A stretch of 64,000 nucleotides of DNA. Source: an uncultured bacterium (GTDB lineage: Bacteria > Verrucomicrobiota > Verrucomicrobiia > CAIQCK01). Of this stretch, positions 1 through 64,000 are shown piece by piece (position 1 is the first letter of the stretch; each line of letters opens with the position of its first letter). A program made the position numbers and the translations under genes. Where the stretch lies: contig CAIQCK010000014.1 in NCBI GenBank assembly GCA_903870275.1, positions 1 through 64,000 on the forward strand, in the 5' to 3' direction. A model generated the notes under the pieces. The model saw nothing but the letters and a program-made list of their open reading frames with translations. It ran no database searches and was not told the origin of the DNA.

Positions 1-251
1 CCCCCCCCGCTTCGGTAACAATCTTTTTGAGGCAAAGCGCCCCAAAACGTCCCTCTCCGAAATTGGGATGCTGAGTTGCTTGCGTGACGGCGATTATGGT
101 AGCCTATGCGCTGATGTTATGAGTGCGCTGGAAACAGCGAAAGCAGCGTGGAAGAATCTCTGGCGCGAGTGTGCCGGTGACAGTTCGCCCACTCGTTCCC
201 CCGCCACGAGCACAATTCCTATCAGTTCATCTGCTCAGCAAGGATATCCAT
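1..251. other. Gene-free left edge
   Basis: No convincing gene. The window opens with a run of eight C. A short plus-strand reading frame at 68-259 has no recognisable content and ends over the start of the next gene. This stretch should hold the promoter of the GH20-like gene, but I see no clear -35/-10 pair. Confidence 0.4.
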
Positions 252-3206
252 ATGTGTAACAACATTCGTTTCTCAGATCCTATATTGGCGCTTTGTCTCC
301 TTCTCTGTGCGTGCGCACCCGCTGCTGCTGTGCAGGTGGAATCGGGTGACGCAGGCCTTTCGGTTACTCAGCAAGGCATGAACCTGTCTTACGGGATCGA
401 GAATAATATCTTGTATGGTCGCTTCTACCTCGCGGACCGGAATTGGAAGGACCTGTTTCCCAATAAAACATCGTATGAGTTCGAACAGTCGGACTCGACG
501 GTCACCCAGCGAACAAAGAGCAACCCGTATGTCAAGGCGGAGATTGTTCATAAGGTCTTCACCAACGGTGTGAGGATGGACATCACCGCCGAGATCCTTC
601 CCAATTCTGGCTCACAGTTTGCAGTGTGGGACATCTACCTTGCCAAGTCGGTCTTCGCATTCGCCAAAGTGAGATCTCACGGAGCGCCGGGGCAGACGTC
701 GCGCCGCCTTGGCCTTGTGGGCAACCTCGATCCCAAAGACTGGAAAACCATCGCCGTAGACACCCTGTCCCTCACCACCACAAACGGCGAATGGACATTC
801 ACGCTTGGCTCCGACACACCAGTCAAATGGGAACTGCGTTCGCTGTGCAACAACCCGACACTCGGGGAGGCGAAACGAACGTTCTCCCTGCTCAATAATT
901 TCACCAAAGTTCCACCAGGGGGTATGAAAGAGAAGCTCTGGTTCGAAGCGCGGTTCACTCCCAAACCGGGAGTTGCCACCAACAACGAGGATCCGTTTTC
1001 GGAGAAAGTGTGCGCCTATTTACGCACGCTGCTAGCGCGCTACGGTTCTCCAACGGTGGATGCCAAGGGGCCGAAAACTCTGACGCCCTTGAGGGTTGAT
1101 CCCCCTCCAAGTGTCCAAGCACAACGACTTGGCAGCAAGGTGTGCGCCGTGTCGGCCAATCTCGAAGCGAGCAGGCTCGACCCTCGTGCTGGAATCGTGA
1201 TCCCCGAACCGAAGTCGTATAAGCGAATGCAGGGGTTTTTCGTCGTACCGACGGCTCTCGGTGTCGCATGCTCGACCAACCATGAGGCGGCCTTGGAACT
1301 CCTTACCGGCGACCTCGCGCTGCATGGCGTGAAGGTCAGCAAGGCCGAGCCTTCTGGAAAAACGTCTTTCGTGATGGGCGTGCCGACGAAGGATCCCGCG
1401 ATCGCAGACGGCTGCAGACGGTTTGGCATTTTGGTCAACGAGAAGACTCCGGGGCCGGAGGGATACGTCTTGGTTGTCACGCCACGGGAGGTCCTCATTG
1501 CCGGCAGCGACGATGCAGGCGTGCTCTACGCAGCGCAAACGCTCCGCCAACTCATCCGCGCTGGAAGGAACGGCGCCGAGATACCTGCCGTGATGATCAC
1601 CGACCGGCCCGACATGAAGTTCCGCGGATTCTACGTAGAGGGTGGCGGAAAAAACGCCAACACCGATGATTTGCGGCGCCTGATCCGCAACACGTATTCG
1701 TATTTCAAGGCAAATACCATCGTTTTGGAGATGCGCTGGGATGATTTTCGGTGGCGGTCACACCCAGAAGTGTCTTCGAAGAAGGCGCTTTCGCTTGAAG
1801 ATCTTTCGGCAACCGCCGCCTACGCCCGTCGGTTCCACATCGAAGTGATCCCTGCGGTGTTCACGTACGGGAAGACGCAGGCACTACTCCGGTCGCATCC
1901 TGAAATTGCCGAAGATCCCTCATGGCAAGAAAAACACGGCGACAGCGCCTACTGCCCGAACAAGACGGGAACGTACACGCTTATCTTCGACATGATGAAA
2001 GAGATTATCGCTGCTACACAATGCCGAAGAATGCACATTGGCCACGACGAGATCGCGGGGATGGCACTCTGTCCCCTCTGCCAAAAGATTCCGCCGGCAG
2101 ACCTGTTCGCCAACGACGTCAACAACATCGCCACCTGGCTTGCCGGGCAGAATGTGGAGACGATGATTTGGGGCGATATGCTCTTGGAAAGCGCGCGCTG
2201 GAAAGCCCTCGGCCACTACGCTGCAAACAGCGGAGAGTCGGTTTACGGCGGACACATTATTCATCCAGGCTTGGCGAAAATACGCAAGGACGTCGTCATT
2301 ACCGATTGGCATTACGGCACGGACAAGACATATCCCACGATAAAGCACTTTGCAGACAACGGCTTTCGCGTCATCGGCTGTCCTTGGTACGGCAGCAAGA
2401 ACAACTATTACCTCGCGCAGCAGGTGAAGTCAGCCGGTCAAATGGGCGTGCTCGTCACCGATTGGGGATTCCTCAACGTACGCGCGCCCGGTGCGAGCTC
2501 GATTGTCGGTGTGATATGCGCGTGGAACGGCGTAACCCCGGAGCCATCGTCTCTTCCTTGGTCGCCGGATGCAGTGCTTGCTGCCTCGATCCTCGACAAG
2601 GCGAAACCTTCCCGGATGCGTGGAACCACTTTCATTCCCATCCCGATCGATCTTGTTGGTAATCGTCTGCTCTCGGGCGATGCACCCGCATGGTTCAGCA
2701 AGGGCGCGCGCCATGACCTCTCCTGTCTTCCGGCCGGCCCTCAGCGACTCTTCAGCATAGACTATCAAATTGGCAAGAAATGCGTTGTTGTTGACGAAAA
2801 AGAATCCACGTTGCGGGTTCCTGTCAATGCCAAGGCAAAAAGCTTTGTCTTTCTGCACGCGCTCAGCCTTCAGGACTTTGCTGTCGGGCAAAAGACCTAC
2901 GGACAATATCGAATCACCTACGCCAGCGGCGAGAAGGCGGAAGCAGCCATCAATAGCAGGAACGCAGCCTACTGGCTCTCGGATGCACCTCGTGAGAACC
3001 CATGGGGACGGTGGGCATTTGCTTACACTTGGGATTCAATGCTGGCGTGGGAGGGATGCACGAAAGCGGCGGAGGCCGTGAACCTCCAAGCCTACGAGTG
3101 GGTGAATCCGCGCCCTGATGATCCAGTCGCGACGATTGAAGTCGCCGCCAGTCAGAAAATCCCAGGGATTCAGATTGGCTTGGTGGCCCTCACCGCCGTG
3201 CAATAA
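252..3206 (+). CDS. Secreted GH20-like beta-N-acetylhexosaminidase family protein
   Basis: 984 residues. The start at 252 is preferred over upstream in-frame starts because AAGGAT precedes it and the protein then opens with a signal peptide (residues 1 to about 26, leucine/cysteine/alanine-rich core). About residues 30-300 are a beta-rich region I do not recognise. Residues about 310-450 look like the zincin-like domain that precedes GH20 barrels, and a barrel begins near 456 (FRGFYVEGGG). The motif HIGHDE places the Asp-Glu pair typical of GH20 enzymes at D599-E600. GH20 enzymes remove terminal GlcNAc/GalNAc by substrate-assisted catalysis. The barrel is divergent from well-studied hexosaminidases, so the substrate is uncertain. 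It probably acts in the periplasm or outside the cell. It stands alone upstream of the heme genes. Confidence 0.75.
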   Translation: MCNNIRFSDPILALCLLLCACAPAAAVQVESGDAGLSVTQQGMNLSYGIENNILYGRFYLADRNWKDLFPNKTSYEFEQSDSTVTQRTKSNPYVKAEIVHKVFTNGVRMDITAEILPNSGSQFAVWDIYLAKSVFAFAKVRSHGAPGQTSRRLGLVGNLDPKDWKTIAVDTLSLTTTNGEWTFTLGSDTPVKWELRSLCNNPTLGEAKRTFSLLNNFTKVPPGGMKEKLWFEARFTPKPGVATNNEDPFSEKVCAYLRTLLARYGSPTVDAKGPKTLTPLRVDPPPSVQAQRLGSKVCAVSANLEASRLDPRAGIVIPEPKSYKRMQGFFVVPTALGVACSTNHEAALELLTGDLALHGVKVSKAEPSGKTSFVMGVPTKDPAIADGCRRFGILVNEKTPGPEGYVLVVTPREVLIAGSDDAGVLYAAQTLRQLIRAGRNGAEIPAVMITDRPDMKFRGFYVEGGGKNANTDDLRRLIRNTYSYFKANTIVLEMRWDDFRWRSHPEVSSKKALSLEDLSATAAYARRFHIEVIPAVFTYGKTQALLRSHPEIAEDPSWQEKHGDSAYCPNKTGTYTLIFDMMKEIIAATQCRRMHIGHDEIAGMALCPLCQKIPPADLFANDVNNIATWLAGQNVETMIWGDMLLESARWKALGHYAANSGESVYGGHIIHPGLAKIRKDVVITDWHYGTDKTYPTIKHFADNGFRVIGCPWYGSKNNYYLAQQVKSAGQMGVLVTDWGFLNVRAPGASSIVGVICAWNGVTPEPSSLPWSPDAVLAASILDKAKPSRMRGTTFIPIPIDLVGNRLLSGDAPAWFSKGARHDLSCLPAGPQRLFSIDYQIGKKCVVVDEKESTLRVPVNAKAKSFVFLHALSLQDFAVGQKTYGQYRITYASGEKAEAAINSRNAAYWLSDAPRENPWGRWAFAYTWDSMLAWEGCTKAAEAVNLQAYEWVNPRPDDPVATIEVAASQKIPGIQIGLVALTAVQ

Positions 3207-3439
3207 CCGCGCGCGATTCCTAAGCAGGCCGGCGGCGCGGTGCGTCAAAGGGATCATTGGATCAACTCTCATGCGAAAACAACTTGGTTTTGATATGTCG
3301 GGTTGCGTGTGTGGCGACGGTGATGGCAGCGGATCTGGCACGATCCAGCTAACCGATCCGGGTGGAAGTCATCGTCGTTTCTCAACCAGCAAATTTTTTC
3401 TTCGCTTTGCCGGCGATGGCATTTAAGTTGGCGGCGCAA

Positions 3440-4831
3440 ATGAACTCAGTCGCCATCATCGGTGCGGGCATCACGGGGTTGACGCTCGCGTTTCGGTTGC
3501 GCCAACGGGGCGTGCCCGTCACCGTTTACGAGGCCAGCGACCGCGTCGGCGGCGTCATTCAAAGCATCCGCCGCGACGGCTACCTTGCCGAGTTCGGGCC
3601 GAACTCGATTCTGGAAACGTCGCCGAAGATCACCTCGCTGATCGGCGATCTCGGTTTGAACGGCCGCCGCCTCTACTCTGATCCGCGGGCGGAGAACCGC
3701 TACCTCGTGCGTTACCGGCGTCCGATCGTGTTGTCGGCGTCGCCGCTGAAGTTCCTCGCCACGCCGCTGTTTTCGTGGCGCGCCAAACTGCGTCTGCTCC
3801 GCGAACCGTTCGTGCCACCGTCGCCGCCGGATGTTGAGGAAAATCTGGCGGATTTCGTCGTGCGCCGTCTCGGCCGGGAGTTTCTCGATTACGCGATCAA
3901 CCCGCTGGTGTCCGGCATCTACGCGGGCGACCCGGCGCGGCTCTCGGTGAAGCACGGCTTCCCAAAACTGCACGCGCTGGAACAGAAATACGGCTCGCTG
4001 ATCAAAGGCCAGATTTTCGGCGCGAAGGAGCGCCGCCAGCGCGGCGAGGTTTCCAAACAGGAGGCGAAGAAAATTTCGTTCGACGACGGCCTGCAAGTAC
4101 TGCCCGACACGCTTGGCACGCAACTCGCGGACGCGATCCGGTTCGACGCGACGGTCCGGCGCATCGAACAAACAACCACGGGATGGACACTGCGCGCCAC
4201 CATCGGCGGCCAGGAGCAACAAGCGGTGCACGCGGCGGTGGCATGGACCGCGCCGGCCCACAAGCTGGCCGAGGTCCGCCTTGCGACCGCGCCGGAACTC
4301 AACGCTTCCATGCTGGAGCAGATTCACTATCCGCCCGTCGCGAGTATCGTGCTTGGCTTCCGGCGCGACGAGGTGGCGCATCCGCTCGACGGCTTCGGCA
4401 TGCTGATTCCGCAAGCCGAGGGTTTCCGAATCCTCGGTACGCTCTTCTCCTCGTCCCTGTTCCCGAACCGCGCTCCCGCCGGTCACGTGACGCTCACCAC
4501 CTACGTCGGCGGCGCTCGCGCGCCGGAGCTGGCGCAACGCCCGGAGAAGGAAGTGGTGGCGATCACCGTGGAAGATTTGCGGACGATTCTCGGCGTCACG
4601 GGCCGGCCGACGTTCCAGCACGTGGTATTTTATCCCAAGGCGATTCCGCAATACGAAGTCGGCTACGGCCGGTTCAAGGATTTGATGAACGGCATCGAAA
4701 CGAAGGCGCCGGGCATGTTCTTCGCCGGTCACTTCCGCGACGGCATATCCCTGGGCGATTCCATTCTGTCCGCGCACGACGCCGCGGACCGGATCGGAGC
4801 TTTCTGGTCGCAACAGCCCCCCCGACCATGA
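3440..4831 (+). CDS. hemG: Protoporphyrinogen/coproporphyrinogen oxidase (oxygen-dependent type)
   Basis: 463 residues from ATG 3440; 3416 is an in-frame alternative, and neither has a strong ribosome binding site. The N-terminus carries the FAD-binding dinucleotide motif GAGITG (residues 8-13), followed by EASDRVGGVI and FGPNS, which are typical of the HemY/PPOX flavoprotein family. The enzyme oxidises protoporphyrinogen IX (or coproporphyrinogen III in some lineages) late in heme synthesis. Its stop overlaps the ferrochelatase start as ATGA (4828-4831), so the two are translationally coupled. This flavoprotein is called hemY in Bacillus and hemG in some annotation systems; it is not the small flavodoxin-like HemG of E. 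coli. Confidence 0.9.
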   Translation: MNSVAIIGAGITGLTLAFRLRQRGVPVTVYEASDRVGGVIQSIRRDGYLAEFGPNSILETSPKITSLIGDLGLNGRRLYSDPRAENRYLVRYRRPIVLSASPLKFLATPLFSWRAKLRLLREPFVPPSPPDVEENLADFVVRRLGREFLDYAINPLVSGIYAGDPARLSVKHGFPKLHALEQKYGSLIKGQIFGAKERRQRGEVSKQEAKKISFDDGLQVLPDTLGTQLADAIRFDATVRRIEQTTTGWTLRATIGGQEQQAVHAAVAWTAPAHKLAEVRLATAPELNASMLEQIHYPPVASIVLGFRRDEVAHPLDGFGMLIPQAEGFRILGTLFSSSLFPNRAPAGHVTLTTYVGGARAPELAQRPEKEVVAITVEDLRTILGVTGRPTFQHVVFYPKAIPQYEVGYGRFKDLMNGIETKAPGMFFAGHFRDGISLGDSILSAHDAADRIGAFWSQQPPRP

Positions 4832-5838
4832 GCCGCAAAGGCGTTCTTCTCGTCAACCTCGGCTCGCCCGATTCGCCGATGCCGGCGGACGTCCGCCGCT
4901 ACTTGGGCGAGTTTCTGATGGACGGGCGCGTGCTCGACGTGCCATGGCCGATCCGGTTCTGCGTGGTCCATTTGGCGATCCTGCCAACCCGGAGCAAACG
5001 CTCCGCCGAAGCCTACCGAAAAATCTGGACACCGGAAGGTTCACCGCTGGTGGCGATGGGCCGCCGCGTGCAAGCCGGCTTGCAGCAACGTGTAAAAATG
5101 CCGGTCGAACTGGCCATGCGCTACCAAAACCCGACCATCGAAAGCGCGCTGGAGCGCCTGCGCAACCGGGGCGTGACCGAACTTCTGCTGGTGCCGCTGT
5201 TCCCGCACTACGCGATGTCGAGCTACGAGACGGCGGTGGTCCGCGTGAAGGAACGGCTGGCGGCCATCGCGCCGCGGATATCGGTGCGTGTGCAGCCGCC
5301 GTTCTACGATGACCCGGATTACATCCGGGCAATGGTCGGCAACACGGAGAGTTTTCTGCGGCAGGATTACGACCACTTGCTTTTCAGTTTTCACGGGCTG
5401 CCGGAGCGGCACTTGCGCAAGAGCGACCCAACCTGCACTCATTGTCTGATGTCGCCTGACTGCTGCAATGCGCCCAGCACCGCCATCGCGACCTGTTACC
5501 TCGCCCAATGCTTCAAGACCGTGGAGGCATTCGTGAAACTGGCCGGTGTGACAAAATACTCCGTGGCGTTCCAGTCCCGACTCGGCCGCGAACCGTGGCT
5601 GAAGCCTCACACCGACGAGTTGCTGACGCGCCTGCCGGCCAGCGGCGTCCGGCAATTGCTGGTGATCTGTCCGTCGTTCGTGGCGGATTGTCTGGAAACG
5701 CTGGAGGAAATCGGCATTCGCGGCCGCCGGACTTTTCTCGGCGCTGGCGGCGAAACATTGACGCTCGCGCCCTGCCTGAACGACCATCCGCTCTGGCTCG
5801 ACGCATTGGAGAAGATGATCAGCCGCCTCGCCACCTGA
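4828..5838 (+). CDS. hemH: Ferrochelatase
   Basis: 336 residues, the usual bacterial length. It inserts ferrous iron into protoporphyrin (or coproporphyrin) as the last metallation step of heme synthesis. The protein begins with the family signature VLLVNLGSPDSP. The conserved catalytic histidine lies in FSFHGLPERH (H189), and the acidic segment DCLETLEEI near the C-terminus holds the conserved glutamate. The start is set by the ATGA overlap with the oxidase gene. A short cysteine-rich segment follows the catalytic histidine: C203, C206, C212 and C213. Some ferrochelatases carry a [2Fe-2S] cluster, but these spacings do not match one I know, so this is only a possibility. The frame extends upstream through the hemG coding region, but that part is a shadow. 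Confidence 0.95.
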   Translation: MSRKGVLLVNLGSPDSPMPADVRRYLGEFLMDGRVLDVPWPIRFCVVHLAILPTRSKRSAEAYRKIWTPEGSPLVAMGRRVQAGLQQRVKMPVELAMRYQNPTIESALERLRNRGVTELLLVPLFPHYAMSSYETAVVRVKERLAAIAPRISVRVQPPFYDDPDYIRAMVGNTESFLRQDYDHLLFSFHGLPERHLRKSDPTCTHCLMSPDCCNAPSTAIATCYLAQCFKTVEAFVKLAGVTKYSVAFQSRLGREPWLKPHTDELLTRLPASGVRQLLVICPSFVADCLETLEEIGIRGRRTFLGAGGETLTLAPCLNDHPLWLDALEKMISRLAT

Positions 5839-5846
5839 GCCGTCTC

Positions 5847-5864
5847 CCTGACACATCCGTCAGG
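5847..5864 (+). terminator. Possible hairpin after hemH
   Basis: A perfect 6-bp stem, CCTGAC/GTCAGG, with a 6-base loop lies 8 bases after the hemH stop. No T-run follows, so it is at best a weak terminator or RNA-stabilising hairpin. The same arms recur at 6432-6437 and 6455-6460 around a larger loop. Confidence 0.25.
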
Positions 5865-6065
5865 CTCAACCCACTCTTCGTGTCCGCCCCCCTCAATCGC
5901 CCTGATGCAGCCAGCGTGTGTACCACGAGACTGATAACCGGCGCGAAAACTGCACGTCCCTAAAAAAGAGTCAGGCGGTGCGTGCCAAGGAGCTGGGAGG
6001 TGGGTAACCCTCCACATGAAGAACACGCACTCGCCCGAGTCCGCAATCACCAAAACCCGCGACGG
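5865..6065. other. Intergenic stretch with a long hairpin
   Basis: No gene found. GTGCGTG at 5978-5984 pairs with CACGCAC at 6024-6030, with a second inner stem GGAGG (5996-6000)/CCTCC (6009-6013). It could be a structured RNA element. I do not recognise the family. Confidence 0.25.
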
Positions 6066-6182
6066 CTATGCCCACTTGATCATGTAAATGCCAATCAAGT
6101 TGGCAATGCTACATGCCACGTGAACGAGCAATCGCCATCCCGTAAACTCGACTTGCTTCAACATTTTTCCTTCAGTTTTCAC
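6066..6182 (-). CDS. Possible very small membrane protein (38 aa)
   Basis: Starts with GTG at 6182, with AGGA six bases upstream; an internal ATG at residue 7 also has a good AAGGAAAA site. Residues about 17-37 form one likely membrane helix (WRLLVHVACSIANLIGIYMI), ending KWA. It lies 15 bases downstream of the 57-residue small gene on the same strand, so the two could be co-transcribed. Good ribosome binding sites and a clean hydrophobic helix support it; the tiny size argues for caution. Function unknown. Confidence 0.35.
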   Translation of the reverse strand: MKTEGKMLKQVEFTGWRLLVHVACSIANLIGIYMIKWA

Positions 6183-6197
6183 TGTTCGTCCTATCCA

Positions 6198-6371
6198 TTA
6201 GTTTTCCGAACCCATCCTGCCGCCGAAATGAACGCCATGCTCTCGAATCCATTGATCCACCAGTTTCACGGCAGCCACACGAGTGGGGCTGACATCAAAC
6301 GCCAGTGTCACCAACTCACCCAAGGTCCGCGGACGGCGAACGCCGCCTGCCGTTCTTCGCATTTTCCTCAT
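6198..6371 (-). CDS. Small hypothetical protein (57 aa)
   Basis: ATG at 6371 with GGGAG six bases upstream. The N-terminus is arginine-rich (MRKMRRTAGG), followed by a helical segment TLGELVTLAFDVSPTRVAA. From general familiarity this resembles small TLG(D/E)L-(V/I)-type proteins seen beside regulators in Verrucomicrobiota and Deltaproteobacteria; that is recollection, not a search result. The cysteine-free, soluble sequence with a proper start site looks like a real gene rather than chance. Role unknown. Confidence 0.45.
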   Translation of the reverse strand: MRKMRRTAGGVRRPRTLGELVTLAFDVSPTRVAAVKLVDQWIREHGVHFGGRMGSEN

Positions 6372-6591
6372 AACAGGCTCCCGTTCTTCTTCATAAAACG
6401 GTTGTGTTCTCCTCTACGCACGCATGGATAGCCTGACCCCTCCGAATCCGTCATGTCAGGAGACCACGCAAGGCCGTCAAAATTACGTCTACAACCAAAC
6501 AACGCGAACGACCGCATCACCGACAAGTCATCCCGCGGCGGTTCTTTTCCCGGTTTCTGTGTCAAATCTGTGTTCATTGAGGCATGGGTCT
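6372..6591. other. Intergenic stretch with degenerate repeats
   Basis: No gene supported. It contains an interrupted inverted repeat CCTGAC (6432-6437)/GTCAGG (6455-6460) and a short run of CTGTGT-type decamer repeat near 6556-6576, similar to the repeat at 35192-35221. Confidence 0.3.
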
Positions 6592-7080
6592 CTAGGGCAC
6601 GCTCACCGTTAATCGCTCAAAGCAACGACCGCGTTCCGAACGGGTGGTCTTCTGGACATGGTTTGTCTCACGGCCGCAACTGAACATCGTTACACCGGCG
6701 AACTCAGTCAGCGTCCGCAGGAAGTTCACCAGTTGCCGGTCCTCTTCTCCTTCGTGCAGGACGAACAACGCGCGCGGCAGGCAGGTGTCGGCCGTCAGCC
6801 AATCGGACAGCCAGCCGGCGATGTTGGCCATGAAGCGCGCCAAGTCGTGCATGGAGACAATCACGATGTCTATCTGGCTGGCGCGTTCCATGACTGGTGC
6901 CTGCTCGACTTGCTCGGCGAACATATAGGTAACAGTGCATGGCACGTCCTGCCCCATGTTGTTGACGATTGCGCCCCACAACTCCCCGGCCCGCTGCTTT
7001 GTCGCCAGATCGTCGTGAACCACCACAGCCTGACACTGCCGGGGCAACGACCGCATCACATCTGGAATCTCCTTTTTCAT
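6592..7080 (-). CDS. Hypothetical protein (162 aa)
   Basis: I do not recognise a family. The start at 7080 (MKKEIPDVM) is the only good one, with a weak upstream site. The sequence reads as a soluble alpha/beta protein: strands such as CQAVVVHDDL, QIDIVIVSMHDL and CLPRALFVLHEGEED alternate with helices, giving the look of a receiver- or flavodoxin-like fold. There is no clear phospho-acceptor site, signal peptide or membrane segment. It is divergent from the GH13 gene, with about 120-165 bases between starts that hold an inverted repeat (7140-7156), so the two may share control. Confidence 0.6.
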   Translation of the reverse strand: MKKEIPDVMRSLPRQCQAVVVHDDLATKQRAGELWGAIVNNMGQDVPCTVTYMFAEQVEQAPVMERASQIDIVIVSMHDLARFMANIAGWLSDWLTADTCLPRALFVLHEGEEDRQLVNFLRTLTEFAGVTMFSCGRETNHVQKTTRSERGRCFERLTVSVP

Positions 7081-7139
7081 TGCCTGGCAAGCTAGACCTC
7101 AAAACCCGGGATCGCCATAAGGCTATCTCCCGACAACTC

Positions 7140-7156
7140 CTAGGAAAAACGCCTAG
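7140..7156. promoter_or_regulatory. Inverted repeat in divergent promoter region
   Basis: CTAGG and CCTAG flank a 7-base centre (AAAAACG). The outer bases also nearly match (ACT.../...AGT). It sits between the divergent unknown gene and the GH13 gene and could be an operator. I do not know which regulator would bind it. Confidence 0.3.
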
Positions 7157-7244
7157 AGTCATCCCCTTCTCCGCTGAAGATTTTGCGCTTCTAATACGGG
7201 TGGATTTCTGGCGATTCTACCGGGCCGACATACGGAACAGGTTT

Positions 7245-8516
7245 ATGATTCTCTACAATCTCTTTCCATTGCTGGCGGGACCGCTTCCCCGCTGGAACGA
7301 ACATTTCTTGCGCGCCGCGGCGATGGGTTTCGACTGGGTCTTCGTAAATCCGATCCAGCAGTTGGGCGCGTCGCACAGCCTGTATTCCATCGCCGATTAT
7401 TTCCGCGTCAATTCCGCGCTGCTCGACCCGACCAGCGACGCTTCGCCGGACGAACAGGTCCGCCAGATGACCGCGCAGGCGCATGCCGCGGGGTTGAAGA
7501 TGATGATGGATCTCGTCATCAACCACTGCGCCATGGACTCGCCGCTCACCCGCGAGCATCCGGAATGGTTCCTGCGCGAGCCGGACGGCCGGATTGCCAA
7601 CTCCTCCTGCGTCCACAACAACGAGCGCGTCGTCTGGAAAGACCTCGCGCAGTTCGACCACCAACGCACGCCCGACCCGGAAGGGCTGTTCCGCTACTGC
7701 CAGAGCATCGTGCAAAACCTGCTATCGCTCGGCTTCGATGGCTTCCGCTGCGACGCGGCATATCAAATTCCGCATCATTTCTGGCAACGGCTCATCAGCG
7801 AGACCCGGCAGCGGTGCCCCCACGCTTGTTTCGTCGCCGAGACGCTCGGTTGCACGGCCGACCAGACCAAGGAAACCGCGCGCGCCGGTTTTGATTACGT
7901 CTTCAACAGCTCCAAATGGTGGAATTTTTGCGACTGGTGGCTCATCGAACAATACAACCTCGTCCGCGAGACCGCCGGCTCCATCAGCTTTCCGGAAAGC
8001 CACGACACCCCGCGCCTGTGTCAGGAGGCCGACGGCAACATCAACGCCATGAAACAGCGTTACCTTTTCTCCGCGCTTTTCTCCGCCGGCGTGATGATGC
8101 CAATGGGCTTCGAGTTCGCCATGCGCAAACCGTTGCACGTCATCCACACCTTGCCCAGCGACTGGCAGCCCGACGGCGCCGACCTGCGCGGCTATATCGC
8201 CAGCGTCAACGCCCTCAAGAAAAACCATCCCGTTTTCTGCGAGGAATGCCCCACCAACATCCTCCCCTGCAACAACCCCAACATCCTCCTCATGTGGAAA
8301 GCCTCAACCAAGCACAAAGGCGAGGCGCTCCTGATCCTCAACAAGGATGTCTGGAGCCATCAGGAGTTCTACACCGACCACTTCCGCCATTTTATCCAAG
8401 CCGGCGCCCCTTTGTGCGACGTGTCGCCCGAGTATCCGCTCGACTACATCCATGAGCCGTTCCACTACGCCCTCCGCCCCGGCCAGGGCATCGTGCTGGT
8501 CACGTCACGCGGATGA
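7245..8516 (+). CDS. GH13 alpha-amylase-family enzyme
   Basis: 423 residues from ATG 7245; GTG 7200 is an in-frame alternative. The start is uncertain because neither has a strong ribosome binding site. The opening, IYN/LYNLFPLLAG followed by MGFDWVFVNPI, resembles the catalytic barrel of GlgE-like (GH13_3) maltosyltransferases, but without their extra N-terminal domains. All three catalytic residues are visible: nucleophile D170 (GFRCDAAY), acid/base E199 (FVAETLG) and stabiliser D254 (PESHDTP). There is no signal peptide, so it should act in the cytoplasm on alpha-glucans. The nearby glgA and GH57 genes fit a role in glycogen or maltodextrin turnover. Exact reaction not resolved. Confidence 0.8.
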   Translation: MILYNLFPLLAGPLPRWNEHFLRAAAMGFDWVFVNPIQQLGASHSLYSIADYFRVNSALLDPTSDASPDEQVRQMTAQAHAAGLKMMMDLVINHCAMDSPLTREHPEWFLREPDGRIANSSCVHNNERVVWKDLAQFDHQRTPDPEGLFRYCQSIVQNLLSLGFDGFRCDAAYQIPHHFWQRLISETRQRCPHACFVAETLGCTADQTKETARAGFDYVFNSSKWWNFCDWWLIEQYNLVRETAGSISFPESHDTPRLCQEADGNINAMKQRYLFSALFSAGVMMPMGFEFAMRKPLHVIHTLPSDWQPDGADLRGYIASVNALKKNHPVFCEECPTNILPCNNPNILLMWKASTKHKGEALLILNKDVWSHQEFYTDHFRHFIQAGAPLCDVSPEYPLDYIHEPFHYALRPGQGIVLVTSRG

Positions 8517-8534
8517 GGCCACCCATCAGCGGCT

Positions 8535-9383
8535 TCAGCGCAGATTCTTGGGCAGGGGAAAATATCCCACTTCTTGCACGACTGCCTGGCCGGCATCGCT
8601 CAAACACCAGGTAATGTAGTCGGCCACGGCGTCCACGTCCTTTTCGCTTTTCACGTAACTGAAAAGATAGCGCGCCAGCGGATAGTGGTCGGCATGGACG
8701 TTGGCTTCCGTCGGCGCGAACGCCCCGCTGGATGGCGTCCTGCTGATGGCGAGTGGCTTCACGCCGTGATCATACGCAATGCCTCCGAAGCCGATGGCGT
8801 TGGAATCGCCAGCAACCGCTTGAATGACCGCCGCCGTGCCGGACATCGCCTTGGTGGCGGGAGCGAAATCCTGGCGGTTGAGAACGTGCGCCTTGAAGAA
8901 CTCATACGTGCCGGACGAGTTTTCGCGGCCGTAGAGCGAGATCGGCGCATCCTGGCCTCCGACCTCCTTCCAGTTGCTGATCTTGCCGGTATAAATCTTC
9001 CCGATCTGCGACAGGCTGAGTTTCTCGATGGGATTCGCCTTGTTAACGAAGATGGCAACGGCATCCATGCACATCTTGTATTGGCGGGGTCGCTTGCCGA
9101 ATCGTTCGATGAAGTCTGCGATCTGGGCGGCGCTCATCGGCCACGAGGAGTTGCAAATGTCCACGGTGCCTTTGAGCAACGCTGCAATACCCGTGGCCGA
9201 ACCGCCGCCAGTCACCATGATCTTCGCGTCGGGGTGCGCCCTCGCATAAATTTCCGCCCATCGTTGACCGAGAATGAGCATGGTATCCGAGCCCTTGACG
9301 GCGATTTCCGCCGCATGCGACGGCTTAGCCCAAACGCTTGAAATTACAAGCATTATGGCAAAAATAGATAAACGCATCCTCAT
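8535..9383 (-). CDS. pstS: Phosphate ABC transporter substrate-binding protein PstS
   Basis: 282 residues from ATG 9383. This start gives a standard signal peptide (MRMRLSIFAIMLVISSVW...SHA) and lies just downstream of the Pho-box-like array. Phosphate-binding signatures are visible: VKGSDTM near the mature N-terminus, GGGSATGIAAL, and RENSSGTYEFF. The protein is periplasmic and delivers phosphate to PstCAB. No pstC, pstA, pstB or phoU gene lies in the window, so this is a solitary copy. No ribosome binding site precedes the start. If transcription begins downstream of the last 11-bp repeat, the message would have an almost absent leader. Confidence 0.92.
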   Translation of the reverse strand: MRMRLSIFAIMLVISSVWAKPSHAAEIAVKGSDTMLILGQRWAEIYARAHPDAKIMVTGGGSATGIAALLKGTVDICNSSWPMSAAQIADFIERFGKRPRQYKMCMDAVAIFVNKANPIEKLSLSQIGKIYTGKISNWKEVGGQDAPISLYGRENSSGTYEFFKAHVLNRQDFAPATKAMSGTAAVIQAVAGDSNAIGFGGIAYDHGVKPLAISRTPSSGAFAPTEANVHADHYPLARYLFSYVKSEKDVDAVADYITWCLSDAGQAVVQEVGYFPLPKNLR

Positions 9384-9409
9384 AACTACGACCAATTTGT
9401 GCGACTCAT

Positions 9410-9447
9410 GTGACGGAATTGCAACGCTTATGTTACGGTTGTGTGAC
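9410..9447 (-). promoter_or_regulatory. Pho-box-like array of four 11-bp direct repeats
   Basis: On the pstS strand, GTCAC, GTAAC, GTTGC and GTCAC recur at exactly 11-base steps (plus-strand positions 9443, 9432, 9421 and 9410). PhoB-type response regulators bind 11-bp direct repeats of a TGTCA/GTCAC core with 6-base AT-rich linkers, so this fits a PhoB-like operator. It ends 26 bases before the pstS start and also lies next to the divergent promoter at 9456-9484. Confidence 0.7.
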
Positions 9448-9455
9448 GTTTTTGA

Positions 9456-9484
9456 TTGATTTGCGGAGATGCTTCCGCTGTAAA
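9456..9484 (+). promoter_or_regulatory. Predicted promoter for the gene at 9526
   Basis: TTGATT, a 17-base spacer and TGTAAA. The spacer contains the small inverted repeat GCGGA/TCCGC. It lies 9 bases from the Pho-box-like array, so the secreted unknown may belong to the same phosphate response. Confidence 0.45.
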
Positions 9485-9525
9485 TAGTTGCCGAAGGCAT
9501 GATTGGACAACAGATCAAGGTTCGC

Positions 9526-10023
9526 ATGAACGACTTTAAATTCAAGGTGGCGTGCATCTGCGGAATGATGACTCTGGCCGGCGCCGGCTGGGGAGCGTCC
9601 GTGGACATTTTGAGTCCGGACAAGGCGCAAACCTACGCAGCCAGCCGGGTCTCAAACACGCGGCTCAAATGGAACGACCGGAATCGGATGCTCTACGCGG
9701 ACATCACCTTCGATCCGCAGATGTATGCCGGCGACGGCGATTCCAGCAGGAAAGAGTATTTCCTGTTCGGGATTCCGGGTGTGACCTTCGACCCGCAGAC
9801 GAACACGTTTTACGCCAACGATAACGAAGGCCAGCCCGTGGCCGTCGCCATCAAGAAGCCGGGGATGTTCGGGGGAAGCATCCTTCCCGCGCCCGGCAGT
9901 TGCATCTACGTCTATAAGAACCACGGCGAGGTGCAAGTCGTCCTCAAGGCCAGCACCGTCAACAACGCGGTTCTAAAACATCATTGGGTCGAAAAAGACG
10001 GCGGCTACGCGGACAACCGCTGA
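9526..10023 (+). CDS. Secreted hypothetical protein (165 aa)
   Basis: No family recognised. The start at 9526 is chosen over 9499 because AAGG lies five bases upstream. A signal peptide spans residues 1 to about 24 (FKVACICGMMTLAGAGWGA). The mature part is beta-rich, with aromatic and aspartate-rich segments (LYADITFDPQMYAGDGDSS, EYFLFGIPGVTFDP), and no cysteines. It is divergent from pstS and shares its regulatory region, hinting at a role in the phosphate-limitation response. That link is positional only. Confidence 0.65.
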   Translation: MNDFKFKVACICGMMTLAGAGWGASVDILSPDKAQTYAASRVSNTRLKWNDRNRMLYADITFDPQMYAGDGDSSRKEYFLFGIPGVTFDPQTNTFYANDNEGQPVAVAIKKPGMFGGSILPAPGSCIYVYKNHGEVQVVLKASTVNNAVLKHHWVEKDGGYADNR

Positions 10024-10158
10024 AGATCACGCCGCCAGTTTGGTGCGACGACGTTTCATCCTCACGCGGTCTTTCGGGGGCTATCGCGGACTCACCCCAC
10101 GGCTACGGTCTGTCAAACCTCTGGTCTTCGGTTTTTGCAAACATCTTTCGCCCGACCG

Positions 10159-11631
10159 TTACTTCTCGCGGATAAACTCGTAAATGTTGAAGTAGTCCTG
10201 GCCGGGGTGTTTCCAGGAGTAGTCACAGCGCATGCCGTTGATCATGAGTTCGCTGAAGTGGTTGGGATAGGAATACCACATGCCAATGGCGCGCTGGAGG
10301 GCGGACTCGACGCCGGCAGCGTTGAAGTCGTTGAAGACGTAGCCATTTCGCTCGTGGTAGGGCTTGGGCGCGTGGTTGGCGTCGAAGACGGTATCGGCCA
10401 GGCCGCCGGTGGCGCGAACGACGGGCACGGCGCCGTATTTGAGGCCGATCATTTGCGTGAGGCCGCACGGCTCGAAGAGGCTGGGGACGAGAATCATGTC
10501 CGAGCCGGCGTAGATGAGGTGGGAAAGTTCTTCGTTGAAGCTCAGTTCGATGTGGCAGTCGGGGTTGTCGTTATACTGGCGCTTGAGTCCCCAGAAATGC
10601 TGCGCGATGCGTCCGTCCGGGCTGGTGCCGAGCAGGACAAACTGGCAGCCGTGGCCGATGCAATAGTGGATAGCGTGCGTGATGAGCGGCACGCCCTTCT
10701 GGTGGTCGAGCCGGCCAATGTAAGCGACGATGGGTTTGAAGGCGTCGCGCAACCAGAAGCGGTCGCGCAGCGCCTTCTTGTTGACGAACTTGTCGCCGAG
10801 TTTGTCGGCGGAGTAGGTGCGCGGGATGTGCCGGTCTACCTCCGGGTTCCAGACCTCGTAGTCCACGCCGTTGAGAATGCCGCCCACCTTGTTGCGATGG
10901 ACGTGGAGTGTGTGTCCGAGGCCGTAGTTCTGCCCGGTGTGCATGATTTCCCACGCGTAACGGGGCGAGACGGTGGTGACGAAGTTGGAATAGACGATGC
11001 CGCCCTTCATCAGATTGATGGCGCTGCGGTTGAAGTTATCCAGCAACCGGTCCTGATGAAAGAAGTAGTCGTGGCGGTTGAGGCCGGTGGCGCGCAGGAT
11101 GTGCTCGCCGGTGACGCCCTGATGCTGAAGGTTGTGCAGCGTGTAGCAGACGCGCGGGTGCGTCATGCCAAGGTGCTTGTAGATTTCGTAAAGCATTACC
11201 GGCACCAGTCCCGTCTGCCAGTCGTGGCAGTGGATGATTTCCGGGTGCTTGTTGCTCTTGAGCATGAATTCCAGCGCCGCGCGCGAGAAAAACGCGAACC
11301 GCTGGTCGTCGTCGCTCTGTCCGTAGAACGCGCGGCGGTGGAAAAAATTGTGGTCGGAGTGCGGCTCGATAAAAAAACACTTCCGCCCGTGGACGAAACC
11401 GAAATAGACCGTGCAATGGATGCTTTGGTTATGCCACGGCACCCAAAGGTCTTTGTGGGTGATCTGAAGGCCGAAAATCTGGTCGTAGCGCAGGCAATCG
11501 TATTTCGGCAGGATGATCTCGACGGAGTTGCCGCGAATCTCCATCTCGCGGCACAGCCCGAACACAACGTCCCCCAGCCCGCCCACCTTGGCAACGGGCG
11601 CGCATTCCGGCGTGATCATCACGATATACAT
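10159..11631 (-). CDS. glgA: Glycogen synthase (GT5)
   Basis: 490 residues from ATG 11631 (MYIVMITPECAPVAKVGGLGD). A TTG 11 codons upstream is possible but less likely. It transfers glucose from ADP- or UDP-glucose to the growing alpha-1,4-glucan. The GT5 signature KVGGLGDV places the substrate-binding lysine at K15. HCHDWQTGL and the C-terminal SLFEPCGLTQMIGLKYG are classic GT5 motifs. It is cytoplasmic. It is the last gene of the run GH2-MFS-GH57-glgA, about 100 bases after the GH57 gene, which supports a sugar-to-glycogen storage role. Confidence 0.93.
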   Translation of the reverse strand: MYIVMITPECAPVAKVGGLGDVVFGLCREMEIRGNSVEIILPKYDCLRYDQIFGLQITHKDLWVPWHNQSIHCTVYFGFVHGRKCFFIEPHSDHNFFHRRAFYGQSDDDQRFAFFSRAALEFMLKSNKHPEIIHCHDWQTGLVPVMLYEIYKHLGMTHPRVCYTLHNLQHQGVTGEHILRATGLNRHDYFFHQDRLLDNFNRSAINLMKGGIVYSNFVTTVSPRYAWEIMHTGQNYGLGHTLHVHRNKVGGILNGVDYEVWNPEVDRHIPRTYSADKLGDKFVNKKALRDRFWLRDAFKPIVAYIGRLDHQKGVPLITHAIHYCIGHGCQFVLLGTSPDGRIAQHFWGLKRQYNDNPDCHIELSFNEELSHLIYAGSDMILVPSLFEPCGLTQMIGLKYGAVPVVRATGGLADTVFDANHAPKPYHERNGYVFNDFNAAGVESALQRAIGMWYSYPNHFSELMINGMRCDYSWKHPGQDYFNIYEFIREK

Positions 11632-11732
11632 CGGTAGTTCTTTTTTCTCCCTCTTGAGTTCCAAGCCTCAACGCAGGACAAATACTAACCTGCCAACCCA
11701 CGGCGAGCAACGCGCGTTTTCACCGACTCGCG

Positions 11733-12932
11733 CTACTTCCTGCCCAGCTTCGCCATCGCTGCGTCCAATAAATGATACGCCTGCTCCAAATCGTCGAACG
11801 AACGGTGAACCCAGCGGCTGCCCCAGTAAAAGTTGCAGCTCGTCTCCGCCGTCAAAATAAAATCGTAAGCGCGCACAATCAGTTGGCGAATCTCTTCGGG
11901 ATCGCCCTCTCCCGGTTTCCGTTCGTCGAACGCCTGTTTCACCTGATGATAATAGTCGCTGGCCCGCTGCACTTCGTCCCAACCCTTTTTCTGCAACAGC
12001 GAGCCGGTCCATTGCGTGAAGTCGCCGCCCCAGTGATGCTCGGTGTTCCACGCGCCGCGATGCACCTCCACCTCTTCCGTCGGCGGATACCGGCGCAGAT
12101 AGTCGCCGATGTGAATCGGCGCAAAACCGAGCGTGCCGGCGCGGCAGCGCTCCAGAATCTGCCGGTAGAAAAATCCCCAGAAGCCGCTCTCGACGTTCGT
12201 CGTGCGGAACCAGCCGCCGTTCTCGCCATCGGTCCACGTTGTCACCAGCGCGGGGAAGTCGCACCACTTCGTCCGCTCGCGCACCTCGTGCTGGAACCAG
12301 CCGGGGTCCATGCCCGAGAGCTGGGCGTTGGACAACTCGCGGTCGCGTGGCACCACCACGATCTCCGCGCCGCCGTAGCGCGCCAGATACGGACGGTAGC
12401 GCGTCTCCTCCCAACGCATCGGCCGCTTCGGCTTGATGAAGATGGAATCCACCAGCACGTAGTTGTAACCGTGCCGCTTCAGCATTGGGATCATTTCCAT
12501 GCAGAACCCCATCTCCGGCGGCCAGAACCCGCCGAAACTGTCGCGGCCGAGCAGATGTCTCCCCAACCCCTGCCACCACCCCGTCTGCGCGTCCCAATCC
12601 GCCGGCGGAATCAACGGGTAAACCGGATGATACAACCCGCTGCCCACAATCTCGATCGGCGCGTGATGGAACCGCTTGAGGAAATCCTCGATGTCCACCA
12701 CGTCGCGGAATGTCTGCCGCACGCCGGGGTCTTCGAGTTGCTTCAGCAGCGTCCCCGAAACGCTCAGGTGCAGCCGCGCGACATCGTGATACCCCTCCAG
12801 CATCCGCGTGATGCGGTCGTAGCACCACAGGATTTGCTTCGCCTCCCAGCTCTCGCCGGAATTGTGCAGCGCCACCAGATTGCCCAGCGGCTGATGCAGG
12901 TGTAATCCCAACGCGTGATAAACCTCGGCCAT
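11733..12932 (-). CDS. GH57 family alpha-glucan-acting enzyme
   Basis: 399 residues. ATG 12932 has AAAGGAG upstream, which settles the start even though the frame stays open far upstream through the transporter gene. The N-terminal HLHQP motif (residues 11-15) is characteristic of GH57. The likely nucleophile is E140 (GFWPPEMGF) and the acid/base D235 (TWTDGEN). GH57 members include alpha-amylases, amylopullulanases, 4-alpha-glucanotransferases and branching enzymes; at about 400 residues this is closer to the short amylase/glucanotransferase-type proteins. There is no signal peptide. With glgA directly downstream, glycogen remodelling or turnover is the likely role. Confidence 0.85.
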   Translation of the reverse strand: MAEVYHALGLHLHQPLGNLVALHNSGESWEAKQILWCYDRITRMLEGYHDVARLHLSVSGTLLKQLEDPGVRQTFRDVVDIEDFLKRFHHAPIEIVGSGLYHPVYPLIPPADWDAQTGWWQGLGRHLLGRDSFGGFWPPEMGFCMEMIPMLKRHGYNYVLVDSIFIKPKRPMRWEETRYRPYLARYGGAEIVVVPRDRELSNAQLSGMDPGWFQHEVRERTKWCDFPALVTTWTDGENGGWFRTTNVESGFWGFFYRQILERCRAGTLGFAPIHIGDYLRRYPPTEEVEVHRGAWNTEHHWGGDFTQWTGSLLQKKGWDEVQRASDYYHQVKQAFDERKPGEGDPEEIRQLIVRAYDFILTAETSCNFYWGSRWVHRSFDDLEQAYHLLDAAMAKLGRK

Positions 12933-12976
12933 CGGAATGCTCCTTTTGTGATTGTCGCTTTTGCTTGGCTGCTCTT

Positions 12977-14401
12977 TTAGTCCACCAGTTCCCGCTCGAT
13001 TTGTTCCAGCGTCTTGCCTTTCGTCTCCGGCACGCGCAACAGGATGAAGAAGAATCCGCCGGCGCAAATCGCCGCGTAAATCCAGAACGTCCCCGACATG
13101 CCGACCGCACCTTTCAGGATCGGAAACGTGTAGGTCAGAATGAAGCACGCAATCCACAGCGCCGACACCGCCACCGATACCGCCGCGCCGCGAATGCGGT
13201 TCGGGAATATCTCCGAGATAAGCACCCACGTGATCGGCGCCAGCGACATGCCATAGCAGCCGATGGCGCTCAGCGTGAGCACCAGCACCAGCAGACCTTT
13301 CATTCCCATCGTGTAGGCCGCGCCGAGCAGCAGGTGCGAGACGGCAATGCCCGCGCAACCGATCAGCATCAGGCCGCGCCGGCCGAACCGATCCACCGTG
13401 CCGATGGCGATGAACGTCACCACCAGATTGATCGCGCCGGTAATGACGATGTTGAACAGGATGTCGCTCACGCCGTAGCCGGCGGCTTTGTAGAGTTCCT
13501 CGGCATAGTTGAAGATGACGTTGATGCCGCTCCACTGCTGCAACACCGCGAGCGTCACGCCGACCAGCAATATCTTCACCACCTTCGGCTCCAGCAGGTC
13601 CTGGAAGCGAACGTGATGAATCTCTCCCGAAGCCAGCGTCGCCTGCACGTCGCTCACCTCGCCGTCGGCGTAGGCTGCGCCGCCGATTTTCGCCAGAATC
13701 TTCCGCGCACGTTCGGCCATGCCGTTTTTCACCAGCCAGCGCGGGCTTTCCGGCACGAACATCGCACTGACGAAGAACAACAGCGACGGCCCGGCCACCG
13801 CCGTGAACATCCATCGCCAGCCGGACTGGCCGTTCCACGACTGGCGGATCATCTCCGCCGTCGCACCGTCGGCCACCGGCTGGGCAATCATCCAATTTGC
13901 CACCTGCGCGGCGACGATGCCAATGACGATGGTCAACTGGTTGATCGCCACAAGCCGCCCGCGCATGTGCGCCGGTGCAACCTCGGCGATATACATCGGC
14001 GAGAGGTTCGACGCCATGCCGATGGCCACGCCGCCGAGTATCCGCCACACGACGAACCACACGAATGTCGCCGCCCAGCCCGTCAGCACCGACGAAAGCG
14101 CGAACAACAACGCTGAGATCACCAGCAGCTTTTTCCGCCCAAACCTGTCACTGAGGCCTCCCGTCACCAACGACCCCGCCAGGCATCCGACGAGCGCACA
14201 ACTGTTGGCCCAACCGCTGAGTTCGTCCGAGCTGAGCTGGAAATATTTCTCGAAGAACGGTTTCGCCCCACCGATGACCACCCAATCGTAGCCGAAGAGC
14301 AATCCGCCCAGCGCCGCCACCAGCGAAATGCCCCAGATGTAGGCCATGTTGTATTTCGCTGCGCTCTGGCCGCTGCTGGAGGTCACGGGTGTTGTAATCA
14401 C
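12977..14401 (-). CDS. Sugar porter MFS transporter
   Basis: 474 residues. It starts with GTG at 14401, preceded by AAAGGA. About twelve membrane helices are apparent. Sugar-porter signatures are present: GGLLFGYDWVVIGG in helix 1, RFGRKKLL after helix 2, PESPRWL at the end of helix 6, and PETKGKTLEQIE at the C-terminus. It resembles XylE/GalP-type proton-sugar symporters of the inner membrane; the sugar is not identifiable from sequence. It sits between the secreted GH2 gene and the GH57 gene with gaps of 35 and 44 bases, consistent with one operon in which the released monosaccharide is imported. Confidence 0.9.
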   Translation of the reverse strand: MITTPVTSSSGQSAAKYNMAYIWGISLVAALGGLLFGYDWVVIGGAKPFFEKYFQLSSDELSGWANSCALVGCLAGSLVTGGLSDRFGRKKLLVISALLFALSSVLTGWAATFVWFVVWRILGGVAIGMASNLSPMYIAEVAPAHMRGRLVAINQLTIVIGIVAAQVANWMIAQPVADGATAEMIRQSWNGQSGWRWMFTAVAGPSLLFFVSAMFVPESPRWLVKNGMAERARKILAKIGGAAYADGEVSDVQATLASGEIHHVRFQDLLEPKVVKILLVGVTLAVLQQWSGINVIFNYAEELYKAAGYGVSDILFNIVITGAINLVVTFIAIGTVDRFGRRGLMLIGCAGIAVSHLLLGAAYTMGMKGLLVLVLTLSAIGCYGMSLAPITWVLISEIFPNRIRGAAVSVAVSALWIACFILTYTFPILKGAVGMSGTFWIYAAICAGGFFFILLRVPETKGKTLEQIERELVD

Positions 14402-14436
14402 AGTCTGGTTCCTTTAGCTCAATTTCGCTGCTTCTA

Positions 14437-17337
14437 TCAATTCGTTGCGGACGGGTCCGCCATCAGCCCACGCACTTGGCTCGGTGTGAGTTCGACGGTC
14501 GGATTGAAGCGCTTGCCGGCCATGTAGCGCAACAGACTATGAAGCATCTGGCGCGCGACGGGATTTGCGTCGAGATCGTTCTTCAAATCCATGCTGCACA
14601 CCAGCAGTCTGCCCTTGCCAAGTCTCGCCTCAAAGACAAGGCCCAGCTTGCGCGCGGTGAACCAATCATCAACCACCTGCACCACCGGCCGCAACCCGCG
14701 CGGCAGATCGTCGAGGATCATCGCGCCGGCGCGCGTCACGAGATACCACCACTGCCAGTTGCTGTGGTAATCGGTTGGAAAATCCGCGAGCGCCGGATGC
14801 TTCGGGTCGCAGAGAATGCCGAGCGTTGTCGGCGGCTGGCGGCGCGTCCAGGCGGTGTTCCAGAAGATGCTGGAGAAACCGAGCACCACCTTGTCCCTGG
14901 CGGCGTTCTTCACCGCCGTCGGCGGAATCATCAGCAGCACTTTGCCGCCGGCATCGAGCGCGGCGAGCGCTTTGTCGTCAAGAACCTCGGTGACCAGCAG
15001 GCCTTGCGGCGGCCGTGTGTCCGCTTTCGGCGGATAAATCCAGATGTCCCAGTCGTTTTCGAACGTGGTCCCTTGCAGACTCACTACGAGTTTGTAGCGC
15101 GCCGGCGCGGGCAGGTTCTTCAACTCCGCGCTCATGTGGCACAAGGCAACGCCATTGCCCACGGGAATTGTTTTCCCCGGCAGTTTGCCGCTCGTCACGG
15201 CTTTGCCGTCGTCACCGACGAGCTTCCACGCCGTCACAACGTTCTCCATCGCCGCGGGGCCGAAGTGCGCCACCTCGATGTCGGCTTCGAGATTCTCATC
15301 GGTGGTGAAAACGCGCTTGCCCAGCCGCGCCAACGGAACGGTGGCGTTGCAGAAACGGCTGTATTCCTTCGGCGTGACGTAGCCCTTCTCCTCCCAGAAC
15401 GGGTCGAGCACGCCGACAAGCGCGGTACCCTGGCCGGGAAAATCATGCAGGTCGAGCAACTCGAAGCCGCCCATGCCCGGCGTGCGCAGCGCAGACTCGA
15501 TGTCTTCCTTGTAACAAAGCGCCTGGAGCTTGCCCGACGCGAGCAGGAACTTTCGCGCGAGGCCGCTCATGCCGTGCTCCGCGAGCCGGTCGCGGAAGAT
15601 TTCAAAGTTTTTCGGCTTGAGATAGCCGATGTATTTCTTCATCTCGTCGAAATTCGGATAAACGCACCACTGGCCGATCTCGTGGCTGACAACGGGCACG
15701 ATGCGCTTATCAATGTAATCGCGATAGTCCGTGCACGTTTCGGGCGGTTTGGCGTTGATGCGCGACTTCAGCCCGCCGCCCCACGCCTGAACGCGCGGTC
15801 CGGGCACGCAATGCCACTGGTTCTCCGGCAGTTCAGGCCAGCCTGCGGCGCTGGTCCAGAGCCGGCGTGGGTCTTTGGCTTTATAGTGCTCGACCCACTT
15901 CGCCAGATACGCCTTGTGGTTCTTGCCGCCCGGCTCATTGCCGTAGGGCATGAGGATGAACGACGGATGATTGCCGTAGTATTTCAAAATGCGGTCCGTC
16001 TCCGCATAAACCCACTCGTCCACCGGTTTGCCGTCGCCGATGGTCGTGGACATGTTGGCCCACGATGACGCCTCGATGTGAAAGTAGAAACCAAGTTCGT
16101 CCGCTGCGATAAACGCCGCTTCCGGCGGGCACCACGAGTGAAACCGGATCAGGTTCAGCCCGTGCGCTTTCGCAACGCCGATAATGCGCTTCCATTCCGC
16201 CACCTCGGTCGGCGGGTGGCCGGTCTTCGGGTAAGTGCAGCAATCGAGCGTGCCGCGGATAAAGGTCTTGCGGCCGTTGATGGCAAACTGTGTGCCTTGC
16301 GCAACGAACTCCCGAAACCCGAAAGTCTCAACCGCCGTGTCCGTCTGTCGCCCACCCTGCGCCTCGATCCGCGTCTCGATTTCATACAAGTCGGGTGTGA
16401 ACTCGCTCCAGAGCTTGGGCGGACGGTCGAGTGTCACGACTATCTCCTGCGTAGCGTGGGTGGTAAATATGTGACGATGGTCGGTGGTGAAACCGCGAGC
16501 ATACTCGATCTTGACGCTGGCTCGACCTGCTGCGGAATGTGCGCCCTTCTCGCGGATGATGGCGGTGAGCGTGCCAGCGACGGGATCGAAAAGCGTGTTG
16601 CGAACACCGACCTCCACGCGAACCGTGCCGTCGTTCTTCGGAAAAATACGCTGGTGCGATATCCAAATCCTCGGTTTCGCCTGCAACTGGATGCGACCGA
16701 CGATTCCGTTCCAATTGCCCTGCATGTGGTCGCTGACGCTGTGCGAGTTTTCGCCGACGTCCACAACCAAACGGTTGTCCACGCGAATCGTGAGCCGGTG
16801 TTTGCCGGGCGCCAGCGGGCCGAGTTCGTAGTCGTGCGGCGTCGCGAGCGCGTTGTTTGTGCCAATGAATCTGCCGTCCACCCAAACGCGCGTCTCCCAA
16901 TGCGGTCGCTCCAGCGAAAGCCCGACGGTGAGGCCTTCCCACGCTTTCGGAATCTCGATCTCGCGCTGAAACCACGCTGCGCCGGCGTAGTATTTCTCCG
17001 GCTGGAGCCAGAACGGCACTTTCACATTGCCGGGCTGGCGATATTTCGCGTATTCCGGCGCGGTGAACCACGACTTGTCCACAATGCCACCGATCCACTT
17101 TGTGTCCACCGTCACATCGTCGCCGATGCCCTGCGCCGACAATGAGCCGGGCAGCCTGATCCCGCCCTGCAACTTGCGTTCGAACCATTTATCCGTAACG
17201 CCCGCATCGTTGCGGTCGAGTTGGAATCGCCATGGACCTTCCAGTGAAATCACGCTGTCCGCGCACCAACCCGCCGCGCTCAACTGCAACGCCGCCGCGC
17301 CGCTGGCGCCAATGATCCATCGTTTCAGGTTCTTCAT
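14437..17337 (-). CDS. Exported GH2-family glycosidase (beta-galactosidase/glucuronidase-like)
   Basis: 966 residues. ATG 17337 follows AGAGGAGA, and the protein then starts with a signal peptide (KRWIIGASGAAALQLSAAGWCA). The N-terminal sugar-binding jelly roll (EGPWRFQLDRND, HWETRVWVDGRFIGTNN), the immunoglobulin-like domain and the TIM barrel (FAINGRKTFIRGTLDC, LNLIRFHSWCPPEAAF) are in GH2 order. The acid/base is probably E468 (MPYGNEPGG) and the nucleophile E553 (VSHEIGQW). The C-terminal 250 or so residues add extra beta domains. Specificity (galactosidase, glucuronidase, mannosidase) cannot be read directly. It is first in the run leading to the sugar transporter and glgA. Confidence 0.85.
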   Translation of the reverse strand: MKNLKRWIIGASGAAALQLSAAGWCADSVISLEGPWRFQLDRNDAGVTDKWFERKLQGGIRLPGSLSAQGIGDDVTVDTKWIGGIVDKSWFTAPEYAKYRQPGNVKVPFWLQPEKYYAGAAWFQREIEIPKAWEGLTVGLSLERPHWETRVWVDGRFIGTNNALATPHDYELGPLAPGKHRLTIRVDNRLVVDVGENSHSVSDHMQGNWNGIVGRIQLQAKPRIWISHQRIFPKNDGTVRVEVGVRNTLFDPVAGTLTAIIREKGAHSAAGRASVKIEYARGFTTDHRHIFTTHATQEIVVTLDRPPKLWSEFTPDLYEIETRIEAQGGRQTDTAVETFGFREFVAQGTQFAINGRKTFIRGTLDCCTYPKTGHPPTEVAEWKRIIGVAKAHGLNLIRFHSWCPPEAAFIAADELGFYFHIEASSWANMSTTIGDGKPVDEWVYAETDRILKYYGNHPSFILMPYGNEPGGKNHKAYLAKWVEHYKAKDPRRLWTSAAGWPELPENQWHCVPGPRVQAWGGGLKSRINAKPPETCTDYRDYIDKRIVPVVSHEIGQWCVYPNFDEMKKYIGYLKPKNFEIFRDRLAEHGMSGLARKFLLASGKLQALCYKEDIESALRTPGMGGFELLDLHDFPGQGTALVGVLDPFWEEKGYVTPKEYSRFCNATVPLARLGKRVFTTDENLEADIEVAHFGPAAMENVVTAWKLVGDDGKAVTSGKLPGKTIPVGNGVALCHMSAELKNLPAPARYKLVVSLQGTTFENDWDIWIYPPKADTRPPQGLLVTEVLDDKALAALDAGGKVLLMIPPTAVKNAARDKVVLGFSSIFWNTAWTRRQPPTTLGILCDPKHPALADFPTDYHSNWQWWYLVTRAGAMILDDLPRGLRPVVQVVDDWFTARKLGLVFEARLGKGRLLVCSMDLKNDLDANPVARQMLHSLLRYMAGKRFNPTVELTPSQVRGLMADPSATN

Positions 17338-17459
17338 CGCGTCTCCTCTTTCAACAGACACCGCCGCCACCATAGCGAAAAACCGCCTGTTGCGGAATCA
17401 CTATTGACGGGCGCGCAAAAATCTCCAAGTTTAGGGCGCAATCAGATATAAACGACACC
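17338..17459. other. Divergent promoter region GH2 / msrA
   Basis: 122 bases between diverging starts. A TTGACG at 17405-17410 could serve msrA as a -35 element, but I see no well-spaced -10. No operator-like palindrome stands out. Confidence 0.3.
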
Positions 17460-18110
17460 ATGAGAACTTCCGACACCATGGCACAAACTACTTTCCGTCC
17501 AGGAAACGGGCATCTGACCGCGCCGTTGCATTTGTTGCTCTGTCTGATCGTATCCTTTGCCGCCATGAACACTTCAGCCGAATCCCCCAAGACCTCCGAC
17601 TCCAAAAGCCAGCGCGCCACGTTCGGCGGCGGCTGCTTTTGGTGCATGGAGGCGGTGTTTCAAACCGTGAACGGCGTCCTGTCGTCCACCTCCGGTTTCG
17701 CCGGCGGCACGGCGGTGAATCCGACTTACGAACAGGTCTGCACCGGCACCACCGGCCACGCCGAAGTCATCCAGCTTGAGTTCGACCCGGCCCGCATCTC
17801 CTACGAAAAACTGCTGGAGATTTTCTGGAAAGCGCACGATCCGACGACATTGAACTGCCAGGGCCATGACCGCGGCACGCAATACCGTTCCATCATCCTC
17901 TACCACACCGAAGCGCAGAAAATCGCCGCCGAAAAATCGAAACGCGAGGCGCAGGCCCGTTTCAAAAACCCGATCGTCACCCAGATCATCCCGCTGGTGA
18001 AGTTCTACCGGGCCGAGGATTATCATCAGGATTATTTCCGCAAGCATCCCGACGCCGCCTACTGCCGCATCGTGATCCAACCCAAGGTGGATAAGTTGAA
18101 GGAACACTGA
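17460..18110 (+). CDS. msrA: Peptide methionine sulfoxide reductase A, probably exported
   Basis: 216 residues. It reduces methionine-S-sulfoxide in proteins using a catalytic cysteine. The family signature GGGCFWCMEAVF is present, with the catalytic Cys at about C59. TGHAEVIQLEFDP, HDPTTLNCQGHDRGTQYRS and EDYHQDYF are further MsrA landmarks. Residues about 20-40 form a hydrophobic signal-like segment, so the protein may be periplasmic. In-frame ATGs at 17478 and 17565 are alternatives; the last would give a cytoplasmic form. It stands alone, convergent with the GH106 gene. Confidence 0.93.
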   Translation: MRTSDTMAQTTFRPGNGHLTAPLHLLLCLIVSFAAMNTSAESPKTSDSKSQRATFGGGCFWCMEAVFQTVNGVLSSTSGFAGGTAVNPTYEQVCTGTTGHAEVIQLEFDPARISYEKLLEIFWKAHDPTTLNCQGHDRGTQYRSIILYHTEAQKIAAEKSKREAQARFKNPIVTQIIPLVKFYRAEDYHQDYFRKHPDAAYCRIVIQPKVDKLKEH

Positions 18111-18171
18111 CTGGAGGAAACTTCCGCCCTCGCAGAGTTTGGAACCGCGCCACTTTGGCTAAAACCGTCTC

Positions 18172-20949
18172 TCATTTCGGCGCGGTCATCTTCACGGATT
18201 GCAAAACCACCGGGCCAAGAAGGCCGGAGTCGGTCAGCGGCCATTGGGAAGCATCGAACCGTTTGCCGCCGATGCCAATGAAGTTGATGTCGTAAAAATT
18301 GCGCCACTTCACACCGCGCCGATCCAGGTCGCGAATGCGGTTGGCCGCAAGATTGGTCACTTCAACTTCAAGCACGTTGTCGTGGGGTTTCAAGTCGCTC
18401 ACCACGACCCGGAACGGAGGCAGCAACAGCGTGCCGAGGTCGCGTCCGTTGAGCCGCACGCGTGCGCTCTCGCATACCTTGCCAAGATCAAGCCGCCAGC
18501 CATCCGCCGAGCGGGCCGGCGCATCGAAGCGCATCGTGTAGCGCGCGGTGCCGGCGAAAACCCGGGCGTCGTCGCCGCCGAGTTCGGTCCACGACGCCAG
18601 TTTCCCGGCCGCAACCGGCGGCGGCAATGCCGGGCCGCCCGCGCTGAATTCCACCCGCCAGTCGCCTGCGAGCGCCACGGACTCTCCATCGGCTTGCCAG
18701 TAACGCCATGCTTGCCCGCCCACCTCGCGGTCGGCAAACGTCCGCACGATGACAGACTCGCCCGGCTGCAACTGCAAATAAACCTGCGTCTGACCGTTGC
18801 GGGATCGCGCCGCACCGATGCCCGTGCGACCGGTCATGGGATCCATAAGTGCCACGGACTTGGCATCAGTCGCCAGCGGCAGCCAGTCATCCACCAGCTG
18901 CTCGCCGCTGTTGGCGATGAAGTAATGACGGGTATATTCAAGCTCTGGAAGCGCATGGTCCACGCCGCGAGGGCCTCTGGTGACCGACGCGCGTCGGATG
19001 AACCGCAGGCCGGCGTGGTCCGTCAACGCCTCGCGCGGCACGCCGGCCTTCGTCAACAACGGCTCGACTTCGCCGACTTGCACGCAACCCCTGGCGCGAG
19101 CCAGCAACTTTTTCAGTTCCGCCCGCCGATGCTCCAGGTCTGCCGCACCCGGCACGTCCGCGGGCAGATGGTCCGCAAAGACAACCTTCGCGCCGGCTTC
19201 GGCGAGCGCGATCATTTTTTCCAAGGTCGCCAGCGGCATGTGTTCGCACGGCGGGACGAGGAGCGCACGGTAGTCGCCGCCGCAGACAATCGAAGCGCCA
19301 GCGACCTTGGCGTCCTGAAGTTGCGCGTCGGAAACGTAGTCGAATGCGAAACCGCGCTGCCAGAGTTTTGCCGCCAGCGTGCCGACCGGCTGTTTTTCCA
19401 GCCAGTCGCGGTGATGAACCGAGTTGCCGACGAGCGTGCCGTCCGGGTTGTGCCAGAGATCGTGGACGGGCCAGTAGAGCAACACATCGTTGTCGGCACT
19501 GCCAGACTGGAGGACGGATTGGCAGCGGCGGATGTAGGCCGCGAGCGCCGGCGCGTCGCGCCAGATGGAGTTGCGCGGGTTGAGTTGTGTGGTGGCGTAA
19601 AAAAGCCACCCGGGCCACGGCGCCTCGTCGGGCGAGTAAATCGTGCCGTGGAAAATGACGTGATTGATGCCACTGACGTAAAACTCGTCGAGGAGCGTTT
19701 TCAAATCAGCGAACGTCTCAGTGAAATGCTGCTTCAACCACGTGCCGGTCTCCGAGGCGACCAGCCGCTTGCCGGTGACATGCGCAGCGGACGACGCGAA
19801 TTTGCACACGAGCAGGCTACGGTCGCTCGCATACATCTCCGTCTCCGGAATGTCGGCGGCCGCGTAATGGTCGAGCAGGTTGCCCGGCGAACCATGCGCC
19901 TGATTTCGCGTGAGGAATCCTTTCGTGCGCGCCCATGCCGCCCATTCCTTGAGATAGGCGAGATGCAGGTCCGACATCGTTTCGCGATAATCCGTCTTCA
20001 CGCGCGCGACCAGGTCGGGATCGCCCTGGCCGAAGAATGCCGGCAGTTGCGAGCGCAGATCGTAGCCACGCCGCGCCCCGAACTCGTCGAACAATGCCGG
20101 CGTCCAGTCGGCGGCGAAGTATTCGTAGGAATCGTGATACTGCGAACGCGGAAGCAGGCCGTGATAACTGGCGAACGCCATATCGAACCGCGTGAGATAC
20201 CGGCGCATCGCCGCCGCGGAAAATGGATCGAGCACGCTGCCTTCGGCGCCGGGCGCGGCGCGCTTCACGCGCTGGATCGGCGTCATCCGCGACAAGGCAA
20301 AAAGCCGCCACTGGCCGGGCGGCGCGGTCCAGTCGAGTTGGCCGCTTGTGTCCGTCTGGTCCGTCAAGTCCAGCCGCTTGCCGGTTTCGGAGACAGCGAT
20401 GAGCGACTGCAACTCGACGACAGCGCCCTTGCCGGCTGCGAGTTTGCCGTCACCATCGGCCTTCACGGCGGCGGTCACAGGCGCGTGTCGCGGCGGCAGC
20501 TTCACGGAAAAGCGCGCGCCGCCGGCGACGACAAAGTTCGTCGAGACCAGCTTCGACGACGCGATGGCGGGCGTGACGTTCGGCCCGCCAAACGGCCAGC
20601 CGCTGCCGGTGGTCATGTCCACGCCCATGCCGAGCCGCCGCGCTTCGGCACAGGCATGGTTGAGCATCTCCATCCATTTCGGGCTGAGATACTCGATGAA
20701 CTTGTCCTCCCAGCCCTTCGCGCCGTAGATCGGAATGATGTGGACGCCGCCCCAGCCCGCGTCGTGGTAGCGCGTCAACTCCCGCGTCAGGTTTTCCTTG
20801 TCCACCGCACTGCCCATCCACCACCAGTAGCTCCATGGCCGGCATTCCTTCGTTGCTTCCGGCCACGCCAGCGAATCGGGGGAATCAGCCGCGGCAGCAA
20901 CAACGACGCCGAGGACGAATGCTGTCAGACACGCCAGAATTTTCTTCAT
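18172..20949 (-). CDS. Exported GH106-like alpha-L-rhamnosidase
   Basis: 925 residues with a signal peptide (MKKILACLTAFVLGVVVAAAA). The mature start, CRPWSYWWWMGSAVDKENLTREL followed by DAGWGGVHIIPIYG, is the typical N-terminal pattern of GH106 enzymes, which remove alpha-L-rhamnose with inversion and calcium dependence. DMTTGSGWPFGGPNV and the C-terminal galactose-binding-like domain (RLNGRDLGTLLLPPFRV, LEVEVTNLAANRIRDLD) also match the family. GH106 genes are typical of rhamnogalacturonan and rhamnose-rich glycan loci. It is the last gene of the long minus-strand operon that starts near 34942. The ribosome binding site is not ideal: GGGAG directly abuts the ATG. Confidence 0.85.
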   Translation of the reverse strand: MKKILACLTAFVLGVVVAAAADSPDSLAWPEATKECRPWSYWWWMGSAVDKENLTRELTRYHDAGWGGVHIIPIYGAKGWEDKFIEYLSPKWMEMLNHACAEARRLGMGVDMTTGSGWPFGGPNVTPAIASSKLVSTNFVVAGGARFSVKLPPRHAPVTAAVKADGDGKLAAGKGAVVELQSLIAVSETGKRLDLTDQTDTSGQLDWTAPPGQWRLFALSRMTPIQRVKRAAPGAEGSVLDPFSAAAMRRYLTRFDMAFASYHGLLPRSQYHDSYEYFAADWTPALFDEFGARRGYDLRSQLPAFFGQGDPDLVARVKTDYRETMSDLHLAYLKEWAAWARTKGFLTRNQAHGSPGNLLDHYAAADIPETEMYASDRSLLVCKFASSAAHVTGKRLVASETGTWLKQHFTETFADLKTLLDEFYVSGINHVIFHGTIYSPDEAPWPGWLFYATTQLNPRNSIWRDAPALAAYIRRCQSVLQSGSADNDVLLYWPVHDLWHNPDGTLVGNSVHHRDWLEKQPVGTLAAKLWQRGFAFDYVSDAQLQDAKVAGASIVCGGDYRALLVPPCEHMPLATLEKMIALAEAGAKVVFADHLPADVPGAADLEHRRAELKKLLARARGCVQVGEVEPLLTKAGVPREALTDHAGLRFIRRASVTRGPRGVDHALPELEYTRHYFIANSGEQLVDDWLPLATDAKSVALMDPMTGRTGIGAARSRNGQTQVYLQLQPGESVIVRTFADREVGGQAWRYWQADGESVALAGDWRVEFSAGGPALPPPVAAGKLASWTELGGDDARVFAGTARYTMRFDAPARSADGWRLDLGKVCESARVRLNGRDLGTLLLPPFRVVVSDLKPHDNVLEVEVTNLAANRIRDLDRRGVKWRNFYDINFIGIGGKRFDASQWPLTDSGLLGPVVLQSVKMTAPK

Positions 20950-21008
20950 CTCCCGTTTTGCCTCTCCGTCGGCGGCGGCCGCCGATTTGTTCGCGACGCG
21001 CCGGACGC

Positions 21009-22988
21009 TTATTGGATCGCAAACTGTTTGCGAACAAGCTCTGCAAGCTCCACCGGGTTCGCTTGGTTCATGCGTTCCAGCACACGGAGCCAGCGATAGG
21101 ACAGGTTGCCCGCCTCGATCGGCGTCTGATGCTTGAACAGATTATCGAACGCGCGTTTCCGTCGGCGATATTCCCGCTGGATTCTGTCGAACCGCTCCGT
21201 GAAGCCATCGAGATACGCCTGCGCAAACGCCGCCGGCTGTGTCAACATCGGCAGCCGCTTGTTGACCGGGCTGGCGTAAGCCGGCGCGGTCTCGGCGAGG
21301 CTGCGCCGGTAATCGGTGAACGTGCCCGTGTGATCCGCCACAATGATTTCGACGGGCATGCCGGCCCGATTCTCGACAACCACTTCGTCGCCGTCGTCAA
21401 AGATGACCTGTCCATTGAGCTGGCAACGGCCCACGATCCAGTTGGACACGGCCGTCTGTCCCAGCAACCGGGCGAACGTCACGGCGTAGGATTCATTGGC
21501 GAACTTCGAAGCTACAATTTTGTCCGTGGCGACACCGCCAATGAAGTCGCGCTCGAAGTAAGGCGAGTAAATGGTCAAGCCATGATAGCCCGTGCTCCTG
21601 CCGTAGTAACGCTCGCCCAACTTGTGCGTCGTGGTATGGGCTGGCAGGTTCATCCCCAACTGCCGACAGGCCAGCCGGCGGTTCAGGATGTAGTCCGTGT
21701 ATTCCTCCGAAAACAGCATCGCGTCCAGCAGGCTCTTGCCGTCGTCCAGATGCTCGGCCACGCCCCACTTTTGCATCCGGATGATCTTCAACAGCGGCTG
21801 CAGCATGCCGGGCTGTTTGATCTCAATGAGAAATACACCACGACGACCTTGAAGCGGCTGGCGCAAGGACAGCGAACTGACAAGCCGGCCGATGTTGATG
21901 TATTCCACGTCGCTGTATTCGCGCAGGTAGTTGATGATGAACGCGCGGGCCTTTTCATACAGAAGCAGCTTGGCCCGTTGCTCCTCGTCGGACGGCACCA
22001 CCGGCTGGTCCATCACGGAATCAAAGATCAGTTCACCCTCCTCGATCCGCCCGCCTGGCAACCACTCCACCTGCATGTAAAATTCCGAACCAAGACCCAG
22101 GAGTGATTCTTCAGAGACCGTGTCTTCCTTGAACCCAATCAGCGCCGCATACATCCGGTTGCGCCATTCGATCTGGTTGACATCATCCCGCCGCAACTCC
22201 GCCGGGACGGCGTCCTGAAATTGTTGCCGAAGTGCCTCGAACACCGCCTGCAACTGGTCCGCCGGCATTCCGATGAAATCATACGGCGCAAAATCCGCGG
22301 TGCCAAACCCCTGCCCGACCATGAAGAACGCGATCTCTGGATGACACAAGCGGTTGTATTGGGCCGCACCGTCTTTGATCTCCGCGAGCAACTGCCGCCG
22401 CTCGGCTTCCTCCACCGCGCCCAGGCCGGCAAATTCCTGGCACGTGAGAAATCGTGTGCCGAATTCGCGGTTGAAGTAGTAAATCTCGCGTCCGCCAATG
22501 CCGATCCGCGAGTCGAGGATCATCCGCTGCATGTCCGACGGCGAACGCGGCAACGGATTGATGCGCCAGCTCTCGCCGCGCCCCCGGATCGCGTTGCGCA
22601 CCCGCTCATCGCGGACGCGGAGAAACTTGATCTGTTCCTTGGGCACGAGCTCCTGCACAATCTCGTCCGCCAGGAACGCCAGGTCCATCCGCGACGGGTC
22701 GGGCCGGATCAAAACCGTGCCTTCTTCCATCACGAGGTCCACGGAGTTGTCCAACTCGGCGACTTCTTCCGCTTCGGTCAGCGCGGGCTGGCCCACCGCA
22801 AGGCGCTGGTCGTTGAGGAGCTGCAAATACGTCGCGCGTTGCGTGGCATGAATGCCCGGCAACGTTACAATGGTCCGGCTGTTGATGAAAACCGTGGCGA
22901 TCTTCGACTTGAGCTTGCCATCCGGGCTCGTAGCCGACAACGATTCGCCGATAATTCTGGGTGTCATGGAAACCTGACTCTGGGGCAT
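21009..22988 (-). CDS. Hypothetical protein (659 aa), conserved-looking, no family recognised
   Basis: ATG 22988 has AAGG five bases upstream; 22967 is an alternative. There is no signal peptide or membrane helix, so it appears cytoplasmic. It is charged and evenly composed with few cysteines, so it looks like a well-folded multi-domain protein. An early segment reads TVFINSRTIVTLPGIHATQRATYLQLL. Near residues 510-540, a segment (NWIVGRC...VIFDDGDEVVVEN) loosely recalls the metal-binding loop of atypical kinases; this is weak inference. The C-terminus is helical and basic (YREYRRRKRAFDNLF-like). It lies between the isomerase-like gene and the GH106 gene with gaps of 47 and 59 bases, clearly in the operon, yet does not resemble any carbohydrate enzyme I know. 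Confidence 0.7.
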   Translation of the reverse strand: MPQSQVSMTPRIIGESLSATSPDGKLKSKIATVFINSRTIVTLPGIHATQRATYLQLLNDQRLAVGQPALTEAEEVAELDNSVDLVMEEGTVLIRPDPSRMDLAFLADEIVQELVPKEQIKFLRVRDERVRNAIRGRGESWRINPLPRSPSDMQRMILDSRIGIGGREIYYFNREFGTRFLTCQEFAGLGAVEEAERRQLLAEIKDGAAQYNRLCHPEIAFFMVGQGFGTADFAPYDFIGMPADQLQAVFEALRQQFQDAVPAELRRDDVNQIEWRNRMYAALIGFKEDTVSEESLLGLGSEFYMQVEWLPGGRIEEGELIFDSVMDQPVVPSDEEQRAKLLLYEKARAFIINYLREYSDVEYINIGRLVSSLSLRQPLQGRRGVFLIEIKQPGMLQPLLKIIRMQKWGVAEHLDDGKSLLDAMLFSEEYTDYILNRRLACRQLGMNLPAHTTTHKLGERYYGRSTGYHGLTIYSPYFERDFIGGVATDKIVASKFANESYAVTFARLLGQTAVSNWIVGRCQLNGQVIFDDGDEVVVENRAGMPVEIIVADHTGTFTDYRRSLAETAPAYASPVNKRLPMLTQPAAFAQAYLDGFTERFDRIQREYRRRKRAFDNLFKHQTPIEAGNLSYRWLRVLERMNQANPVELAELVRKQFAIQ

Positions 22989-23035
22989 GTTACCTTGTCA
23001 CCACGGTTCACTGCCATATCAAAACGACGCGCCGT

Positions 23036-24472
23036 TTAACACACTCGCCGCACCTCCAGGCCGAGGATGGCACCGAGCTTCTCGATTTTGCCGGCGACGT
23101 GGCCGACGCCGATGGCGCAGTGGTGCGCGGGACCGGCCGTGGACCACGCGTTCATGAACGCCTTCGCGCCGACGCTGAAACGGTAGCGGCTGTTGGTGTT
23201 GCCGATCTGCAAGACCGCGCCGGCCACCGACTCGCCCTCCGCCATCAGCAGCGACAATTTGCCGCCCGCGCCCTGGACCACCGAAAGCAGCGTCACCGGG
23301 CCGTGCTTGACGGTCATCTGGATCGAAAGCCCCTTACCCGGCTTGCCGTGATACACCGGCACCGGCACCAGGCCGACGCGCCCCTCGGCAATCGCGAAAT
23401 GCGCCGGCCCGTCGTGGCCGAGAAAGACCACGTCGTCCTTGAAATCGGCCAGATATAATTCGCTGAACGAGCCGCCGACACCGAAAAGGTCCATGATCTT
23501 CATGGCCTGCACGTTCTTGACCTCGCACTCGCCCGCCACAGGAACGCCGCGGCCAGTGAGCAACGTGTTTCCCGCAATCACGGAAGTGACGATGTCCTGA
23601 TACGGGTTGCCCTCGACGCTCTCGTAGTAATAGGCCATCGAGCCGAGGTTGCGGGCGGCCACCAGCGCGTCGAGCGCGCAGGAAGTCCGGGCGGCGCGAA
23701 CGATTTCGGCGGCTTCACACTCCGGCGACACGTCGAACTCGCGCCGGAACTGTTCGACCTTCTTCCCCGCCTCCGAGTCGGTCACGGCCTCGCGCAACCG
23801 GTGCAGCTCGCACATTTCCAGCAACTCGAAGTGGTTGCCGAACGCAACCGACTGCTGGGTCATGTCGCTGTAAACGTCGAGCATCCCGCAATAGTAGTGC
23901 CCCAGCACGCCGACTCGGTTCCGCCTCATGCCCGTCGCGACCTTCGCGGCGTCCGCCCAGTCGCGGATGTCCCGCCACGCCGCGTCGTCCTGGAGGTGGC
24001 CGGTGACGAGATGATAAGCAACGCCCGCGCGGTTGAAGACGCACGCGATCTCCGGCGCGGAACACGCCTGGCAATGTTCGAGCCAGACGCCGGTCATCAA
24101 CCCACGGTCGCCGAGCGCGTTGAACTTCGCGTAGTCCAGTTGCGGCACGGGTTGGAGGTTGAGCACCACCACCGGCACCCCGACGTGCTGCACCACCGGC
24201 AATACCGTCGAGCTGAGCGCGTAGGTCGAAACGTAGAGAAAAATGAACTCAACCTCCTCGCGCCGGAACAGCGACGCCACTTCGCGCGCCCTGGCCGGAT
24301 TGTCCACCATGCCGGCGTCCACCAGTTCGACCCCAAAGCCGCGGAGTTTGCCCGCAATCTGCGCTTGATAGCCCATCAGCCGGTCCAACAGGCCGCCAAA
24401 CTGCGGCCAATAGGTGTCGAGACCGACGCCGAAAAGGCCGATGCGAGTTTTCTTCTGCGTGTTGTTGTTCAT
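23036..24472 (-). CDS. L-fucose/L-arabinose isomerase-like protein
   Basis: 478 residues. ATG 24472 has an excellent GGGAGGTG site; the frame continues upstream but that is shadow. The N-terminus (RIGLFGVGLDTYWPQFGGLL), LYVSTYALSSTVLPVVQHVGVPVVVLNLQP and GHYYCGMLDVYSDMT match the fold and order of the FucI/AraA-like sugar isomerase family, which interconvert aldoses and ketoses using a divalent metal. Such proteins often lack a fully conserved metal site, and I cannot confirm one here. No signal peptide is seen, so it is cytoplasmic. It starts 13 bases after the GH-like gene upstream. It may process the deoxy-sugar released by the neighbouring rhamnosidase or fucosidase-like enzymes. Confidence 0.8.
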   Translation of the reverse strand: MNNNTQKKTRIGLFGVGLDTYWPQFGGLLDRLMGYQAQIAGKLRGFGVELVDAGMVDNPARAREVASLFRREEVEFIFLYVSTYALSSTVLPVVQHVGVPVVVLNLQPVPQLDYAKFNALGDRGLMTGVWLEHCQACSAPEIACVFNRAGVAYHLVTGHLQDDAAWRDIRDWADAAKVATGMRRNRVGVLGHYYCGMLDVYSDMTQQSVAFGNHFELLEMCELHRLREAVTDSEAGKKVEQFRREFDVSPECEAAEIVRAARTSCALDALVAARNLGSMAYYYESVEGNPYQDIVTSVIAGNTLLTGRGVPVAGECEVKNVQAMKIMDLFGVGGSFSELYLADFKDDVVFLGHDGPAHFAIAEGRVGLVPVPVYHGKPGKGLSIQMTVKHGPVTLLSVVQGAGGKLSLLMAEGESVAGAVLQIGNTNSRYRFSVGAKAFMNAWSTAGPAHHCAIGVGHVAGKIEKLGAILGLEVRRVC

Positions 24473-24485
24473 AAACACCTCCCAA

Positions 24486-27287
24486 TCATCGCCAATCAAC
24501 GGAGAGTAATTCGTATTCGTCCAACGCCGGCAGCCGAATGGAGACCACCTCACCGCTCTGCTCGTGGGACAACAGCTTGCCGCTCCAAAGCGCGTGAACA
24601 TCGGAAACCCGTGCGCCCGACGGAACCCGCACGCGAACCACCAGGTTGGAGATCGGCTGCCAATCCTCGGTGCGGTCCAACGAGTCGCGCTGCTGGTTGA
24701 GAAGGTGCACCAGATAACGATGCGGTTGTTGATACAGCGACACACCGACAATCCCGGAAGCTTCGACGCGCACCGGCAGTTCGCCGTTCGCCAGCCACCG
24801 GACGGCGTTCGCAAAGAGCCGTTCGATTTTGGGAGACGGCTGCGCGCATTGTGCGGCGTCGAGCCGGCCGGGCAGGTAAACGGCGCGACCTTTGCCGAAC
24901 GAATGCGTCACAATCGCGGGAACGGATTCGTCCGGCGCGCCGTCCGTCTTGAGCCACGCGGCGACGGAGGCCGCGTCCGCGCTGACGACGACATGAGGCT
25001 CCGTGTGCTCAATGCCGGAGCGGTCGCCCGCGATTCCTTCGTTCAACGGATGCTTCGCCGGTTCAATGACGCGCGCCATCGCCGGAAGCACGCTGCGGTA
25101 GTGGACTCCCAACACATCGGCGAGCGCAAAATCGTCCCGCCGCCTGCCCTTCTCGTCGTAAAGCGATGTTTCGTGCGTGGCGAGCAACCCGCCGCCGTTT
25201 TCAACGAAGCGCCGGACCGCCGCCACCTGCGCGTCGGACATGAGCGCCACATTGGCGAGGCAAAGCACCCGGCAACCTTGCAGCGACTCCTCGAAATGCG
25301 GTCGGTGCAATGTGACGACCGGCAGGCCGGAGCGCATCAGCGCCGAATACGCGCCAACATAGGGCGCAAGGAAGCGGTCCTGTTTATAGCTGACGCGCGG
25401 CGGGCGCGGCGTGGACGATTGCGTTTGCGAAGTGTGCAAATCGCGGGGCAGCGCCAGAAATTTCACCGCCGCCGTCGTCTCGAAATCCAGCTCCGCCGCG
25501 TGGCGGGCCATGAAGTCGAAGATCGGCTTCATGCCGGGCGTGCTCCAGAAGTTCGGATAAGCGCCGTTGGCCAGCCCCTGAAATGCGAGCCAGCGCGCCT
25601 CGTGCTCCGTGAAGTGGCGGTGCGGATAGATGTTAAACAACACCGGGACGTGAAACACGCTGGAGTAGCCGGCCATTTCGCCCGCCCGCCACGCCGTGTG
25701 CATCCACGGCCGCGGACTGTAAACCTCCGTGAGCGTCGCGTCGTAACAATCCGCGCAGTTCGATTTCGGATGCGAGTGGAATGTCGTCAGCGCGCCGGGC
25801 TTGGCGGCCTTGACCGTTTCGGAAAACGCGCGCGTGATGTCGCCGAAGGTCCGATACATCATCTCGGTCCATCGCCGGGCATCCGGGTCGTTTTCGACGT
25901 CGCCCACCGGCTGCGGATCGGAACCGAATTCCGCCCAGCACGCCCAGCCCATCCTGATCTTCGCGAGTTTTTCGACCGGCATCGGCTCCCCGAACATCTC
26001 CTGGTATTTTCGGCGGCAGTGCTCGCAAAAACAAAACTGCGGTGTCAGGCCGTCCACGTAAAGGCCGGCGGGTTTGTATTTCGTGAAAACCTCCGTCAAC
26101 AAATCGAGGAGAAATTTCCGGTAACGCGGGTTGTTGACGCACGTGTAGCGCGTGTCGCCGCGATCGGCGCCATAAGCCCGGCGCGATGCGATGTGACCTT
26201 CTGCGTCGCGCACGGCGCAATCCGCGAACAGCGGATTGTCGGCGTACACGGCATTGGGATTCATGTAAAACACGATCTTCACGCCAGTCCGCGAACCTTC
26301 CTCAACGGCTTCGCGCAGGTAATCCAGTTGTCCGAGGCCCGGCGCGTGCGGTGCCACGTCGCTCTGGAAAAACGCCTCGCCACCCCAGAAGCAACCTAGC
26401 CGCAACGCTTCGCCACCGTTGGCGGCCACCTGCCGGACCAACTGCCGGATGTCGCCGGCGTGCCGGTGAGCCAGTTCTTCGCGCCAGGAATCCTTGGTAT
26501 ACCAGCGCGGCACGCGCATCCAGTCCGGCAGCCGCTTCTTGCCGGCAACAAGGGAATCTTCCGTCAACGCCGGCAGCGCAGCGGTTTCAACGCGCGGCGG
26601 CGTTGCCGGAAGCGAACGCAAGCGTAGCGCATATTCAGTGTCCTCGTCGGCGGGCGTGTAAGCGGTTTCATCCGTCAGACAGATCGCGACCAGCCGCGGA
26701 TTGAACGCCGGTTCCGCCTGCCGCCACTTCATCGGCGCATACACCGTGGCGGCCGTGCGACGGGCGCGCACGCGGAACTTCCAGCGGCCCGATTCCAGCT
26801 TCACGGTTGAAGCGCCGGCAGCCAGATCGCTGAGCGCGCGCTCATCGCACAAAGCGCGCCACTTCCAGCCGCGTTCACCCGCCGGCTGGTTCGCCCAAAC
26901 GCCCAACACCTTCTGTTCACCGCCGGTTTCCGCCACTGCGTCAAAAGCCTCCACGCCGCCGCTGGGACAACAGATGCGCGCCCAAAGCCGGTAGCTTCCA
27001 GCGTGCGGCACATCCACGACAAACGTGGCCGAACTCACCATCTTCTCATCGGGTTCTTCGATGGCGATGATCGGAACAAGGAAATCACCCATCGCTTTCG
27101 CGTCGCGCAGATTCACACTCGACGCACGAATCATCCACGGCGAAAGCTCCCCGGCGTCCTGCGCCGCCACCCAGACGCGCGAGGCCGGACACTCCGCCGC
27201 TGCGAAGCACAGCACCCCGGCCACTGCCGCTTGCGCGACAAGCCGGAGCGAATTGCGAACTCCTGCCTGGAACTCGTTCGTTGTCAT
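24486..27287 (-). CDS. Exported glycoside-hydrolase-like TIM-barrel protein with GATase-like domain
   Basis: 933 residues. ATG 27287 is preceded by AAGGG overlapping the previous stop region. The N-terminal signal region ends near VLCFAAAECPAS. It is followed by a beta-sandwich (ATFVVDVPHAGSYRLWARI), then a TIM barrel at about residues 270-590 (EALRLGCFWGGEAFF, GVKIVFYMNPNAVYADNPLFAD, AGLYVDGLTPQFCFCEHCRRKY). About residues 640-800 look like the beta-galactosidase trimerisation (glutamine-amidotransferase-like) domain (LMSDAQVAAVRRFVENGGGLLATHETSLYD). The FCFCEHCRRKY cysteine cluster is common in uncharacterised barrel proteins of this type and probably binds metal. The substrate is unknown. 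Confidence 0.7.
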   Translation of the reverse strand: MTTNEFQAGVRNSLRLVAQAAVAGVLCFAAAECPASRVWVAAQDAGELSPWMIRASSVNLRDAKAMGDFLVPIIAIEEPDEKMVSSATFVVDVPHAGSYRLWARICCPSGGVEAFDAVAETGGEQKVLGVWANQPAGERGWKWRALCDERALSDLAAGASTVKLESGRWKFRVRARRTAATVYAPMKWRQAEPAFNPRLVAICLTDETAYTPADEDTEYALRLRSLPATPPRVETAALPALTEDSLVAGKKRLPDWMRVPRWYTKDSWREELAHRHAGDIRQLVRQVAANGGEALRLGCFWGGEAFFQSDVAPHAPGLGQLDYLREAVEEGSRTGVKIVFYMNPNAVYADNPLFADCAVRDAEGHIASRRAYGADRGDTRYTCVNNPRYRKFLLDLLTEVFTKYKPAGLYVDGLTPQFCFCEHCRRKYQEMFGEPMPVEKLAKIRMGWACWAEFGSDPQPVGDVENDPDARRWTEMMYRTFGDITRAFSETVKAAKPGALTTFHSHPKSNCADCYDATLTEVYSPRPWMHTAWRAGEMAGYSSVFHVPVLFNIYPHRHFTEHEARWLAFQGLANGAYPNFWSTPGMKPIFDFMARHAAELDFETTAAVKFLALPRDLHTSQTQSSTPRPPRVSYKQDRFLAPYVGAYSALMRSGLPVVTLHRPHFEESLQGCRVLCLANVALMSDAQVAAVRRFVENGGGLLATHETSLYDEKGRRRDDFALADVLGVHYRSVLPAMARVIEPAKHPLNEGIAGDRSGIEHTEPHVVVSADAASVAAWLKTDGAPDESVPAIVTHSFGKGRAVYLPGRLDAAQCAQPSPKIERLFANAVRWLANGELPVRVEASGIVGVSLYQQPHRYLVHLLNQQRDSLDRTEDWQPISNLVVRVRVPSGARVSDVHALWSGKLLSHEQSGEVVSIRLPALDEYELLSVDWR

Positions 27288-27296
27288 GCTCAACCC

Positions 27297-28499
27297 TTAA
27301 GGCAAAAACAGCCGCGCAATGGCGTCGCCGACGCCTTGGCCGCCGGGCGGCGCCAGATGAATGTTGTCGGAGAACCAGCCGAGCTGCTTCATGGCGGCGC
27401 GATCCAGCCCGGCCTGCAAATCGAGATAGGGATAATGCTTCGCCTCGAACCATTCGGTCCGCTCCTTCCACGTCTGCGCGTCGGCAGGGCTGATGCCGTC
27501 GCGCGGGTCCCAACACTTGAAAAAGAAGAACTGCGTCGCCGGCACGGCGCGCGACACGCGCCGCACCAGCCGCTCGTATTCGTAGAGCCGGTTGGTGTCG
27601 CTCACCGGAGCGCTGCCGCCGCTCTCGGGCTTGGTCAGGAAGATGATGGTGTAGTCGGGTGAAAACTCGCGGAGGATTTTCTCCCAGCCCGGCTGCCGCC
27701 AGATGAAGTCGTGCGCCCAGTAGCCGCCGCGGGAAATGTTGTAGACAATCACGCCCGGCGCGGAGTTCTCGACGATTGCGCCATGCAGCCAGAGCGTGCC
27801 GTCGTGGACGCCACTGACGAGCAACGCGTGCCGGCCGTCGGCTGCCTCGAATTTTGCCAGCCCGATGTCCAGCGGCGCGCCGTTAGCCGCGGGGGCGACG
27901 GTTTGTTTGCGGTCGTCGAGCGAAACCGTGAATCCGGCCGCGCGATTCGCCACCGGTTCGCCGTCAAACGTGTTGAACGTGCCGCTGCTGTAAACGAGGG
28001 TGAATTTGCTGCCCCTAGCGTGCAGTTCGTAGGACGATTGCGGATCGTCGGCGGCGAGGAACATGCCGTTCCAACCGAGATACGGCCAGCAATCGCCGCG
28101 ACCGCCCCACCCCTGCCGCCAGCGGCCCGTGATCTGCGAGGTAAAATCTTCCTCGTTCCAAAGCCAGCTTGGCATGCTGCCGGCCCTGGTTTGCGCGAAG
28201 GTCGCCCACAAAGCGCCCAGCCCGCCACTGCCGTAAGCGGCTTGAAGATTTTTGCGGAAATGGTGCGACCAATGAAAGCCGCCGTCGCTAAGGCTGTCGC
28301 CGATGATAAGGATGCGCAGCTTGCCGTCCCTGCCAAGGTGTTGCGCCTTGTTTTTGAACGACGCCATGAACGTGCCGGCGTTCTTCAGTCCTTTCAACGG
28401 ATAACCGTCGTTCCACGCGGTCGCGTCGCCCGCGTTGGCAGACATCACCGCCGCAACCATCCACAACGAAACGAGACACGCAGCAACAATGGTTTTCAT
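27297..28499 (-). CDS. Exported SGNH/GDSL-type hydrolase
   Basis: 400 residues from ATG 28499, which gives a signal peptide (MKTIVAACLVSLWMVAAVMSANA). Block I of the SGNH family is LRILIIGDSLSDGG, with nucleophile S69. The block V Asp-His pair is DNIHLAPPG (D378, H381). Such enzymes act as carbohydrate esterases, for example removing acetyl groups from polysaccharides, which fits the surrounding rhamnosidases. An insert of about 200 residues between the blocks (residues 110-290) looks like a carbohydrate-binding or jelly-roll module. Its stop lies 9 bases before the next gene, so the two are tightly coupled. Confidence 0.8.
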   Translation of the reverse strand: MKTIVAACLVSLWMVAAVMSANAGDATAWNDGYPLKGLKNAGTFMASFKNKAQHLGRDGKLRILIIGDSLSDGGFHWSHHFRKNLQAAYGSGGLGALWATFAQTRAGSMPSWLWNEEDFTSQITGRWRQGWGGRGDCWPYLGWNGMFLAADDPQSSYELHARGSKFTLVYSSGTFNTFDGEPVANRAAGFTVSLDDRKQTVAPAANGAPLDIGLAKFEAADGRHALLVSGVHDGTLWLHGAIVENSAPGVIVYNISRGGYWAHDFIWRQPGWEKILREFSPDYTIIFLTKPESGGSAPVSDTNRLYEYERLVRRVSRAVPATQFFFFKCWDPRDGISPADAQTWKERTEWFEAKHYPYLDLQAGLDRAAMKQLGWFSDNIHLAPPGGQGVGDAIARLFLP

Positions 28500-28533
28500 T
28501 CCGTTTTCGCCTTCTCCCAACCGGCGCGGCCGC

Positions 28534-30600
28534 TTACGGCACGCGCTCCAGTTTCACGTAATCGAGACCGGCCATGTAACGCTTGATCGCTTTCTCGTTT
28601 GCGCCAACGATCTCCAGCGTCAGGCGATGGCCGCCTTTCTTCAACTCGCGCACGCCGAGGTCGAGCGGGCCGGTCGGGACGACCTGCGAATTGTAGAGAT
28701 CAAACGGCTGGCCGAGTTTTTCGCCGTCGAGCGAGAGTTGCACAATGCCGTAGTCGCGCGCCTTCGTGAGCTGGGCAATCAGTTTGTATCGGCCCTCCTC
28801 CTTCACGGGCACCTCCACCGTCAGCCGGTCGCCCGGTTTGCCGTCAATCCACCAGAGATGCGACTGGTCGCTCCACGCGCCGCCGAAGTGCGACAGGTCC
28901 TGCGGATGCGCCTGGCCGCCGGTGCGCTCGACGATTTTCAACTCCTCGCCTTCGAGCGCGCCGGCCACGCGCATGATCGGCGGCTTCACATACCAGCCGA
29001 TGCGTTCGCCCAGCGGCACCGGCGTGTAAGCATCCTTCTGCCCCGCGGCCTGATACCAATACACCATCGCCGCGTAGAGCGTCGGCTTCTCGTTCTTGTA
29101 ATACTTTTCGATGTCGGCTTCGTAGGCGGTGTGGAACGGGATGTTGTCGGCAATGTGCCAGCGGTTGACACTGATATGGCCGCGGCTGCCGCCGTCGTTG
29201 TGCGTCTGGTTATGATAGGCGTTCGTGAAAAGCAGCGGTGAACTCCATGCGTAGCCGAAGTAATCCTCCGAGCCGGTGCCGAACGTGGACGGAAACTTCT
29301 CGCCGTCCACGAAAAACTTCTTGTCGCCCTCGCCCCACCAGCCGCCGCGCGGGTTCCAGATGTGCAGCATCACGCCCACGAACCGCCCGCAGCCTTGCGT
29401 CTTGAGCATCGTCCAGTCAATTGCACGCCGCTCCGGCTCCTCCGGCAAAAACGCATCGCGATGCCACTTGGCGTGAAACCGCGCCAGCGTCTCGACCGGC
29501 CGCGTCAGCGGCGCGTGCCTCACGCCAAACATGACGGTCCGCTTCTCCTTGCCGTCGTTGACCAACTCGATGCGCGCCTTTTTCGCGAACGGCATATACC
29601 AGAACGAGTAAAAGCCGTCGTCGGTCATGCCGAGCGGCAGCGAGCGGTATTTGTTGAAACCCGGCGCGGAGCCAAAGAAATCACCGAGCGGCGCCCACAC
29701 CGCCGGTTGCGCGTCGTCGTCCCACGTGATACGCAAACAAAGTTCGCGCAGCACGTCGCGGTCGTCCGGCGCGGCAGGCAGGTCCAGCTTCGCGCGCAAC
29801 GCCGTGATCGCTTGCGGGCCACTCAACTCCGCCACCAACGCGGTTTCACCTGCGCCCACGGCGATGTTTTTTTCCTCTGTGTTCTCGCCGGGGCGCGCGC
29901 CCGCCCGATCGTCGCCGCAGCGGTTCGCCAGACACTCGTCCACCTTCGCCAGCGCCGCCGTTTCCTCCACAGAAAGCTCGCGGCGGAACACCGGCAGCAC
30001 CGTATCCTTCGCATACGTCGTATAGGTGAAATGGTAGTAAGCGCCCCAGCCTTTCTCGGCGACGATCTTGCACGATTTGCGGAATGGGATCGGCACGTAA
30101 TTGTTCCAGCCGTTGGCCACTGTGTGGCAAACCGCCTTGCCGAGGAACGGCACTTCGGTGCCGTCAAAATATTTCTTGAACGGCAAATCCACCACCGGCT
30201 CGGCGGCACCATCGAGGAAGATCTTCACGCGGCCCTGCTCCGGCCGCGCCGACCAGATGCGCCAGATGACGCCGGGACCTTCCATCTCCGCGAAAACCGA
30301 GAGGTCGTTTTCCTTGCGAATGATGCCGCTGCCGTCGCCGTTGGCGTCCCACTTCACATACTTGCCAGTGGCCTCGTCGTATTTGCTGGCGCGGTCGTAG
30401 CTGGACCATTGCTGGCACTTCTCGCCCGGCGCGGGCAGCACCGCCAGCGATTCAAGATCGGTGAGCCGCTTGATCAAATCGAGGTAGGTGAACTGCTGCC
30501 CCGCCCACGCAGACACGGCAGCGCCAACCAACGTCAGGGCCAGGGCGACTTGCTTGCACCGGCTGAAAAAAACAATCGAGTGGATTAAATCTGATTTCAT
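28534..30600 (-). CDS. Exported GH172 (DUF2961) family protein
   Basis: 688 residues from ATG 30600, preceded by AGGA. The N-terminal hydrophobic segment (QVALALTLVGAAVSAWA) is a signal peptide. The family core is recognisable: CQQWSSYDRASKYDE, ENDLSVFAEMEGPGVIWRIWSA, IFLDGAAEPVVDLPFKKYF, FGTGSEDYFGYAWSS. GH172 was created for DUF2961 enzymes such as difructose-anhydride synthases and alpha-D-arabinofuranosidases; jelly-roll folds assemble into multimers. A C-terminal galactose-binding-like domain (residues about 540-686: VEVPVKEEGRYKLIAQLTKARDYG) follows. It sits within the nine-gene operon. Substrate unassigned; alpha-linked pentofuranosides are one option. Confidence 0.85.
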   Translation of the reverse strand: MKSDLIHSIVFFSRCKQVALALTLVGAAVSAWAGQQFTYLDLIKRLTDLESLAVLPAPGEKCQQWSSYDRASKYDEATGKYVKWDANGDGSGIIRKENDLSVFAEMEGPGVIWRIWSARPEQGRVKIFLDGAAEPVVDLPFKKYFDGTEVPFLGKAVCHTVANGWNNYVPIPFRKSCKIVAEKGWGAYYHFTYTTYAKDTVLPVFRRELSVEETAALAKVDECLANRCGDDRAGARPGENTEEKNIAVGAGETALVAELSGPQAITALRAKLDLPAAPDDRDVLRELCLRITWDDDAQPAVWAPLGDFFGSAPGFNKYRSLPLGMTDDGFYSFWYMPFAKKARIELVNDGKEKRTVMFGVRHAPLTRPVETLARFHAKWHRDAFLPEEPERRAIDWTMLKTQGCGRFVGVMLHIWNPRGGWWGEGDKKFFVDGEKFPSTFGTGSEDYFGYAWSSPLLFTNAYHNQTHNDGGSRGHISVNRWHIADNIPFHTAYEADIEKYYKNEKPTLYAAMVYWYQAAGQKDAYTPVPLGERIGWYVKPPIMRVAGALEGEELKIVERTGGQAHPQDLSHFGGAWSDQSHLWWIDGKPGDRLTVEVPVKEEGRYKLIAQLTKARDYGIVQLSLDGEKLGQPFDLYNSQVVPTGPLDLGVRELKKGGHRLTLEIVGANEKAIKRYMAGLDYVKLERVP

Positions 30601-30648
30601 GGTGCTGTCCTGAGTCCTTTCCTCTTGTCGCAATCTTCGCCAACCTCC

Positions 30649-30722
30649 AACGCAAAGGCGCAGAGAACACAGAGTTCCGCAAAGCCTCTGCGAACCTCTG
30701 CTCCCTCCGCGCCTCTGCGTTT
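30649..30722. repeat. Imperfect inverted repeat (GCAAAGGCG type)
   Basis: AACGCAAAGGCGCA at 30649-30662 is nearly complementary to CGCGCCTCTGCGTT at 30709-30722 (12 of 14), with related CGCAGAG/CTCTGCG words between. It lies in the 147-base gap upstream of the GH172 gene. I recall similar words being widespread in intergenic DNA of several phyla. Confidence 0.4.
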
Positions 30723-30747
30723 TATTCCGCAGCACCGCCCGCCGCCG

Positions 30748-31719
30748 TTACTTCTTCGGCGTCGCGTCAGCTTCGGTATCGCCGAGCGCCCACTGGATGC
30801 CGTCGAGGTAATACTGCACGATCATCGGCTCTTGGAACACATTCATGCCGTGGCCGAGCGAGCAGTAGAACAGCCGGCCTTTGCCGACGTTCTTGATCCA
30901 CGAGACCGCGTAGTCGCCATCGTCGCGGCAGCCGCGCGGCTTGCCGGTCTTCGCGTCCGGCGTCGTGATGGCCTTGGAGGTTGCCTCATCCGAAAGGTCC
31001 ATGCCGATCAACACGCGGCGGTCGGCGCGCGTGTAGGCGTTCTTGAACTGATAAATCTCGTCCTTCAACCGGAAGCCTTTGCCGTCAAACACGCGGCAGA
31101 GCGGATGGTTCGGCTCATCGAGCTTGAAGGCCCACTTGCCGTCGCTCTTGCCGCCCGGACCACCGCCGCCCCACGGGTGTCCGGCGAACTGGCCGCCCAT
31201 CAACTGCTGGCCTTCGACCCACTTGTTGAAATTGTCGGTCGCGGAATGGATGCCAATGATGGCCTTGCCACTGTTGATGAAGTCGAGGATCGCCTGTTTA
31301 TACTCCGGCGCCGGGTCAAGGCTGGTGGTGTTGCTAAACACCAATCCGTCATACTTGGCCAGATTCGCGGCGTCGAGCGCCTCCCATTCGCGACTGAAGT
31401 CGCACGTCCACGCGCCGGTCTTCTTGCCCATCAGTTCCAGACATTTGTTGCCGCCGGCAATGCCACTGCCATGGAAAAAGCCCTCGCAACGCCAGAACAC
31501 CAGCAGTTTGTGCGCTTTCTTCGGCGTCGCGGCCTTCGCGGCCAGCGCCGCTTCGATCTTTTCCAAATCTGCGGGCGAAATCTCCGGCACCTTCGTCTTG
31601 TCCGGAGGCGGCGGCTTTGCGGCTTTCGGTTTATCCTGGGCTACGCACACAGTCGCCGTCACGCAAAGCGCCGCGACCAATGAAAAAATCGTCAAGGTGT
31701 TCTTCGTCTTCATCATCAT
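30748..31719 (-). CDS. Exported ThuA-domain protein
   Basis: 323 residues. Three ATGs in a row follow AAAGGAAG; the first, at 31719, is used. Signal peptide: TIFSLVAALCVTATVCVA. A proline/lysine-rich linker leads to the ThuA domain (residues about 70-310), which has a class I glutamine-amidotransferase-like fold: LLVFWRCEGFFHGSGI, LAKYDGLVFSNTTS, GKAIIGIHSATDNF, VSWIKNVGKGRLFYCSLGHGM. ThuA of rhizobia is a trehalose-utilisation protein thought to act on 3-keto-disaccharides. Pairing with Gfo/Idh/MocA dehydrogenases, as here (gene directly upstream), is common. Exact reaction unproven. Confidence 0.85.
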   Translation of the reverse strand: MMMKTKNTLTIFSLVAALCVTATVCVAQDKPKAAKPPPPDKTKVPEISPADLEKIEAALAAKAATPKKAHKLLVFWRCEGFFHGSGIAGGNKCLELMGKKTGAWTCDFSREWEALDAANLAKYDGLVFSNTTSLDPAPEYKQAILDFINSGKAIIGIHSATDNFNKWVEGQQLMGGQFAGHPWGGGGPGGKSDGKWAFKLDEPNHPLCRVFDGKGFRLKDEIYQFKNAYTRADRRVLIGMDLSDEATSKAITTPDAKTGKPRGCRDDGDYAVSWIKNVGKGRLFYCSLGHGMNVFQEPMIVQYYLDGIQWALGDTEADATPKK

Positions 31720-31733
31720 TCTTCCTTTATCTA

Positions 31734-31775
31734 CTGGCTTCCGGCTTCTGACTTCTGTCTTCTGTCTTCCTACTT
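31734..31775. repeat. Six tandem heptads, CTGNCTT type
   Basis: CTGGCTT, CCGGCTT, CTGACTT, CTGTCTT, CTGTCTT and CCTACTT follow one another without gaps in the space between the ThuA and Gfo/Idh/MocA genes. It is a degenerate 7-bp tandem repeat. Confidence 0.7.
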
Positions 31776-31783
31776 CTCTTCTC

Positions 31784-33082
31784 TCACAACGTCCACGGCG
31801 CGCGCATGGATCGGCCCAGCATCCGGTTCGCAATGTCGTCGCCAATAAACCGCTCGGCTTTCGGGTCCCACTTCAACGCCCGGCCCAAACGGAACGCCAC
31901 GATGCCAATCTGGCAGATCGTCGCGGTGCGATGACCAATCTCCGCCGTGCAAATCGTCGGCTTGCGCGATCGGATGCAGGTGAACCAGTTGTCGAAATGA
32001 TCCTTGCTCTCGTAGAGATGGATGTCGTTCGGCCCGAACTGCGTTCCCGCAAGGCTCGCCGGCTCGGTTTGCAGCCAGTCGCCGCGGTTCACTGCAACCC
32101 AGCCCTTCTCGCCGATCCATTGCGTCGCCGAGCCGGGCACCTTGTTGCCGACATACATCTTTGCGCCGTCGGCGTAGGTGTAGGTGAGGTTCTTCACGTC
32201 CTTGCCGTCCGGCGGAATCACCTCCACCGGCCCCGTGTGATCGGTGCCGAGGCCCCATTGCGCGATATCGAAATGGTGCGCGCCAAAATCCGCCTGGCCG
32301 CCGCTGGCAAACTCACCGTAGCCGCGCCAGTTCGGATAGCTGTGCGTCCAGCCGTCGGGCGCCAGCGCCGAGTTATACAGCCGCCACGGCGACGGGCCGA
32401 GCCAGAAGTCCCAGTTCAACCCTGCCGGCACTGGCTCCTCCGGCAGATCGCAAAACGGCTTCGACGGTCCGCCGATGCTGACCCAGACTTCCTTCACCTT
32501 CCCGATGACGCCGTTGCGCACCAGTTCGCTCGCAAAACGGAATGCCCGGTTGCTGCGCTGCTGGCTGCCGGTCTGGAACACGACGCTGTTCTGCCGGGCC
32601 GCGTTGGCGATGGCGCGGCTCTCCCAGTTCGTCAGCGCCAGCGGCTTCTCGCAATACACATCCTTGCCCGCCTTGCACGCCGCCACCGCGATCAACCCGT
32701 GCCAATGGTCCGGCACGCCGATCGTCACCGCGTCGAGGTCCGGCATCGCCAGTAACTCGCGATAATCCTCAAACGTTTTGCAACCCTTGTATTCGCCCTT
32801 GCCCGCGCGCTCGGCGTATCGGGTGTTGGTCGCTTCGCAGAAATGGTCGCGCACGCCCTTGTGCACGTCGCACACTGCGAGCACTTGCACGTCGGCGCGG
32901 CCAAGACAGTAACCCAGATGTCCGCGCCCCTGCGCGCCCTGGCCGATGCTGGCGACGTTGATCCGCCGGCTCGGCGCGTTCGCACCCAGCACCGAGGCGG
33001 GAATGAGATTCGGAAACGCCAGCGCGCCCGCGGCGGTGACCGTCCCCTTCAAAAAATAACGGCGGGAAATCTTCTGGCTCAT
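31784..33082 (-). CDS. Tat-exported Gfo/Idh/MocA-family oxidoreductase
   Basis: 432 residues. The twin-arginine signal SRRYFLKGTVTAAGALAFP spans residues 6 to about 24. The NAD(P)-binding Rossmann part follows (INVASIGQGAQGRGHLGYCL), then the family landmark YCEKPLALTNWE with the EKP lysine. GYGEFASGGQADFGAHHFDIAQWGLG belongs to the C-terminal catalytic domain. Members oxidise, reduce or hydrolyse sugars through NAD-bound keto intermediates (GH109 is one branch). Export with a bound cofactor explains the Tat signal. It is the second gene of the operon, between the HEAT protein and ThuA. Confidence 0.88.
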   Translation of the reverse strand: MSQKISRRYFLKGTVTAAGALAFPNLIPASVLGANAPSRRINVASIGQGAQGRGHLGYCLGRADVQVLAVCDVHKGVRDHFCEATNTRYAERAGKGEYKGCKTFEDYRELLAMPDLDAVTIGVPDHWHGLIAVAACKAGKDVYCEKPLALTNWESRAIANAARQNSVVFQTGSQQRSNRAFRFASELVRNGVIGKVKEVWVSIGGPSKPFCDLPEEPVPAGLNWDFWLGPSPWRLYNSALAPDGWTHSYPNWRGYGEFASGGQADFGAHHFDIAQWGLGTDHTGPVEVIPPDGKDVKNLTYTYADGAKMYVGNKVPGSATQWIGEKGWVAVNRGDWLQTEPASLAGTQFGPNDIHLYESKDHFDNWFTCIRSRKPTICTAEIGHRTATICQIGIVAFRLGRALKWDPKAERFIGDDIANRMLGRSMRAPWTL

Positions 33083-33124
33083 GTTCTGCCCGGAAAAACT
33101 AAATCGAGCCGGAACGCCGTCGCC

Positions 33125-34942
33125 CTACTTCTTCGGATGCTTGACCGTTTCGATGGCGTTCTCGACCATCTTCTTGTCTTCCGGGCGATCCAGCAACGGC
33201 AGGAGTTTCTCCAGCGTTTCGGTCTTCTTCTTCGCGTTCCATGTGCACTTGCGGTCGTTCAGGATGCGCACGATGTTGCGCGCGCCGAGGGTTTTGTGCT
33301 TAGCGTCGCTGGTCTTCGCAATCACGTCCACGATCGGCGCGACGGCGGCATCCGATTTCCAGTTGAACAGCGCGCGCGCCGCCGGGTCCTTCAACGCCGC
33401 CGGGCCGGAAGCGAACGTATCCGTGACGACCTTCAGCGACTCCGCGCCCGCGCCGGTGCTCGCCAGCGAAATCAACGCAACCTTCGTCGGCTCCGAGCAG
33501 CCGGAGGCACTGGTCCAGAGCTTAGCGAACCGCACGTCTTCAGTCCCGAGCGCCTGTGTCGCCTTCCAAAGGACCGAGGAGACCTTGTCCTTGTTGTCGG
33601 CCTTCTCCAGCAATGCCAGCAGCGCCGGCATCTCGTCCGCGCCCGCAAAACCGTCGAGCGCCTCCAGCGCCGCGCCGCGAATGTCGCTCTTCTCGCTGCC
33701 GGCCATCTTCATCAATTGCGGCACGACCGCGCGATCGGCCCGCGCCTTCAGCGTCAACGCCGCCACACGCACCTTTTTTGCGTCGGTGTCGTCGAGCATC
33801 TTTGTCATCGCTTCGTTGACGCCGCTCGCGTTGATCCGCCCCAGTGTCTGCTGCGCCGCAGCCGCCACGTCGCCTTCGCCCGTCGCCAGCGCGATGAGGT
33901 CGCCGACGACGCTGGAATTGCCGACTTTTTCCATTGCGAGCGCCGCCTCCACCTTCACCGCCTCCGTGTCGCTGCCCAGCGCGGTCTTCACCGCCGGCAG
34001 CGCGGACTTGTCGCCGCGTTCGGCCAGCGTGCGCAACACCGCCACCTGCACCGGCGCCGGCAGAGTGGGCAGCGCCGCGCAAAGTTCCTTTGTCACGGCC
34101 TTGCTCTCCATCCGCTGCGCCGCCTTCGCCGCCGCCAGCGCCACCGGCAACTGCTGGTCCTTGAGCGCGCTGCACATGACAAGCAAACCCTTCGCGCCAC
34201 CGAAATCCACGAGGCCGTTCAACGCCGCGATCACCGCGGGCTGGCTCTTGCCTTTCCTAAACTCCTGGTCGAACACCGCCACGGCGCTGCCCTTGTCGCC
34301 GGCCTTGGCGAGATTGAACGCCGCGTCCATCAGCGTCCGCTCGCGCAGCGGCTCAAACTCCGCCGCCACCTGCGCCGATTTCAACGCTTCCACCGCGCCC
34401 GCGCCGCCGACGCGGCCGAGGGCTTGCAGCGACGCGCGAACCAAGGCGGCGTTGCCGGAACCGAGATAGCCTTTCACCACGCCGACCAGTTCCTGGTTGT
34501 GGCGCGCCGCGAGGGTGTTGATGATGCCGAGCTGAATCGTGCCGCTGGACGACTTCAACGCCGCGAGCAGCCCGTCGCACACCGCTTTGCACGGCAGATT
34601 TTCCAGCGCCAGCCGCGCCACGTCCGCCGACTTCTCCTCGTTGAGCATCTTCAGCAGCGGCGCAACGCACGCCTCCGAGCCGATGATGCGAAGCTGTTCG
34701 CAGACGAATTTCTTGCAGGCATAGGTCGCGTCGGGCTTGGCGAGGGCCGCCAGCAGCTTCGCCTCGATGGCCGGATACGCGGCGGGCTTGGCCTCGCGAA
34801 TTTCCTGCTGGATGGCCGCGAGCATCTCGGACTTCTTGCCGAAATCGTAGGACGACAGTTCCGCGTAGGGATCGCTTTGCGCCGAGGCGGACAACGCCAG
34901 CGCCGCGAGGAACGAGAAGGTCAATGACAGGCATTTGTTCAT
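33125..34942 (-). CDS. Exported HEAT-repeat protein
   Basis: 605 residues from ATG 34942, with AAGGAG nine bases upstream and a signal peptide (CLSLTFSFLAALALSASA). The rest is a chain of about 30-40-residue helical repeats rich in alanine and leucine (such as ADVARLALENLPCKAVCDGLL and ALVRASLQALGRVGGAGAVEAL), typical of HEAT/PBS-lyase repeats that form a binding solenoid. It probably acts as a periplasmic scaffold. No catalytic motif is visible. It is the first gene of the nine-gene operon, directly behind a consensus-like promoter. Confidence 0.85.
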   Translation of the reverse strand: MNKCLSLTFSFLAALALSASAQSDPYAELSSYDFGKKSEMLAAIQQEIREAKPAAYPAIEAKLLAALAKPDATYACKKFVCEQLRIIGSEACVAPLLKMLNEEKSADVARLALENLPCKAVCDGLLAALKSSSGTIQLGIINTLAARHNQELVGVVKGYLGSGNAALVRASLQALGRVGGAGAVEALKSAQVAAEFEPLRERTLMDAAFNLAKAGDKGSAVAVFDQEFRKGKSQPAVIAALNGLVDFGGAKGLLVMCSALKDQQLPVALAAAKAAQRMESKAVTKELCAALPTLPAPVQVAVLRTLAERGDKSALPAVKTALGSDTEAVKVEAALAMEKVGNSSVVGDLIALATGEGDVAAAAQQTLGRINASGVNEAMTKMLDDTDAKKVRVAALTLKARADRAVVPQLMKMAGSEKSDIRGAALEALDGFAGADEMPALLALLEKADNKDKVSSVLWKATQALGTEDVRFAKLWTSASGCSEPTKVALISLASTGAGAESLKVVTDTFASGPAALKDPAARALFNWKSDAAVAPIVDVIAKTSDAKHKTLGARNIVRILNDRKCTWNAKKKTETLEKLLPLLDRPEDKKMVENAIETVKHPKK

Positions 34943-35017
34943 GGCAGAAGACTCCTTTTTCAAACAAACCGCGGACGACACCAGTTTTTCAGATGGTCGC
35001 AACATGATTGAGCCGCG

Positions 35018-35046
35018 ATTAAACGCGTGCCGCCCGCCCCTGTCAA
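35018..35046 (-). promoter_or_regulatory. Predicted sigma-70-type promoter of the nine-gene operon
   Basis: On the minus strand, TTGACA (35046-35041), a 17-base spacer and TTTAAT (35023-35018). This is close to the ideal bacterial promoter and points at the HEAT gene 76 bases downstream. No obvious operator overlaps it, suggesting substantial basal expression. Confidence 0.65.
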
Positions 35047-35114
35047 CGCTTTACCCTGATACAAAAGTCGGAATGGCCCGGCAAGCATAGCAACCATTGC
35101 CAGCCCACAATGGT

Positions 35115-35182
35115 GGTGGACCGCGTTCTCCGAACGCGGTTGTTGTTCATGACGGTTGCGCGTTCGGAGAACGCGCTCCACC
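35115..35182. repeat. REP-like hairpin, 24-bp arms
   Basis: Arms at 35115-35138 and 35159-35182 are complementary except for one position (GGTGGACCGCG versus GGTGGAGCGCG). The 20-base loop is AT-richer. It resembles the extragenic palindromes scattered through many Verrucomicrobiota genomes. It lies between hcp and the nine-gene operon. Confidence 0.75.
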
Positions 35183-35310
35183 CGATGTTTTCCATCTGCG
35201 TCTATCCGTGTCCATCTGTGGTTCCCTTTTCGCAAAAAGCAACACCGCGCCCGTGGCGGGGAGCGCCACGAGCGCGGTGCGCAAACGGCTTTCTAATGCT
35301 GATGCGGCGA
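35183..35310. repeat. Intergenic stretch with three 10-bp repeats
   Basis: CCATCTGCGT, CTATCCGTGT and CCATCTGTGG are contiguous at 35192-35221. The rest of the gap up to the hcp stop holds no gene. Confidence 0.45.
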
Positions 35311-36600
35311 TCAGTTCTTCATCACCGCCGCGAGGTCGGCCTTCGCGTCGCCGGAGAGCCGCAAGGCGAACTTGTCTTGCAGGATCTTGAAGACGTTCGG
35401 CGTAACGAACGCGGGCGGGTTTGGCCCGATGGTGATGTTTTTCACGCCGAGCGAGAGGAGCGTGAGCAGGACGGCGACGGCTTTCTGCTCGAACCAACTG
35501 ATCACGAGCGTGAGCGGCAGGTCGTTGACGCCGCACTTGAACGCTCCGGCCAGCGCCACGGCCACGGCAATGGCCCCGTAGGCGTCGTTGCACTGGCCCA
35601 TGTCCATGAGCCGCGGCAGGCCGAGGTGCTCGCCGTAGTTGAAGTCGCGGATGCGATACTTGCCGCAGCCGAGTGTGAGGATGAACGAATCCTTCGGCGT
35701 GGCCTGGGCATAGTCGGAGAAGTAGTTGCGGCCCGGCTCGGCCCCGTCGCAGCCGCCGATGACGAAGAAGCGGCTGATCTTGCCGTCCTTGACCGCCTGC
35801 ACGATGACGGGCGCGGCGTCGAGGATGACCTGGCGATGGAAACCGATGGTGGAGGTGCGCACGATCTTCTCCGGCAGCGGCGCGCACTTGAGCGCCTTGG
35901 CGATGACCGGACTGAAGTCGTTGTCCTTCAAGCGCACACCGCCCGGCACGGCCGTGACGCGCGTCGTGAACACGCGATCCGCGTAGGTTGCCTTCGGGAT
36001 CACAATGCAGTTGGTCGTCGCAATGACGGGGCCGGTGAACTTCGCAAACTCGTCCTTCTGTTCCTGCCACGCGCCGCCGTAGTGGCCGCCGAGGTTCGGG
36101 TGGTTGCGCAGTTTCGGATACATGTGCGCCGGCAGCATTTCGCCGTGGGTATAGACCTTTACGTTCGTGCCCTCGCACTGCTTGAGCAGATCGGCCAGGT
36201 CCGGGAGATCGTGGCCGGTAATGAGGATGCCGGGGCCGGCCTTGGTGCCCTCGGTGACGGTGGTGGGCGAGGGCTTGCCGAACGTCTCGACGTGGCCGGC
36301 GTCGAGCATCTCCATGACGCGAAGGTTTTTGCGGCCGAGTTCCATCGCGATGTCGAACAGGCTGCCGAGATCGAAGTTGACGTTGGTCATGGTCGAGAAA
36401 AGCGCCTCCTCGATGAAGGCGTTGACCGACTCGTCGGTCTTGCCGAGCCGGCGCGCGTGATGCGCGTAGGCCGCCATGCCTTTCAGACCATACAGGATAA
36501 TCTCCTGCAGCGACTGCACATCCTCATCCTTGCCGCACACACCAGGACTGTCCGAGCAGCCCACGCATCGGAACGATTGCTCACATTGATTGCAGAACAT
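35311..36600 (-). CDS. hcp: Hybrid cluster protein (hydroxylamine/NO reductase), short form
   Basis: 429 residues; common class I/II proteins have about 530-550. The N-terminal cluster motif is C3-x2-C6-x8-C15-x6-C22 (MFCNQCEQ...GCSDSPGVCGK). Hybrid-cluster ligand regions remain: ILITGHDLPDLADLL, AHMYPKLRNHPNLGGHYGGAWQEQ, TNCIVIPKATYADRVFTT, and ILTLGCGKYRIRD near the C-terminus. The shortened first domain fits the class III group, which lacks helical segments of the first domain. Hcp reduces nitric oxide or hydroxylamine under anoxia or nitrosative stress. It is cytoplasmic. A symmetric FNR/HcpR-like site lies about 107 bases upstream. No hcr reductase gene is adjacent. Confidence 0.93.
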   Translation of the reverse strand: MFCNQCEQSFRCVGCSDSPGVCGKDEDVQSLQEIILYGLKGMAAYAHHARRLGKTDESVNAFIEEALFSTMTNVNFDLGSLFDIAMELGRKNLRVMEMLDAGHVETFGKPSPTTVTEGTKAGPGILITGHDLPDLADLLKQCEGTNVKVYTHGEMLPAHMYPKLRNHPNLGGHYGGAWQEQKDEFAKFTGPVIATTNCIVIPKATYADRVFTTRVTAVPGGVRLKDNDFSPVIAKALKCAPLPEKIVRTSTIGFHRQVILDAAPVIVQAVKDGKISRFFVIGGCDGAEPGRNYFSDYAQATPKDSFILTLGCGKYRIRDFNYGEHLGLPRLMDMGQCNDAYGAIAVAVALAGAFKCGVNDLPLTLVISWFEQKAVAVLLTLLSLGVKNITIGPNPPAFVTPNVFKILQDKFALRLSGDAKADLAAVMKN

Positions 36601-36706
36601 GATTCAGTTGTTTCCTTTCACTCAGTTGATGGATCTCACGCGCACCTGCCGCAGTCATGCGGCCCCGCGAATGGACGCAGGATGGCAGAAGCACAATAGA
36701 TGCGAA

Positions 36707-36720
36707 TTGACGCAAGTCAA
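36707..36720 (-). promoter_or_regulatory. FNR/HcpR-like palindrome upstream of hcp
   Basis: TTGACGCAAGTCAA is a perfect TTGAC-N4-GTCAA palindrome, the geometry bound by CRP/FNR-family regulators such as FNR, DNR or HcpR. Read on the minus strand, its first half TTGACT also makes a good -35, with TATTGT (36698-36693) 16 bases downstream. The site therefore overlaps a promoter, which points to repression or to a chance match with a -35. Confidence 0.6.
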
Positions 36721-36753
36721 CAGACCGCAAAATGCAAAAAATGCGACGTTCCC

Positions 36754-37752
36754 CTACCCGCGCCACGGACGCGCGCGCTGTTTCGGCAGGCTGGCGAGCA
36801 CTTCGCTGGCGATCTTCACGTCCTCGGCGATCTCGAAGTCGAACATGCCGGCGAGCGAGAAGTCCGCGCCGTTCTCAAAGACGTAATGGAACGCGTTGCG
36901 CGGCGGAATCGCGCCAGCGGCCATCACCTTGAAGGCGATCCACGGTTTCTCGACCGTCCTCATGAACTCGGCGGTCTCCTGTGGGTGGCTGCACCAGTAG
37001 CCGGGAATCTCGGCGTTCGGCGCCTTGATCTCTTCCGGCTTCGGGCCGGTGCGGTAGTTGTGGTGGTGGAAGGTTTTGATGTAAAAATCCGCGCCGAACT
37101 TGCCTTTCTCGCTGGCCTTGATGACTTCGAGATCGTGCGCGCCGACGCCGGTGGGGATGCCGTGGTGTTTGATCACCTGCACCGCCTCGCCGATCAGTTC
37201 CGCCTTGCCCTGCTTGATCAGCGCGTCAGTCTGGACGCCCCACACGTAAATGGCATCGGTGCCGTCATCCACCATCTTCTGGACGGACTCGCGATACTTC
37301 TGCAAGCCCGGTTCAATCGGCGCGGTGGTGCAGATGATCCACTGCATCTTGCCGCCGTGTTCCTTGCGATGCTGCTGGAGAACCTTGAGGGCCGCCGGCA
37401 CGGTGTGAATGACCAGCGTGTTGATGCCGTTCTGCTCGGCCACGGCGAGCGTCTCCTGAATTTTCTCGTCGGTGTTGTAGTGCCGTGTCAGTGTGTAAAC
37501 GTATTTCAGCTCGCGGCTGTGGGTGAAATGCGTGAGGAGGTTGCCGCCGAGCAGGATGCGGCTCACGTCGAGACCGGCGATCTTGCCCTTGGGCAGCGTG
37601 CCCGCCGGCACTGGCGGATTGGCTGCGCCGGCGCCCTTGGCTGCCGCCCCGGATTCCACCGCGATGCCGCGCGCGCCTGTCGCCAACGCGGCCGCCGTCG
37701 TTGCCAGCACCGATCCCTTCACAAAATGCCGCCTGTTCATGTCTTGATTCAT
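36754..37752 (-). CDS. Tat-exported TIM-barrel protein (aldo/keto-reductase-like or unknown)
   Basis: 332 residues. ATG 37752 has AAAGGA seven bases upstream; the Tat signal is NRRHFVKGSVLATTAAALATG. The body reads as an alpha/beta barrel: SRILLGGNLLTHFTHS, AEQNGINTLVIHT, AIYVWGVQTDALIKQG, HHGIPTGVGAHDLEVIKAS. I recognise the general shape of aldo/keto-reductase-like proteins found with Gfo/Idh/MocA genes, but cannot see the full Asp-Tyr-Lys-His tetrad. It lies 51 bases after the FAD-dependent oxidoreductase gene and 153 before hcp. Likely periplasmic; substrate unknown. Confidence 0.7.
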   Translation of the reverse strand: MNQDMNRRHFVKGSVLATTAAALATGARGIAVESGAAAKGAGAANPPVPAGTLPKGKIAGLDVSRILLGGNLLTHFTHSRELKYVYTLTRHYNTDEKIQETLAVAEQNGINTLVIHTVPAALKVLQQHRKEHGGKMQWIICTTAPIEPGLQKYRESVQKMVDDGTDAIYVWGVQTDALIKQGKAELIGEAVQVIKHHGIPTGVGAHDLEVIKASEKGKFGADFYIKTFHHHNYRTGPKPEEIKAPNAEIPGYWCSHPQETAEFMRTVEKPWIAFKVMAAGAIPPRNAFHYVFENGADFSLAGMFDFEIAEDVKIASEVLASLPKQRARPWRG

Positions 37753-37803
37753 GACTGTCCTTTGCTGCCAGGTTACACGGTTGATCCGAGCGGGCCTGTT
37801 CTA

Positions 37804-39165
37804 CTACAAGATTTCCGAAATATCCACCACCGAAGGCAACCGGCCGCTCTTCGCCGCAACCGCCGCGGTCTTGCCGGCGGCTTCGCCCATGGCCACCGCG
37901 TTGCCGGTGACGCGATAGCTCGAGTGCGCAATGAAATCGCCGCTGATGCAACGGCCCGCCATCATCAACCCTTTCACGTCCTTCGCAATGAGCGAGCGCA
38001 ACGGAATATCGTAGGGCTTCGCGCGGAGGCCGGTCTTCTCGATGCCCTTCTCCTTCTTCGGATCGGTCGAGTGCACATCAATCCCGAACGTCGTGCGGCA
38101 CACCGCATCCTTCTGCGTGCGCCCCTCGCGCAAGTCGTCCGTATTGACCGTGTAAAGACCGTGAATGCGACGGCCCTCACGCACACCAATCTGCTCGGCC
38201 GTGGCCACGATGTGGACGTTCTTCCACGCGCCGCCGAGCGAGCGCAGACCGTCAATCAGCGCGTGCAGTTCTTTGCGCGCCCGCAGCGTCGCCGCCGTCA
38301 CGTCGTGCGCATGGGTGCCCTTCACGCCGTATTCATGGTTGGCCATGAGCGCAAACAAATCATCGCGGAGCCGGAAGATCGTCGGCTTCGCATACGACGG
38401 CGAGTGGCCGCCCTTCTCCATCTCCGCCTTAAGCCGGTCTTTTGGACCCGCCCAGTCCTTGGAGTCATCGTCGCGAAAGAACCCATCAATGCCCTCCGGC
38501 GTGACGCCCGAGATGATCGCCATCAATGAGAACGGTTGCGTGTCGCCCGTTTCCGGATGCCCCATGTCGAACCCGCATCCAGCCTGCGCGGCAAGATCGC
38601 CATCGCCGGTGCAGTCCACGAATATTTTGCCCGCAAACGCCTCCCGCCCCGACTTCGACTCCGTGATGACATGCGTCAGCCGCTTGTCGGCGTTCCTGAC
38701 AGCCGCGCAGACGCGCGTGTGAAGCTGGATTTCCACGTTGGCCTCGGCGCACATCTCCTCCAAAACGATCTTCATCACCTCCGGGTCGTAGGCGTTGGTG
38801 GCATTGCCGCTCTTGGTGAAGGCCCGGCTGCCGCGCTTCTCAATCCGGTCCCAGATTTCCGCCATCAAGCCGCTCTTGTTCTTGTAGTCGAGGATCCAAC
38901 TCAACAACCCCGCCGTCCAAATGCCGCCAAGACAGCCGTTCACTTCCAGCAGCCGCGTTCGCGCGCCCTTGCGCGCCGCCGCGACCGCCGCCGCCACGCC
39001 TGCCGGCCCGGCGCCGCACACCACCACGTCCCCATCGCCCGCGATCGGCACGTCGCGCGCCGGCTCGCAAACGACGCGGTCCACGCTGCGCGCTGACTCT
39101 TCACGCGGCGCCAGCGACACCACCGCGCCCAACCCGCCCCATCGAAGAAAGTCCCGCCGTTTCAT
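37804..39165 (-). CDS. Exported FAD-dependent oxidoreductase
   Basis: 453 residues. The Tat-like signal is KRRDFLRWGGLGAVVSL. The FAD-binding motif GAGPAGVAAAVAAARKG begins at residue 51, and the typical second signature GKIFVDCTGDGDLAAQAGCGFD follows, then the C-terminal GRCISGDFIAHSSYRVTGNAVAMGEAAG. This is the FAD_oxidored (PF12831-type) family, common in Planctomycetes and Verrucomicrobiota polysaccharide loci; substrates are mostly unknown. Its start overlaps the stop of the upstream gene by ATGA, so translation is coupled. With the neighbouring exported proteins it may perform periplasmic sugar oxidation. Confidence 0.85.
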   Translation of the reverse strand: MKRRDFLRWGGLGAVVSLAPREESARSVDRVVCEPARDVPIAGDGDVVVCGAGPAGVAAAVAAARKGARTRLLEVNGCLGGIWTAGLLSWILDYKNKSGLMAEIWDRIEKRGSRAFTKSGNATNAYDPEVMKIVLEEMCAEANVEIQLHTRVCAAVRNADKRLTHVITESKSGREAFAGKIFVDCTGDGDLAAQAGCGFDMGHPETGDTQPFSLMAIISGVTPEGIDGFFRDDDSKDWAGPKDRLKAEMEKGGHSPSYAKPTIFRLRDDLFALMANHEYGVKGTHAHDVTAATLRARKELHALIDGLRSLGGAWKNVHIVATAEQIGVREGRRIHGLYTVNTDDLREGRTQKDAVCRTTFGIDVHSTDPKKEKGIEKTGLRAKPYDIPLRSLIAKDVKGLMMAGRCISGDFIAHSSYRVTGNAVAMGEAAGKTAAVAAKSGRLPSVVDISEIL

Positions 39166-40163
39166 TTCGGATATCTGAAGTTCAAAACCCGTTCGCCGAT
39201 TGCGATCACGTCTTTCTTGTTGCAGCGCACGCCGTGATACAACAACGCCTGCGCCACCTCGCCATAATTGACGCCCTTCTCATGGCCAAGAAATTTCTCC
39301 TGCCCAAGGCCCGTGCGCGTGTTGTCGGCCACCTCCACCTCGCCCGTCGGCTTGATCCGCGCAAGCTCGCACTTCATCCCACGTTCGATGGCATTGGATA
39401 CTTTTGCATCCGGGAAATACATCGAGCGAACCTCCAGCTTCAACAACGCCACGGCCTGGTAGCTGGAATCGAAGCCGCCGCGCTCGATGAACACGCCATC
39501 CTCGCGCTGGAGCGCCAGCGCCCGCTCGATAAAATGCCGGCCGATCTCCTTCAACCGCTCGTCGCCCAGCAACAAGCCCGTCAGGGAAAACGCGTTGGCG
39601 TCGATGCAAAGCCGGTTCGGTGATTTGCCGTCCGCGTGCCGTTCCAAGTCCTCCCGGCCGTCGGCCAGGCGCTTTGCCGCCAGCCGGATCTTCGGCATCA
39701 GTCCCGCGATACGCTCCTTGAACTTTGCGCCGAGCGGACTCTCGCGTAGCACCAGCAGCCCGTGACTCAGTTCGCACAGCCAGAAGGCGCTGTCGCTCGT
39801 GTAATACCACGGCTTCAGCTCCTGACCCGGCTCGGACGGCTTCAACTCGAAACTCCCGTCCGCCTGTTGATGTGCGAAAGCCGCATCAATCGCCCGCCAT
39901 GACTCGGCGACAAGCCGCTCGTCGTTCCGCACGGCGCCCACGATCAGCGGCAGCATTGCGCCGCGCTGCAACGACACGCCCGTCCAGCCCAGCCGGTGAT
40001 TCGAGCCGACCAGCCCGTTTGCATCCGGCGCGCCGCCGAGCTTCACGAAACGCGCAACCACCTCCGGTGGCAGCTTCTTCAACTGTTCGAAGCCCGACGC
40101 CAGCGCCGCCTGCGCGGCGACGCATGCCCAGAGCCCCAATGCGATGACCCAATACTTCTTCAT
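39162..40163 (-). CDS. Exported alpha/alpha-toroid-like hypothetical protein
   Basis: 333 residues with a signal peptide (YWVIALGLWACVAAQAALA). The mature sequence is helical with repeated tryptophan- and tyrosine-containing segments (WRAIDAAFAHQQADGSFEL, KPWYYTSDSAFWLCELSHGLLVLRES, REDGVFIERGGFDSSYQAVALLKLE), as in (alpha/alpha)6 barrels of polysaccharide lyases, unsaturated-uronidases and terpene-cyclase-like folds. No catalytic pair can be assigned with confidence. It overlaps the FAD oxidoreductase gene by 4 bases. A lyase or glycosidase role is plausible from fold and context only. Confidence 0.65.
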   Translation of the reverse strand: MKKYWVIALGLWACVAAQAALASGFEQLKKLPPEVVARFVKLGGAPDANGLVGSNHRLGWTGVSLQRGAMLPLIVGAVRNDERLVAESWRAIDAAFAHQQADGSFELKPSEPGQELKPWYYTSDSAFWLCELSHGLLVLRESPLGAKFKERIAGLMPKIRLAAKRLADGREDLERHADGKSPNRLCIDANAFSLTGLLLGDERLKEIGRHFIERALALQREDGVFIERGGFDSSYQAVALLKLEVRSMYFPDAKVSNAIERGMKCELARIKPTGEVEVADNTRTGLGQEKFLGHEKGVNYGEVAQALLYHGVRCNKKDVIAIGERVLNFRYPK

Positions 40164-40213
40164 GTTTTCATCCCGCTCAAGTCCACCTTCAACTCCTTGT
40201 TCGGTTTGATTCG

Positions 40214-41134
40214 CTATGGGTTCTGCTTCCGGAACGTCTCGTAGAGTTCCACCGCCTTCTCATCCGTCGTCTCGCCACAGATCATCAGCCGCGACTTCGC
40301 CTCGACCGACTCGCCATTCTTCAGGTCGCGGCCGAACAGCGAGAAATAGAGCGAGCGATGGCCTTCATCGTCCTGCGGGCAGGCAATCGCAAACGCATCC
40401 TCCGCGCGCGTCATCAGCACCGCCGCCAGCTTGCGCTCCGCATCGCGGCGGATCGCCAGCGGCGCGGCCAGCTTCGGTCGGATGGTCCACTCGACCGGGT
40501 TCGGCGGCCGTGTCCAGCGACCGTCCTGAATTATTTTCACCACCGCCTCGTCGCGCGGGAACATGTGCCACTTGGCAACCTCCTTCGACGCGCTGACAAA
40601 CGCCGGTTTGTCGCCCGCATAAACGACCGTTTGGGGAAAGCCGTCGAAATACGACGCAAGGAACACCTCGAATCGTTTCAGTTCCTTGCGCGCCGTCACG
40701 CGCGTCGTCAGGTCCAGCGCGTTCGCTGCCGACCAGCGATAGACCGCCATCATGTCGAACGGATGCGCGTCGTCCGCCGTCCAGCGCACCTCCACCGCGC
40801 CGTTGTCCAGCAGCTTCGCCTCGCTGGCCCAATCCCACCCCGCCTTGCCGTAGCGGTTCGTGTCGTCGAGCAGGCGGTAGTGCGAGAACAAGCCGAGCGA
40901 TTTCGTCAGCGCCGCGCCGCTCGCGCAATCGAACGCCGGGATCAATCCCTTGGACTGTCCCCCGCCGCGCAACGTGCCGCGGAGCGCGCCGGTGTCGAAG
41001 GTGAACTCCTTGCCCGCGGCGACGAAGCCCAGTTTATTTTCCGCCGCCATCGCGCGCATCACCGCGCCCGATGTCGTGGCAGCGAGTGCGCTGCCGATGA
41101 ATTGCCTGCGGGAACAGCCATTGGTTTTTCTCAT
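40214..41134 (-). CDS. Tat-exported hypothetical protein
   Basis: 306 residues. AAGGAG lies seven bases upstream of ATG 41134. Tat signal: SRRQFIGSALAATTSGAVM. The remainder is beta-rich (FTFDTGALRGTLRGGGQSKGLIPAFDC, GWDWASEAKLLDNGAVEVRWTADD, LDLTTRVTARKELKRFEVFLASYF), suggesting a galactose-mutarotase-like or jelly-roll sandwich. No family is recognised. It is 41 bases downstream of the DUF1080 fusion gene and 50 bases before the toroid gene, within the same run. Confidence 0.65.
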   Translation of the reverse strand: MRKTNGCSRRQFIGSALAATTSGAVMRAMAAENKLGFVAAGKEFTFDTGALRGTLRGGGQSKGLIPAFDCASGAALTKSLGLFSHYRLLDDTNRYGKAGWDWASEAKLLDNGAVEVRWTADDAHPFDMMAVYRWSAANALDLTTRVTARKELKRFEVFLASYFDGFPQTVVYAGDKPAFVSASKEVAKWHMFPRDEAVVKIIQDGRWTRPPNPVEWTIRPKLAAPLAIRRDAERKLAAVLMTRAEDAFAIACPQDDEGHRSLYFSLFGRDLKNGESVEAKSRLMICGETTDEKAVELYETFRKQNP

Positions 41135-41175
41135 CTTGTCTTCTCCTTGTTTGTGAAGTCATGCCGCAACGAACT

Positions 41176-42828
41176 CTACTTTGCCGGCAGCAGCAGAATC
41201 TTGATGTTCGCGAAACAGATGTCGCCGTGATCGCCTTGCAGCGCGATGTGACCTTTGCTGTTTTTGGCAAACTTCGGCCACTTCACAAACTTGCTCGCGG
41301 CCACCCGCTGGTTGAAATCGTCGCTGCCGATTTCGAATTCGCAATACTTCACGCCGTTCATCCAATGCTCCACGTGCGGGCCGCGGTAAACGATTTTGAC
41401 GTGGTTCCACTCCCCGACCGGTTTGGTGGCGTCCTGCGGCTTGCCGGTTTGCGGGTCAACGGGCGGCTGGTAGAGCGCGTAGGCCCAGCCGGATTTTTGC
41501 GAATCGCCTTTCGGGTCGGTGTTGTCGAGAAGCTGGTATTCGATGCCGGTGAACGGCGCGCGCTTCTCGTCCTCGCTCACGCGGGGCATGATGCCGCTGT
41601 TGGCGTGCGGCGGCACTTTGTAGTCCAGTTCGAAAATGAAGTTGTCGAACTCTTCGGTGGTGATGATGTCGCCAGCCGTCTTGTCCACGCGGCAGAGCGC
41701 GCCGTCCATGACCTGCCAGCCCTGCGAGATCGTCTCCTTGCCGAAGTTGCGCCAGCCGGTGGTGGTCTTGCCGTCGAAGAGCAACTTCCACCCGGCGGCT
41801 TTTTCGGCGTCGGTGAGCTGATTGAGGTTTGGCAAAACCGAAGCGGGCTGGCCGACTGGCTTCGCCGTCGGCGATGCGGACGACCCGGCGGCGGACGCGC
41901 AGACGCCGCCCATCGGATGATGGCTGACGGCGTCCCAGGCCAGCTCTTGCAGCAGGCGATTGAGTTTCCCCTTCTCGTCCTCGCTCAGGTCTTTCATCTT
42001 CGCCAAATCGCCGGCCACCGGCAGGCCGACGGGACTGCGGCGATAGATCACCGCGAAATGACAATAGCCGTCCAGCACTTGCAGGGGCGGTGCAGGATGG
42101 CCCCAAGGGTCGCGGAACAAATCCCACTGCTTCATCAGCCCCGGCGCCTGGCCGGCGACGATCTTCTCGCGCAACGCCACCGCAGCCTGCCCGACCGGCA
42201 CGGTGACAATCACGTCCTTGCCAAGCCGTTTGTTGATGTCGCGGCAGTATTCATCCATGTCGTGATCATACCGCGCCTGGGCCTTCCGCAACTCCGCGAG
42301 GTCCGTGGCATCGTGGTCCACCTTCGGCGTCTTGCGCGTCTGCAACGGATAGACCGGCACATACTCGTCGTTGGGCAGCCAGAATTCCTGGACCGTGACC
42401 CGGAAGTTCGGGTTGTGGACCAAGCCCAACTTCGCAAACTTCTCGATGCCTACGTCGGGCAGCCAGATGGGCGAGAGCGTGAGCACGTCCACTTTGCCGG
42501 CGCTCAACGCGGCCTTGCATTGGTTCTTCTCTTCCGCCACGTCCCAATGCTGGTAGACCCGCGAGCCGCCGATGCCCGAGTAACCGACGGATTGATGGTC
42601 CGCAATGCCCGCCGCCTTGGCCATCTCGCCCACGATGCGATAAACGAACGCGTGAAAACTGTGCGCGCATGTGAACATGCGCTGGCCCGCCGTAATGGGC
42701 GCGACAGGCTGGTCAGTTTTTTCGCTCGCGCGGCCAGCCTGCAACGGTGCCAGCAGAAGGCCGGTCATTACGGCGACGTGAAGAGCGGTCGTTCTCAGGA
42801 GGGAGCCGGATCGGGTTTGTCCAAACAT
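41176..42828 (-). CDS. Exported fusion: SGNH-hydrolase-like domain plus DUF1080 (3-keto-glycoside-cleaving) domain
   Basis: 550 residues with a signal peptide (ALHVAVMTGLLLAPLQAGRA). The N-terminal half (about 45-310) contains FTCAHSFHAFVYRIVGEMAKAAG and VGYSGIGGSRVYQHWD, a pattern like SGNH-fold proteins of the DUF4886 type, but the nucleophile motif is altered (CAHSFH). The C-terminal part (about 345-548) is a clear DUF1080 domain: AAGWKLLFDGKTTTGWRNF, WQVMDGALCRVD, FIFELDYKVPPHANSGIMPRV, EWNHVKIVYRGPHVEHWMNGVKYCEFE. DUF1080 proteins cleave 3-keto-glycosides in the recently described oxidative glycan pathway. It heads the run after the TIR gene. Confidence 0.85.
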   Translation of the reverse strand: MFGQTRSGSLLRTTALHVAVMTGLLLAPLQAGRASEKTDQPVAPITAGQRMFTCAHSFHAFVYRIVGEMAKAAGIADHQSVGYSGIGGSRVYQHWDVAEEKNQCKAALSAGKVDVLTLSPIWLPDVGIEKFAKLGLVHNPNFRVTVQEFWLPNDEYVPVYPLQTRKTPKVDHDATDLAELRKAQARYDHDMDEYCRDINKRLGKDVIVTVPVGQAAVALREKIVAGQAPGLMKQWDLFRDPWGHPAPPLQVLDGYCHFAVIYRRSPVGLPVAGDLAKMKDLSEDEKGKLNRLLQELAWDAVSHHPMGGVCASAAGSSASPTAKPVGQPASVLPNLNQLTDAEKAAGWKLLFDGKTTTGWRNFGKETISQGWQVMDGALCRVDKTAGDIITTEEFDNFIFELDYKVPPHANSGIMPRVSEDEKRAPFTGIEYQLLDNTDPKGDSQKSGWAYALYQPPVDPQTGKPQDATKPVGEWNHVKIVYRGPHVEHWMNGVKYCEFEIGSDDFNQRVAASKFVKWPKFAKNSKGHIALQGDHGDICFANIKILLLPAK

Positions 42829-42864
42829 GGTGTTGTTTCCTTTCAGAACATAGGACTACTTCTG

Positions 42865-43917
42865 TTACGCGTTTGCGGCTGTTTCGATTCTCCCGCAGAT
42901 GGCGACCCAAGCTGAATCCCGTTCGGCCTTCATTTCAGCGAGGGCCTTATCAGGCGGGAAGGCTGCTTGATAAGCCTCTAGCTGTGTCCTTCTCCAGTTG
43001 CAGTTGCGGACGAGAACCCAGAGGATTGTCACTCCTCCATTCGCGGCATCCTTCAGCAACGGGCCGAGCTCGTGCTCATGAATGAAGTCGGATGCAAGGA
43101 AATTTTGTGTGACGAGCAGCACCGCCACCTTCGTTGCGGCCAAAGCTTTTTTGATTTCGGCGAACGACTGCGAGCCAGGTTCAATCTGCGTGTCCGACCA
43201 CACGATGACGCGATCCGCACGCTCCAAGGGTTTCAGGTGAGCGCGCAACTCATCGAGGAACTTCGTGTCTTTGTGGCTGTAGCTGACAAATACTTTGTTT
43301 CGTTTGATGGTCGGCATGGTGAGTTTCGGTTCGTGGGCGTTGTTCTTAGCAGTTGCTTCGGATGAAGCATTCAAGATTGGAGTCACGCCAGATTGAATGC
43401 TTCCGCCGGCCTCAATGCTGCCACCGGCTCTCACGGAGCCTGCGGTTTGGATGTTTCGCCCCGCTCGGATGCTGCCACCAGCCGAAATACTTGGAGTTGG
43501 CTGATCTTGGCTTGCATCAGCACCACTAGAATTCGAAATGGCATGTCGGTCGTTTGCATCAATGCGTTCTCTGAACAATCTCTCCCATTCCTCAGCACGT
43601 ATAGCATACTGGGCACGAAACAGAGTTTGTTTTGAAGGCGGCTTCTCATAGACGCCAGGATCTGGATCGCTATACACATCGAGCCAGCCAAGCGACTCGC
43701 CCAAGAGCACCTTTTCTTCAATGGAAAACGAGGCAGCCGCCTTATGATGGAACACTGGGTGTCCATTCTCATCGGCATACTCTCTGGTGAACAACCCACA
43801 GAGAGACTTAGCCAGTGATTCCCCTTTGACTTTGTAGAAGACGGTTGAAGTCGATTCTTCGTGCTGTGTCGCGCCAGTTGAGGCAAACAGGTAGAAAATG
43901 GATTCTGATTCTTTCAT
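42865..43917 (-). CDS. TIR-domain protein with hexapeptide-repeat linker, putative defence effector
   Basis: 350 residues. Residues 207-345 form a bacterial TIR domain: KVFVSYSHKDTKFLDEL, IVWSDTQIEPGSQSFAEIKKAL, VAVLLVTQNFLASDFIHEHEL. Glutamates E281 and E283 lie where TIR NADases carry the catalytic glutamate. Residues 143-178 contain six glycine-rich hexapeptides (SISAGG, SIRAGR, NIQTAG, SVRAGG, SIEAGG, SIQSGV), which could form a short beta-helix that oligomerises. Residues 1-120 are unrecognised and may be a sensor. No signal peptide. The DNA is visibly AT-richer than its neighbours, suggesting acquisition. It has no ribosome binding site of its own and starts one base after a 33-codon upstream frame. 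Confidence 0.85.
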   Translation of the reverse strand: MKESESIFYLFASTGATQHEESTSTVFYKVKGESLAKSLCGLFTREYADENGHPVFHHKAAASFSIEEKVLLGESLGWLDVYSDPDPGVYEKPPSKQTLFRAQYAIRAEEWERLFRERIDANDRHAISNSSGADASQDQPTPSISAGGSIRAGRNIQTAGSVRAGGSIEAGGSIQSGVTPILNASSEATAKNNAHEPKLTMPTIKRNKVFVSYSHKDTKFLDELRAHLKPLERADRVIVWSDTQIEPGSQSFAEIKKALAATKVAVLLVTQNFLASDFIHEHELGPLLKDAANGGVTILWVLVRNCNWRRTQLEAYQAAFPPDKALAEMKAERDSAWVAICGRIETAANA

Positions 43918-43918
43918 T

Positions 43919-44020
43919 TCAAACCGATGCTTCCTTGATGCTGCCGCGGCACGGAGACAAGCTGATAGGAATTCTGAGTTTGGCGGTGGAACGTGTGGTG
44001 ACGCTTTGGGCTTCGTTCAT
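43919..44020 (-). CDS. Possible 33-codon leader frame upstream of TIR gene
   Basis: ATG 44020 with AAGGA eight bases upstream. It ends in TGA at 43921-43919, one base before the TIR start (TGA-A-ATG). The peptide is basic and serine-rich (MNEAQSVTTRSTAKLRIPIS...), with no recognisable family. The arrangement suggests translational coupling, which would explain the missing ribosome binding site of the TIR gene. It could also be chance. Confidence 0.35.
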   Translation of the reverse strand: MNEAQSVTTRSTAKLRIPISLSPCRGSIKEASV

Positions 44021-44136
44021 CGGTGCTGTCCTTAAAGTGGCAGCAGCGTAATCACAAACGACGGAATATTGAAGCTCGTTTTCACGCGAACATCCGGCGG
44101 TGGAATCATTAGCAACATGCGTGGCGGGCGGCAGCG

Positions 44137-44204
44137 TTGGTGTCCCGGCTTTAGCCGGCTTTGTCGCGCAACCGGAATGCAGCCGCCTGAAGGCGGGACA
44201 CCAA
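44137..44204. repeat. REP-like hairpin (GGTGTCCCG type)
   Basis: Arms 44137-44159 and 44182-44204 match with three differences (TTGGTGTCCCG outer parts are exact). The 22-base loop contains CGCGCAACCGG. I recall similar sequences dispersed in Verrucomicrobiota genomes. Confidence 0.75.
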
Positions 44205-44285
44205 CCCGGCCGTGTCGCGCCTGCTGGCCGCGCCCGCCAATCGCTGAAACCGGTTTCCCGGGTTGAAAAAAGTTAGCGAATTATC

Positions 44286-44314
44286 TTGACAATGTGAGTG
44301 ATATTCTCTAATAT
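44286..44314 (+). promoter_or_regulatory. Orphan consensus promoter
   Basis: TTGACA (44286-44291), a 17-base spacer and TAATAT (44309-44314) give a near-ideal sigma-70-type promoter pointing right. No convincing gene follows for almost 900 bases, so it may drive a non-coding RNA or a very small gene. Confidence 0.6.
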
Positions 44315-44463
44315 GTGCCCGACGATGAAAGGCACCAAGGCGGAAGATGGAAGCTCGGAGCAGACGGGCCGTCAGAAGACAGATTCCATCCGCGGCTGCA
44401 GCAGCATCGCTGCGGCGGGGACCTGTTGTCCGAAACCGGTGGCGCCGGCGCTACGGCAAATCT

Positions 44464-44662
44464 GCGAAACGAACCCAAATGATGGTCGCGATCAAAACCC
44501 AAAAACCTTGTTTTCCAATGGAAAATGAACATTTCGCGTTGGAGAGGTCCCGGTGAGAAAACACTTTTTTGCGAAACGAACCCAAATCGAAAAAATCAAG
44601 AGGCGTGATTGCAGTATGTTATGAACAACACCCGGCAGATGGAATAAAAAGCGAACCCAAAT
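44464..44662. repeat. Short dispersed direct repeat (three copies)
   Basis: GCGAAACGAACCCAAAT occurs at 44464-44480 and 44571-44587. A shorter form, GCGAACCCAAAT, occurs at 44651-44662. Function unknown. Confidence 0.6.
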
Positions 44663-45045
44663 GTATCGGTCGAAACAGGTAAAACATTGCACATGAGGCA
44701 GTTGCGTCCGTATCCAAAACACGAAACCGGTTCCCGGAAGACGGGGCCAACCGATCGAATCCGACCCGATCCGACTCGATCCGACCGCAGCCGCAAACGA
44801 AATCCGCCCAACCGGGTCATAATGCACCACTCAGGATGCGGCGACATGATCCGACAAGGCGAAGATTCGTTGGCTGTGGTTGTGCCGCAGGACTTTCTGC
44901 GGATCACTTGAATCGCGATTGAACGAGCATGGGCCGAGCCGCCGCGCTCCATGCCGCACACCATCGCGTTACGATCACGCCACCGACTTACGTCGGCGGC
45001 TACGAACGCTTTCGTGATACACGCTCCACGCAACAATGTCATCAC

Positions 45046-45123
45046 GGTGGGGCGAGACTCCGTCGAGCCTCTGCTCGCGGCTTTGCGGCGGAACGGGGAG
45101 GCTCGACGGAGTCTCGCCCCACC
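45046..45123. repeat. REP-like hairpin with perfect 25-bp arms
   Basis: The left arm (45046-45070, beginning GGTGGGGCGAGACTCC) is the exact reverse complement of the right arm (45099-45123). The loop of 28 bases is GC-rich. The form is that of a transposable extragenic palindrome; no transposase is nearby. Confidence 0.85.
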
Positions 45124-45150
45124 TTGCGCACTCCGCGTCACACGAACCAC

Positions 45151-45185
45151 GAGTTATGAGTTACCAATTACCAATCACCAATCAC
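45151..45185. repeat. Five tandem heptads, CAATCAC type
   Basis: GAGTTAT, GAGTTAC, CAATTAC, CAATCAC and CAATCAC follow each other and run into the stop codon of the epimerase gene (45182-45184). It is a second 7-bp tandem repeat besides 31734-31775. Confidence 0.7.
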
Positions 45186-46042
45186 TTCTTCCCCAGCCCC
45201 TTGAGCACGCCGCGCATCCACGCGACGCTGGCCTTGGTGTTCTCGTCGGAGCCGTGGCACTCGATGGAGACCGCGCCGCTCCACTTGGTCTTGTGGAGAT
45301 ACTCCATGCACTTCTTGATGTTCTCGGCGTTGACGCCGCCGCCAACGGGGACGACGGAGCTACCGATGCCGGTCTCCTCGCCGCGGACGGCGGCGGCCAG
45401 TTCGGGCGCGACGTCCTTGATGTGGAGATGCGTGACGTAGGGGCGCAGGGTCTTCAGATACTTCAGCGGGTCGTGGCCGGCGATGAAGCTGTTGCCGGTG
45501 TCGAAGTTGCAGCGCAGATACTCGGAGTCGAAATGCTTGAAGAGCTTGAGCATGAAGTCGGGGTCGTTGGTGTAGGGGCCGTGCGGCTCGATGTTGATGA
45601 CGATCTTGTAGTCCTCGGCCCACGACAGGCATTGCGCGTAGTTGTCGCAGGTGACGCGGAAGACCTCGGCGCGCGTCATGCCCGGCGTCTCGAACGCGCC
45701 GTCCACGGTGTCCACCATCGGGCAACCCACGTCCGCGGCGAAACGGATGCTCTGCTGGACGTATTGGACGCCGTAGGAGGAACCGTTCGGCCCCATCATC
45801 GGATAGGAGCCGTCCAACTGCGTGACGTCCATGCCTTTCTTGTCGAGGTAGTGCCGCAAGGCGAGCGGGTTGGATTGGAGCGAGATGCCGGGGTCGTAAC
45901 CGAGCGCCTGAATGAAGTTCTGGCCGTGGATGACGGCGAACTCGACGTGTTTGACGCCCACGGCGGCGATCTTGTCGCACGCGGCTTCGAAGCTCATGCT
46001 CAGCGGCCGCCAGTTGTCAGTGTGAAGTCCCAGTTGGATCAT
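45182..46042 (-). CDS. Xylose-isomerase-like TIM-barrel sugar isomerase/epimerase
   Basis: 286 residues. ATG 46042 has AAAGGAG upstream. The fold is the AP-endonuclease-2-like barrel. Metal ligands are recognisable: Glu in VINIEPHGPY, Asp in NFDTGNSF, His in THLHIKD and Glu in VSIECHG. Such enzymes epimerise or isomerise free or 3-keto sugars, and appear together with Gfo/Idh/MocA dehydrogenases. No signal peptide, so it is cytoplasmic. It is the last gene of the coupled run HNH-ThuA-sulfatase-Gfo/Idh/MocA-epimerase, 36 bases behind the oxidoreductase. Confidence 0.88.
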   Translation of the reverse strand: MIQLGLHTDNWRPLSMSFEAACDKIAAVGVKHVEFAVIHGQNFIQALGYDPGISLQSNPLALRHYLDKKGMDVTQLDGSYPMMGPNGSSYGVQYVQQSIRFAADVGCPMVDTVDGAFETPGMTRAEVFRVTCDNYAQCLSWAEDYKIVINIEPHGPYTNDPDFMLKLFKHFDSEYLRCNFDTGNSFIAGHDPLKYLKTLRPYVTHLHIKDVAPELAAAVRGEETGIGSSVVPVGGGVNAENIKKCMEYLHKTKWSGAVSIECHGSDENTKASVAWMRGVLKGLGKK

Positions 46043-46078
46043 GTTCGTTCTCCTTTGTTGGTTGATTCGATTGCGGTC

Positions 46079-47314
46079 TTAAACTTTCAGTCCGGTCAGG
46101 TCATACTCCAGAGCTTTGTTTTCCTTGATCAGCTCGTCCATCGTCAGGCAACAACGGCGCGCGCAGGCCTCGCGTCCGAGCGCGGCGGTGAGCGCATCGT
46201 CGCCGGCCTGCTGCGGCGTCGGGTTGTCGAAGCGGCCGTTAACGATGTTGTCGTAGAAGGTCGCGATGTTGCGGATGGCGCCCTGGTCGTAAAGGCTCAC
46301 GACCTCGCCACCGCCGTAATGCTTCGGGCCGCCGCGCAGGTAGGATTTGCCGCGGTAGCTGACGAGCGCGGTGGCGACGGTCCCGTAGGCGTCGAGTTTC
46401 AGCGCCCAATCGAGCTGGTTGCGCAGCGACTGGCAGCGGTGCGACCAGAGCAAGCCGTCGTCGAACTCGTAGGTGACCAGATAGACTTCGCGGAACTCGC
46501 CGCGCGGGTTGGGCCGAACGACGCGCGTGCGGCCGATGGCGCTCACCGGGCGTTTCCCGACGACCCAGAGCACGGCGTTGATGGAGTGAACGGTGTTCTC
46601 GGTGATCACGTCGCCCGAGAGCGCGGTGGTGGCCAGCCACCAACGCAGCCGGTCCTCGGCGGTCTTGATCGGCGGCTCGCCCCAAGGCGGCGAGAAGCCG
46701 AGGCTGTCAATGTGCCCCAGTTTGCCGAGGCCGCCCTCATGAATGCGTTTGACGACCTCGATGTTGATTGGGTCGGTCCACATCTGGTAGTCCACGAGGT
46801 AACAGAGCTTTTTCTCCGTCGCGAGCTTGCCGGAGCCCTGGACCTTGAGCGCGCCCGGCACGTCCACGGCCACCGGCTTCGCCGCATAGACGTGGCAGCC
46901 GGCTTCGATGGCCGCGCGGCCGTGGTCGGGATGAAAATGCGGAACGTTCACCACCGTCACGGCCTCGACGCCGCTTTCGAGGAGGCGCTTGTGGGCGCTC
47001 AGGCCCGAGAATCGCCGCGCCTTGTCCACCCCGAACTTGTCGCCGGCTTTCTCGGCGCGTTCGGGGAAATAATCCGCCACGGCCCGAATCTCATAGCCGC
47101 CGTGTTTCATAAACAGGTCGCCGAGCCACGAGCCGCGCCCGCCGCAGCCGATGAGGCCGAGCTTGATCTTGCGCGCGAACTCCTTCGGTTTCGCCTCGCT
47201 GGCGGGCGCGTCCGCGGCGGCGGCCGACAGCGTGTCGAGCACGGTCGCCGATGCGCCGACGGCAAGCGTGCCGCCAAGAAATTGGCGGCGGGAATAATCA
47301 CGTTGATCGTTCAT
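46079..47314 (-). CDS. Tat-exported Gfo/Idh/MocA-family oxidoreductase
   Basis: 411 residues. The start overlaps the sulfatase stop by ATGA, and AAGGAG lies upstream. Tat signal: SRRQFLGGTLAVGASATVL. The Rossmann motif is LGLIGCGGRGSWLGDLF. The usual EKP landmark appears as YAAKPVAVDVPG, so the glutamate is replaced while the catalytic-region lysine is kept. DVITENTVHSINAVLW belongs to the C-terminal domain. Sugar dehydrogenase activity with bound NAD(P) is the likely role. The Glu change is noteworthy but not unusual in this subgroup. Confidence 0.87.
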   Translation of the reverse strand: MNDQRDYSRRQFLGGTLAVGASATVLDTLSAAAADAPASEAKPKEFARKIKLGLIGCGGRGSWLGDLFMKHGGYEIRAVADYFPERAEKAGDKFGVDKARRFSGLSAHKRLLESGVEAVTVVNVPHFHPDHGRAAIEAGCHVYAAKPVAVDVPGALKVQGSGKLATEKKLCYLVDYQMWTDPINIEVVKRIHEGGLGKLGHIDSLGFSPPWGEPPIKTAEDRLRWWLATTALSGDVITENTVHSINAVLWVVGKRPVSAIGRTRVVRPNPRGEFREVYLVTYEFDDGLLWSHRCQSLRNQLDWALKLDAYGTVATALVSYRGKSYLRGGPKHYGGGEVVSLYDQGAIRNIATFYDNIVNGRFDNPTPQQAGDDALTAALGREACARRCCLTMDELIKENKALEYDLTGLKV

Positions 47315-48852
47315 GGTTGTTTCTCCTTATGATCTGTTTCGTAACGGTCGTGCAACCGGTCGCCGTGGTCGCGGCACCATTGCTGGAGCAGTCGGCAGCC
47401 CTCTTCCAACTGCGCGCGATGCGCCTCATCGGCCAGGCTCTTCATCTCGCCAGCATCGTGCTGCGTATCGAAAAGCATTTCGCGCGGCTCGACACCGGTG
47501 CCCGCGACGTATTTCCACGAAGCCCGGCGGACCACCCGCGTGTTCAGGTTCTCGACCACCAGAAAATCCCGCCATGTCGTCGCCGGCTCGCGGCCTTCGG
47601 CGAGCGCCCGCACGCTGCAACCTTTGAAATCCGGCGGAACCGGCACGCCGGCGAAATCGCACATCGTCGGGATCAGGTCGAGACCACTCGACACCAGATG
47701 CTCTTGGTTCACCAACCCGGCCTTCGTTTTCCCCTTCCAACTCACGATGAACGGCACGCGAATGTCCTCTTCATACGGCGTCCCCTTCTGCTCCAATTGG
47801 TGCGAGCCGTCCATCTCGCCGTGGTCGGACGTGAAGATCACCAGCGTCTGCTCCTCCAGGCCGGACTCGCGCAGCGCCTTGAGCACGACGCCGATGTTGC
47901 CGTCAGCGCGCTCCGTCAGCCGCGCGTAGGCCCAGCGGTGCAGCCGCCAGTCCCGCTCGGTCCAGTGCTTGCGCACCCACGTGTTGTAAGGCGGCGGCCC
48001 GTATTTCGGCAGCTTGCTGCGGCAGCCGATTTCGTTTTGCGGAACGCCGAAGTTGGCCGGCAGCGGCGGGCACATGTTTTCGAAGAATTCCTTCTCGGAC
48101 ACGCCTGCCGGCAGTTTCATGGCATCGTCGAGGCAGGCTTCAGCCGGCGGCTCGTGGGGCAACCGGGCCTTCGCGAGCGGGCCGACGGCGGGATCCTTTC
48201 GCGTGTCATTGATGGCCATGTAGCAGATGTCGTGCGGGTTCATGAACGACGCCACCAGCAGAAACGGCCGGTCGTGTTTTTCGCGCAGGAACTTGTCGCA
48301 CCGCACCGCCAGTTCATCGCGCGGGTCCGTGCCAAGGAACGAATCGAAACCATAGCGCGTGGCCCAGCCTTGCTTCGGCCCCGACTGCGGCAAATGCACC
48401 TTGCCGCCATAAACGGTCTGGTAGCCCGCCTGCCGGAAGACGAAACCCATGGCGTGATCGAAGACCTCCTGCGGCACCGCGTTGGTGATGTGACTGTTGT
48501 TCTCCATGCCGATGAAGGAGGGCAATCGGCCGGTGAACATGCTGAAGCGCGACGGCACGCAAACCGGATTGGCGCAATACGCCCGCTCGAACCGCGCGCC
48601 GTTGCGGGCCAGGCTGTCGAGGTTCGGCGTCTTGACGAACGGATTGCCCGTGCAACTCAGCATGTCCGCGCGCTGCTGATCGGTGATGATCACCAAAATA
48701 TTGGGCCGGCCCTGCGCTGCCGATGTGTCAGCACCAGCCGGGCGCGATGCAGACCATGCCAGAGTGATGGCCACAACGCCCAAAAACGCGGCAACACATT
48801 TATTTGATTTTATCATCGCAAACATTGATGCCGCCCGGATGATGAGAAACAT
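47311..48852 (-). CDS. Exported sulfatase (formylglycine type)
   Basis: 513 residues. The stop of the ThuA gene and ATG 48852 are separated by one base (TGA-G-ATG), so coupled translation from 48852 is assumed; 48816 is an alternative that begins nearer the signal peptide (AAFLGVVAITLAWSA). Type I sulfatase landmarks: metal Asp in ILVIITDQQRAD, the formylglycine motif C98-V-P-S-R in VCVPSRFSMFTGR, and FTSDHGEMDGSH. It removes sulfate esters from polysaccharides in the periplasm after maturation of the cysteine by FGE or anSME, neither of which is in this window. It suggests a sulfated glycan substrate. Confidence 0.92.
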   Translation of the reverse strand: MFLIIRAASMFAMIKSNKCVAAFLGVVAITLAWSASRPAGADTSAAQGRPNILVIITDQQRADMLSCTGNPFVKTPNLDSLARNGARFERAYCANPVCVPSRFSMFTGRLPSFIGMENNSHITNAVPQEVFDHAMGFVFRQAGYQTVYGGKVHLPQSGPKQGWATRYGFDSFLGTDPRDELAVRCDKFLREKHDRPFLLVASFMNPHDICYMAINDTRKDPAVGPLAKARLPHEPPAEACLDDAMKLPAGVSEKEFFENMCPPLPANFGVPQNEIGCRSKLPKYGPPPYNTWVRKHWTERDWRLHRWAYARLTERADGNIGVVLKALRESGLEEQTLVIFTSDHGEMDGSHQLEQKGTPYEEDIRVPFIVSWKGKTKAGLVNQEHLVSSGLDLIPTMCDFAGVPVPPDFKGCSVRALAEGREPATTWRDFLVVENLNTRVVRRASWKYVAGTGVEPREMLFDTQHDAGEMKSLADEAHRAQLEEGCRLLQQWCRDHGDRLHDRYETDHKEKQP

Positions 48853-48853
48853 C

Positions 48854-49651
48854 TCACGGCACCGGGGACTTGCCGGCGGCCCACGCGGTGCCGCGGCGGA
48901 AGAGTTCGAGCACGGCCGGGTTGAACGCCTTCACGTCGTGGCCGAGCGGCGAGTGAAAGATGCGGCCCTTGCCGACGTTCATCACGAACGCCATCGGATG
49001 ATCCTTCTTGTCTATCTTCGAAGTGGCCTTCGCGAGCACTTCGATGGACGGGTCACCCACCAGACACGTGTAAAGCTCGTCGTCGGTGTCGAAGTCCTGC
49101 AACCCTTTCATGATCGGATGATCGGGCTGGGCGATCTCGACCTTGAACGGCCCGCGCGGGTCGTGACCGCGCAGTTTCGGGTTCCAGACGCGGCCGGCGA
49201 GATTCACGAACCCCGGCCACTCCTGCCACGCGCCGCATGCAAAATGCACCAGCACCAGGCCGCCGCCGTTCTCGACAAACCGTTTGAGGTTCGCGCGCGC
49301 CGCCTCGTTCGGCCCCGGCGTCTTCCAGTTCATGTAGTGCAGGACCACGACTTGGTAACGATCCAGCGCCGTCGAGTCGAGAAAGTGCGCGTCCTCGATG
49401 ACGCGCACGTCGGCGCGCGGGTCTTCGCGCAAACCCTGCGCGAGCACCGGCGCCGTCAGCGGCCATTTGTGGCCGGGATAATCGCAGCCGGTGACCAGCA
49501 GCACCTGCATCGGTTTCGGCACCGCCGCCGGCGGGCCGGCATACGGATAGCCGTCGGAGGATTTGGAGTCCGCAGCGAAGAGTGGCGATGAGGTTGTGGC
49601 TATGCCGATGAGGATGGTCAGTGCGATGACCTTAGCGAGTTGTGTTTTCAT
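48854..49651 (-). CDS. Exported ThuA-domain protein
   Basis: 265 residues with a signal peptide (VIALTILIGIATTSSPLFA). ThuA-type glutamine-amidotransferase-like fold: MQVLLVTGCDYPGHKWPLTAPVLA, YQVVVLHYMNW, ENGGGLVLVHFACGAW, DDELYTCLVGD, MNVGKGRIFHSPLGHDVKAF. It is the second ThuA protein in the window, only distantly similar to that at 30748. Its start overlaps the HNH stop (ATGA) and its stop nearly abuts the sulfatase start, so this is a tightly coupled run. A role in metabolism of 3-keto sugars is inferred from family context. Confidence 0.87.
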   Translation of the reverse strand: MKTQLAKVIALTILIGIATTSSPLFAADSKSSDGYPYAGPPAAVPKPMQVLLVTGCDYPGHKWPLTAPVLAQGLREDPRADVRVIEDAHFLDSTALDRYQVVVLHYMNWKTPGPNEAARANLKRFVENGGGLVLVHFACGAWQEWPGFVNLAGRVWNPKLRGHDPRGPFKVEIAQPDHPIMKGLQDFDTDDELYTCLVGDPSIEVLAKATSKIDKKDHPMAFVMNVGKGRIFHSPLGHDVKAFNPAVLELFRRGTAWAAGKSPVP

Positions 49652-50367
49652 AATGATGTTTGGTTGCGTAATGCCTCGGCCATCAGAGATTTCAGTTCAC
49701 CAACAGAGCGAGGTGGATTAGATGAGTGGAGCATGGCATGGCAGTTGGGACAGACTGGGATCAAATCCTTCATCGGATTCAAGTTATAGACTTCTCGACT
49801 TGATAATAGTCTCAAATGATGAACGTGGATGAAATCTTTCCCGATTCGTCCATATCGTTGCTCAAAGTTCATCAAACAAACGGCGCATGTTGTCCCGTGA
49901 CGTTGAATGCATTCTCGTCTTGCCTCAGGGTCACGTTCGTAGGCGTTGACTTTGACTTCTCGAACGGCACCAGTGACATAGTCTTTTCCTTCGGGCAGCG
50001 TCTCGGGATGAATAGCTTCGGGCGGGAGTTGGACACGTTCGGGAAACAACGATTCCAACTCGGTGCGATGCTGTTCATGGCCTGCGATGGTTAGAAGCCT
50101 GCACCGCAGTTCAGTCGGATCCCCGGCTAGCCAAAGCTCCACCAATTTGTCAAATCCCGCCGCATCTAAACCAAAACGCCGAGCACATGCGTCCTGAATG
50201 GAATTAAGAGCCGATATGCGATTCCGAAATCGCCCAGCGGAAAGCTCGTTCTCAGCGACGCTATGCACCGCCCCAATGCGGAGAGACGTTGCGTCTCCGC
50301 CAGATGCAGCGCGTCTTGAATGGATCGCTTGAAGCACGGCCAACAAATCTTGAATGAGCGATCTCAT
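49648..50367 (-). CDS. HNH endonuclease (McrA-like), putative defence nuclease
   Basis: 239 residues. The C-terminal nuclease is complete: zinc knuckle C161-x2-C164, the HNH core H181-V-H183-H184-L, N197, and C206-x2-C209-H210 with H214. The run EGKDYVTGAVREVKVNAYERDPEARR before it matches the widespread HNH group often found as stand-alone or restriction-type nucleases. The N-terminal 110 residues are unassigned. The GC content is visibly lower than in adjacent genes. Its stop overlaps the ThuA start (ATGA). No methyltransferase is adjacent. The ribosome binding site is poor (GGGAG about 13 bases upstream). Confidence 0.85.
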   Translation of the reverse strand: MRSLIQDLLAVLQAIHSRRAASGGDATSLRIGAVHSVAENELSAGRFRNRISALNSIQDACARRFGLDAAGFDKLVELWLAGDPTELRCRLLTIAGHEQHRTELESLFPERVQLPPEAIHPETLPEGKDYVTGAVREVKVNAYERDPEARRECIQRHGTTCAVCLMNFEQRYGRIGKDFIHVHHLRLLSSREVYNLNPMKDLIPVCPNCHAMLHSSNPPRSVGELKSLMAEALRNQTSL

Positions 50368-50438
50368 ACGCTGTCTATGTTGCTCCCTTCAGGAGTGCGC
50401 GTCGCTTCTGTAATTCGTTTCTGCGTTTCAATTCTCAC

Positions 50439-51740
50439 TCAGATCAACTTCGTCACACCGGGCACATAGACGGGATACGTGCCGTCCGGTCCCTTCTCCA
50501 CCGGCGGCTTCATGTCCAGGCGGCAGTCCTCGCACTTCGGCGCGTAGGCAAAGTCGGACTTGTTGATCTGATCCCATGTCACCTCGGCGCCGGTGTAGCA
50601 ACTGATCTGGCCCATGATGCCGACCATCGTGCTGCGGGCCATGTAATCGCCATTGTTGATGGTCTTGCCGTCGCGGATGGCGCCGAACAACGCCCGATGC
50701 TCGGCATCATAAGGATCCGCCTTGCCTTCATACTTCCACTTGGTCTCGCCCTCGATCTGGCAGCGAGTCAGGTCGCAGCGGCCCTTGCTGCCGAGGATGA
50801 TGCTGGAGACTTCGTTGTAGCAACGGACCTCGGTGCGGCAGAACGCATAGGCCCGCACGCCGTTCTTATAGTAGTAGATGACCGAGTGGTGGTCGAAGGT
50901 GTTGCCGTATTCCTCGCTGAACGACGATGAGCGTCCGCCGAGGCCGTGGCATTTCAAGGGCGGCGTTTCATTGAGCGCCCACGTCGCGCGGTCCATGTTG
51001 TGGACGAGCGACTGCGGCACGTCGTCGCCGCTGAGCCAGACGAAGTGATACTGGTTGCCAAACTGGCTTTGCACCTCGGTCCAGCCGGGCTGGCGGTGAT
51101 AGACACCGTAGGGCGCGCGCAGGAAGTTTTCCTCGATGGAAACTATGTCGCCAATGGCGCCATCGTGGATGCGCTTCATCGTCTCGATGTAACCGTCGTG
51201 ATAGCGGCTCTGGAGGCCGGAGACGACGCAGAGGTTCTTCTGCTTGGCCAGCTCACACGCGGCGGTGAGCGTCTTGATGCCGTGCGGATCAATGCCGTGC
51301 GGCTTCTCGACGAAGACGTGTTTGCCAGCCTGCACGGCGGTCATCGCGTAGAACGGATGGAACTTCGCGGCGTTGGCAATAAGCACCACGTCAACCGCTT
51401 CGAGGACGCCCTTGTAGCCATCCAGCCCGTCGAAACAATGCGCGTCGTCCACCTGCACCTGCTCGGGTTTTTGTTTCTTAAGAACCTCCAGCTTCCCTTT
51501 GACGCGATCCATGAAGATGTCGTGGATGGCGACAAGCCGCACGTCGGGGCCGGAATTCATCGCGTTGGCCGCCGCGCCGGTGCAGCGTCCGCCCGCGCCG
51601 ATCATGCCGATTTTGATGATGCCGCTGCCCGCGGCGTGCGCGGACCGGCTGATGTCGAGAGCGCCGACGGCGACAGCCGAGACGGCGGCGGTGGAGGTCT
51701 TGAGAAATTGGCGGCGGGTCTGTTGGTTTTCGATGCTCAT
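50439..51740 (-). CDS. Tat-exported Gfo/Idh/MocA-family oxidoreductase (paralogue A)
   Basis: 433 residues. ATG 51740 is preceded by AAAGGA. Tat signal: TRRQFLKTSTAAVSAVAVG. Rossmann motif: IKIGMIGAGGRCTGAA. The EKP landmark is HVFVEKPHGIDPHG, with DIVSIEENFLRAPYGV and CHGLGGRSSSFSEEYGN in the catalytic domain. C-terminal cysteines (APKCEDCRLDM) may bind metal. By eye it is highly similar over its full length to the next gene upstream (51784-53097), so the two are tandem duplicates 43 bases apart. Presumed periplasmic sugar oxidoreductase. Confidence 0.9.
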   Translation of the reverse strand: MSIENQQTRRQFLKTSTAAVSAVAVGALDISRSAHAAGSGIIKIGMIGAGGRCTGAAANAMNSGPDVRLVAIHDIFMDRVKGKLEVLKKQKPEQVQVDDAHCFDGLDGYKGVLEAVDVVLIANAAKFHPFYAMTAVQAGKHVFVEKPHGIDPHGIKTLTAACELAKQKNLCVVSGLQSRYHDGYIETMKRIHDGAIGDIVSIEENFLRAPYGVYHRQPGWTEVQSQFGNQYHFVWLSGDDVPQSLVHNMDRATWALNETPPLKCHGLGGRSSSFSEEYGNTFDHHSVIYYYKNGVRAYAFCRTEVRCYNEVSSIILGSKGRCDLTRCQIEGETKWKYEGKADPYDAEHRALFGAIRDGKTINNGDYMARSTMVGIMGQISCYTGAEVTWDQINKSDFAYAPKCEDCRLDMKPPVEKGPDGTYPVYVPGVTKLI

Positions 51741-51783
51741 GGGATTTTCCTTTGAAGTGTGATGCGAGAAACGCGGTACGCGA

Positions 51784-53097
51784 TCAGATGAGTTTGGTGG
51801 CGCCGGGAACATAGACGGGATAGGTGCCGTCGGGGCCTTTCTTGGTGGGCGGCTCCATGTCCATGCGGCAGTCTTCGGGTTTGACGGGGAAATGAAAGTC
51901 GGACTTGCAGATCTGGTCCCAAGTGACTTCCGCTCCGGTGTAGCAACTGATCTGGCCCATGACAGTCATCAGCGTGCTGCGGACCATGTAGTCGCCGTTG
52001 TTGATGACCTGACCTTTGCGCAAGGCGTCGAAGAGCACCACATGCTCGTGGCCGTGCGGCTCCGGGGCATGGCCTTCATACTTCCACTTATTCTCGCCCT
52101 CAATCGTGCAGCGCATCAGGTCGCAGCGGCCTTTGGAGCCGAGAATGATGCTGGAGTATTCATTGTAGCAGCGAACCTCCGTCCGGCAAAAGGCATAGAC
52201 CCGCACGCCGTTGGCGAACTGGTAAACGACGGAGTGATGATCGAAGACGTCACCGTGTTCCTCGCTGAACGACGATGCGCGTCCGCCGAGGCCGTGGCAC
52301 TTGATCGGCGCTTGTTCGTGCAACGCCCACGAGGCACGGTCCATGTTGTGGACAAGCGACTGCGGCACGTCGTCGCCGCTAAGCCAGACAAAGTGATACT
52401 GGTTGCCGAGCTGGCTCTGGAGTTCCGTCCACCCCTCCTGCCGGCGATAAACGCCATAAGGCTGGCGCAGGAAGTTCTCCTCGATGGCGACGATGTCACC
52501 AATGGCGCCGTCGTGAATGCGTTTGATCGCCTCCTGGTAACCGAGGTGATGGCGACTGTGGAGACCGGAGGCGACACAGAGTTTCTTTTGCTTGGCCAAT
52601 TCGCAAGCCCTGGCCATCATCTTCAAGCCATAAGGATCAATGCCGTGCGGCTTCTCGCAAAAGACGTGCTTGCCGGCTTCGATGGCGGCCAGGGTGTGGA
52701 GCGGGTGGAACTTCGCTGCGTTGGCGATGAGCACCACGTCGCTGGCCTCGATGACGCCCTTGTAACCGTCCAGTCCCTCGAAGCAGTTCGAGTCCTTCAC
52801 CTGCACCTGTTCGGGCTTCTGCTTCTTGAGCACCTCCAGCTTTCCTTTGACGCGGTCCATGTGGATGTCGCAAGCCGCGACGAGCCGCACGTCGGAGTCG
52901 GCATCCATGGCATCTTTGGCCGCGCCAGCACAGCGACCGCCCGCGCCGATCATGCCAATCTTAAAAACACCGCTGCCGGCCGCGTGCGCGGAGCGCTCGA
53001 TGGACAGGCTGCTGGCGGCCGCTACCGCGGTGGCGGTGGTCTTGAGAAACTGGCGGCGGGTTGGCTGAACTGCAACTGGCTGGGTTTGGCGTTCCAT
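51784..53097 (-). CDS. Tat-exported Gfo/Idh/MocA-family oxidoreductase (paralogue B)
   Basis: 437 residues from ATG 53097; an in-frame GTG at 53136 lies upstream of the operator-like site and is less likely. Tat signal: TRRQFLKTTATAVAAASSL. Rossmann motif FKIGMIGAGGRCAGAA and EKP landmark HVFCEKPHGIDPYG. The two-cysteine C-terminal motif of paralogue A is reduced to FPVKPEDCRMDM. It follows the TetR gene by 41 bases, and the gap contains a partial copy of the TetR palindrome, so it is probably under the regulator's control. The pair may oxidise and re-reduce the same type of sugar. Confidence 0.9.
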   Translation of the reverse strand: MERQTQPVAVQPTRRQFLKTTATAVAAASSLSIERSAHAAGSGVFKIGMIGAGGRCAGAAKDAMDADSDVRLVAACDIHMDRVKGKLEVLKKQKPEQVQVKDSNCFEGLDGYKGVIEASDVVLIANAAKFHPLHTLAAIEAGKHVFCEKPHGIDPYGLKMMARACELAKQKKLCVASGLHSRHHLGYQEAIKRIHDGAIGDIVAIEENFLRQPYGVYRRQEGWTELQSQLGNQYHFVWLSGDDVPQSLVHNMDRASWALHEQAPIKCHGLGGRASSFSEEHGDVFDHHSVVYQFANGVRVYAFCRTEVRCYNEYSSIILGSKGRCDLMRCTIEGENKWKYEGHAPEPHGHEHVVLFDALRKGQVINNGDYMVRSTLMTVMGQISCYTGAEVTWDQICKSDFHFPVKPEDCRMDMEPPTKKGPDGTYPVYVPGATKLI

Positions 53098-53102
53098 GGC
53101 GT

Positions 53103-53120
53103 CTATACTCTCCGGTATGG
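53103..53120 (-). promoter_or_regulatory. Second, partial TetR-site-like sequence
   Basis: The half CCGGTATGG is identical to the operator at 53772-53789; the other half matches in 5 of 9 positions. It sits 6 bases upstream of paralogue B and might be a weaker binding site. Confidence 0.4.
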
Positions 53121-53138
53121 GTGATGGTTCAAACACGG

Positions 53139-53747
53139 TTACGCGGCTCTGGCGGCGGGTTTTCCGCAGCCTAAAATCTCCAAGAGGCTCTTCACAATTT
53201 CGCTTTCCTCGCGGGGCGAACAGATTTGCGGCTCGAACATCGCGCGCAGCTTGATGCCCTCGATGGCTTCGAGCATCAGGTTCACGGCGCGCTCGGGGTC
53301 GTCAATTTTCATTTGGCCGGACAACGCGGCGGCTTGCACGAGCCCCATGTAAAATTCCCGCACGCTGTCGTAGAACTGCCCCCAGCCGCGCCGCACTTCC
53401 GGGTCGCGCAGCGACAGGCTCCAGATGTCCATCGTAAACACGCGGTTTTCTTCATCGAGCAGGCAGATTCTCACCGAACGACGCAACGCCCGCTCCAGCC
53501 GCTTCAGCGGATCGCGGACCGGCGCGATCTCGGCGTTCATCTGGCGGTGGGTGTTTCGATAGTAGTGAACGCAGGCGGCCTTGATGAGTTCGTCCTTGGA
53601 TTTGAAATGCCAATAAACGCTGCCCTTGGTCACGCCGGCGTGCGAGGCCACCTGGTCAAGGCTGACGTTGGCGATGCCGTGACGCGAGAACATGGTGAAG
53701 GCGCTCTGCGCCAACCGCGCGGGCATTTGAGGAGAAGTTTTCGCCAT
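53139..53747 (-). CDS. TetR/AcrR-family transcriptional regulator
   Basis: 202 residues from ATG 53747 (MAKTSPQMPARLAQ). The upstream extension to 53798 is rejected because it would run through the operator and the -10 box. The N-terminal helix-turn-helix is typical: AFTMFSRHGIANVSLDQVASHAGVTKGSVYWHFKSKDELI-like order at residues about 17-57. The C-terminal ligand domain is helical (ALRRSVRICLLDEENRVFTMDIW). An 18-bp perfect palindrome lies between its -35 and -10, so it probably represses itself and, by proximity, the two oxidoreductase genes downstream. The ligand is probably a sugar-derived metabolite or aglycone; this is inference. Confidence 0.92.
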   Translation of the reverse strand: MAKTSPQMPARLAQSAFTMFSRHGIANVSLDQVASHAGVTKGSVYWHFKSKDELIKAACVHYYRNTHRQMNAEIAPVRDPLKRLERALRRSVRICLLDEENRVFTMDIWSLSLRDPEVRRGWGQFYDSVREFYMGLVQAAALSGQMKIDDPERAVNLMLEAIEGIKLRAMFEPQICSPREESEIVKSLLEILGCGKPAARAA

Positions 53748-53770
53748 GCCAAATTTCCGGTTGGCCGCGT

Positions 53771-53798
53771 ACCATACCGGCCGGTATGGACAAGTCAA
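53771..53798 (-). promoter_or_regulatory. Predicted promoter of the TetR gene
   Basis: Minus strand: TTGACT (53798-53793), a 16-base spacer and TATGGT (53776-53771). The operator covers most of the spacer and part of the -10. Confidence 0.6.
53772..53789 (-). promoter_or_regulatory. TetR autoregulatory operator (18-bp perfect palindrome)
   Basis: CCATACCGGCCGGTATGG is perfectly symmetric and lies 25 bases upstream of the TetR start. It fills the space between the predicted -35 and -10 elements, the classic placement for a TetR-family autorepressor. Confidence 0.8.
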
Positions 53799-53843
53799 TA
53801 CAATATTTCAAGACCCAGCTTCGCGGAAATGACACCCGCGCCG

Positions 53844-56576
53844 TTACCGCGCGGCCTTGGCGACGAAATGATACCCACCGGATCCCACCTCCACCACCGT
53901 GCAGCCGCCTTCGCTTCGTAGAATCTTCACGCACGCCGCCTTGTCGAGCGGTTGGCCGTCCTCGGTGATGCTGGCGGCGCTCTTCGCGGGAATGAACACC
54001 ATGGCGGTGGTGTTTGCGGGAATCGTCACATCGAGAACGAACCTCTCCCCCTCGCGTTTCCAGTCGCTGGCGATCCTTCCGTGCATGGAGTCGTGGCTGG
54101 CGCGCACCCATTTCAAATCGCCGACGGCCGCGGGATGGATGATGATCTTCTTGAATCCAGGCGCGGACGGATCGGAACAAATGCCGGCCAGCGCCTCGTA
54201 GAACCACGCGGAAACGTCGCCAAACATGATGTGGTTGAGCGACGACTTGCCCTCCCAATCCTCCCAGAGCGTCGTCGCGCCGCGCTTGATCCAGTTGCCC
54301 CAGCTTGGCGCGGTTGTCTGCGAAGCGACGGTGTAAGCCACGTCGGCGCGGCCGTTGTCGGTGAGCGCGTGCAGAAGGTATTTCGTGCCGAGAATGCCGC
54401 AATCCAAATGACCTTCATGAGCGGCGACGTTCGCCACGAGATTGCTGACGACACCGGCGACGTTCTGCGGCTCCACCAGTCCTTGATAGAGCGCGCAGCT
54501 CAGCGCGGTCTGGCTGCCCCCGCCGTATTGCTTCGTCTGCGGATCGAAGAACGCGCGGTTGAAAGCCTTCCGGATGCCGTCGGCCAGCGCGGCGTAACGC
54601 GCCGCGTCGTCTTTTTTGCCGAGCACCGCGGCGATCTTCGAGACAATCATCGCGTCGGCGTAATAGTAACCGGTGGAAGTGATGTTGACGGGCGTTTTCG
54701 TTTTCGCCGGACACCAGTCGCCGAGACCGATGTTGACAATACCGTTGGCGGCGCGGCTTGTCAGGTAGTCCACGTAAAGTTTCAGACGGTCGTAATGCTC
54801 GGCCAGAATCCGCCGGTCGCCGCGATACTCGTAGAGATACCACGGGATCAGGACGTAGGCCGAATCCCACGCGGGGCCGTTGCCCCATTTATAACCCCAT
54901 CCGCCGGTCGGCACGATGCCGGGCAACTCGCCGCTGGATCTCTGCTCGTCGTGGAAGTCGCTCATCCATTTCGTGTAGGACGCCGACGGCTCGAAGTTGT
55001 AGAGGCCGGCCTCGGCCGCAAGGTGCGCGTCGCCAGTCCAGCCGTTCTTTTCGCGGTGCGGGCAGTCGGTCGGATGTCCGTGGAAATTGTTGACGTAGGA
55101 CCATCGCGTGCAACGCTGGATATCGTTCAGCAGTTCGTTGGAACACTCGAAGCTGCCTGTGCTCTCCAGATCGGTGTGCACCGCCAGCGCGCTCAGGCTG
55201 GCCGGCGTCGGCTTGCCCGGGAAGCCGGTGACCTGCACGTATCGGAAACCGCTATAGACGAATCGCGGCTGCCATACTTCGTCGCCCGCGCCTTTGAGAA
55301 TGTAGCGGTCCACCTGAAACTCGCCGTCGTAGGTGTGCTCCTTGATCTTTTTCTGGTCCACCGTGCCGTCGGCGTTCAACGACTCGCCATACAGGAGCGT
55401 CACGGTCGTGCCGGCGGGACCGCGGACGTTGAGTTGTGCCACACCCGCGATGTTCTGGCCGATGTCAAAGACAAACACGCCCGGCTTCGGTTGCGTGAGC
55501 GCTACGGTCTTCAACTTCTGCGTTGCGCGAATCGGCCGCGCCATCTGCGCGGAGAGGATTCCTTTCGGCGCTTCGACAACCTGGGCTGCGATCCAGGTTT
55601 TGTCTTTGTAACCCGCCGTGTCCCAACGCGGCATCTCCAGCCGTGCGTCATAGGTTTCGCCATTGAGCAGCGCGTTGGAAATGATCGGACTGGTGGCAAA
55701 CTTCCACGTCTCGTCGCTGACGATGGTCTGCGTCGTCCCGTCGGCAAACTCGACCGCCAGTTGCAGGATCATCCTCGGCCGGGCGCGCCACGCCGCCTCG
55801 TCGAAATACCACGCGGCGTCCACCGTGTAGTTGAACCAGCCGTCGCCGAGAATGACGCCGAGGGCATTGGCACCAAGCATCAGTTGTTTTGTCACGTCGT
55901 AGGTGACGTAAAGCGCGCGCCGGTCGTAGCGCGTGAACGCCGGGTCGAGCACATGGTCGCCCACCTTTTTTCCGTTGAGCCGCAACTCATAGTAACCAAG
56001 GCCACAGATGTAAACCGTCGCGCGCCGGACCGGCTTATCGACGCGGAACGCCTTTCGAAACATCGGTGCGGGTTCCTCCTTCTTGTTCTTCGTCGCAAAC
56101 TCCGCCGCCGTCGGCGAGCCGATCCATCGGCCCGTCCAGTCTTCCGGCTTCAGCAAGCCCATCGTCCACGACGCCGGCTCGCTCCAGGAGGACTCGCGTC
56201 CATTGCAATCCCACACGCGCACTTTCCAAAAAGCTTTCGTCCCCGACGCCAGCGGCTTGCCGGCATACTCGATCTGAACGCTCTCGTCCGAAGCCACTTT
56301 GCCGCTGTCCCAGAGGTCGCCCTTGTCCTTGGCAAGATTGTCCATCGCTGACGCGACGAGAATCCGATACGCCGTCTGCTTCTGGCCGCGCGTTGCCGAT
56401 TCCATGACCCAGCTCAATCGCGGCTGGGGCACGTCGATGCCGCGCGGTTTGACAAGGTATTCACAACGGAGGTTGGTCAGCGTCGGCGTCTGATCGGCAG
56501 CGGCGATGCCAGCGCCTTGCAACAATGCCAAAACACTCGCGACTGCCACCAGGGTCTTCACTGTTCGTGAGTTCAT
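53844..56576 (-). CDS. Exported GH78 alpha-L-rhamnosidase
   Basis: 910 residues from ATG 56576, with a signal peptide (VKTLVAVASVLALLQGAGIAAA). GH78 order is intact: N-terminal beta-sandwich (NLRCEYLVKPRGIDVPQPRLSW, AYRILVAS), rhamnosidase N domain (MFRKAFRVDKPVRRATVYICGLGYYELRLNG), then the (alpha/alpha)6 barrel. The catalytic segment HGHPTDCPHREKNGWTGDAH carries the general acid glutamate. A C-terminal beta domain (WVRASHDSMHGRIASDWKREG) closes the protein. It hydrolyses alpha-L-rhamnosides by inversion. Together with the GH106 gene it points to a rhamnose-rich substrate. Confidence 0.92.
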   Translation of the reverse strand: MNSRTVKTLVAVASVLALLQGAGIAAADQTPTLTNLRCEYLVKPRGIDVPQPRLSWVMESATRGQKQTAYRILVASAMDNLAKDKGDLWDSGKVASDESVQIEYAGKPLASGTKAFWKVRVWDCNGRESSWSEPASWTMGLLKPEDWTGRWIGSPTAAEFATKNKKEEPAPMFRKAFRVDKPVRRATVYICGLGYYELRLNGKKVGDHVLDPAFTRYDRRALYVTYDVTKQLMLGANALGVILGDGWFNYTVDAAWYFDEAAWRARPRMILQLAVEFADGTTQTIVSDETWKFATSPIISNALLNGETYDARLEMPRWDTAGYKDKTWIAAQVVEAPKGILSAQMARPIRATQKLKTVALTQPKPGVFVFDIGQNIAGVAQLNVRGPAGTTVTLLYGESLNADGTVDQKKIKEHTYDGEFQVDRYILKGAGDEVWQPRFVYSGFRYVQVTGFPGKPTPASLSALAVHTDLESTGSFECSNELLNDIQRCTRWSYVNNFHGHPTDCPHREKNGWTGDAHLAAEAGLYNFEPSASYTKWMSDFHDEQRSSGELPGIVPTGGWGYKWGNGPAWDSAYVLIPWYLYEYRGDRRILAEHYDRLKLYVDYLTSRAANGIVNIGLGDWCPAKTKTPVNITSTGYYYADAMIVSKIAAVLGKKDDAARYAALADGIRKAFNRAFFDPQTKQYGGGSQTALSCALYQGLVEPQNVAGVVSNLVANVAAHEGHLDCGILGTKYLLHALTDNGRADVAYTVASQTTAPSWGNWIKRGATTLWEDWEGKSSLNHIMFGDVSAWFYEALAGICSDPSAPGFKKIIIHPAAVGDLKWVRASHDSMHGRIASDWKREGERFVLDVTIPANTTAMVFIPAKSAASITEDGQPLDKAACVKILRSEGGCTVVEVGSGGYHFVAKAAR

Positions 56577-56645
56577 GCCGCCGATTCTAAAAGACACGAC
56601 TCCGGGCGTCCACAACGATAGTGCCTCGAAACGGGCGAGTCGTTG

Positions 56646-56660
56646 AAACGATTATCGTTT
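56646..56660. promoter_or_regulatory. LacI-type operator-like palindrome upstream of GH78
   Basis: AAACGAT and ATCGTTT are separated by one T. The shape is similar to operators of LacI-family regulators. It lies 70 bases upstream of the GH78 start. No LacI-type gene is in the window. Confidence 0.35.
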
Positions 56661-56716
56661 GGACAGCCGGAACTGAAAGCTCCGCTGTTGTTGTCGATAC
56701 CGGGCAGGAATGACTT

Positions 56717-58489
56717 TCACTTTCCAGCAGATTCGATATGCCCGATGCTTGGTTTACGCCCGGCGCTCAGAGGATTCAGCAAGTAATCAACCTCCGCATG
56801 CCAGGACAGGTCTTTCAACTCCCTGCCTTTGCCGATGCCCGCGAAGGAAGCGGTGGGATTGTAGGGATAGTCCGCAGCGAAGGCCGGTTGCGCGTAATCC
56901 GCCGGCGAGAAGCCGCCGATGGCGTGTGCGTCCATTCCGAGGCGGATTTGCCATTCGCTTTTCCCGTTGGGAACCTCGAACAAGTTTCTGACCTGCACCT
57001 TCGGCGCGTGAGTGACCGAATTCCAGTAGAAGTTGTAGTCGAACAGGTTCCCGAAGCAATGCGGCTTTTGGCCGTTGGTCAGACCCATAAGAAACACACA
57101 AGGACCGGTTGCCTCGGCGGTGTTCTGGACGACGACGTTGTTGAAAAACATGTTGCTGTAGGCATACACAAAACCGCCATTCCAGGAACGGTCAAGCCAT
57201 TGCTTCTGCTTCTCGTCTCCGCGCCGCTCCTGCCACTTGGGCAGATCGGTGGCCTTACGGTTGTAGGTGGCGAGTTGGATGCCGACACCGCGATTATCCT
57301 TCAGGAAATTGTTGACGACCCAAATCTCCGTCGAGTTTTGCACCGAGATGCCGATGCAATGAGGACGCTGCGTTTTCCCGTACATCGTGGGCACGCATTC
57401 CTGCGTGTTCTCGACGATGTTGTAACCAATGTAACTGTGGAAGGAGATTTCGGCGCGGATGCCTTCGCCGTAGTTGCCCGATACGTAGTTGTATTCAATG
57501 ACGTTGTCGGCCGGTCCGCAATCGAGCCAGATGGCCACGCCACCGAGATTGCCGATGAAACGGTTGCGCCGGATGATGTTGGCGTTGCCGACAATCTTGG
57601 TGCCGCCGGTGCCCCATTCCTTGTAGCCGGCGAGGTCGTTGCCTTCCACGAGGTTGTTTTCGATCAGGTTGTCACCACCGCCAACGGAAAATCCAAACTG
57701 GCCGTTGTGGCGGCAGATGTTGTCATGGATATGCGAATGCTTCGTCTGGATGGCCAGCCCCGATCCGGCGCTGGAGTATTCGAGCAGGTTGTTGCGAAAC
57801 TCGATGCCTTCGCCGTTGAGCGCGACCATCGCGTTCTGATAGGTGTTCCGGACCCGTCGGAAAATGAAACCGTCAATGACAACGTGGTCGCCCCGCACTT
57901 TCAGCAAACTGGTTTTGACCGTGATCTCCGTCACCGCGGTGTCGGGATTTTTTCCTTGGGGAAGTTTCAGCGCATACCGCGCCGGATCGGTCAGCGTCGC
58001 CGTAAAACTGTAATCCGTCATCGTGCCATAAGCCGTGTCCTCTTTCAGGTGGGCGCAGCGTTTGCCATCCACAAACACCTGCTCCAACCGCGGCGGCATG
58101 TCCCATCGGCCGTCGTCATTGTTGTAGGGCGCTGGCGTCCCCAACTCTTTGCCCCAGACATTGTGCGCGTTGTCGAGCAACCGCCAGCCGCGCACGCGCT
58201 CCGCGCCGTCGAGAATCACCTCCTGCTTCTTCGCGGCCTGAATGACGATGGGCTTGCCCGGCGCGCCCCGCGATTTGAGCACAAGTTCCCCCGAATAGAC
58301 GCCCGGAAGAACCGTTACGGTGTCGCTGGGCTTGGTGGCACAATCAATCCCCTTCTGGATTGTTCGGAACGGCTGTGCGGACGAACCATTGGCAGCATCC
58401 GAGCCGTTCGTGGCGACATAATAATCGGCGGCGGGCAAAAAAAGCGTGCCCAGAATCAAAAACACGAAATAGATTTGGGTTTTCATCAT
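56717..58489 (-). CDS. Exported right-handed parallel beta-helix protein
   Basis: 590 residues with a signal peptide (QIYFVFLILGTLFLPAA). The sequence begins YYVATNGSDAANGSSAQPFRTIQKGID, the usual start of pectate-lyase-like beta-helices, and then shows many coils of the type NLIENNLVEGNDLAG, NIIRRNRFIGNLGGVAI and NVIEYNYVSGNYGEGIR. Such proteins include polysaccharide lyases, epimerases and glycosidases of the GH28/PL families. I cannot assign a catalytic residue set. It lies 140 bases upstream of the GH78 gene on the same strand and 44 bases after the serine hydrolase, consistent with an operon. Confidence 0.85.
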   Translation of the reverse strand: MMKTQIYFVFLILGTLFLPAADYYVATNGSDAANGSSAQPFRTIQKGIDCATKPSDTVTVLPGVYSGELVLKSRGAPGKPIVIQAAKKQEVILDGAERVRGWRLLDNAHNVWGKELGTPAPYNNDDGRWDMPPRLEQVFVDGKRCAHLKEDTAYGTMTDYSFTATLTDPARYALKLPQGKNPDTAVTEITVKTSLLKVRGDHVVIDGFIFRRVRNTYQNAMVALNGEGIEFRNNLLEYSSAGSGLAIQTKHSHIHDNICRHNGQFGFSVGGGDNLIENNLVEGNDLAGYKEWGTGGTKIVGNANIIRRNRFIGNLGGVAIWLDCGPADNVIEYNYVSGNYGEGIRAEISFHSYIGYNIVENTQECVPTMYGKTQRPHCIGISVQNSTEIWVVNNFLKDNRGVGIQLATYNRKATDLPKWQERRGDEKQKQWLDRSWNGGFVYAYSNMFFNNVVVQNTAEATGPCVFLMGLTNGQKPHCFGNLFDYNFYWNSVTHAPKVQVRNLFEVPNGKSEWQIRLGMDAHAIGGFSPADYAQPAFAADYPYNPTASFAGIGKGRELKDLSWHAEVDYLLNPLSAGRKPSIGHIESAGK

Positions 58490-58533
58490 GTCAGGGTTTG
58501 AGATGCCCCGTCAGGCAACCTCTTGTTTCCATC

Positions 58534-59838
58534 TCAGAATGTTTGGAACAAATCCACATCGGTCCAGTCCTTGATTTCATCGGCGGGCCTGTGCAGAAGC
58601 GGATCAATCAGTTCCGCGAAAGCCTTGCCGTCCTTGCCGGCATCGCTGTTGAACAGGGCCGCCCAATTGATGCCGTCAGCGCGGCAAACCAGCAACGTGG
58701 AACTGCCGGCCAGCCCGCCGCCATGCCATTTGGTGTATCTGCCCGCTTGCCCCGCGATGGGCCGAACGTCCCAGCCGCACGCGTAGTAAACCTCCTTCGG
58801 CCGGCCGTTGGCCAGATGCCCCACCGCGCCCGGCGGCGGCGCGAGCATGGTCTGGATGCTGGCCTCGTTCAGGATCGGGCATTTTGTCGGGTCATCCATG
58901 GCAACAGCGAAACGAAGCAGGTCCACCGCGGAGGCGATCCAACCGCCGTTGGCATCCATCGTTTCAATACACTCGACCCCGTAAGGCAGCGGCACCTCTT
59001 TTCCAATGAACGGGCCGGAGATGGCCCGGCCGGTGCGCCTGCCGCTGTCGTAATATTTCACTTCGCCCGGAGCGCGGTCCCTGAGGAGGTTTTTTCCCAA
59101 CTGCATCCGGCGAATGCCCATCGGAGCAAAAATCTGCCGGGACACAAACTCATGGTATGGCTTGTTCGTAACCGCTTCGATCACACGCCCCAGGACGCAG
59201 TATCCAAAGTTGGAGTATGCGTAGGCCGTGCCAGGGGCGAAATCCAACGGCTTGCCCATGGTGTATCGAATGATCTGCCGGGGATGAATCGGCAGGCGGA
59301 CCCGAAACGCCCTGGCCACCGTTTCAGCAGCCTCAGCGCCCATTGGGTCGAGCGACTTGTCGCGATCCCATCCCGCCGTGTGCTGCAAGCAATGCCGCAC
59401 CTGGATTTCATGCAAGCGCGGGTCCATGCGCGCTCCGCGTTCCAAGAACGGCTCCAGTTTCAGAATCTCGAACACCCGGTCGTCGAGCTTGAGCCTGCCC
59501 TTCTCAACCAGATGCATGACGGCCGCAGAGGTGAAGGGCTTGCTTATGCTGGCAATGCGAAACAGAGACACGGGCAGGACGGGTTGCTGCTTTTCGAGAT
59601 CGGCGTGACCGAAGCCGCGGGCGTAAACCAAACGACCATGATAGGCCACGGCCAATGAAGCGCCGGGCGGCTTGTGCTCGCGCATGAACTCCGTCATTAA
59701 CTCGTCATAGGCAACCAGCTTCGGTCTGGGGCCGGTCTTGACCTGACCAAAAGACCGCTGTTGCCAAAGCCACAAAGCCGACCCCACGGTGGCTGTTGCC
59801 AAAAACTGCCGGCGGGTAGTGGTGCGCAAACGGTTCAT
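58534..59838 (-). CDS. Tat-exported serine hydrolase, beta-lactamase (class C/esterase) family
   Basis: 434 residues from ATG 59838, which overlaps the stop of the esterase gene by ATGA. Tat signal: TTRRQFLATATVGSALWL. The three active-site motifs of the serine beta-lactamase/DD-peptidase-like family are visible: S97-I-S-K100 (RIASISKPFT), Y208-S-N210 (YAYSNFGY), and HGGG (KWHGGGLAG) near residue 361. Family members include esterases, carboxypeptidases and aminopeptidases; true antibiotic resistance is unlikely. Beside two esterases and a beta-helix protein, deacylation of a glycan or small ester is plausible. Confidence 0.88.
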   Translation of the reverse strand: MNRLRTTTRRQFLATATVGSALWLWQQRSFGQVKTGPRPKLVAYDELMTEFMREHKPPGASLAVAYHGRLVYARGFGHADLEKQQPVLPVSLFRIASISKPFTSAAVMHLVEKGRLKLDDRVFEILKLEPFLERGARMDPRLHEIQVRHCLQHTAGWDRDKSLDPMGAEAAETVARAFRVRLPIHPRQIIRYTMGKPLDFAPGTAYAYSNFGYCVLGRVIEAVTNKPYHEFVSRQIFAPMGIRRMQLGKNLLRDRAPGEVKYYDSGRRTGRAISGPFIGKEVPLPYGVECIETMDANGGWIASAVDLLRFAVAMDDPTKCPILNEASIQTMLAPPPGAVGHLANGRPKEVYYACGWDVRPIAGQAGRYTKWHGGGLAGSSTLLVCRADGINWAALFNSDAGKDGKAFAELIDPLLHRPADEIKDWTDVDLFQTF

Positions 59839-60803
59839 CGGAGTTCTCTTGGCCACGCTTCAAAATACCATGCAAACTCACGCTCACCGAGCGCGCGATA
59901 AACAACGGTGGCGTTGTGCGCCGCTCCCGCGACCACTTCGTAGTCGTGTTCGATTTTCAGTTGTGTGAGGAATTCGTGCAGCGCCTGGTTGTTTGGTTGA
60001 AGCGAGTCTTCGCTTCCCACTGCAATCCGCACCTTGGTCTTGCCGCGGATCGCGTCGGCGTTGTGCCGAATCACCGTGGCGAGATCATTAGCCTCGAAAT
60101 AACTTTTCTCGGCGCTCAGCATCATCTTCCGGCGGCCGCCCTGCGGAGGCTTCAGCGGGCCCCATTCCACCGAGTCGGTGAGCGCGCCGGATCGGACGCT
60201 GACCAAGCCGAAAAGGTCCGGATGTTTGAAGCCGAGGTGCGCCGCGCCGTAGCCGCCCATCGAAAAACCTTCGACGGCCCGCGCCTCGCGTTTCGCCATC
60301 GTCCGATACGTCTGGTCCACGTGCGGAATCAGTTCCTTGGTGATGACACCGTCCACCGGTTGTTTGCCGTTTTGGGAATCGCAGTAGAAACTGGCCGTCA
60401 GTCCGTTCACCAGCACCGCGATCGTGGCGGGCGCTTTGCCGGCGCGGGTGTATTCGTCCAGCGGTGTGACGAACACGGCGCCGGCGCGCGGATTGCCGCC
60501 GTAGCCGTGAAGAAAATAGACCACCGGATAGCGCCGCGTGGTATTGGTTTCGTAATCGGGCGGCAGATAGATCAAATAACTAACCTCGCCGCCAACGAGC
60601 TTGCTGGTAAAGGTCCGATAGTGCGTCCCCGCCGGCTCGTTCTGATTTGGATCGAGCCAGTGGACTTCGGCGTTGGCTTTCTGGTCACCCTGTTTGTCGG
60701 GCGCAGTTGACGGCTTGCGAGTGTCATTTTTTCCCTCGGCGGCAAATGCCAGCATCGCGAAAGCGAGAAACGCGAGGACGGCGGGATATGTTTTCATCAT
60801 CAT
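59835..60803 (-). CDS. Exported alpha/beta-hydrolase esterase (feruloyl-esterase-like), copy 1
   Basis: 322 residues. Three consecutive ATGs open the gene; the first at 60803 is used. Signal peptide: YPAVLAFLAFAMLAFAA. The putative esterase family (esterase D / XynZ-like) is shown by SYLIYLPPDYE, YPVVYFLHGYGGN (oxyanion region), and the nucleophile elbow EGFSMGGYG with S181. The late GSEDSLQPNNQALHEFL and VAGAAHNATVVYRALGE hold the Asp and His candidates. Such enzymes release phenolic or acyl esters from plant cell walls. It is a paralogue of the gene at 60912. Coupled to the serine hydrolase by an ATGA overlap. Confidence 0.88.
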   Translation of the reverse strand: MMMKTYPAVLAFLAFAMLAFAAEGKNDTRKPSTAPDKQGDQKANAEVHWLDPNQNEPAGTHYRTFTSKLVGGEVSYLIYLPPDYETNTTRRYPVVYFLHGYGGNPRAGAVFVTPLDEYTRAGKAPATIAVLVNGLTASFYCDSQNGKQPVDGVITKELIPHVDQTYRTMAKREARAVEGFSMGGYGAAHLGFKHPDLFGLVSVRSGALTDSVEWGPLKPPQGGRRKMMLSAEKSYFEANDLATVIRHNADAIRGKTKVRIAVGSEDSLQPNNQALHEFLTQLKIEHDYEVVAGAAHNATVVYRALGEREFAWYFEAWPRELR

Positions 60804-60911
60804 GCAAACGAACGCGATTGAAGCTGCGGCGCGGTTTTCACTTCCGAAGATACTTGTCAAAGAAAGCCGTGAGCACTGTTCTCATCGGTGCAGTTCACGA
60901 GGGATTCTTGT

Positions 60912-61904
60912 CTACCGGGCCTTGTCCAGCGCTTCGAGACTTTTGCGGTGGAACTCGAAGACCTTCGTTCCCAACTTCCGGTAGTAGAGCGGCGACTCGT
61001 GCGCCACGTCGGGAACGATTTCGTAATCGTGTTGGATGCCGAGTTCCGTCAGCAATTCGTGCAACTCCTTGTTTCGCGGCAGCAGTTTGTCCAGCGAACC
61101 GCAGCCGATGCGAATGTGGGTCTTGTCCCGCAGCTTGTCCGCATTCTTGCGCGCCAGCGTCAGCGGATGCTCCGCCACGCGGCGCTCGTTGTCGCCGCCG
61201 AACACGCCAAACATCGGCCCCTCTTTGGGAATGTCCGACAACGTCGGATCAATCAACGCGCCCGCATTGATGACGACCGTCCCGAACAGTTCGGGATATT
61301 TGAAACCGAGGTGCGCCGCGCCGTAGCCGCCCATCGAGTAGCCTTCGATCACGCGGCCTTCGCGCCTGGCCTGCGTGCGATAAGTTTGGTCCACGTGTGG
61401 AATCAAGTCCTTGATGATCACGCTCTCGACCGGCCGCCGGCCATCCACCGAGTCGCAGTAGAAACCTTTCACCATGCCGTTGACCATCACGACGATGACG
61501 GGCGGCAGCACGCCCTCCTGGATGGCTGCCTCGACACGCGGGACAAACATCGTCGCGCCGGCCCGCTGGTTGCCGCCCATGCCGTGCAACCAGTAGATCA
61601 CCGGATAGCGTTTTTGTTCCTGCTCGTAACCCGGTGGCAGCCAGACAAGATAGCTGACGTTGCTCCCGATCACTGTGCTCTGAAAGGTCTTGTATTGCGT
61701 CCCGTTGGGCGCCGATGTGTTGGGATCCAGCCACGCGGCGGGCGGCATGAGACGCATGTTTGGCGGCCGGTGAACATCCGGTTGCGTCGGAGGCCGCGGG
61801 GAGGGTTCGTTGTCTGCGGCAACGGCGTTCGCCGTAACAGCGGCGCACGCGCCCATCACCCAGAAAACCGCAACGAGGTTTTTGAACCGGTTGGACCCTT
61901 GCAT
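60912..61904 (-). CDS. Exported alpha/beta-hydrolase esterase (feruloyl-esterase-like), copy 2
   Basis: 330 residues from ATG 61904, with AAGGA eight bases upstream; 61910 is an alternative. Signal peptide: LVAVFWVMGACAAVTANAVA. Same architecture as copy 1: YLVWLPPGYEQEQKRYPVIYW, LHGMGGNQRAGA, EGYSMGGYG with S190, and VPDVAHESPLYYRKLG with the histidine. A proline-rich stretch (residues 33-55) follows the signal peptide. Clearly duplicated from a common ancestor with copy 1, 108 bases away. Both probably remove ester groups from polysaccharide in the periplasm. Confidence 0.88.
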   Translation of the reverse strand: MQGSNRFKNLVAVFWVMGACAAVTANAVAADNEPSPRPPTQPDVHRPPNMRLMPPAAWLDPNTSAPNGTQYKTFQSTVIGSNVSYLVWLPPGYEQEQKRYPVIYWLHGMGGNQRAGATMFVPRVEAAIQEGVLPPVIVVMVNGMVKGFYCDSVDGRRPVESVIIKDLIPHVDQTYRTQARREGRVIEGYSMGGYGAAHLGFKYPELFGTVVINAGALIDPTLSDIPKEGPMFGVFGGDNERRVAEHPLTLARKNADKLRDKTHIRIGCGSLDKLLPRNKELHELLTELGIQHDYEIVPDVAHESPLYYRKLGTKVFEFHRKSLEALDKAR

Positions 61905-62022
61905 AAGCATTTTCCTTTCGGCGCGACCGCGAGCCGGGTAGGTTTGGTATTTCAACACCGGCCAAAAGTGAAAGTTGTCAAGCAAGGGGCGGCCGGCGCG
62001 AACGTCAGGCGCTTCCGCCGCT

Positions 62023-64000
62023 TCATCGCGCCACATCCGCGCCAATGCGCAATAGCGTGCGGCGAGTGGCGACATCCGGATAGTCGGCGGCGAGTTTGCG
62101 AATGGCGACGGCGTTGCCGGCGTCCGCAAAACGCTCCAGCGCTTCCGCCGCCGCGTGGCGCGTGTCGGGAGCGTTCTTCAAGTCGCCGATCGTTTTCAAC
62201 AACACCGGCGTCGCGCGCGCGTCGCCAATCTGGCCGAGCGCCCACGCGGCGGCGGCGCGCCAACAGGGCGTCAAGTCGTTGTGCAGGAACATCACGCCGG
62301 GGCCGAGCGGGTCGGGACTTCCGTGCGCAGCCTCCGACAACTCGCGGTCCAGCGCGGCCATCAGCGTGTCCACCGACTGTGGGTCGCCGAGGTTGCCCAA
62401 CAATCGCGCCGTGAAGAAACAAACCCAGTTCTTGGTCGGCAGCTTCTGGACGACCGGAATGCCGATGTCGAACACGCGCGGAATGTCGTTGGGCTTTGCC
62501 CGGTAGGCGTCGAAGACAGCGCGGACGCGCGGCTCGTATTTCCGGTCGCGGCAAACCAACGACAGGATTTGCGCCGCACGAATTTCGGGATCGGGCTTGC
62601 CGCCCCACGCGCCGATGGTCATGCCGATCGCGTCCTCGATCTCCTTCGTGCGCGTGGCGTGCGCGTCGCCCAGGATGGACAGGCAGGTTTCCACCACGGC
62701 CATCCCGGCACCGCTGCGGCGGATGACGCGGCCGAAGAGCGTCTCGCAGTCGTCGTTGCACGGAAACAGCGCGCGGTCGAAATCCGTTGGCACCGAACGG
62801 ATGATGTGCGGAACGATGCTGCCGGCCCTCGTGGACCCCATCGCATCCAGCGCCTCGACGATGAGATAGTGCACCGGCGACGCGTGGCAGGCCATCAGCG
62901 CCGGATGGTCGCCATACCAATACGTATAGAGCGTGTAGTCCTCCAACTGCGCGAAGGCGTTGGTCAGCGCCGCCTCCGCTGCCGGCGTGGCGATGCGGCC
63001 GAGCGATTCCGCCGCAGCCTCGGCCAGGAACAGGTTGCCGGTGGCGGGGTGGCTGTGGACGCGGAGCGTCTCGGCGAGCATCGGCATTGCCTCGGTGTCT
63101 TTCAGACAGCCGAGCGCGCGCGTCGCTGCCTGCAACGCGCGCGGATTGGCCGCCGCGAGCGCGTTGAACTTCGCGCCGTCGCCCAGATGGGTCTTGCGCC
63201 ATTCGGGATACGGATTGTTGCCGCGCTCACCGGCCACGTATTTCCGCAAAACCACCCGCGCCGCGTCGCCGCCAATGTGCCCGAGCGCCACCGCAGCGCG
63301 CCGGACCACGTCGTGGTCGCTGTTCTCCATTCGCCGCGCCAGTTCCTGTTCGATCTGGTCCCAGTTGTTGGCTCGCAACCAATCGCGCCATTTCGCGGCC
63401 TGCCGCGTCCGTTCGTCGGCGGCAACAAAGGCGTTGAAGTCCGACGCGTGACCGGTGAGGTTCTCCAGCGCCACCGACGCCGCCTGGGCCACGAGCGGTT
63501 CTTCGTCGGCGAGCGCGGCCAGCAACGGCTCGGCCGATTCGCGCGTGCCGCAATCGCTCAGTGCCATCGCAGCGGCCACGCGCGCCTCACGGCTCGCATG
63601 GCGCAGGCATTCCGCGAGCGCCGGCGCGGCCACAGGTTCACGAAAAATCGCCAGCCGTTGCGCCGCTGTCACTTTCAATCGCTCATCCGCGCCGCGCAAC
63701 TGCGCAATCAGCGCCGCCACTTCCTGCGCGCCGGTGATTTGCGCGTCGCCCGTCATACTGTGACGGTTGATGCCGGCGATTTCGCGAAATCGGTCCAATT
63801 GAAGCTCCATCAATCCCGTGACGGCGGGATTGTTGCCGCGAAACCGGAGCGATTGCCCCTGTCCCAGCAGTTTCAGCGGCGGCGTCCGCATCGCCTGCAT
63901 TGTCGCGACGGCGTGCGGCGGCGATGACTGGCGCGACTGGTGGCAACCGAGGCAGCCGCGCCGCTCGCCGGGGCGGACGTAAATCCACGACATCTCGTTC
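62023..64000 (-). CDS. HEAT-repeat protein with c-type heme motif, truncated at window edge
   Basis: The gene continues beyond the right edge; its start is missing. The visible N-terminal part contains SWIYVRPGERRGCLGCHQS, with a CLGCH (CxxCH) heme-attachment motif near 63945-63960. I recall similar PGERRGC-GCH segments in large Planctomycetes/Verrucomicrobiota proteins that also carry domains akin to hydrazine-synthase subunits. The rest (about 640 residues) is a chain of HEAT repeats (ARVAAAMALSDCGTRESAEPLL, HDVVRRAAVALGHIGGDAARVVL). Probably an exported cytochrome-like scaffold protein. Function unknown. Confidence 0.75.
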   Translation of the reverse strand, partial: NEMSWIYVRPGERRGCLGCHQSRQSSPPHAVATMQAMRTPPLKLLGQGQSLRFRGNNPAVTGLMELQLDRFREIAGINRHSMTGDAQITGAQEVAALIAQLRGADERLKVTAAQRLAIFREPVAAPALAECLRHASREARVAAAMALSDCGTRESAEPLLAALADEEPLVAQAASVALENLTGHASDFNAFVAADERTRQAAKWRDWLRANNWDQIEQELARRMENSDHDVVRRAAVALGHIGGDAARVVLRKYVAGERGNNPYPEWRKTHLGDGAKFNALAAANPRALQAATRALGCLKDTEAMPMLAETLRVHSHPATGNLFLAEAAAESLGRIATPAAEAALTNAFAQLEDYTLYTYWYGDHPALMACHASPVHYLIVEALDAMGSTRAGSIVPHIIRSVPTDFDRALFPCNDDCETLFGRVIRRSGAGMAVVETCLSILGDAHATRTKEIEDAIGMTIGAWGGKPDPEIRAAQILSLVCRDRKYEPRVRAVFDAYRAKPNDIPRVFDIGIPVVQKLPTKNWVCFFTARLLGNLGDPQSVDTLMAALDRELSEAAHGSPDPLGPGVMFLHNDLTPCWRAAAAWALGQIGDARATPVLLKTIGDLKNAPDTRHAAAEALERFADAGNAVAIRKLAADYPDVATRRTLLRIGADVAR

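Follow-up and report, generated by a model that had tools for sequence, protein, structure and literature searches.

The array at positions 9410 to 9447, read on the minus strand toward pstS, is very probably the PhoB operator (Pho box) of a solitary pstS gene in the window, by which we mean the whole 64,000-nucleotide stretch of contig CAIQCK010000014.1 from an uncultured bacterium of the Verrucomicrobiota. The anatomy of the sequence, its conservation, its rank in genome-wide searches and the presence of a PhoB with most of the matching contact residues all support this reading, whereas the replacement of Val197 by threonine in that PhoB, a third unit that is off-sequence, a weak −10 box and a similar array on an efflux operon (contig C104) count against it.

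Architecture of the array and the solitary pstS gene

The preliminary description placed four GTNAC half-sites at 9410, 9421, 9432 and 9443, and the four starts and their exact 11-bp steps stand, as does the sequence at three of the four, the exception being 9421, which is GCAAC. On the plus strand the 5-mers are, in order, GTGAC (9410), GCAAC (9421), GTTAC (9432) and GTGAC (9443), and in the sense of pstS the array reads GTCAC ACAACC GTAAC ATAAGC GTTGC AATTCC GTCAC. GTNAC by itself is a palindromic pattern; the proposed orientation toward pstS holds for the form GT[AC]AC (GTMAC) on the pstS strand, which recurs at other pst genes.

Unit 1, GTCAC (9443..9447, minus strand), is the most distant from pstS and, like unit 2, GTAAC (9432..9436, minus strand), is conserved across 88 aligned arrays from the class. 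Unit 3, GTTGC on the minus strand and GCAAC on the plus strand (9421..9425), is in phase yet degenerate, as it is class-wide; its score is at background level (p 0.28, 454,500 positions) and by sequence it is no Pho unit. Unit 4, GTCAC (9410..9414, minus strand; p 7e-4 against the 454,500 positions), lies at the −35 position and is separated by 10 nt (9400-9409) from a proposed −10 box, CAAATT (9394..9399, minus strand), that carries the conserved A (alignment offset 49) and T (offset 53) of YANNNT. The box is weak, with a 3/6 match to TATAAT, and is absent from the output of a generic sigma-70 scan; its score is equalled at 54 of the 454,500 positions. An earlier −10 candidate, CACAAA, located 8 nt past unit 4, was dropped for the 10-nt position after the 88 arrays had been aligned.

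The gene downstream (8535..9383, minus strand, with its start at 9383 or 9377) encodes a protein of 282 aa with a signal-peptide-like N-terminus that matches PF12849 and TIGR02136, the latter with 222.3 bits, above the cut-off of 206.6, and its nearest solved structures are phosphate-binding proteins. It had been described as solitary, and indeed pstC, pstA, pstB and phoU are all absent from the 64 kb, while a complete pst-phoBR locus is found on contig C121, where pit and the gene for what we take to be a DUF47-like protein lie to one side and are followed by phoB and phoR, genes for a receiver protein and a Porin_5 porin, and then pstS, pstC, pstA, pstB and phoU. In the window, pstS is flanked by a divergent gene for a secreted protein on one side and on the other by a gene judged to be alpha-amylase-like from its sequence. 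Among seven genomes of the family, only that of the window contains a second pstS, the product of which is 58-60% identical to those of the operon pstS genes, and in the PstS tree it is placed within the family's clade on a branch of 1.21 (median 0.3), as if it were fast-evolving or changed in role. Solitary pstS genes also occur elsewhere in the Verrucomicrobiota, at L092, L147, L148 and L157, where a stretch of at least 5.6 kb downstream gave no match to pstC or pstB, so the solitary state is not confined to this genome. In the same tree, L104, listed as Proteobacteria, and L111, listed as Akkermansia muciniphila, fall together with further Verrucomicrobiota MAGs, namely L119 and L132 (listed as Pedosphaera parvula), and the labels in this grouping may be wrong.

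Similar arrays at other phosphate promoters

The sites had been called PhoB-type, with the proposal that similar arrays be sought in front of other phosphate genes. For this comparison the best 80 of 280 named PstS loci were taken, of which 69 are labelled Verrucomicrobiota or members of it and the 11 others were excluded; the spacing count used the 67 loci with sufficient upstream sequence, L121 and L161 being dropped. On the coding strand upstream of pstS, GTMAC pairs spaced by 11 or 22 bp were found in 33/67 loci, and on the other strand in 0/67, with a shuffle mean of 0.12. Pairs at a spacing of 11 number 33 in these 67 upstream regions and each other spacing gives at most 4. Outside L087-L091, five loci from the window's family or near it, the count is 29/62, and across all 69 loci the pst strand carries 88 GTMAC pairs and the opposite strand 8.

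Alignment of the 88 arrays from the 69 loci on units 1 and 2 revealed that unit 4 is kept (at least four of five letters) in 50/88, out-of-phase offsets between 14 and 59 giving 0 to 10, that unit 3 is a weak G-[CA]-C, and that the −10 box has A at offset 49 in 63/88 and T at offset 53 in 61/88. The layout of the class is thus one of conserved units 1, 2 and 4, a degenerate unit 3, a gap of 10 nt and a YANNNT −10 box, all of which the window array has, and since unit 3 is degenerate in the class arrays, the misfit at 9421 is the normal look of this promoter type. GTMAC arrays also stand directly before phoB in 4/4 genomes examined and before the porin that opens the pst run in 5/5, including an incomplete one in the window's genome. 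Strict GTMAC pairs precede the operon pstS in 4/5 genomes; that of the window's genome has no strict pair and reads GAAAC-GCAAC-GTAAC.

A weight matrix built on 80 arrays outside L087-L091 placed the window array at the top of 228 kb of its genome's sequence (39.9 vs 36.4 for phoB), these 228 kb being chosen places, many of them picked for holding GTMAC pairs. Units 1 and 2 of the window are matched equally by 1 of 454,500 positions, and the non-anchor part (offsets 16-53, comprising unit 4 and the −10 box) at only 4. Profile R2, built from 43 of the 50 full-layout arrays with none from L087-L091, ranked the window array first across the 7.13-Mb genome with 29.1 bits (E 7e-6) among 150 scored of 716 first-look candidates, followed in the same set by phoB (25.8 bits), porin-pst (24.2 bits), an array between RND and MGDG-synthase genes on C104 (16.6 bits), a receiver gene in the pst cluster (15.0 bits), ppx-ppk (14.3 bits) and then C62, C59 and C74 at 13-14 bits. 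In G001, G002, G003 and G006 the top R2 match is the porin-pst promoter. Profile R1, which was trained on nine phoB and porin arrays with the window excluded, finds the window weakly (13.6 bits, E 0.41), in fourth place overall and second among non-training places, with 150 candidates scored; a site on C73 is also among the R1 matches. Similar arrays are therefore present at phosphate genes of this genome (phoB, porin-pst, ppx-ppk), of its relatives (phoB and pst promoters) and of the class (pstS in the 33 loci), in support of the PhoB-type assignment, which their absence had been proposed to refute.

At L222:2971-2986 a GTMAC pair is located 31 bp before the ppx of a ppx-ppk1-HD/CHAD run, and likewise in G001; in G002 and G003 the pairs at ppx are on the opposite strand only, so that ppx-ppk holds as a Pho target for two of the four genomes in which the start of ppx can be read. 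The genome's only perfect four-unit GTMAC array, G000:C104:1856-1893 (L005), heads an RND efflux operon (HlyD_D23, RraA-like, RND, OEP) and not a classical phosphate gene; an MGDG-synthase-like glycosyltransferase is encoded divergently to it, and the array could connect phosphate starvation with the substitution of glycolipids for phospholipids. Pho-type arrays were also observed before receiver-only response regulator genes at G000:C121:104999-105050, G006:C321:583-639 and G000:C62:4592-4642, and C62 has two arrays on opposite strands, 46 bp apart.

The divergent secreted protein

The divergent gene (9526..10023, plus strand) encodes a probably secreted protein of 165 aa with a signal-peptide-like start and no assigned family, and alignment with relatives agrees with the start at 9526 that had been proposed. 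No Pfam or NCBIfam match was obtained for the protein; PF06251 was considered for the family and not used, as 3/6 members touch it at a best E of 0.036 (Pfam E up to 1). The predicted fold, of mean pLDDT 59, consists mostly of strands, and its comparison with the PDB gave no match better than E 0.12. The protein is absent from the named genome collection searched, and the family occurs in 24/384 genomes of the class.

Neighbourhoods were compared in 23 of these 24 genomes (G229 was left out), with protein comparison alone counting in five stretches where gene calling was poor. The family adjoins pst or ppk genes, or a cluster of them, in 5/23 genomes, whereas 18/23 have none beside it. Its members are head-to-head with the solitary pstS in the window's genome (G000), with porin-pst in G040, where an array lies between them, and with ppk1 in G042 and G264, which belong to the same genus; in G002 the member follows the ppx-ppk1-HD/CHAD run on the same strand. 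The link to phosphate is recurrent and not general, because it is seen in these five genomes and the other copies are found beside gltX-like, RND or unrelated genes.

These arrangements allow a tentative addition to the Pho-box reading, in which the array is a shared operator from which PhoB would activate pstS and also activate or shut off the divergent gene. In its favour, G000, G040 and G042/G264 have a family member head-to-head with a Pho-box promoter, and in G002 one follows the polyphosphate genes, but the array points away from the divergent gene in 4/4 head-to-head cases and 18 of the 23 genomes lack an adjoining phosphate gene. When 21 upstream regions of family copies were scored against the maximum of 300 random segments (5.6), four exceeded it (39.9, 35.2, 10.0 and 8.8; the G040 array had itself served to train the matrix), all pointing away from the divergent gene, and the other 17 have no array above this maximum. 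A second array, pointing toward the divergent gene, was not found in the window's intergenic region, the best array there pointing away from it. The preliminary description raised the possibility of a new phosphate-starvation protein, for which the evidence is only suggestive: the pst and ppk neighbours speak for it, the direction of the array and the missing second array against it.

It is possible, though we consider it doubtful, that the divergent protein founds a Verrucomicrobiota family whose members, periplasmic or on the cell surface, would be linked to phosphate or polyphosphate and co-regulated from shared Pho-box intergenic regions, their genes either following ppx-ppk1-HD/CHAD or standing head-to-head with ppk1, porin-pst or pstS. 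The divergent secreted family is the part worth following, and it is the Pho-box model that points to it. Three tandem paralogues of the protein are encoded at G000:C35:9942-12009 (L078) beside a two-component pair, and they also adjoin a paralogue of the C104 RND cluster.

The regulator and comparison with known systems

The pst-linked PhoB on C121 (L006:5338-6024) shares 45% identity with its E. coli counterpart, and at the recognition positions it keeps T194, R201, R203, T217 and R219, with V197 replaced by T; in E. coli, according to PMC3264566, the bases are contacted by T194, V197, R201 and R219. In a comparison of six full-length OmpR-type regulators, the C121 protein alone keeps T194, R201 and R219 together. 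Its TIGR02154 score of 263.6 is below the cut-off of 296.2, as are those of 10 of the 12 control genomes matching TIGR02154. The OmpR family as a whole recognises direct repeats with a spacing of about 10-11 bp. Since at least six full-length members are encoded in the genome, and the genes behind the C104 array form an RND efflux operon, the window array might be the direct-repeat operator of another member, such as that on C77 or C35, with pstS answering another signal. We regard this as very unlikely, as the same array is found at phoB, pst and ppx-ppk and class-wide at pstS, and none of the other five regulators compared retains all three of T194, R201 and R219.

A GTNAC-N6-GTNAC pair is unremarkable in the window (0.43 expected, and at least one in 38/100 shuffles), and the lone GTMAC pair was rejected as a genome-wide marker; the reversed control gives 35 sites and the pair itself 23, so pairs are not enriched, and a pair by itself proves nothing. 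Phased GTNAC at three of the four positions occurred in 3/300 simulated windows of the same dinucleotide make-up, and four phased GTNRC are present at three places only in the 7.13-Mb genome (the window array, C104 and a GC-rich stretch on C16), while the reversed-pattern control gave no four phased sites there. That three short motifs were aligned by chance is barely credible, for although GTNAC pairs are common and C62, C59 and C74 also reach 13-14 bits in the R2 search, so few simulated windows hold a three-of-four array, and the real one also has unit 4 with a −10 box, placement before pstS and the top genome-wide rank (150 of 716 first-look candidates scored).

With the array read as a Pho box, phosphorylated PhoB from the C121 phoBR-pst locus would bind it head-to-tail under phosphate starvation, strongly at units 1 and 2 and also at units 3 and 4, of which unit 3 would be the weak and unit 4 the strong site. 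Unit 4 would stand in for the −35 element, and since it occupies the −35 place, 10 nt before the −10 box, PhoB would be expected to recruit sigma-70 RNA polymerase. From the position of the −10 box, transcription would start near 9387 on the minus strand, about 4 nt ahead of the ATG, which would make the pstS message nearly leaderless. The product, judging from its family, would be an extra periplasmic phosphate-binding protein that presumably feeds the PstCAB encoded on C121. The layout GTMAC-N6-GTMAC-N6-x-N6-GTMAC, 10 nt, YANNNT gives a testable Pho-box model for a largely uncultured phylum, and allows phosphate-starvation genes to be listed from draft genomes.

No description of a Pho box of Verrucomicrobiota was found in the literature searched, with subscription papers outside its scope; a marine survey describes plcP clusters with predicted Pho boxes and counts Verrucomicrobia among the organisms that carry plcP (PMC4796936). 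As described in the literature, a Pho box is made up of at least two direct repeat units of 11 nt (PMC4415409), the E. coli consensus is CTGTCAT-A(AT)A(TA)-CTGT(CA)A(CT) (PMC3465305) and PhoB sites in E. coli overlap the −35 site (PMC3348028). The window array has four 5-mers in exact 11-bp steps, overlaps the −35 position at a distance of 10 nt from CAAATT, and contains the GT(C/A)AC core of the half-site TGT(C/A)A(C/T) in units 1, 2 and 4, whereas GTTGC in unit 3 departs from it; the base preceding the G is C rather than T in all four units.

The array resembles the Pho box of E. coli phoA in its 11-bp direct repeats of TGT(C/A)A(C/T) and its gene-directed orientation, and also in a last unit, GTCAC, followed by 10 nt and the −10 box (GTCAC-10-TATAGT), but phoA has two units in place of four phased ones with a degenerate third, and the PhoB of the window's genome has V197 replaced by T. 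The window PstS keeps the GSDT, TGGGS and GRENSSGT stretches of the TIGR02136 family, although it is on a long branch, at most 60% identical to the others, and has no adjoining pstCAB. The same-genus porin-pst promoters share the four-unit layout 1-2-x-4, with good units 1, 2 and 4 and a degenerate unit 3, and the Verrucomicrobiota phoB promoters share the four-unit layout with weaker units 3 and 4. Unlike both, the window array has as its target a single pstS apart from pstCAB. The Pho box is a well-known kind of element, and the present one stands before a lineage-specific extra pstS.

Follow-up and report, generated by a model that had tools for sequence, protein, structure and literature searches.

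A TetR-family regulator with two predicted operators at a putative sugar-oxidation operon in Verrucomicrobiota

The window, the whole stretch of 64,000 nucleotides analysed here, encodes on its minus strand a TetR-family regulator of 202 residues (53139-53747 with the stop codon, 53142-53747 without). The protein combines a TetR_N helix-turn-helix (HTH) domain (PF00440; 57.3 bits against a Pfam cut-off of 24, 1.4e-15) with a BetI-type C-terminal domain (PF13977; 6e-07, 30 bits), and its predicted structure is an all-helical TetR fold (pLDDT 90.6; TM 0.81 to 4nel/4ich). Downstream on the same strand lie Gfo1, a Tat-signal Gfo/Idh/MocA oxidoreductase of 437 residues (51784-53097, reading from the ATG); its tandem paralogue Gfo2 (50439-51812 as the longest open reading frame, the true start being probably downstream); a ThuA-domain protein (48854-49651; PF06283, 8e-32); Gfo3, a third Tat-signal Gfo/Idh/MocA oxidoreductase (46079-47314); and a xylose-isomerase-like TIM barrel (45182-46042; PF01261). 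A protein with a C-terminal 3-keto-disaccharide hydrolase domain (41176-42828, minus strand; PF06439, 3.4e-47) is a putative further member of the operon. A gene at 42865-43917 has a TIR-like C-terminal part (FVSYSHKDTKFLDEL...) preceded by a glycine-rich repeat stretch, as judged by eye, and two proteins at 40214-41134 and 39162-40163 lack a Pfam match, the former having relatives near the TetR operon in genomes G001, G002 and G028 (42% identity in G028).

The regulator appears to belong to an undescribed subfamily. It reaches none of the named NCBIfam equivalog models (BetI, ScbR, AcrR, MtrR and others), the best score being 60 bits against a cut-off of 280, and the literature searched, which comprised open-licence papers, yielded no description of the subfamily, the operator or the two-site layout reported below. 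Orthologues were identified in 13 of 384 genomes of the class, spread over five families, and their distribution is therefore patchy. The recognition helix motif GVTKGSxYWHF is nearly invariant down to 53% identity: among 13 sequences with 53-88% identity to the window protein, G38-V-T-K-G42 and Y45-W-H are invariant and S43 is nearly so. Named contigs with close orthologues are labelled Verrucomicrobia, with the exception of one labelled Methylacidiphilum (DYDC01000204.1, a contig of G004; locus L095). At this locus the start of the TetR gene resembles that of G006, with 100-base windows reaching 94%, and the sequence from about 600 bases onwards, comprising the end of the TetR gene, the gap and gfo, is mostly 86-100% like G003. 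Either two lineages have recombined here or the assembly is chimeric, and the gfo frame at this locus is apparently broken, being recovered by tblastn in three pieces.

The promoter of the TetR gene consists of a -35 element, TTGACT (53793-53798, minus strand), and a -10 element, TATGGT (53771-53776, minus strand), separated by a 16-bp spacer that, in the minus-strand reading, is filled by the perfect 18-bp palindrome CCATACCGGCCGGTATGG. This palindrome (site 1; 53772-53789, no strand assigned) is the predicted primary operator, and its right half overlaps the -10 element and supplies five of its six bases. The initial annotation had described a TetR operator at this place inside the promoter; its coordinates are exact, and the same pattern in the promoters of orthologues supports the predicted function. 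All orthologues that have an upstream region retain TTGAC, the -35 element matches consensus at five to six of six positions in all loci, and the spacer measures 16 bp in nine of the 12 loci.

A perfect 18-bp palindrome is by itself unremarkable, with some 0.2-0.35 expected per 64 kb by our estimate, and the half-site CCGGTATGG occurs at genome background (28 matches, against 27 for the control). Site 1 stands above chance because of its position together with its conservation. The full palindrome is present in a single copy in the 7.1-Mb genome, where the next best sites have three mismatches, near control level. The motif CCATAC-N6-GTATGG occurs once each in seven of 11 orthologue-bearing genomes, always in this promoter, with no control matches. 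When promoter and operator were combined into the pattern TTGAC-N4-CCATAC-N6-GTATGGT, seven exact matches were obtained in the 384 genomes, all seven at promoters of TetR orthologues, while the same pattern lengthened by one spacer base, used as a spacing control, gave a single match, away from these loci. Four matches carry one mismatch; two of these lie at TetR orthologues (G004, G005), and the remaining two (G178, G235) have no related TetR gene within about 1.5 kb. The left arm CCATAC lies in the promoter spacer, on which a promoter by itself places no sequence constraint, and yet its columns hardly vary, carrying 1.2-2.0 bits each compared with 0.4-1.2 for the central ones. The constancy of the operator arms matches the near-invariance of the recognition helix. 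Together, single-copy specificity and conservation rule out a chance palindrome. A wider regulon was also rejected: across four members of the genus, only a few sites with one mismatch turned up at other places, these are not common to the genomes and remain near control level, and no further sites conserved among genus members were found. Additional matches at window position 62912 and at G002:C8:303633 both fall inside apparent coding regions. Taken with a second copy, described next, that related species likewise keep, the arrangement is very probably a genuine switch of a conventional type that turns the predicted sugar-breakdown operon on and off.

A second predicted operator (site 2; 53103-53120, no strand assigned) lies in the gap that runs from the TetR stop codon to the ATG of gfo1, the leading gene of the tandem Gfo/Idh/MocA pair, and reads CCATACCGGAGAGTATAG on the minus strand. 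It matches 11 of 12 arm positions and contains the half-site CCGGTATGG at 53112-53120, so that the recurrence of the half-site ahead of the oxidoreductase pair, as initially annotated, is confirmed in position. The absence of conservation at orthologous loci had been named as grounds for abandoning the operators; we looked for such conservation and found the sites kept. For site 2, a dyad near or beyond the TetR stop codon is retained in 11 of 13 orthologous loci, or 12 with one marginal case, which supports the predicted second operator ahead of the oxidoreductase genes. It takes the form CATACCGGAGAGTATAG in the genus and G004, CATACCGCCAAGTATAG in G006, CCATACCCCTCGGTAGAG in G005, CCGTACTGATCAGTATGG in G041, CCGTACCAACCAGTATGG in G317, CCATACTCAAAGGTATTG in G302 and CAATACCACAGGGTATGG in G052; in G002, G005, G028 and G052 it does not follow the annotated TetR frame but overlaps its final codons. 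When compared with dinucleotide-shuffled sequences, 11 of the 13 loci gave P <= 0.009 and G028 was marginal (P 0.03), whereas in G016, where the TetR-gfo gap measures about 10 bp, the site is absent. Site 2 is hence not indispensable. Six of the 13 loci belong to one family and carry near-identical strings that are not independent, and independent support comes from G005, G006, G041/G317, G052 and G302. The site is also kept where the next gene differs, namely a pseudopilin-like gene in G041 and G317 and thuA in G302, and because it is kept ahead of other genes it follows the regulator and not the gfo sequence.

The role of site 2 can be read in several ways. Its TATAGA, which matches the -10 consensus well and which the genus shares with G004 and G006, could belong to a second regulated promoter driving the gfo genes separately. 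We regard this as unlikely, given that no conserved -35 element is found at spacings of 15-19 (three to four of six matches), that distant loci have TATGGC or TATTGC in place of TATAGA, and that the genus ATG would fall at or near the transcription start. It is rather improbable that site 1 is the sole functional operator, with site 2 being a leftover or an accidental product of the ribosome-binding site GGAGAG and the bases beside it. GGAGAG, which may double as the ribosome-binding site of gfo1, does lie about 10 nt before the gfo ATG in the genus, and site 2 is imperfect and missing from G016; yet G006 has the site (GCATACCGCCAAGTATAG) without GGAGAG, followed by a separate ribosome-binding site, a good dyad precedes other genes in G041, G317 and G302, and the shuffle test speaks for the dyad in the great majority of loci. 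Phase-locked DNA looping between the two sites is not supported, as their distance ranges from 631 to 701 bp across loci (about 670 bp in the window) with differing helical phase. The varying distance and phase and the lack of a conserved -35 element favour a roadblock or auxiliary operator, which is most likely what site 2 represents, rather than a second promoter or a phased loop.

The core partners of the regulator across orthologous loci are one or two Gfo/Idh/MocA paralogues, ThuA, a third Gfo/Idh/MocA protein and the PF01261 TIM barrel. The same cast appears in a new order in G302 (TetR-ThuA-TIM-Gfo), and G028 presents TetR-Gfo-ThuA fusion-TIM, with the fusion and the TIM barrel assigned by tblastn and by eye; in these two distant loci, as in the window, Gfo/Idh/MocA and PF01261 genes are direct neighbours. 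The initial annotation had proposed a self-contained unit. It is local, in keeping with the absence of further conserved sites in the genus, but larger than the two Gfo genes, since it probably runs past Gfo1 and Gfo2 to ThuA, Gfo3 and the TIM barrel (45182-47314 for the last two). The run of conserved partners is broken in the window by two other genes, one HNH-like and one for a sulfatase, and transcription as one operon is therefore an assumption. Unrelated small genes occupy the gfo2-thuA gap, with a weak HNH-endonuclease match at 49648-50367 in the window and a gene resembling REP/IS200-type transposases in G006 and G003 (L094:10286-10732; L103:11074-11556), as if the gap were an insertion hotspot. 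The tandem paralogues Gfo1 and Gfo2 (50439-53097) are both present in G001 and G002, G003 retains only a Gfo2-like copy, and the single gfo gene of G006 and G005 is closer to Gfo1, a distribution that suggests duplication followed by differential loss.

This gene content points to oxidative glycoside breakdown as the function of the predicted operon. The Gfo proteins score well below the glycoside 3-dehydrogenase equivalog NF058561 (49 bits for Gfo1 and Gfo2 and 23 for Gfo3, against a cut-off of 750). Rhizobial ThuA and ThuB act on 3-keto disaccharides. On account of this precedent, of the partner genes and of the Agrobacterium tumefaciens operon compared below, we adopt as a working model that the regulator answers to a sugar or glycoside, perhaps in an oxidised form. 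The earlier proposal that it senses a sugar-pathway intermediate is thereby backed by association, through the conserved Gfo/Idh/MocA, ThuA and xylose-isomerase-like TIM barrel genes. Rhamnosides are a weak guess as substrate, because the GH78 rhamnosidase that is the immediate upstream neighbour (53844-56615) is kept in the genus only and was not found beside other TetR orthologues. Sensing of a toxic compound or drug in the manner of AcrR, TtgR or SmeT, with a detoxifying operon, is a doubtful alternative: the best sequence matches among solved structures do include SmeT (2.8e-12), TtgR and AcrR, but inspection of the neighbourhoods revealed no recognisable efflux pump, the partner genes belong to sugar-enzyme families, and the fold neighbours are mixed, with BetI-like entries first, one of them choline-bound.

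From the geometry of site 1, its single-copy specificity, the conservation of both sites, the near-invariant helix and the partner genes, all of which are present in the sequences themselves, we infer a model of how the regulator binds and represses, which genes are cotranscribed, what site 2 does and what kind of ligand acts. A TetR dimer would bind the palindrome between the -35 and -10 elements of its own promoter and keep RNA polymerase off the tetR-gfo1-gfo2-...-thuA-gfo3-TIM-barrel operon, repression being favoured over activation because the site sits inside the promoter spacer. Site 2, just before gfo1, would block read-through into the catabolic genes or let them be derepressed stepwise and independently of tetR, and a small molecule handled by the operon, probably a sugar or glycoside or an oxidised form of one, would bind the C-terminal domain and release the repressor. 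We assign this reading, an autorepressing TetR with an auxiliary or roadblock second operator and a sugar or glycoside as inducer, a probability of roughly 0.8. That the palindrome is instead a structural or mobile element (REP, cruciform or terminator), as a perfect inverted repeat might be, has a negligible probability, given one copy per genome always in the same promoter, no T-run, and conservation of the arms but not of perfect palindromy.

Autorepression by a TetR protein whose regulon is local is a conventional mechanism; the apparent novelty lies in the subfamily, hitherto undescribed, in its layout of two operators and in the sugar-oxidation operon predicted to go with it. A more specific version is offered as a tentative possibility: the signal sensed by this Verrucomicrobial subfamily would be an oxidised (3-keto) sugar or glycoside, and the operon under its control would cleave glycosides oxidatively, with one operator occluding the promoter and the other acting as a roadblock to read-through into the enzyme genes. 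The locus provides a precise, testable predicted regulator-operator pair in a phylum with few operators worked out, tied to a poorly understood set of Tat-signal Gfo/Idh/MocA, ThuA and TIM-barrel genes, and the inducer of the regulator would be a possible route to the substrate of the operon.

TetR, TtgR, SmeT and BetI are autoregulated repressors with a palindromic operator overlapping their own promoter. The window regulator shares their fold, HTH and promoter-overlapping palindrome, but it is accompanied by sugar oxidoreductases in place of pumps or betaine genes, and a second predicted operator follows the repressor gene. BetI-like proteins are its nearest folds, at 18% identity, and the BetI equivalog TIGR03384 is not reached (54.1 bits against a cut-off of 201.3). 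UidR/GusR, a TetR-type glucuronide repressor, shows that glycoside catabolism can be under the control of a TetR protein; matches to it are weak (UidR, E 9.6e-05; GusR, rank 48 in the fold search, 19% identity), and operon content is unrelated and identity low.

The half-site resembles that of the ArpA/ScbR/CprB group, for which the CprB/ArpA consensus DNA is ACATACGGGAC*GCCCCGTTTAT, 22 bp long (PMC4150764). Compared with the window palindrome CCATACCGG, their ATAC half-site cores stand 4 bp further apart (22 bp versus 18 bp). The ScbR/ArpA model NF041196 matches weakly (7.9e-15; 55.5 bits against a cut-off of 150), the match to CprB is confined to residues 7-74, and no butyrolactone synthase was recognised in the TetR neighbourhood; half-site spacing and profile score rule out membership among the ScbR/ArpA gamma-butyrolactone receptors. 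In the HTH of the related protein CprB, K43, Y47 and F48 were mutated as base contacts (PMC4150764), and K, Y and W of the window motif stand at apparently the same places, as compared by eye without alignment. A parallel in gene content is the GlycDH operon of A. tumefaciens, in which glycosides are cleaved by oxidation-elimination and a Gfo oxidoreductase is encoded with two sugar-phosphate-isomerase-like proteins (PMC10628242). Both operons pair oxidoreductases, including a Gfo enzyme, with TIM barrels of the sugar phosphate isomerase/epimerase type, whereas in the putative operon described here ThuA and Tat-signal Gfo proteins are conserved together with a TetR regulator.
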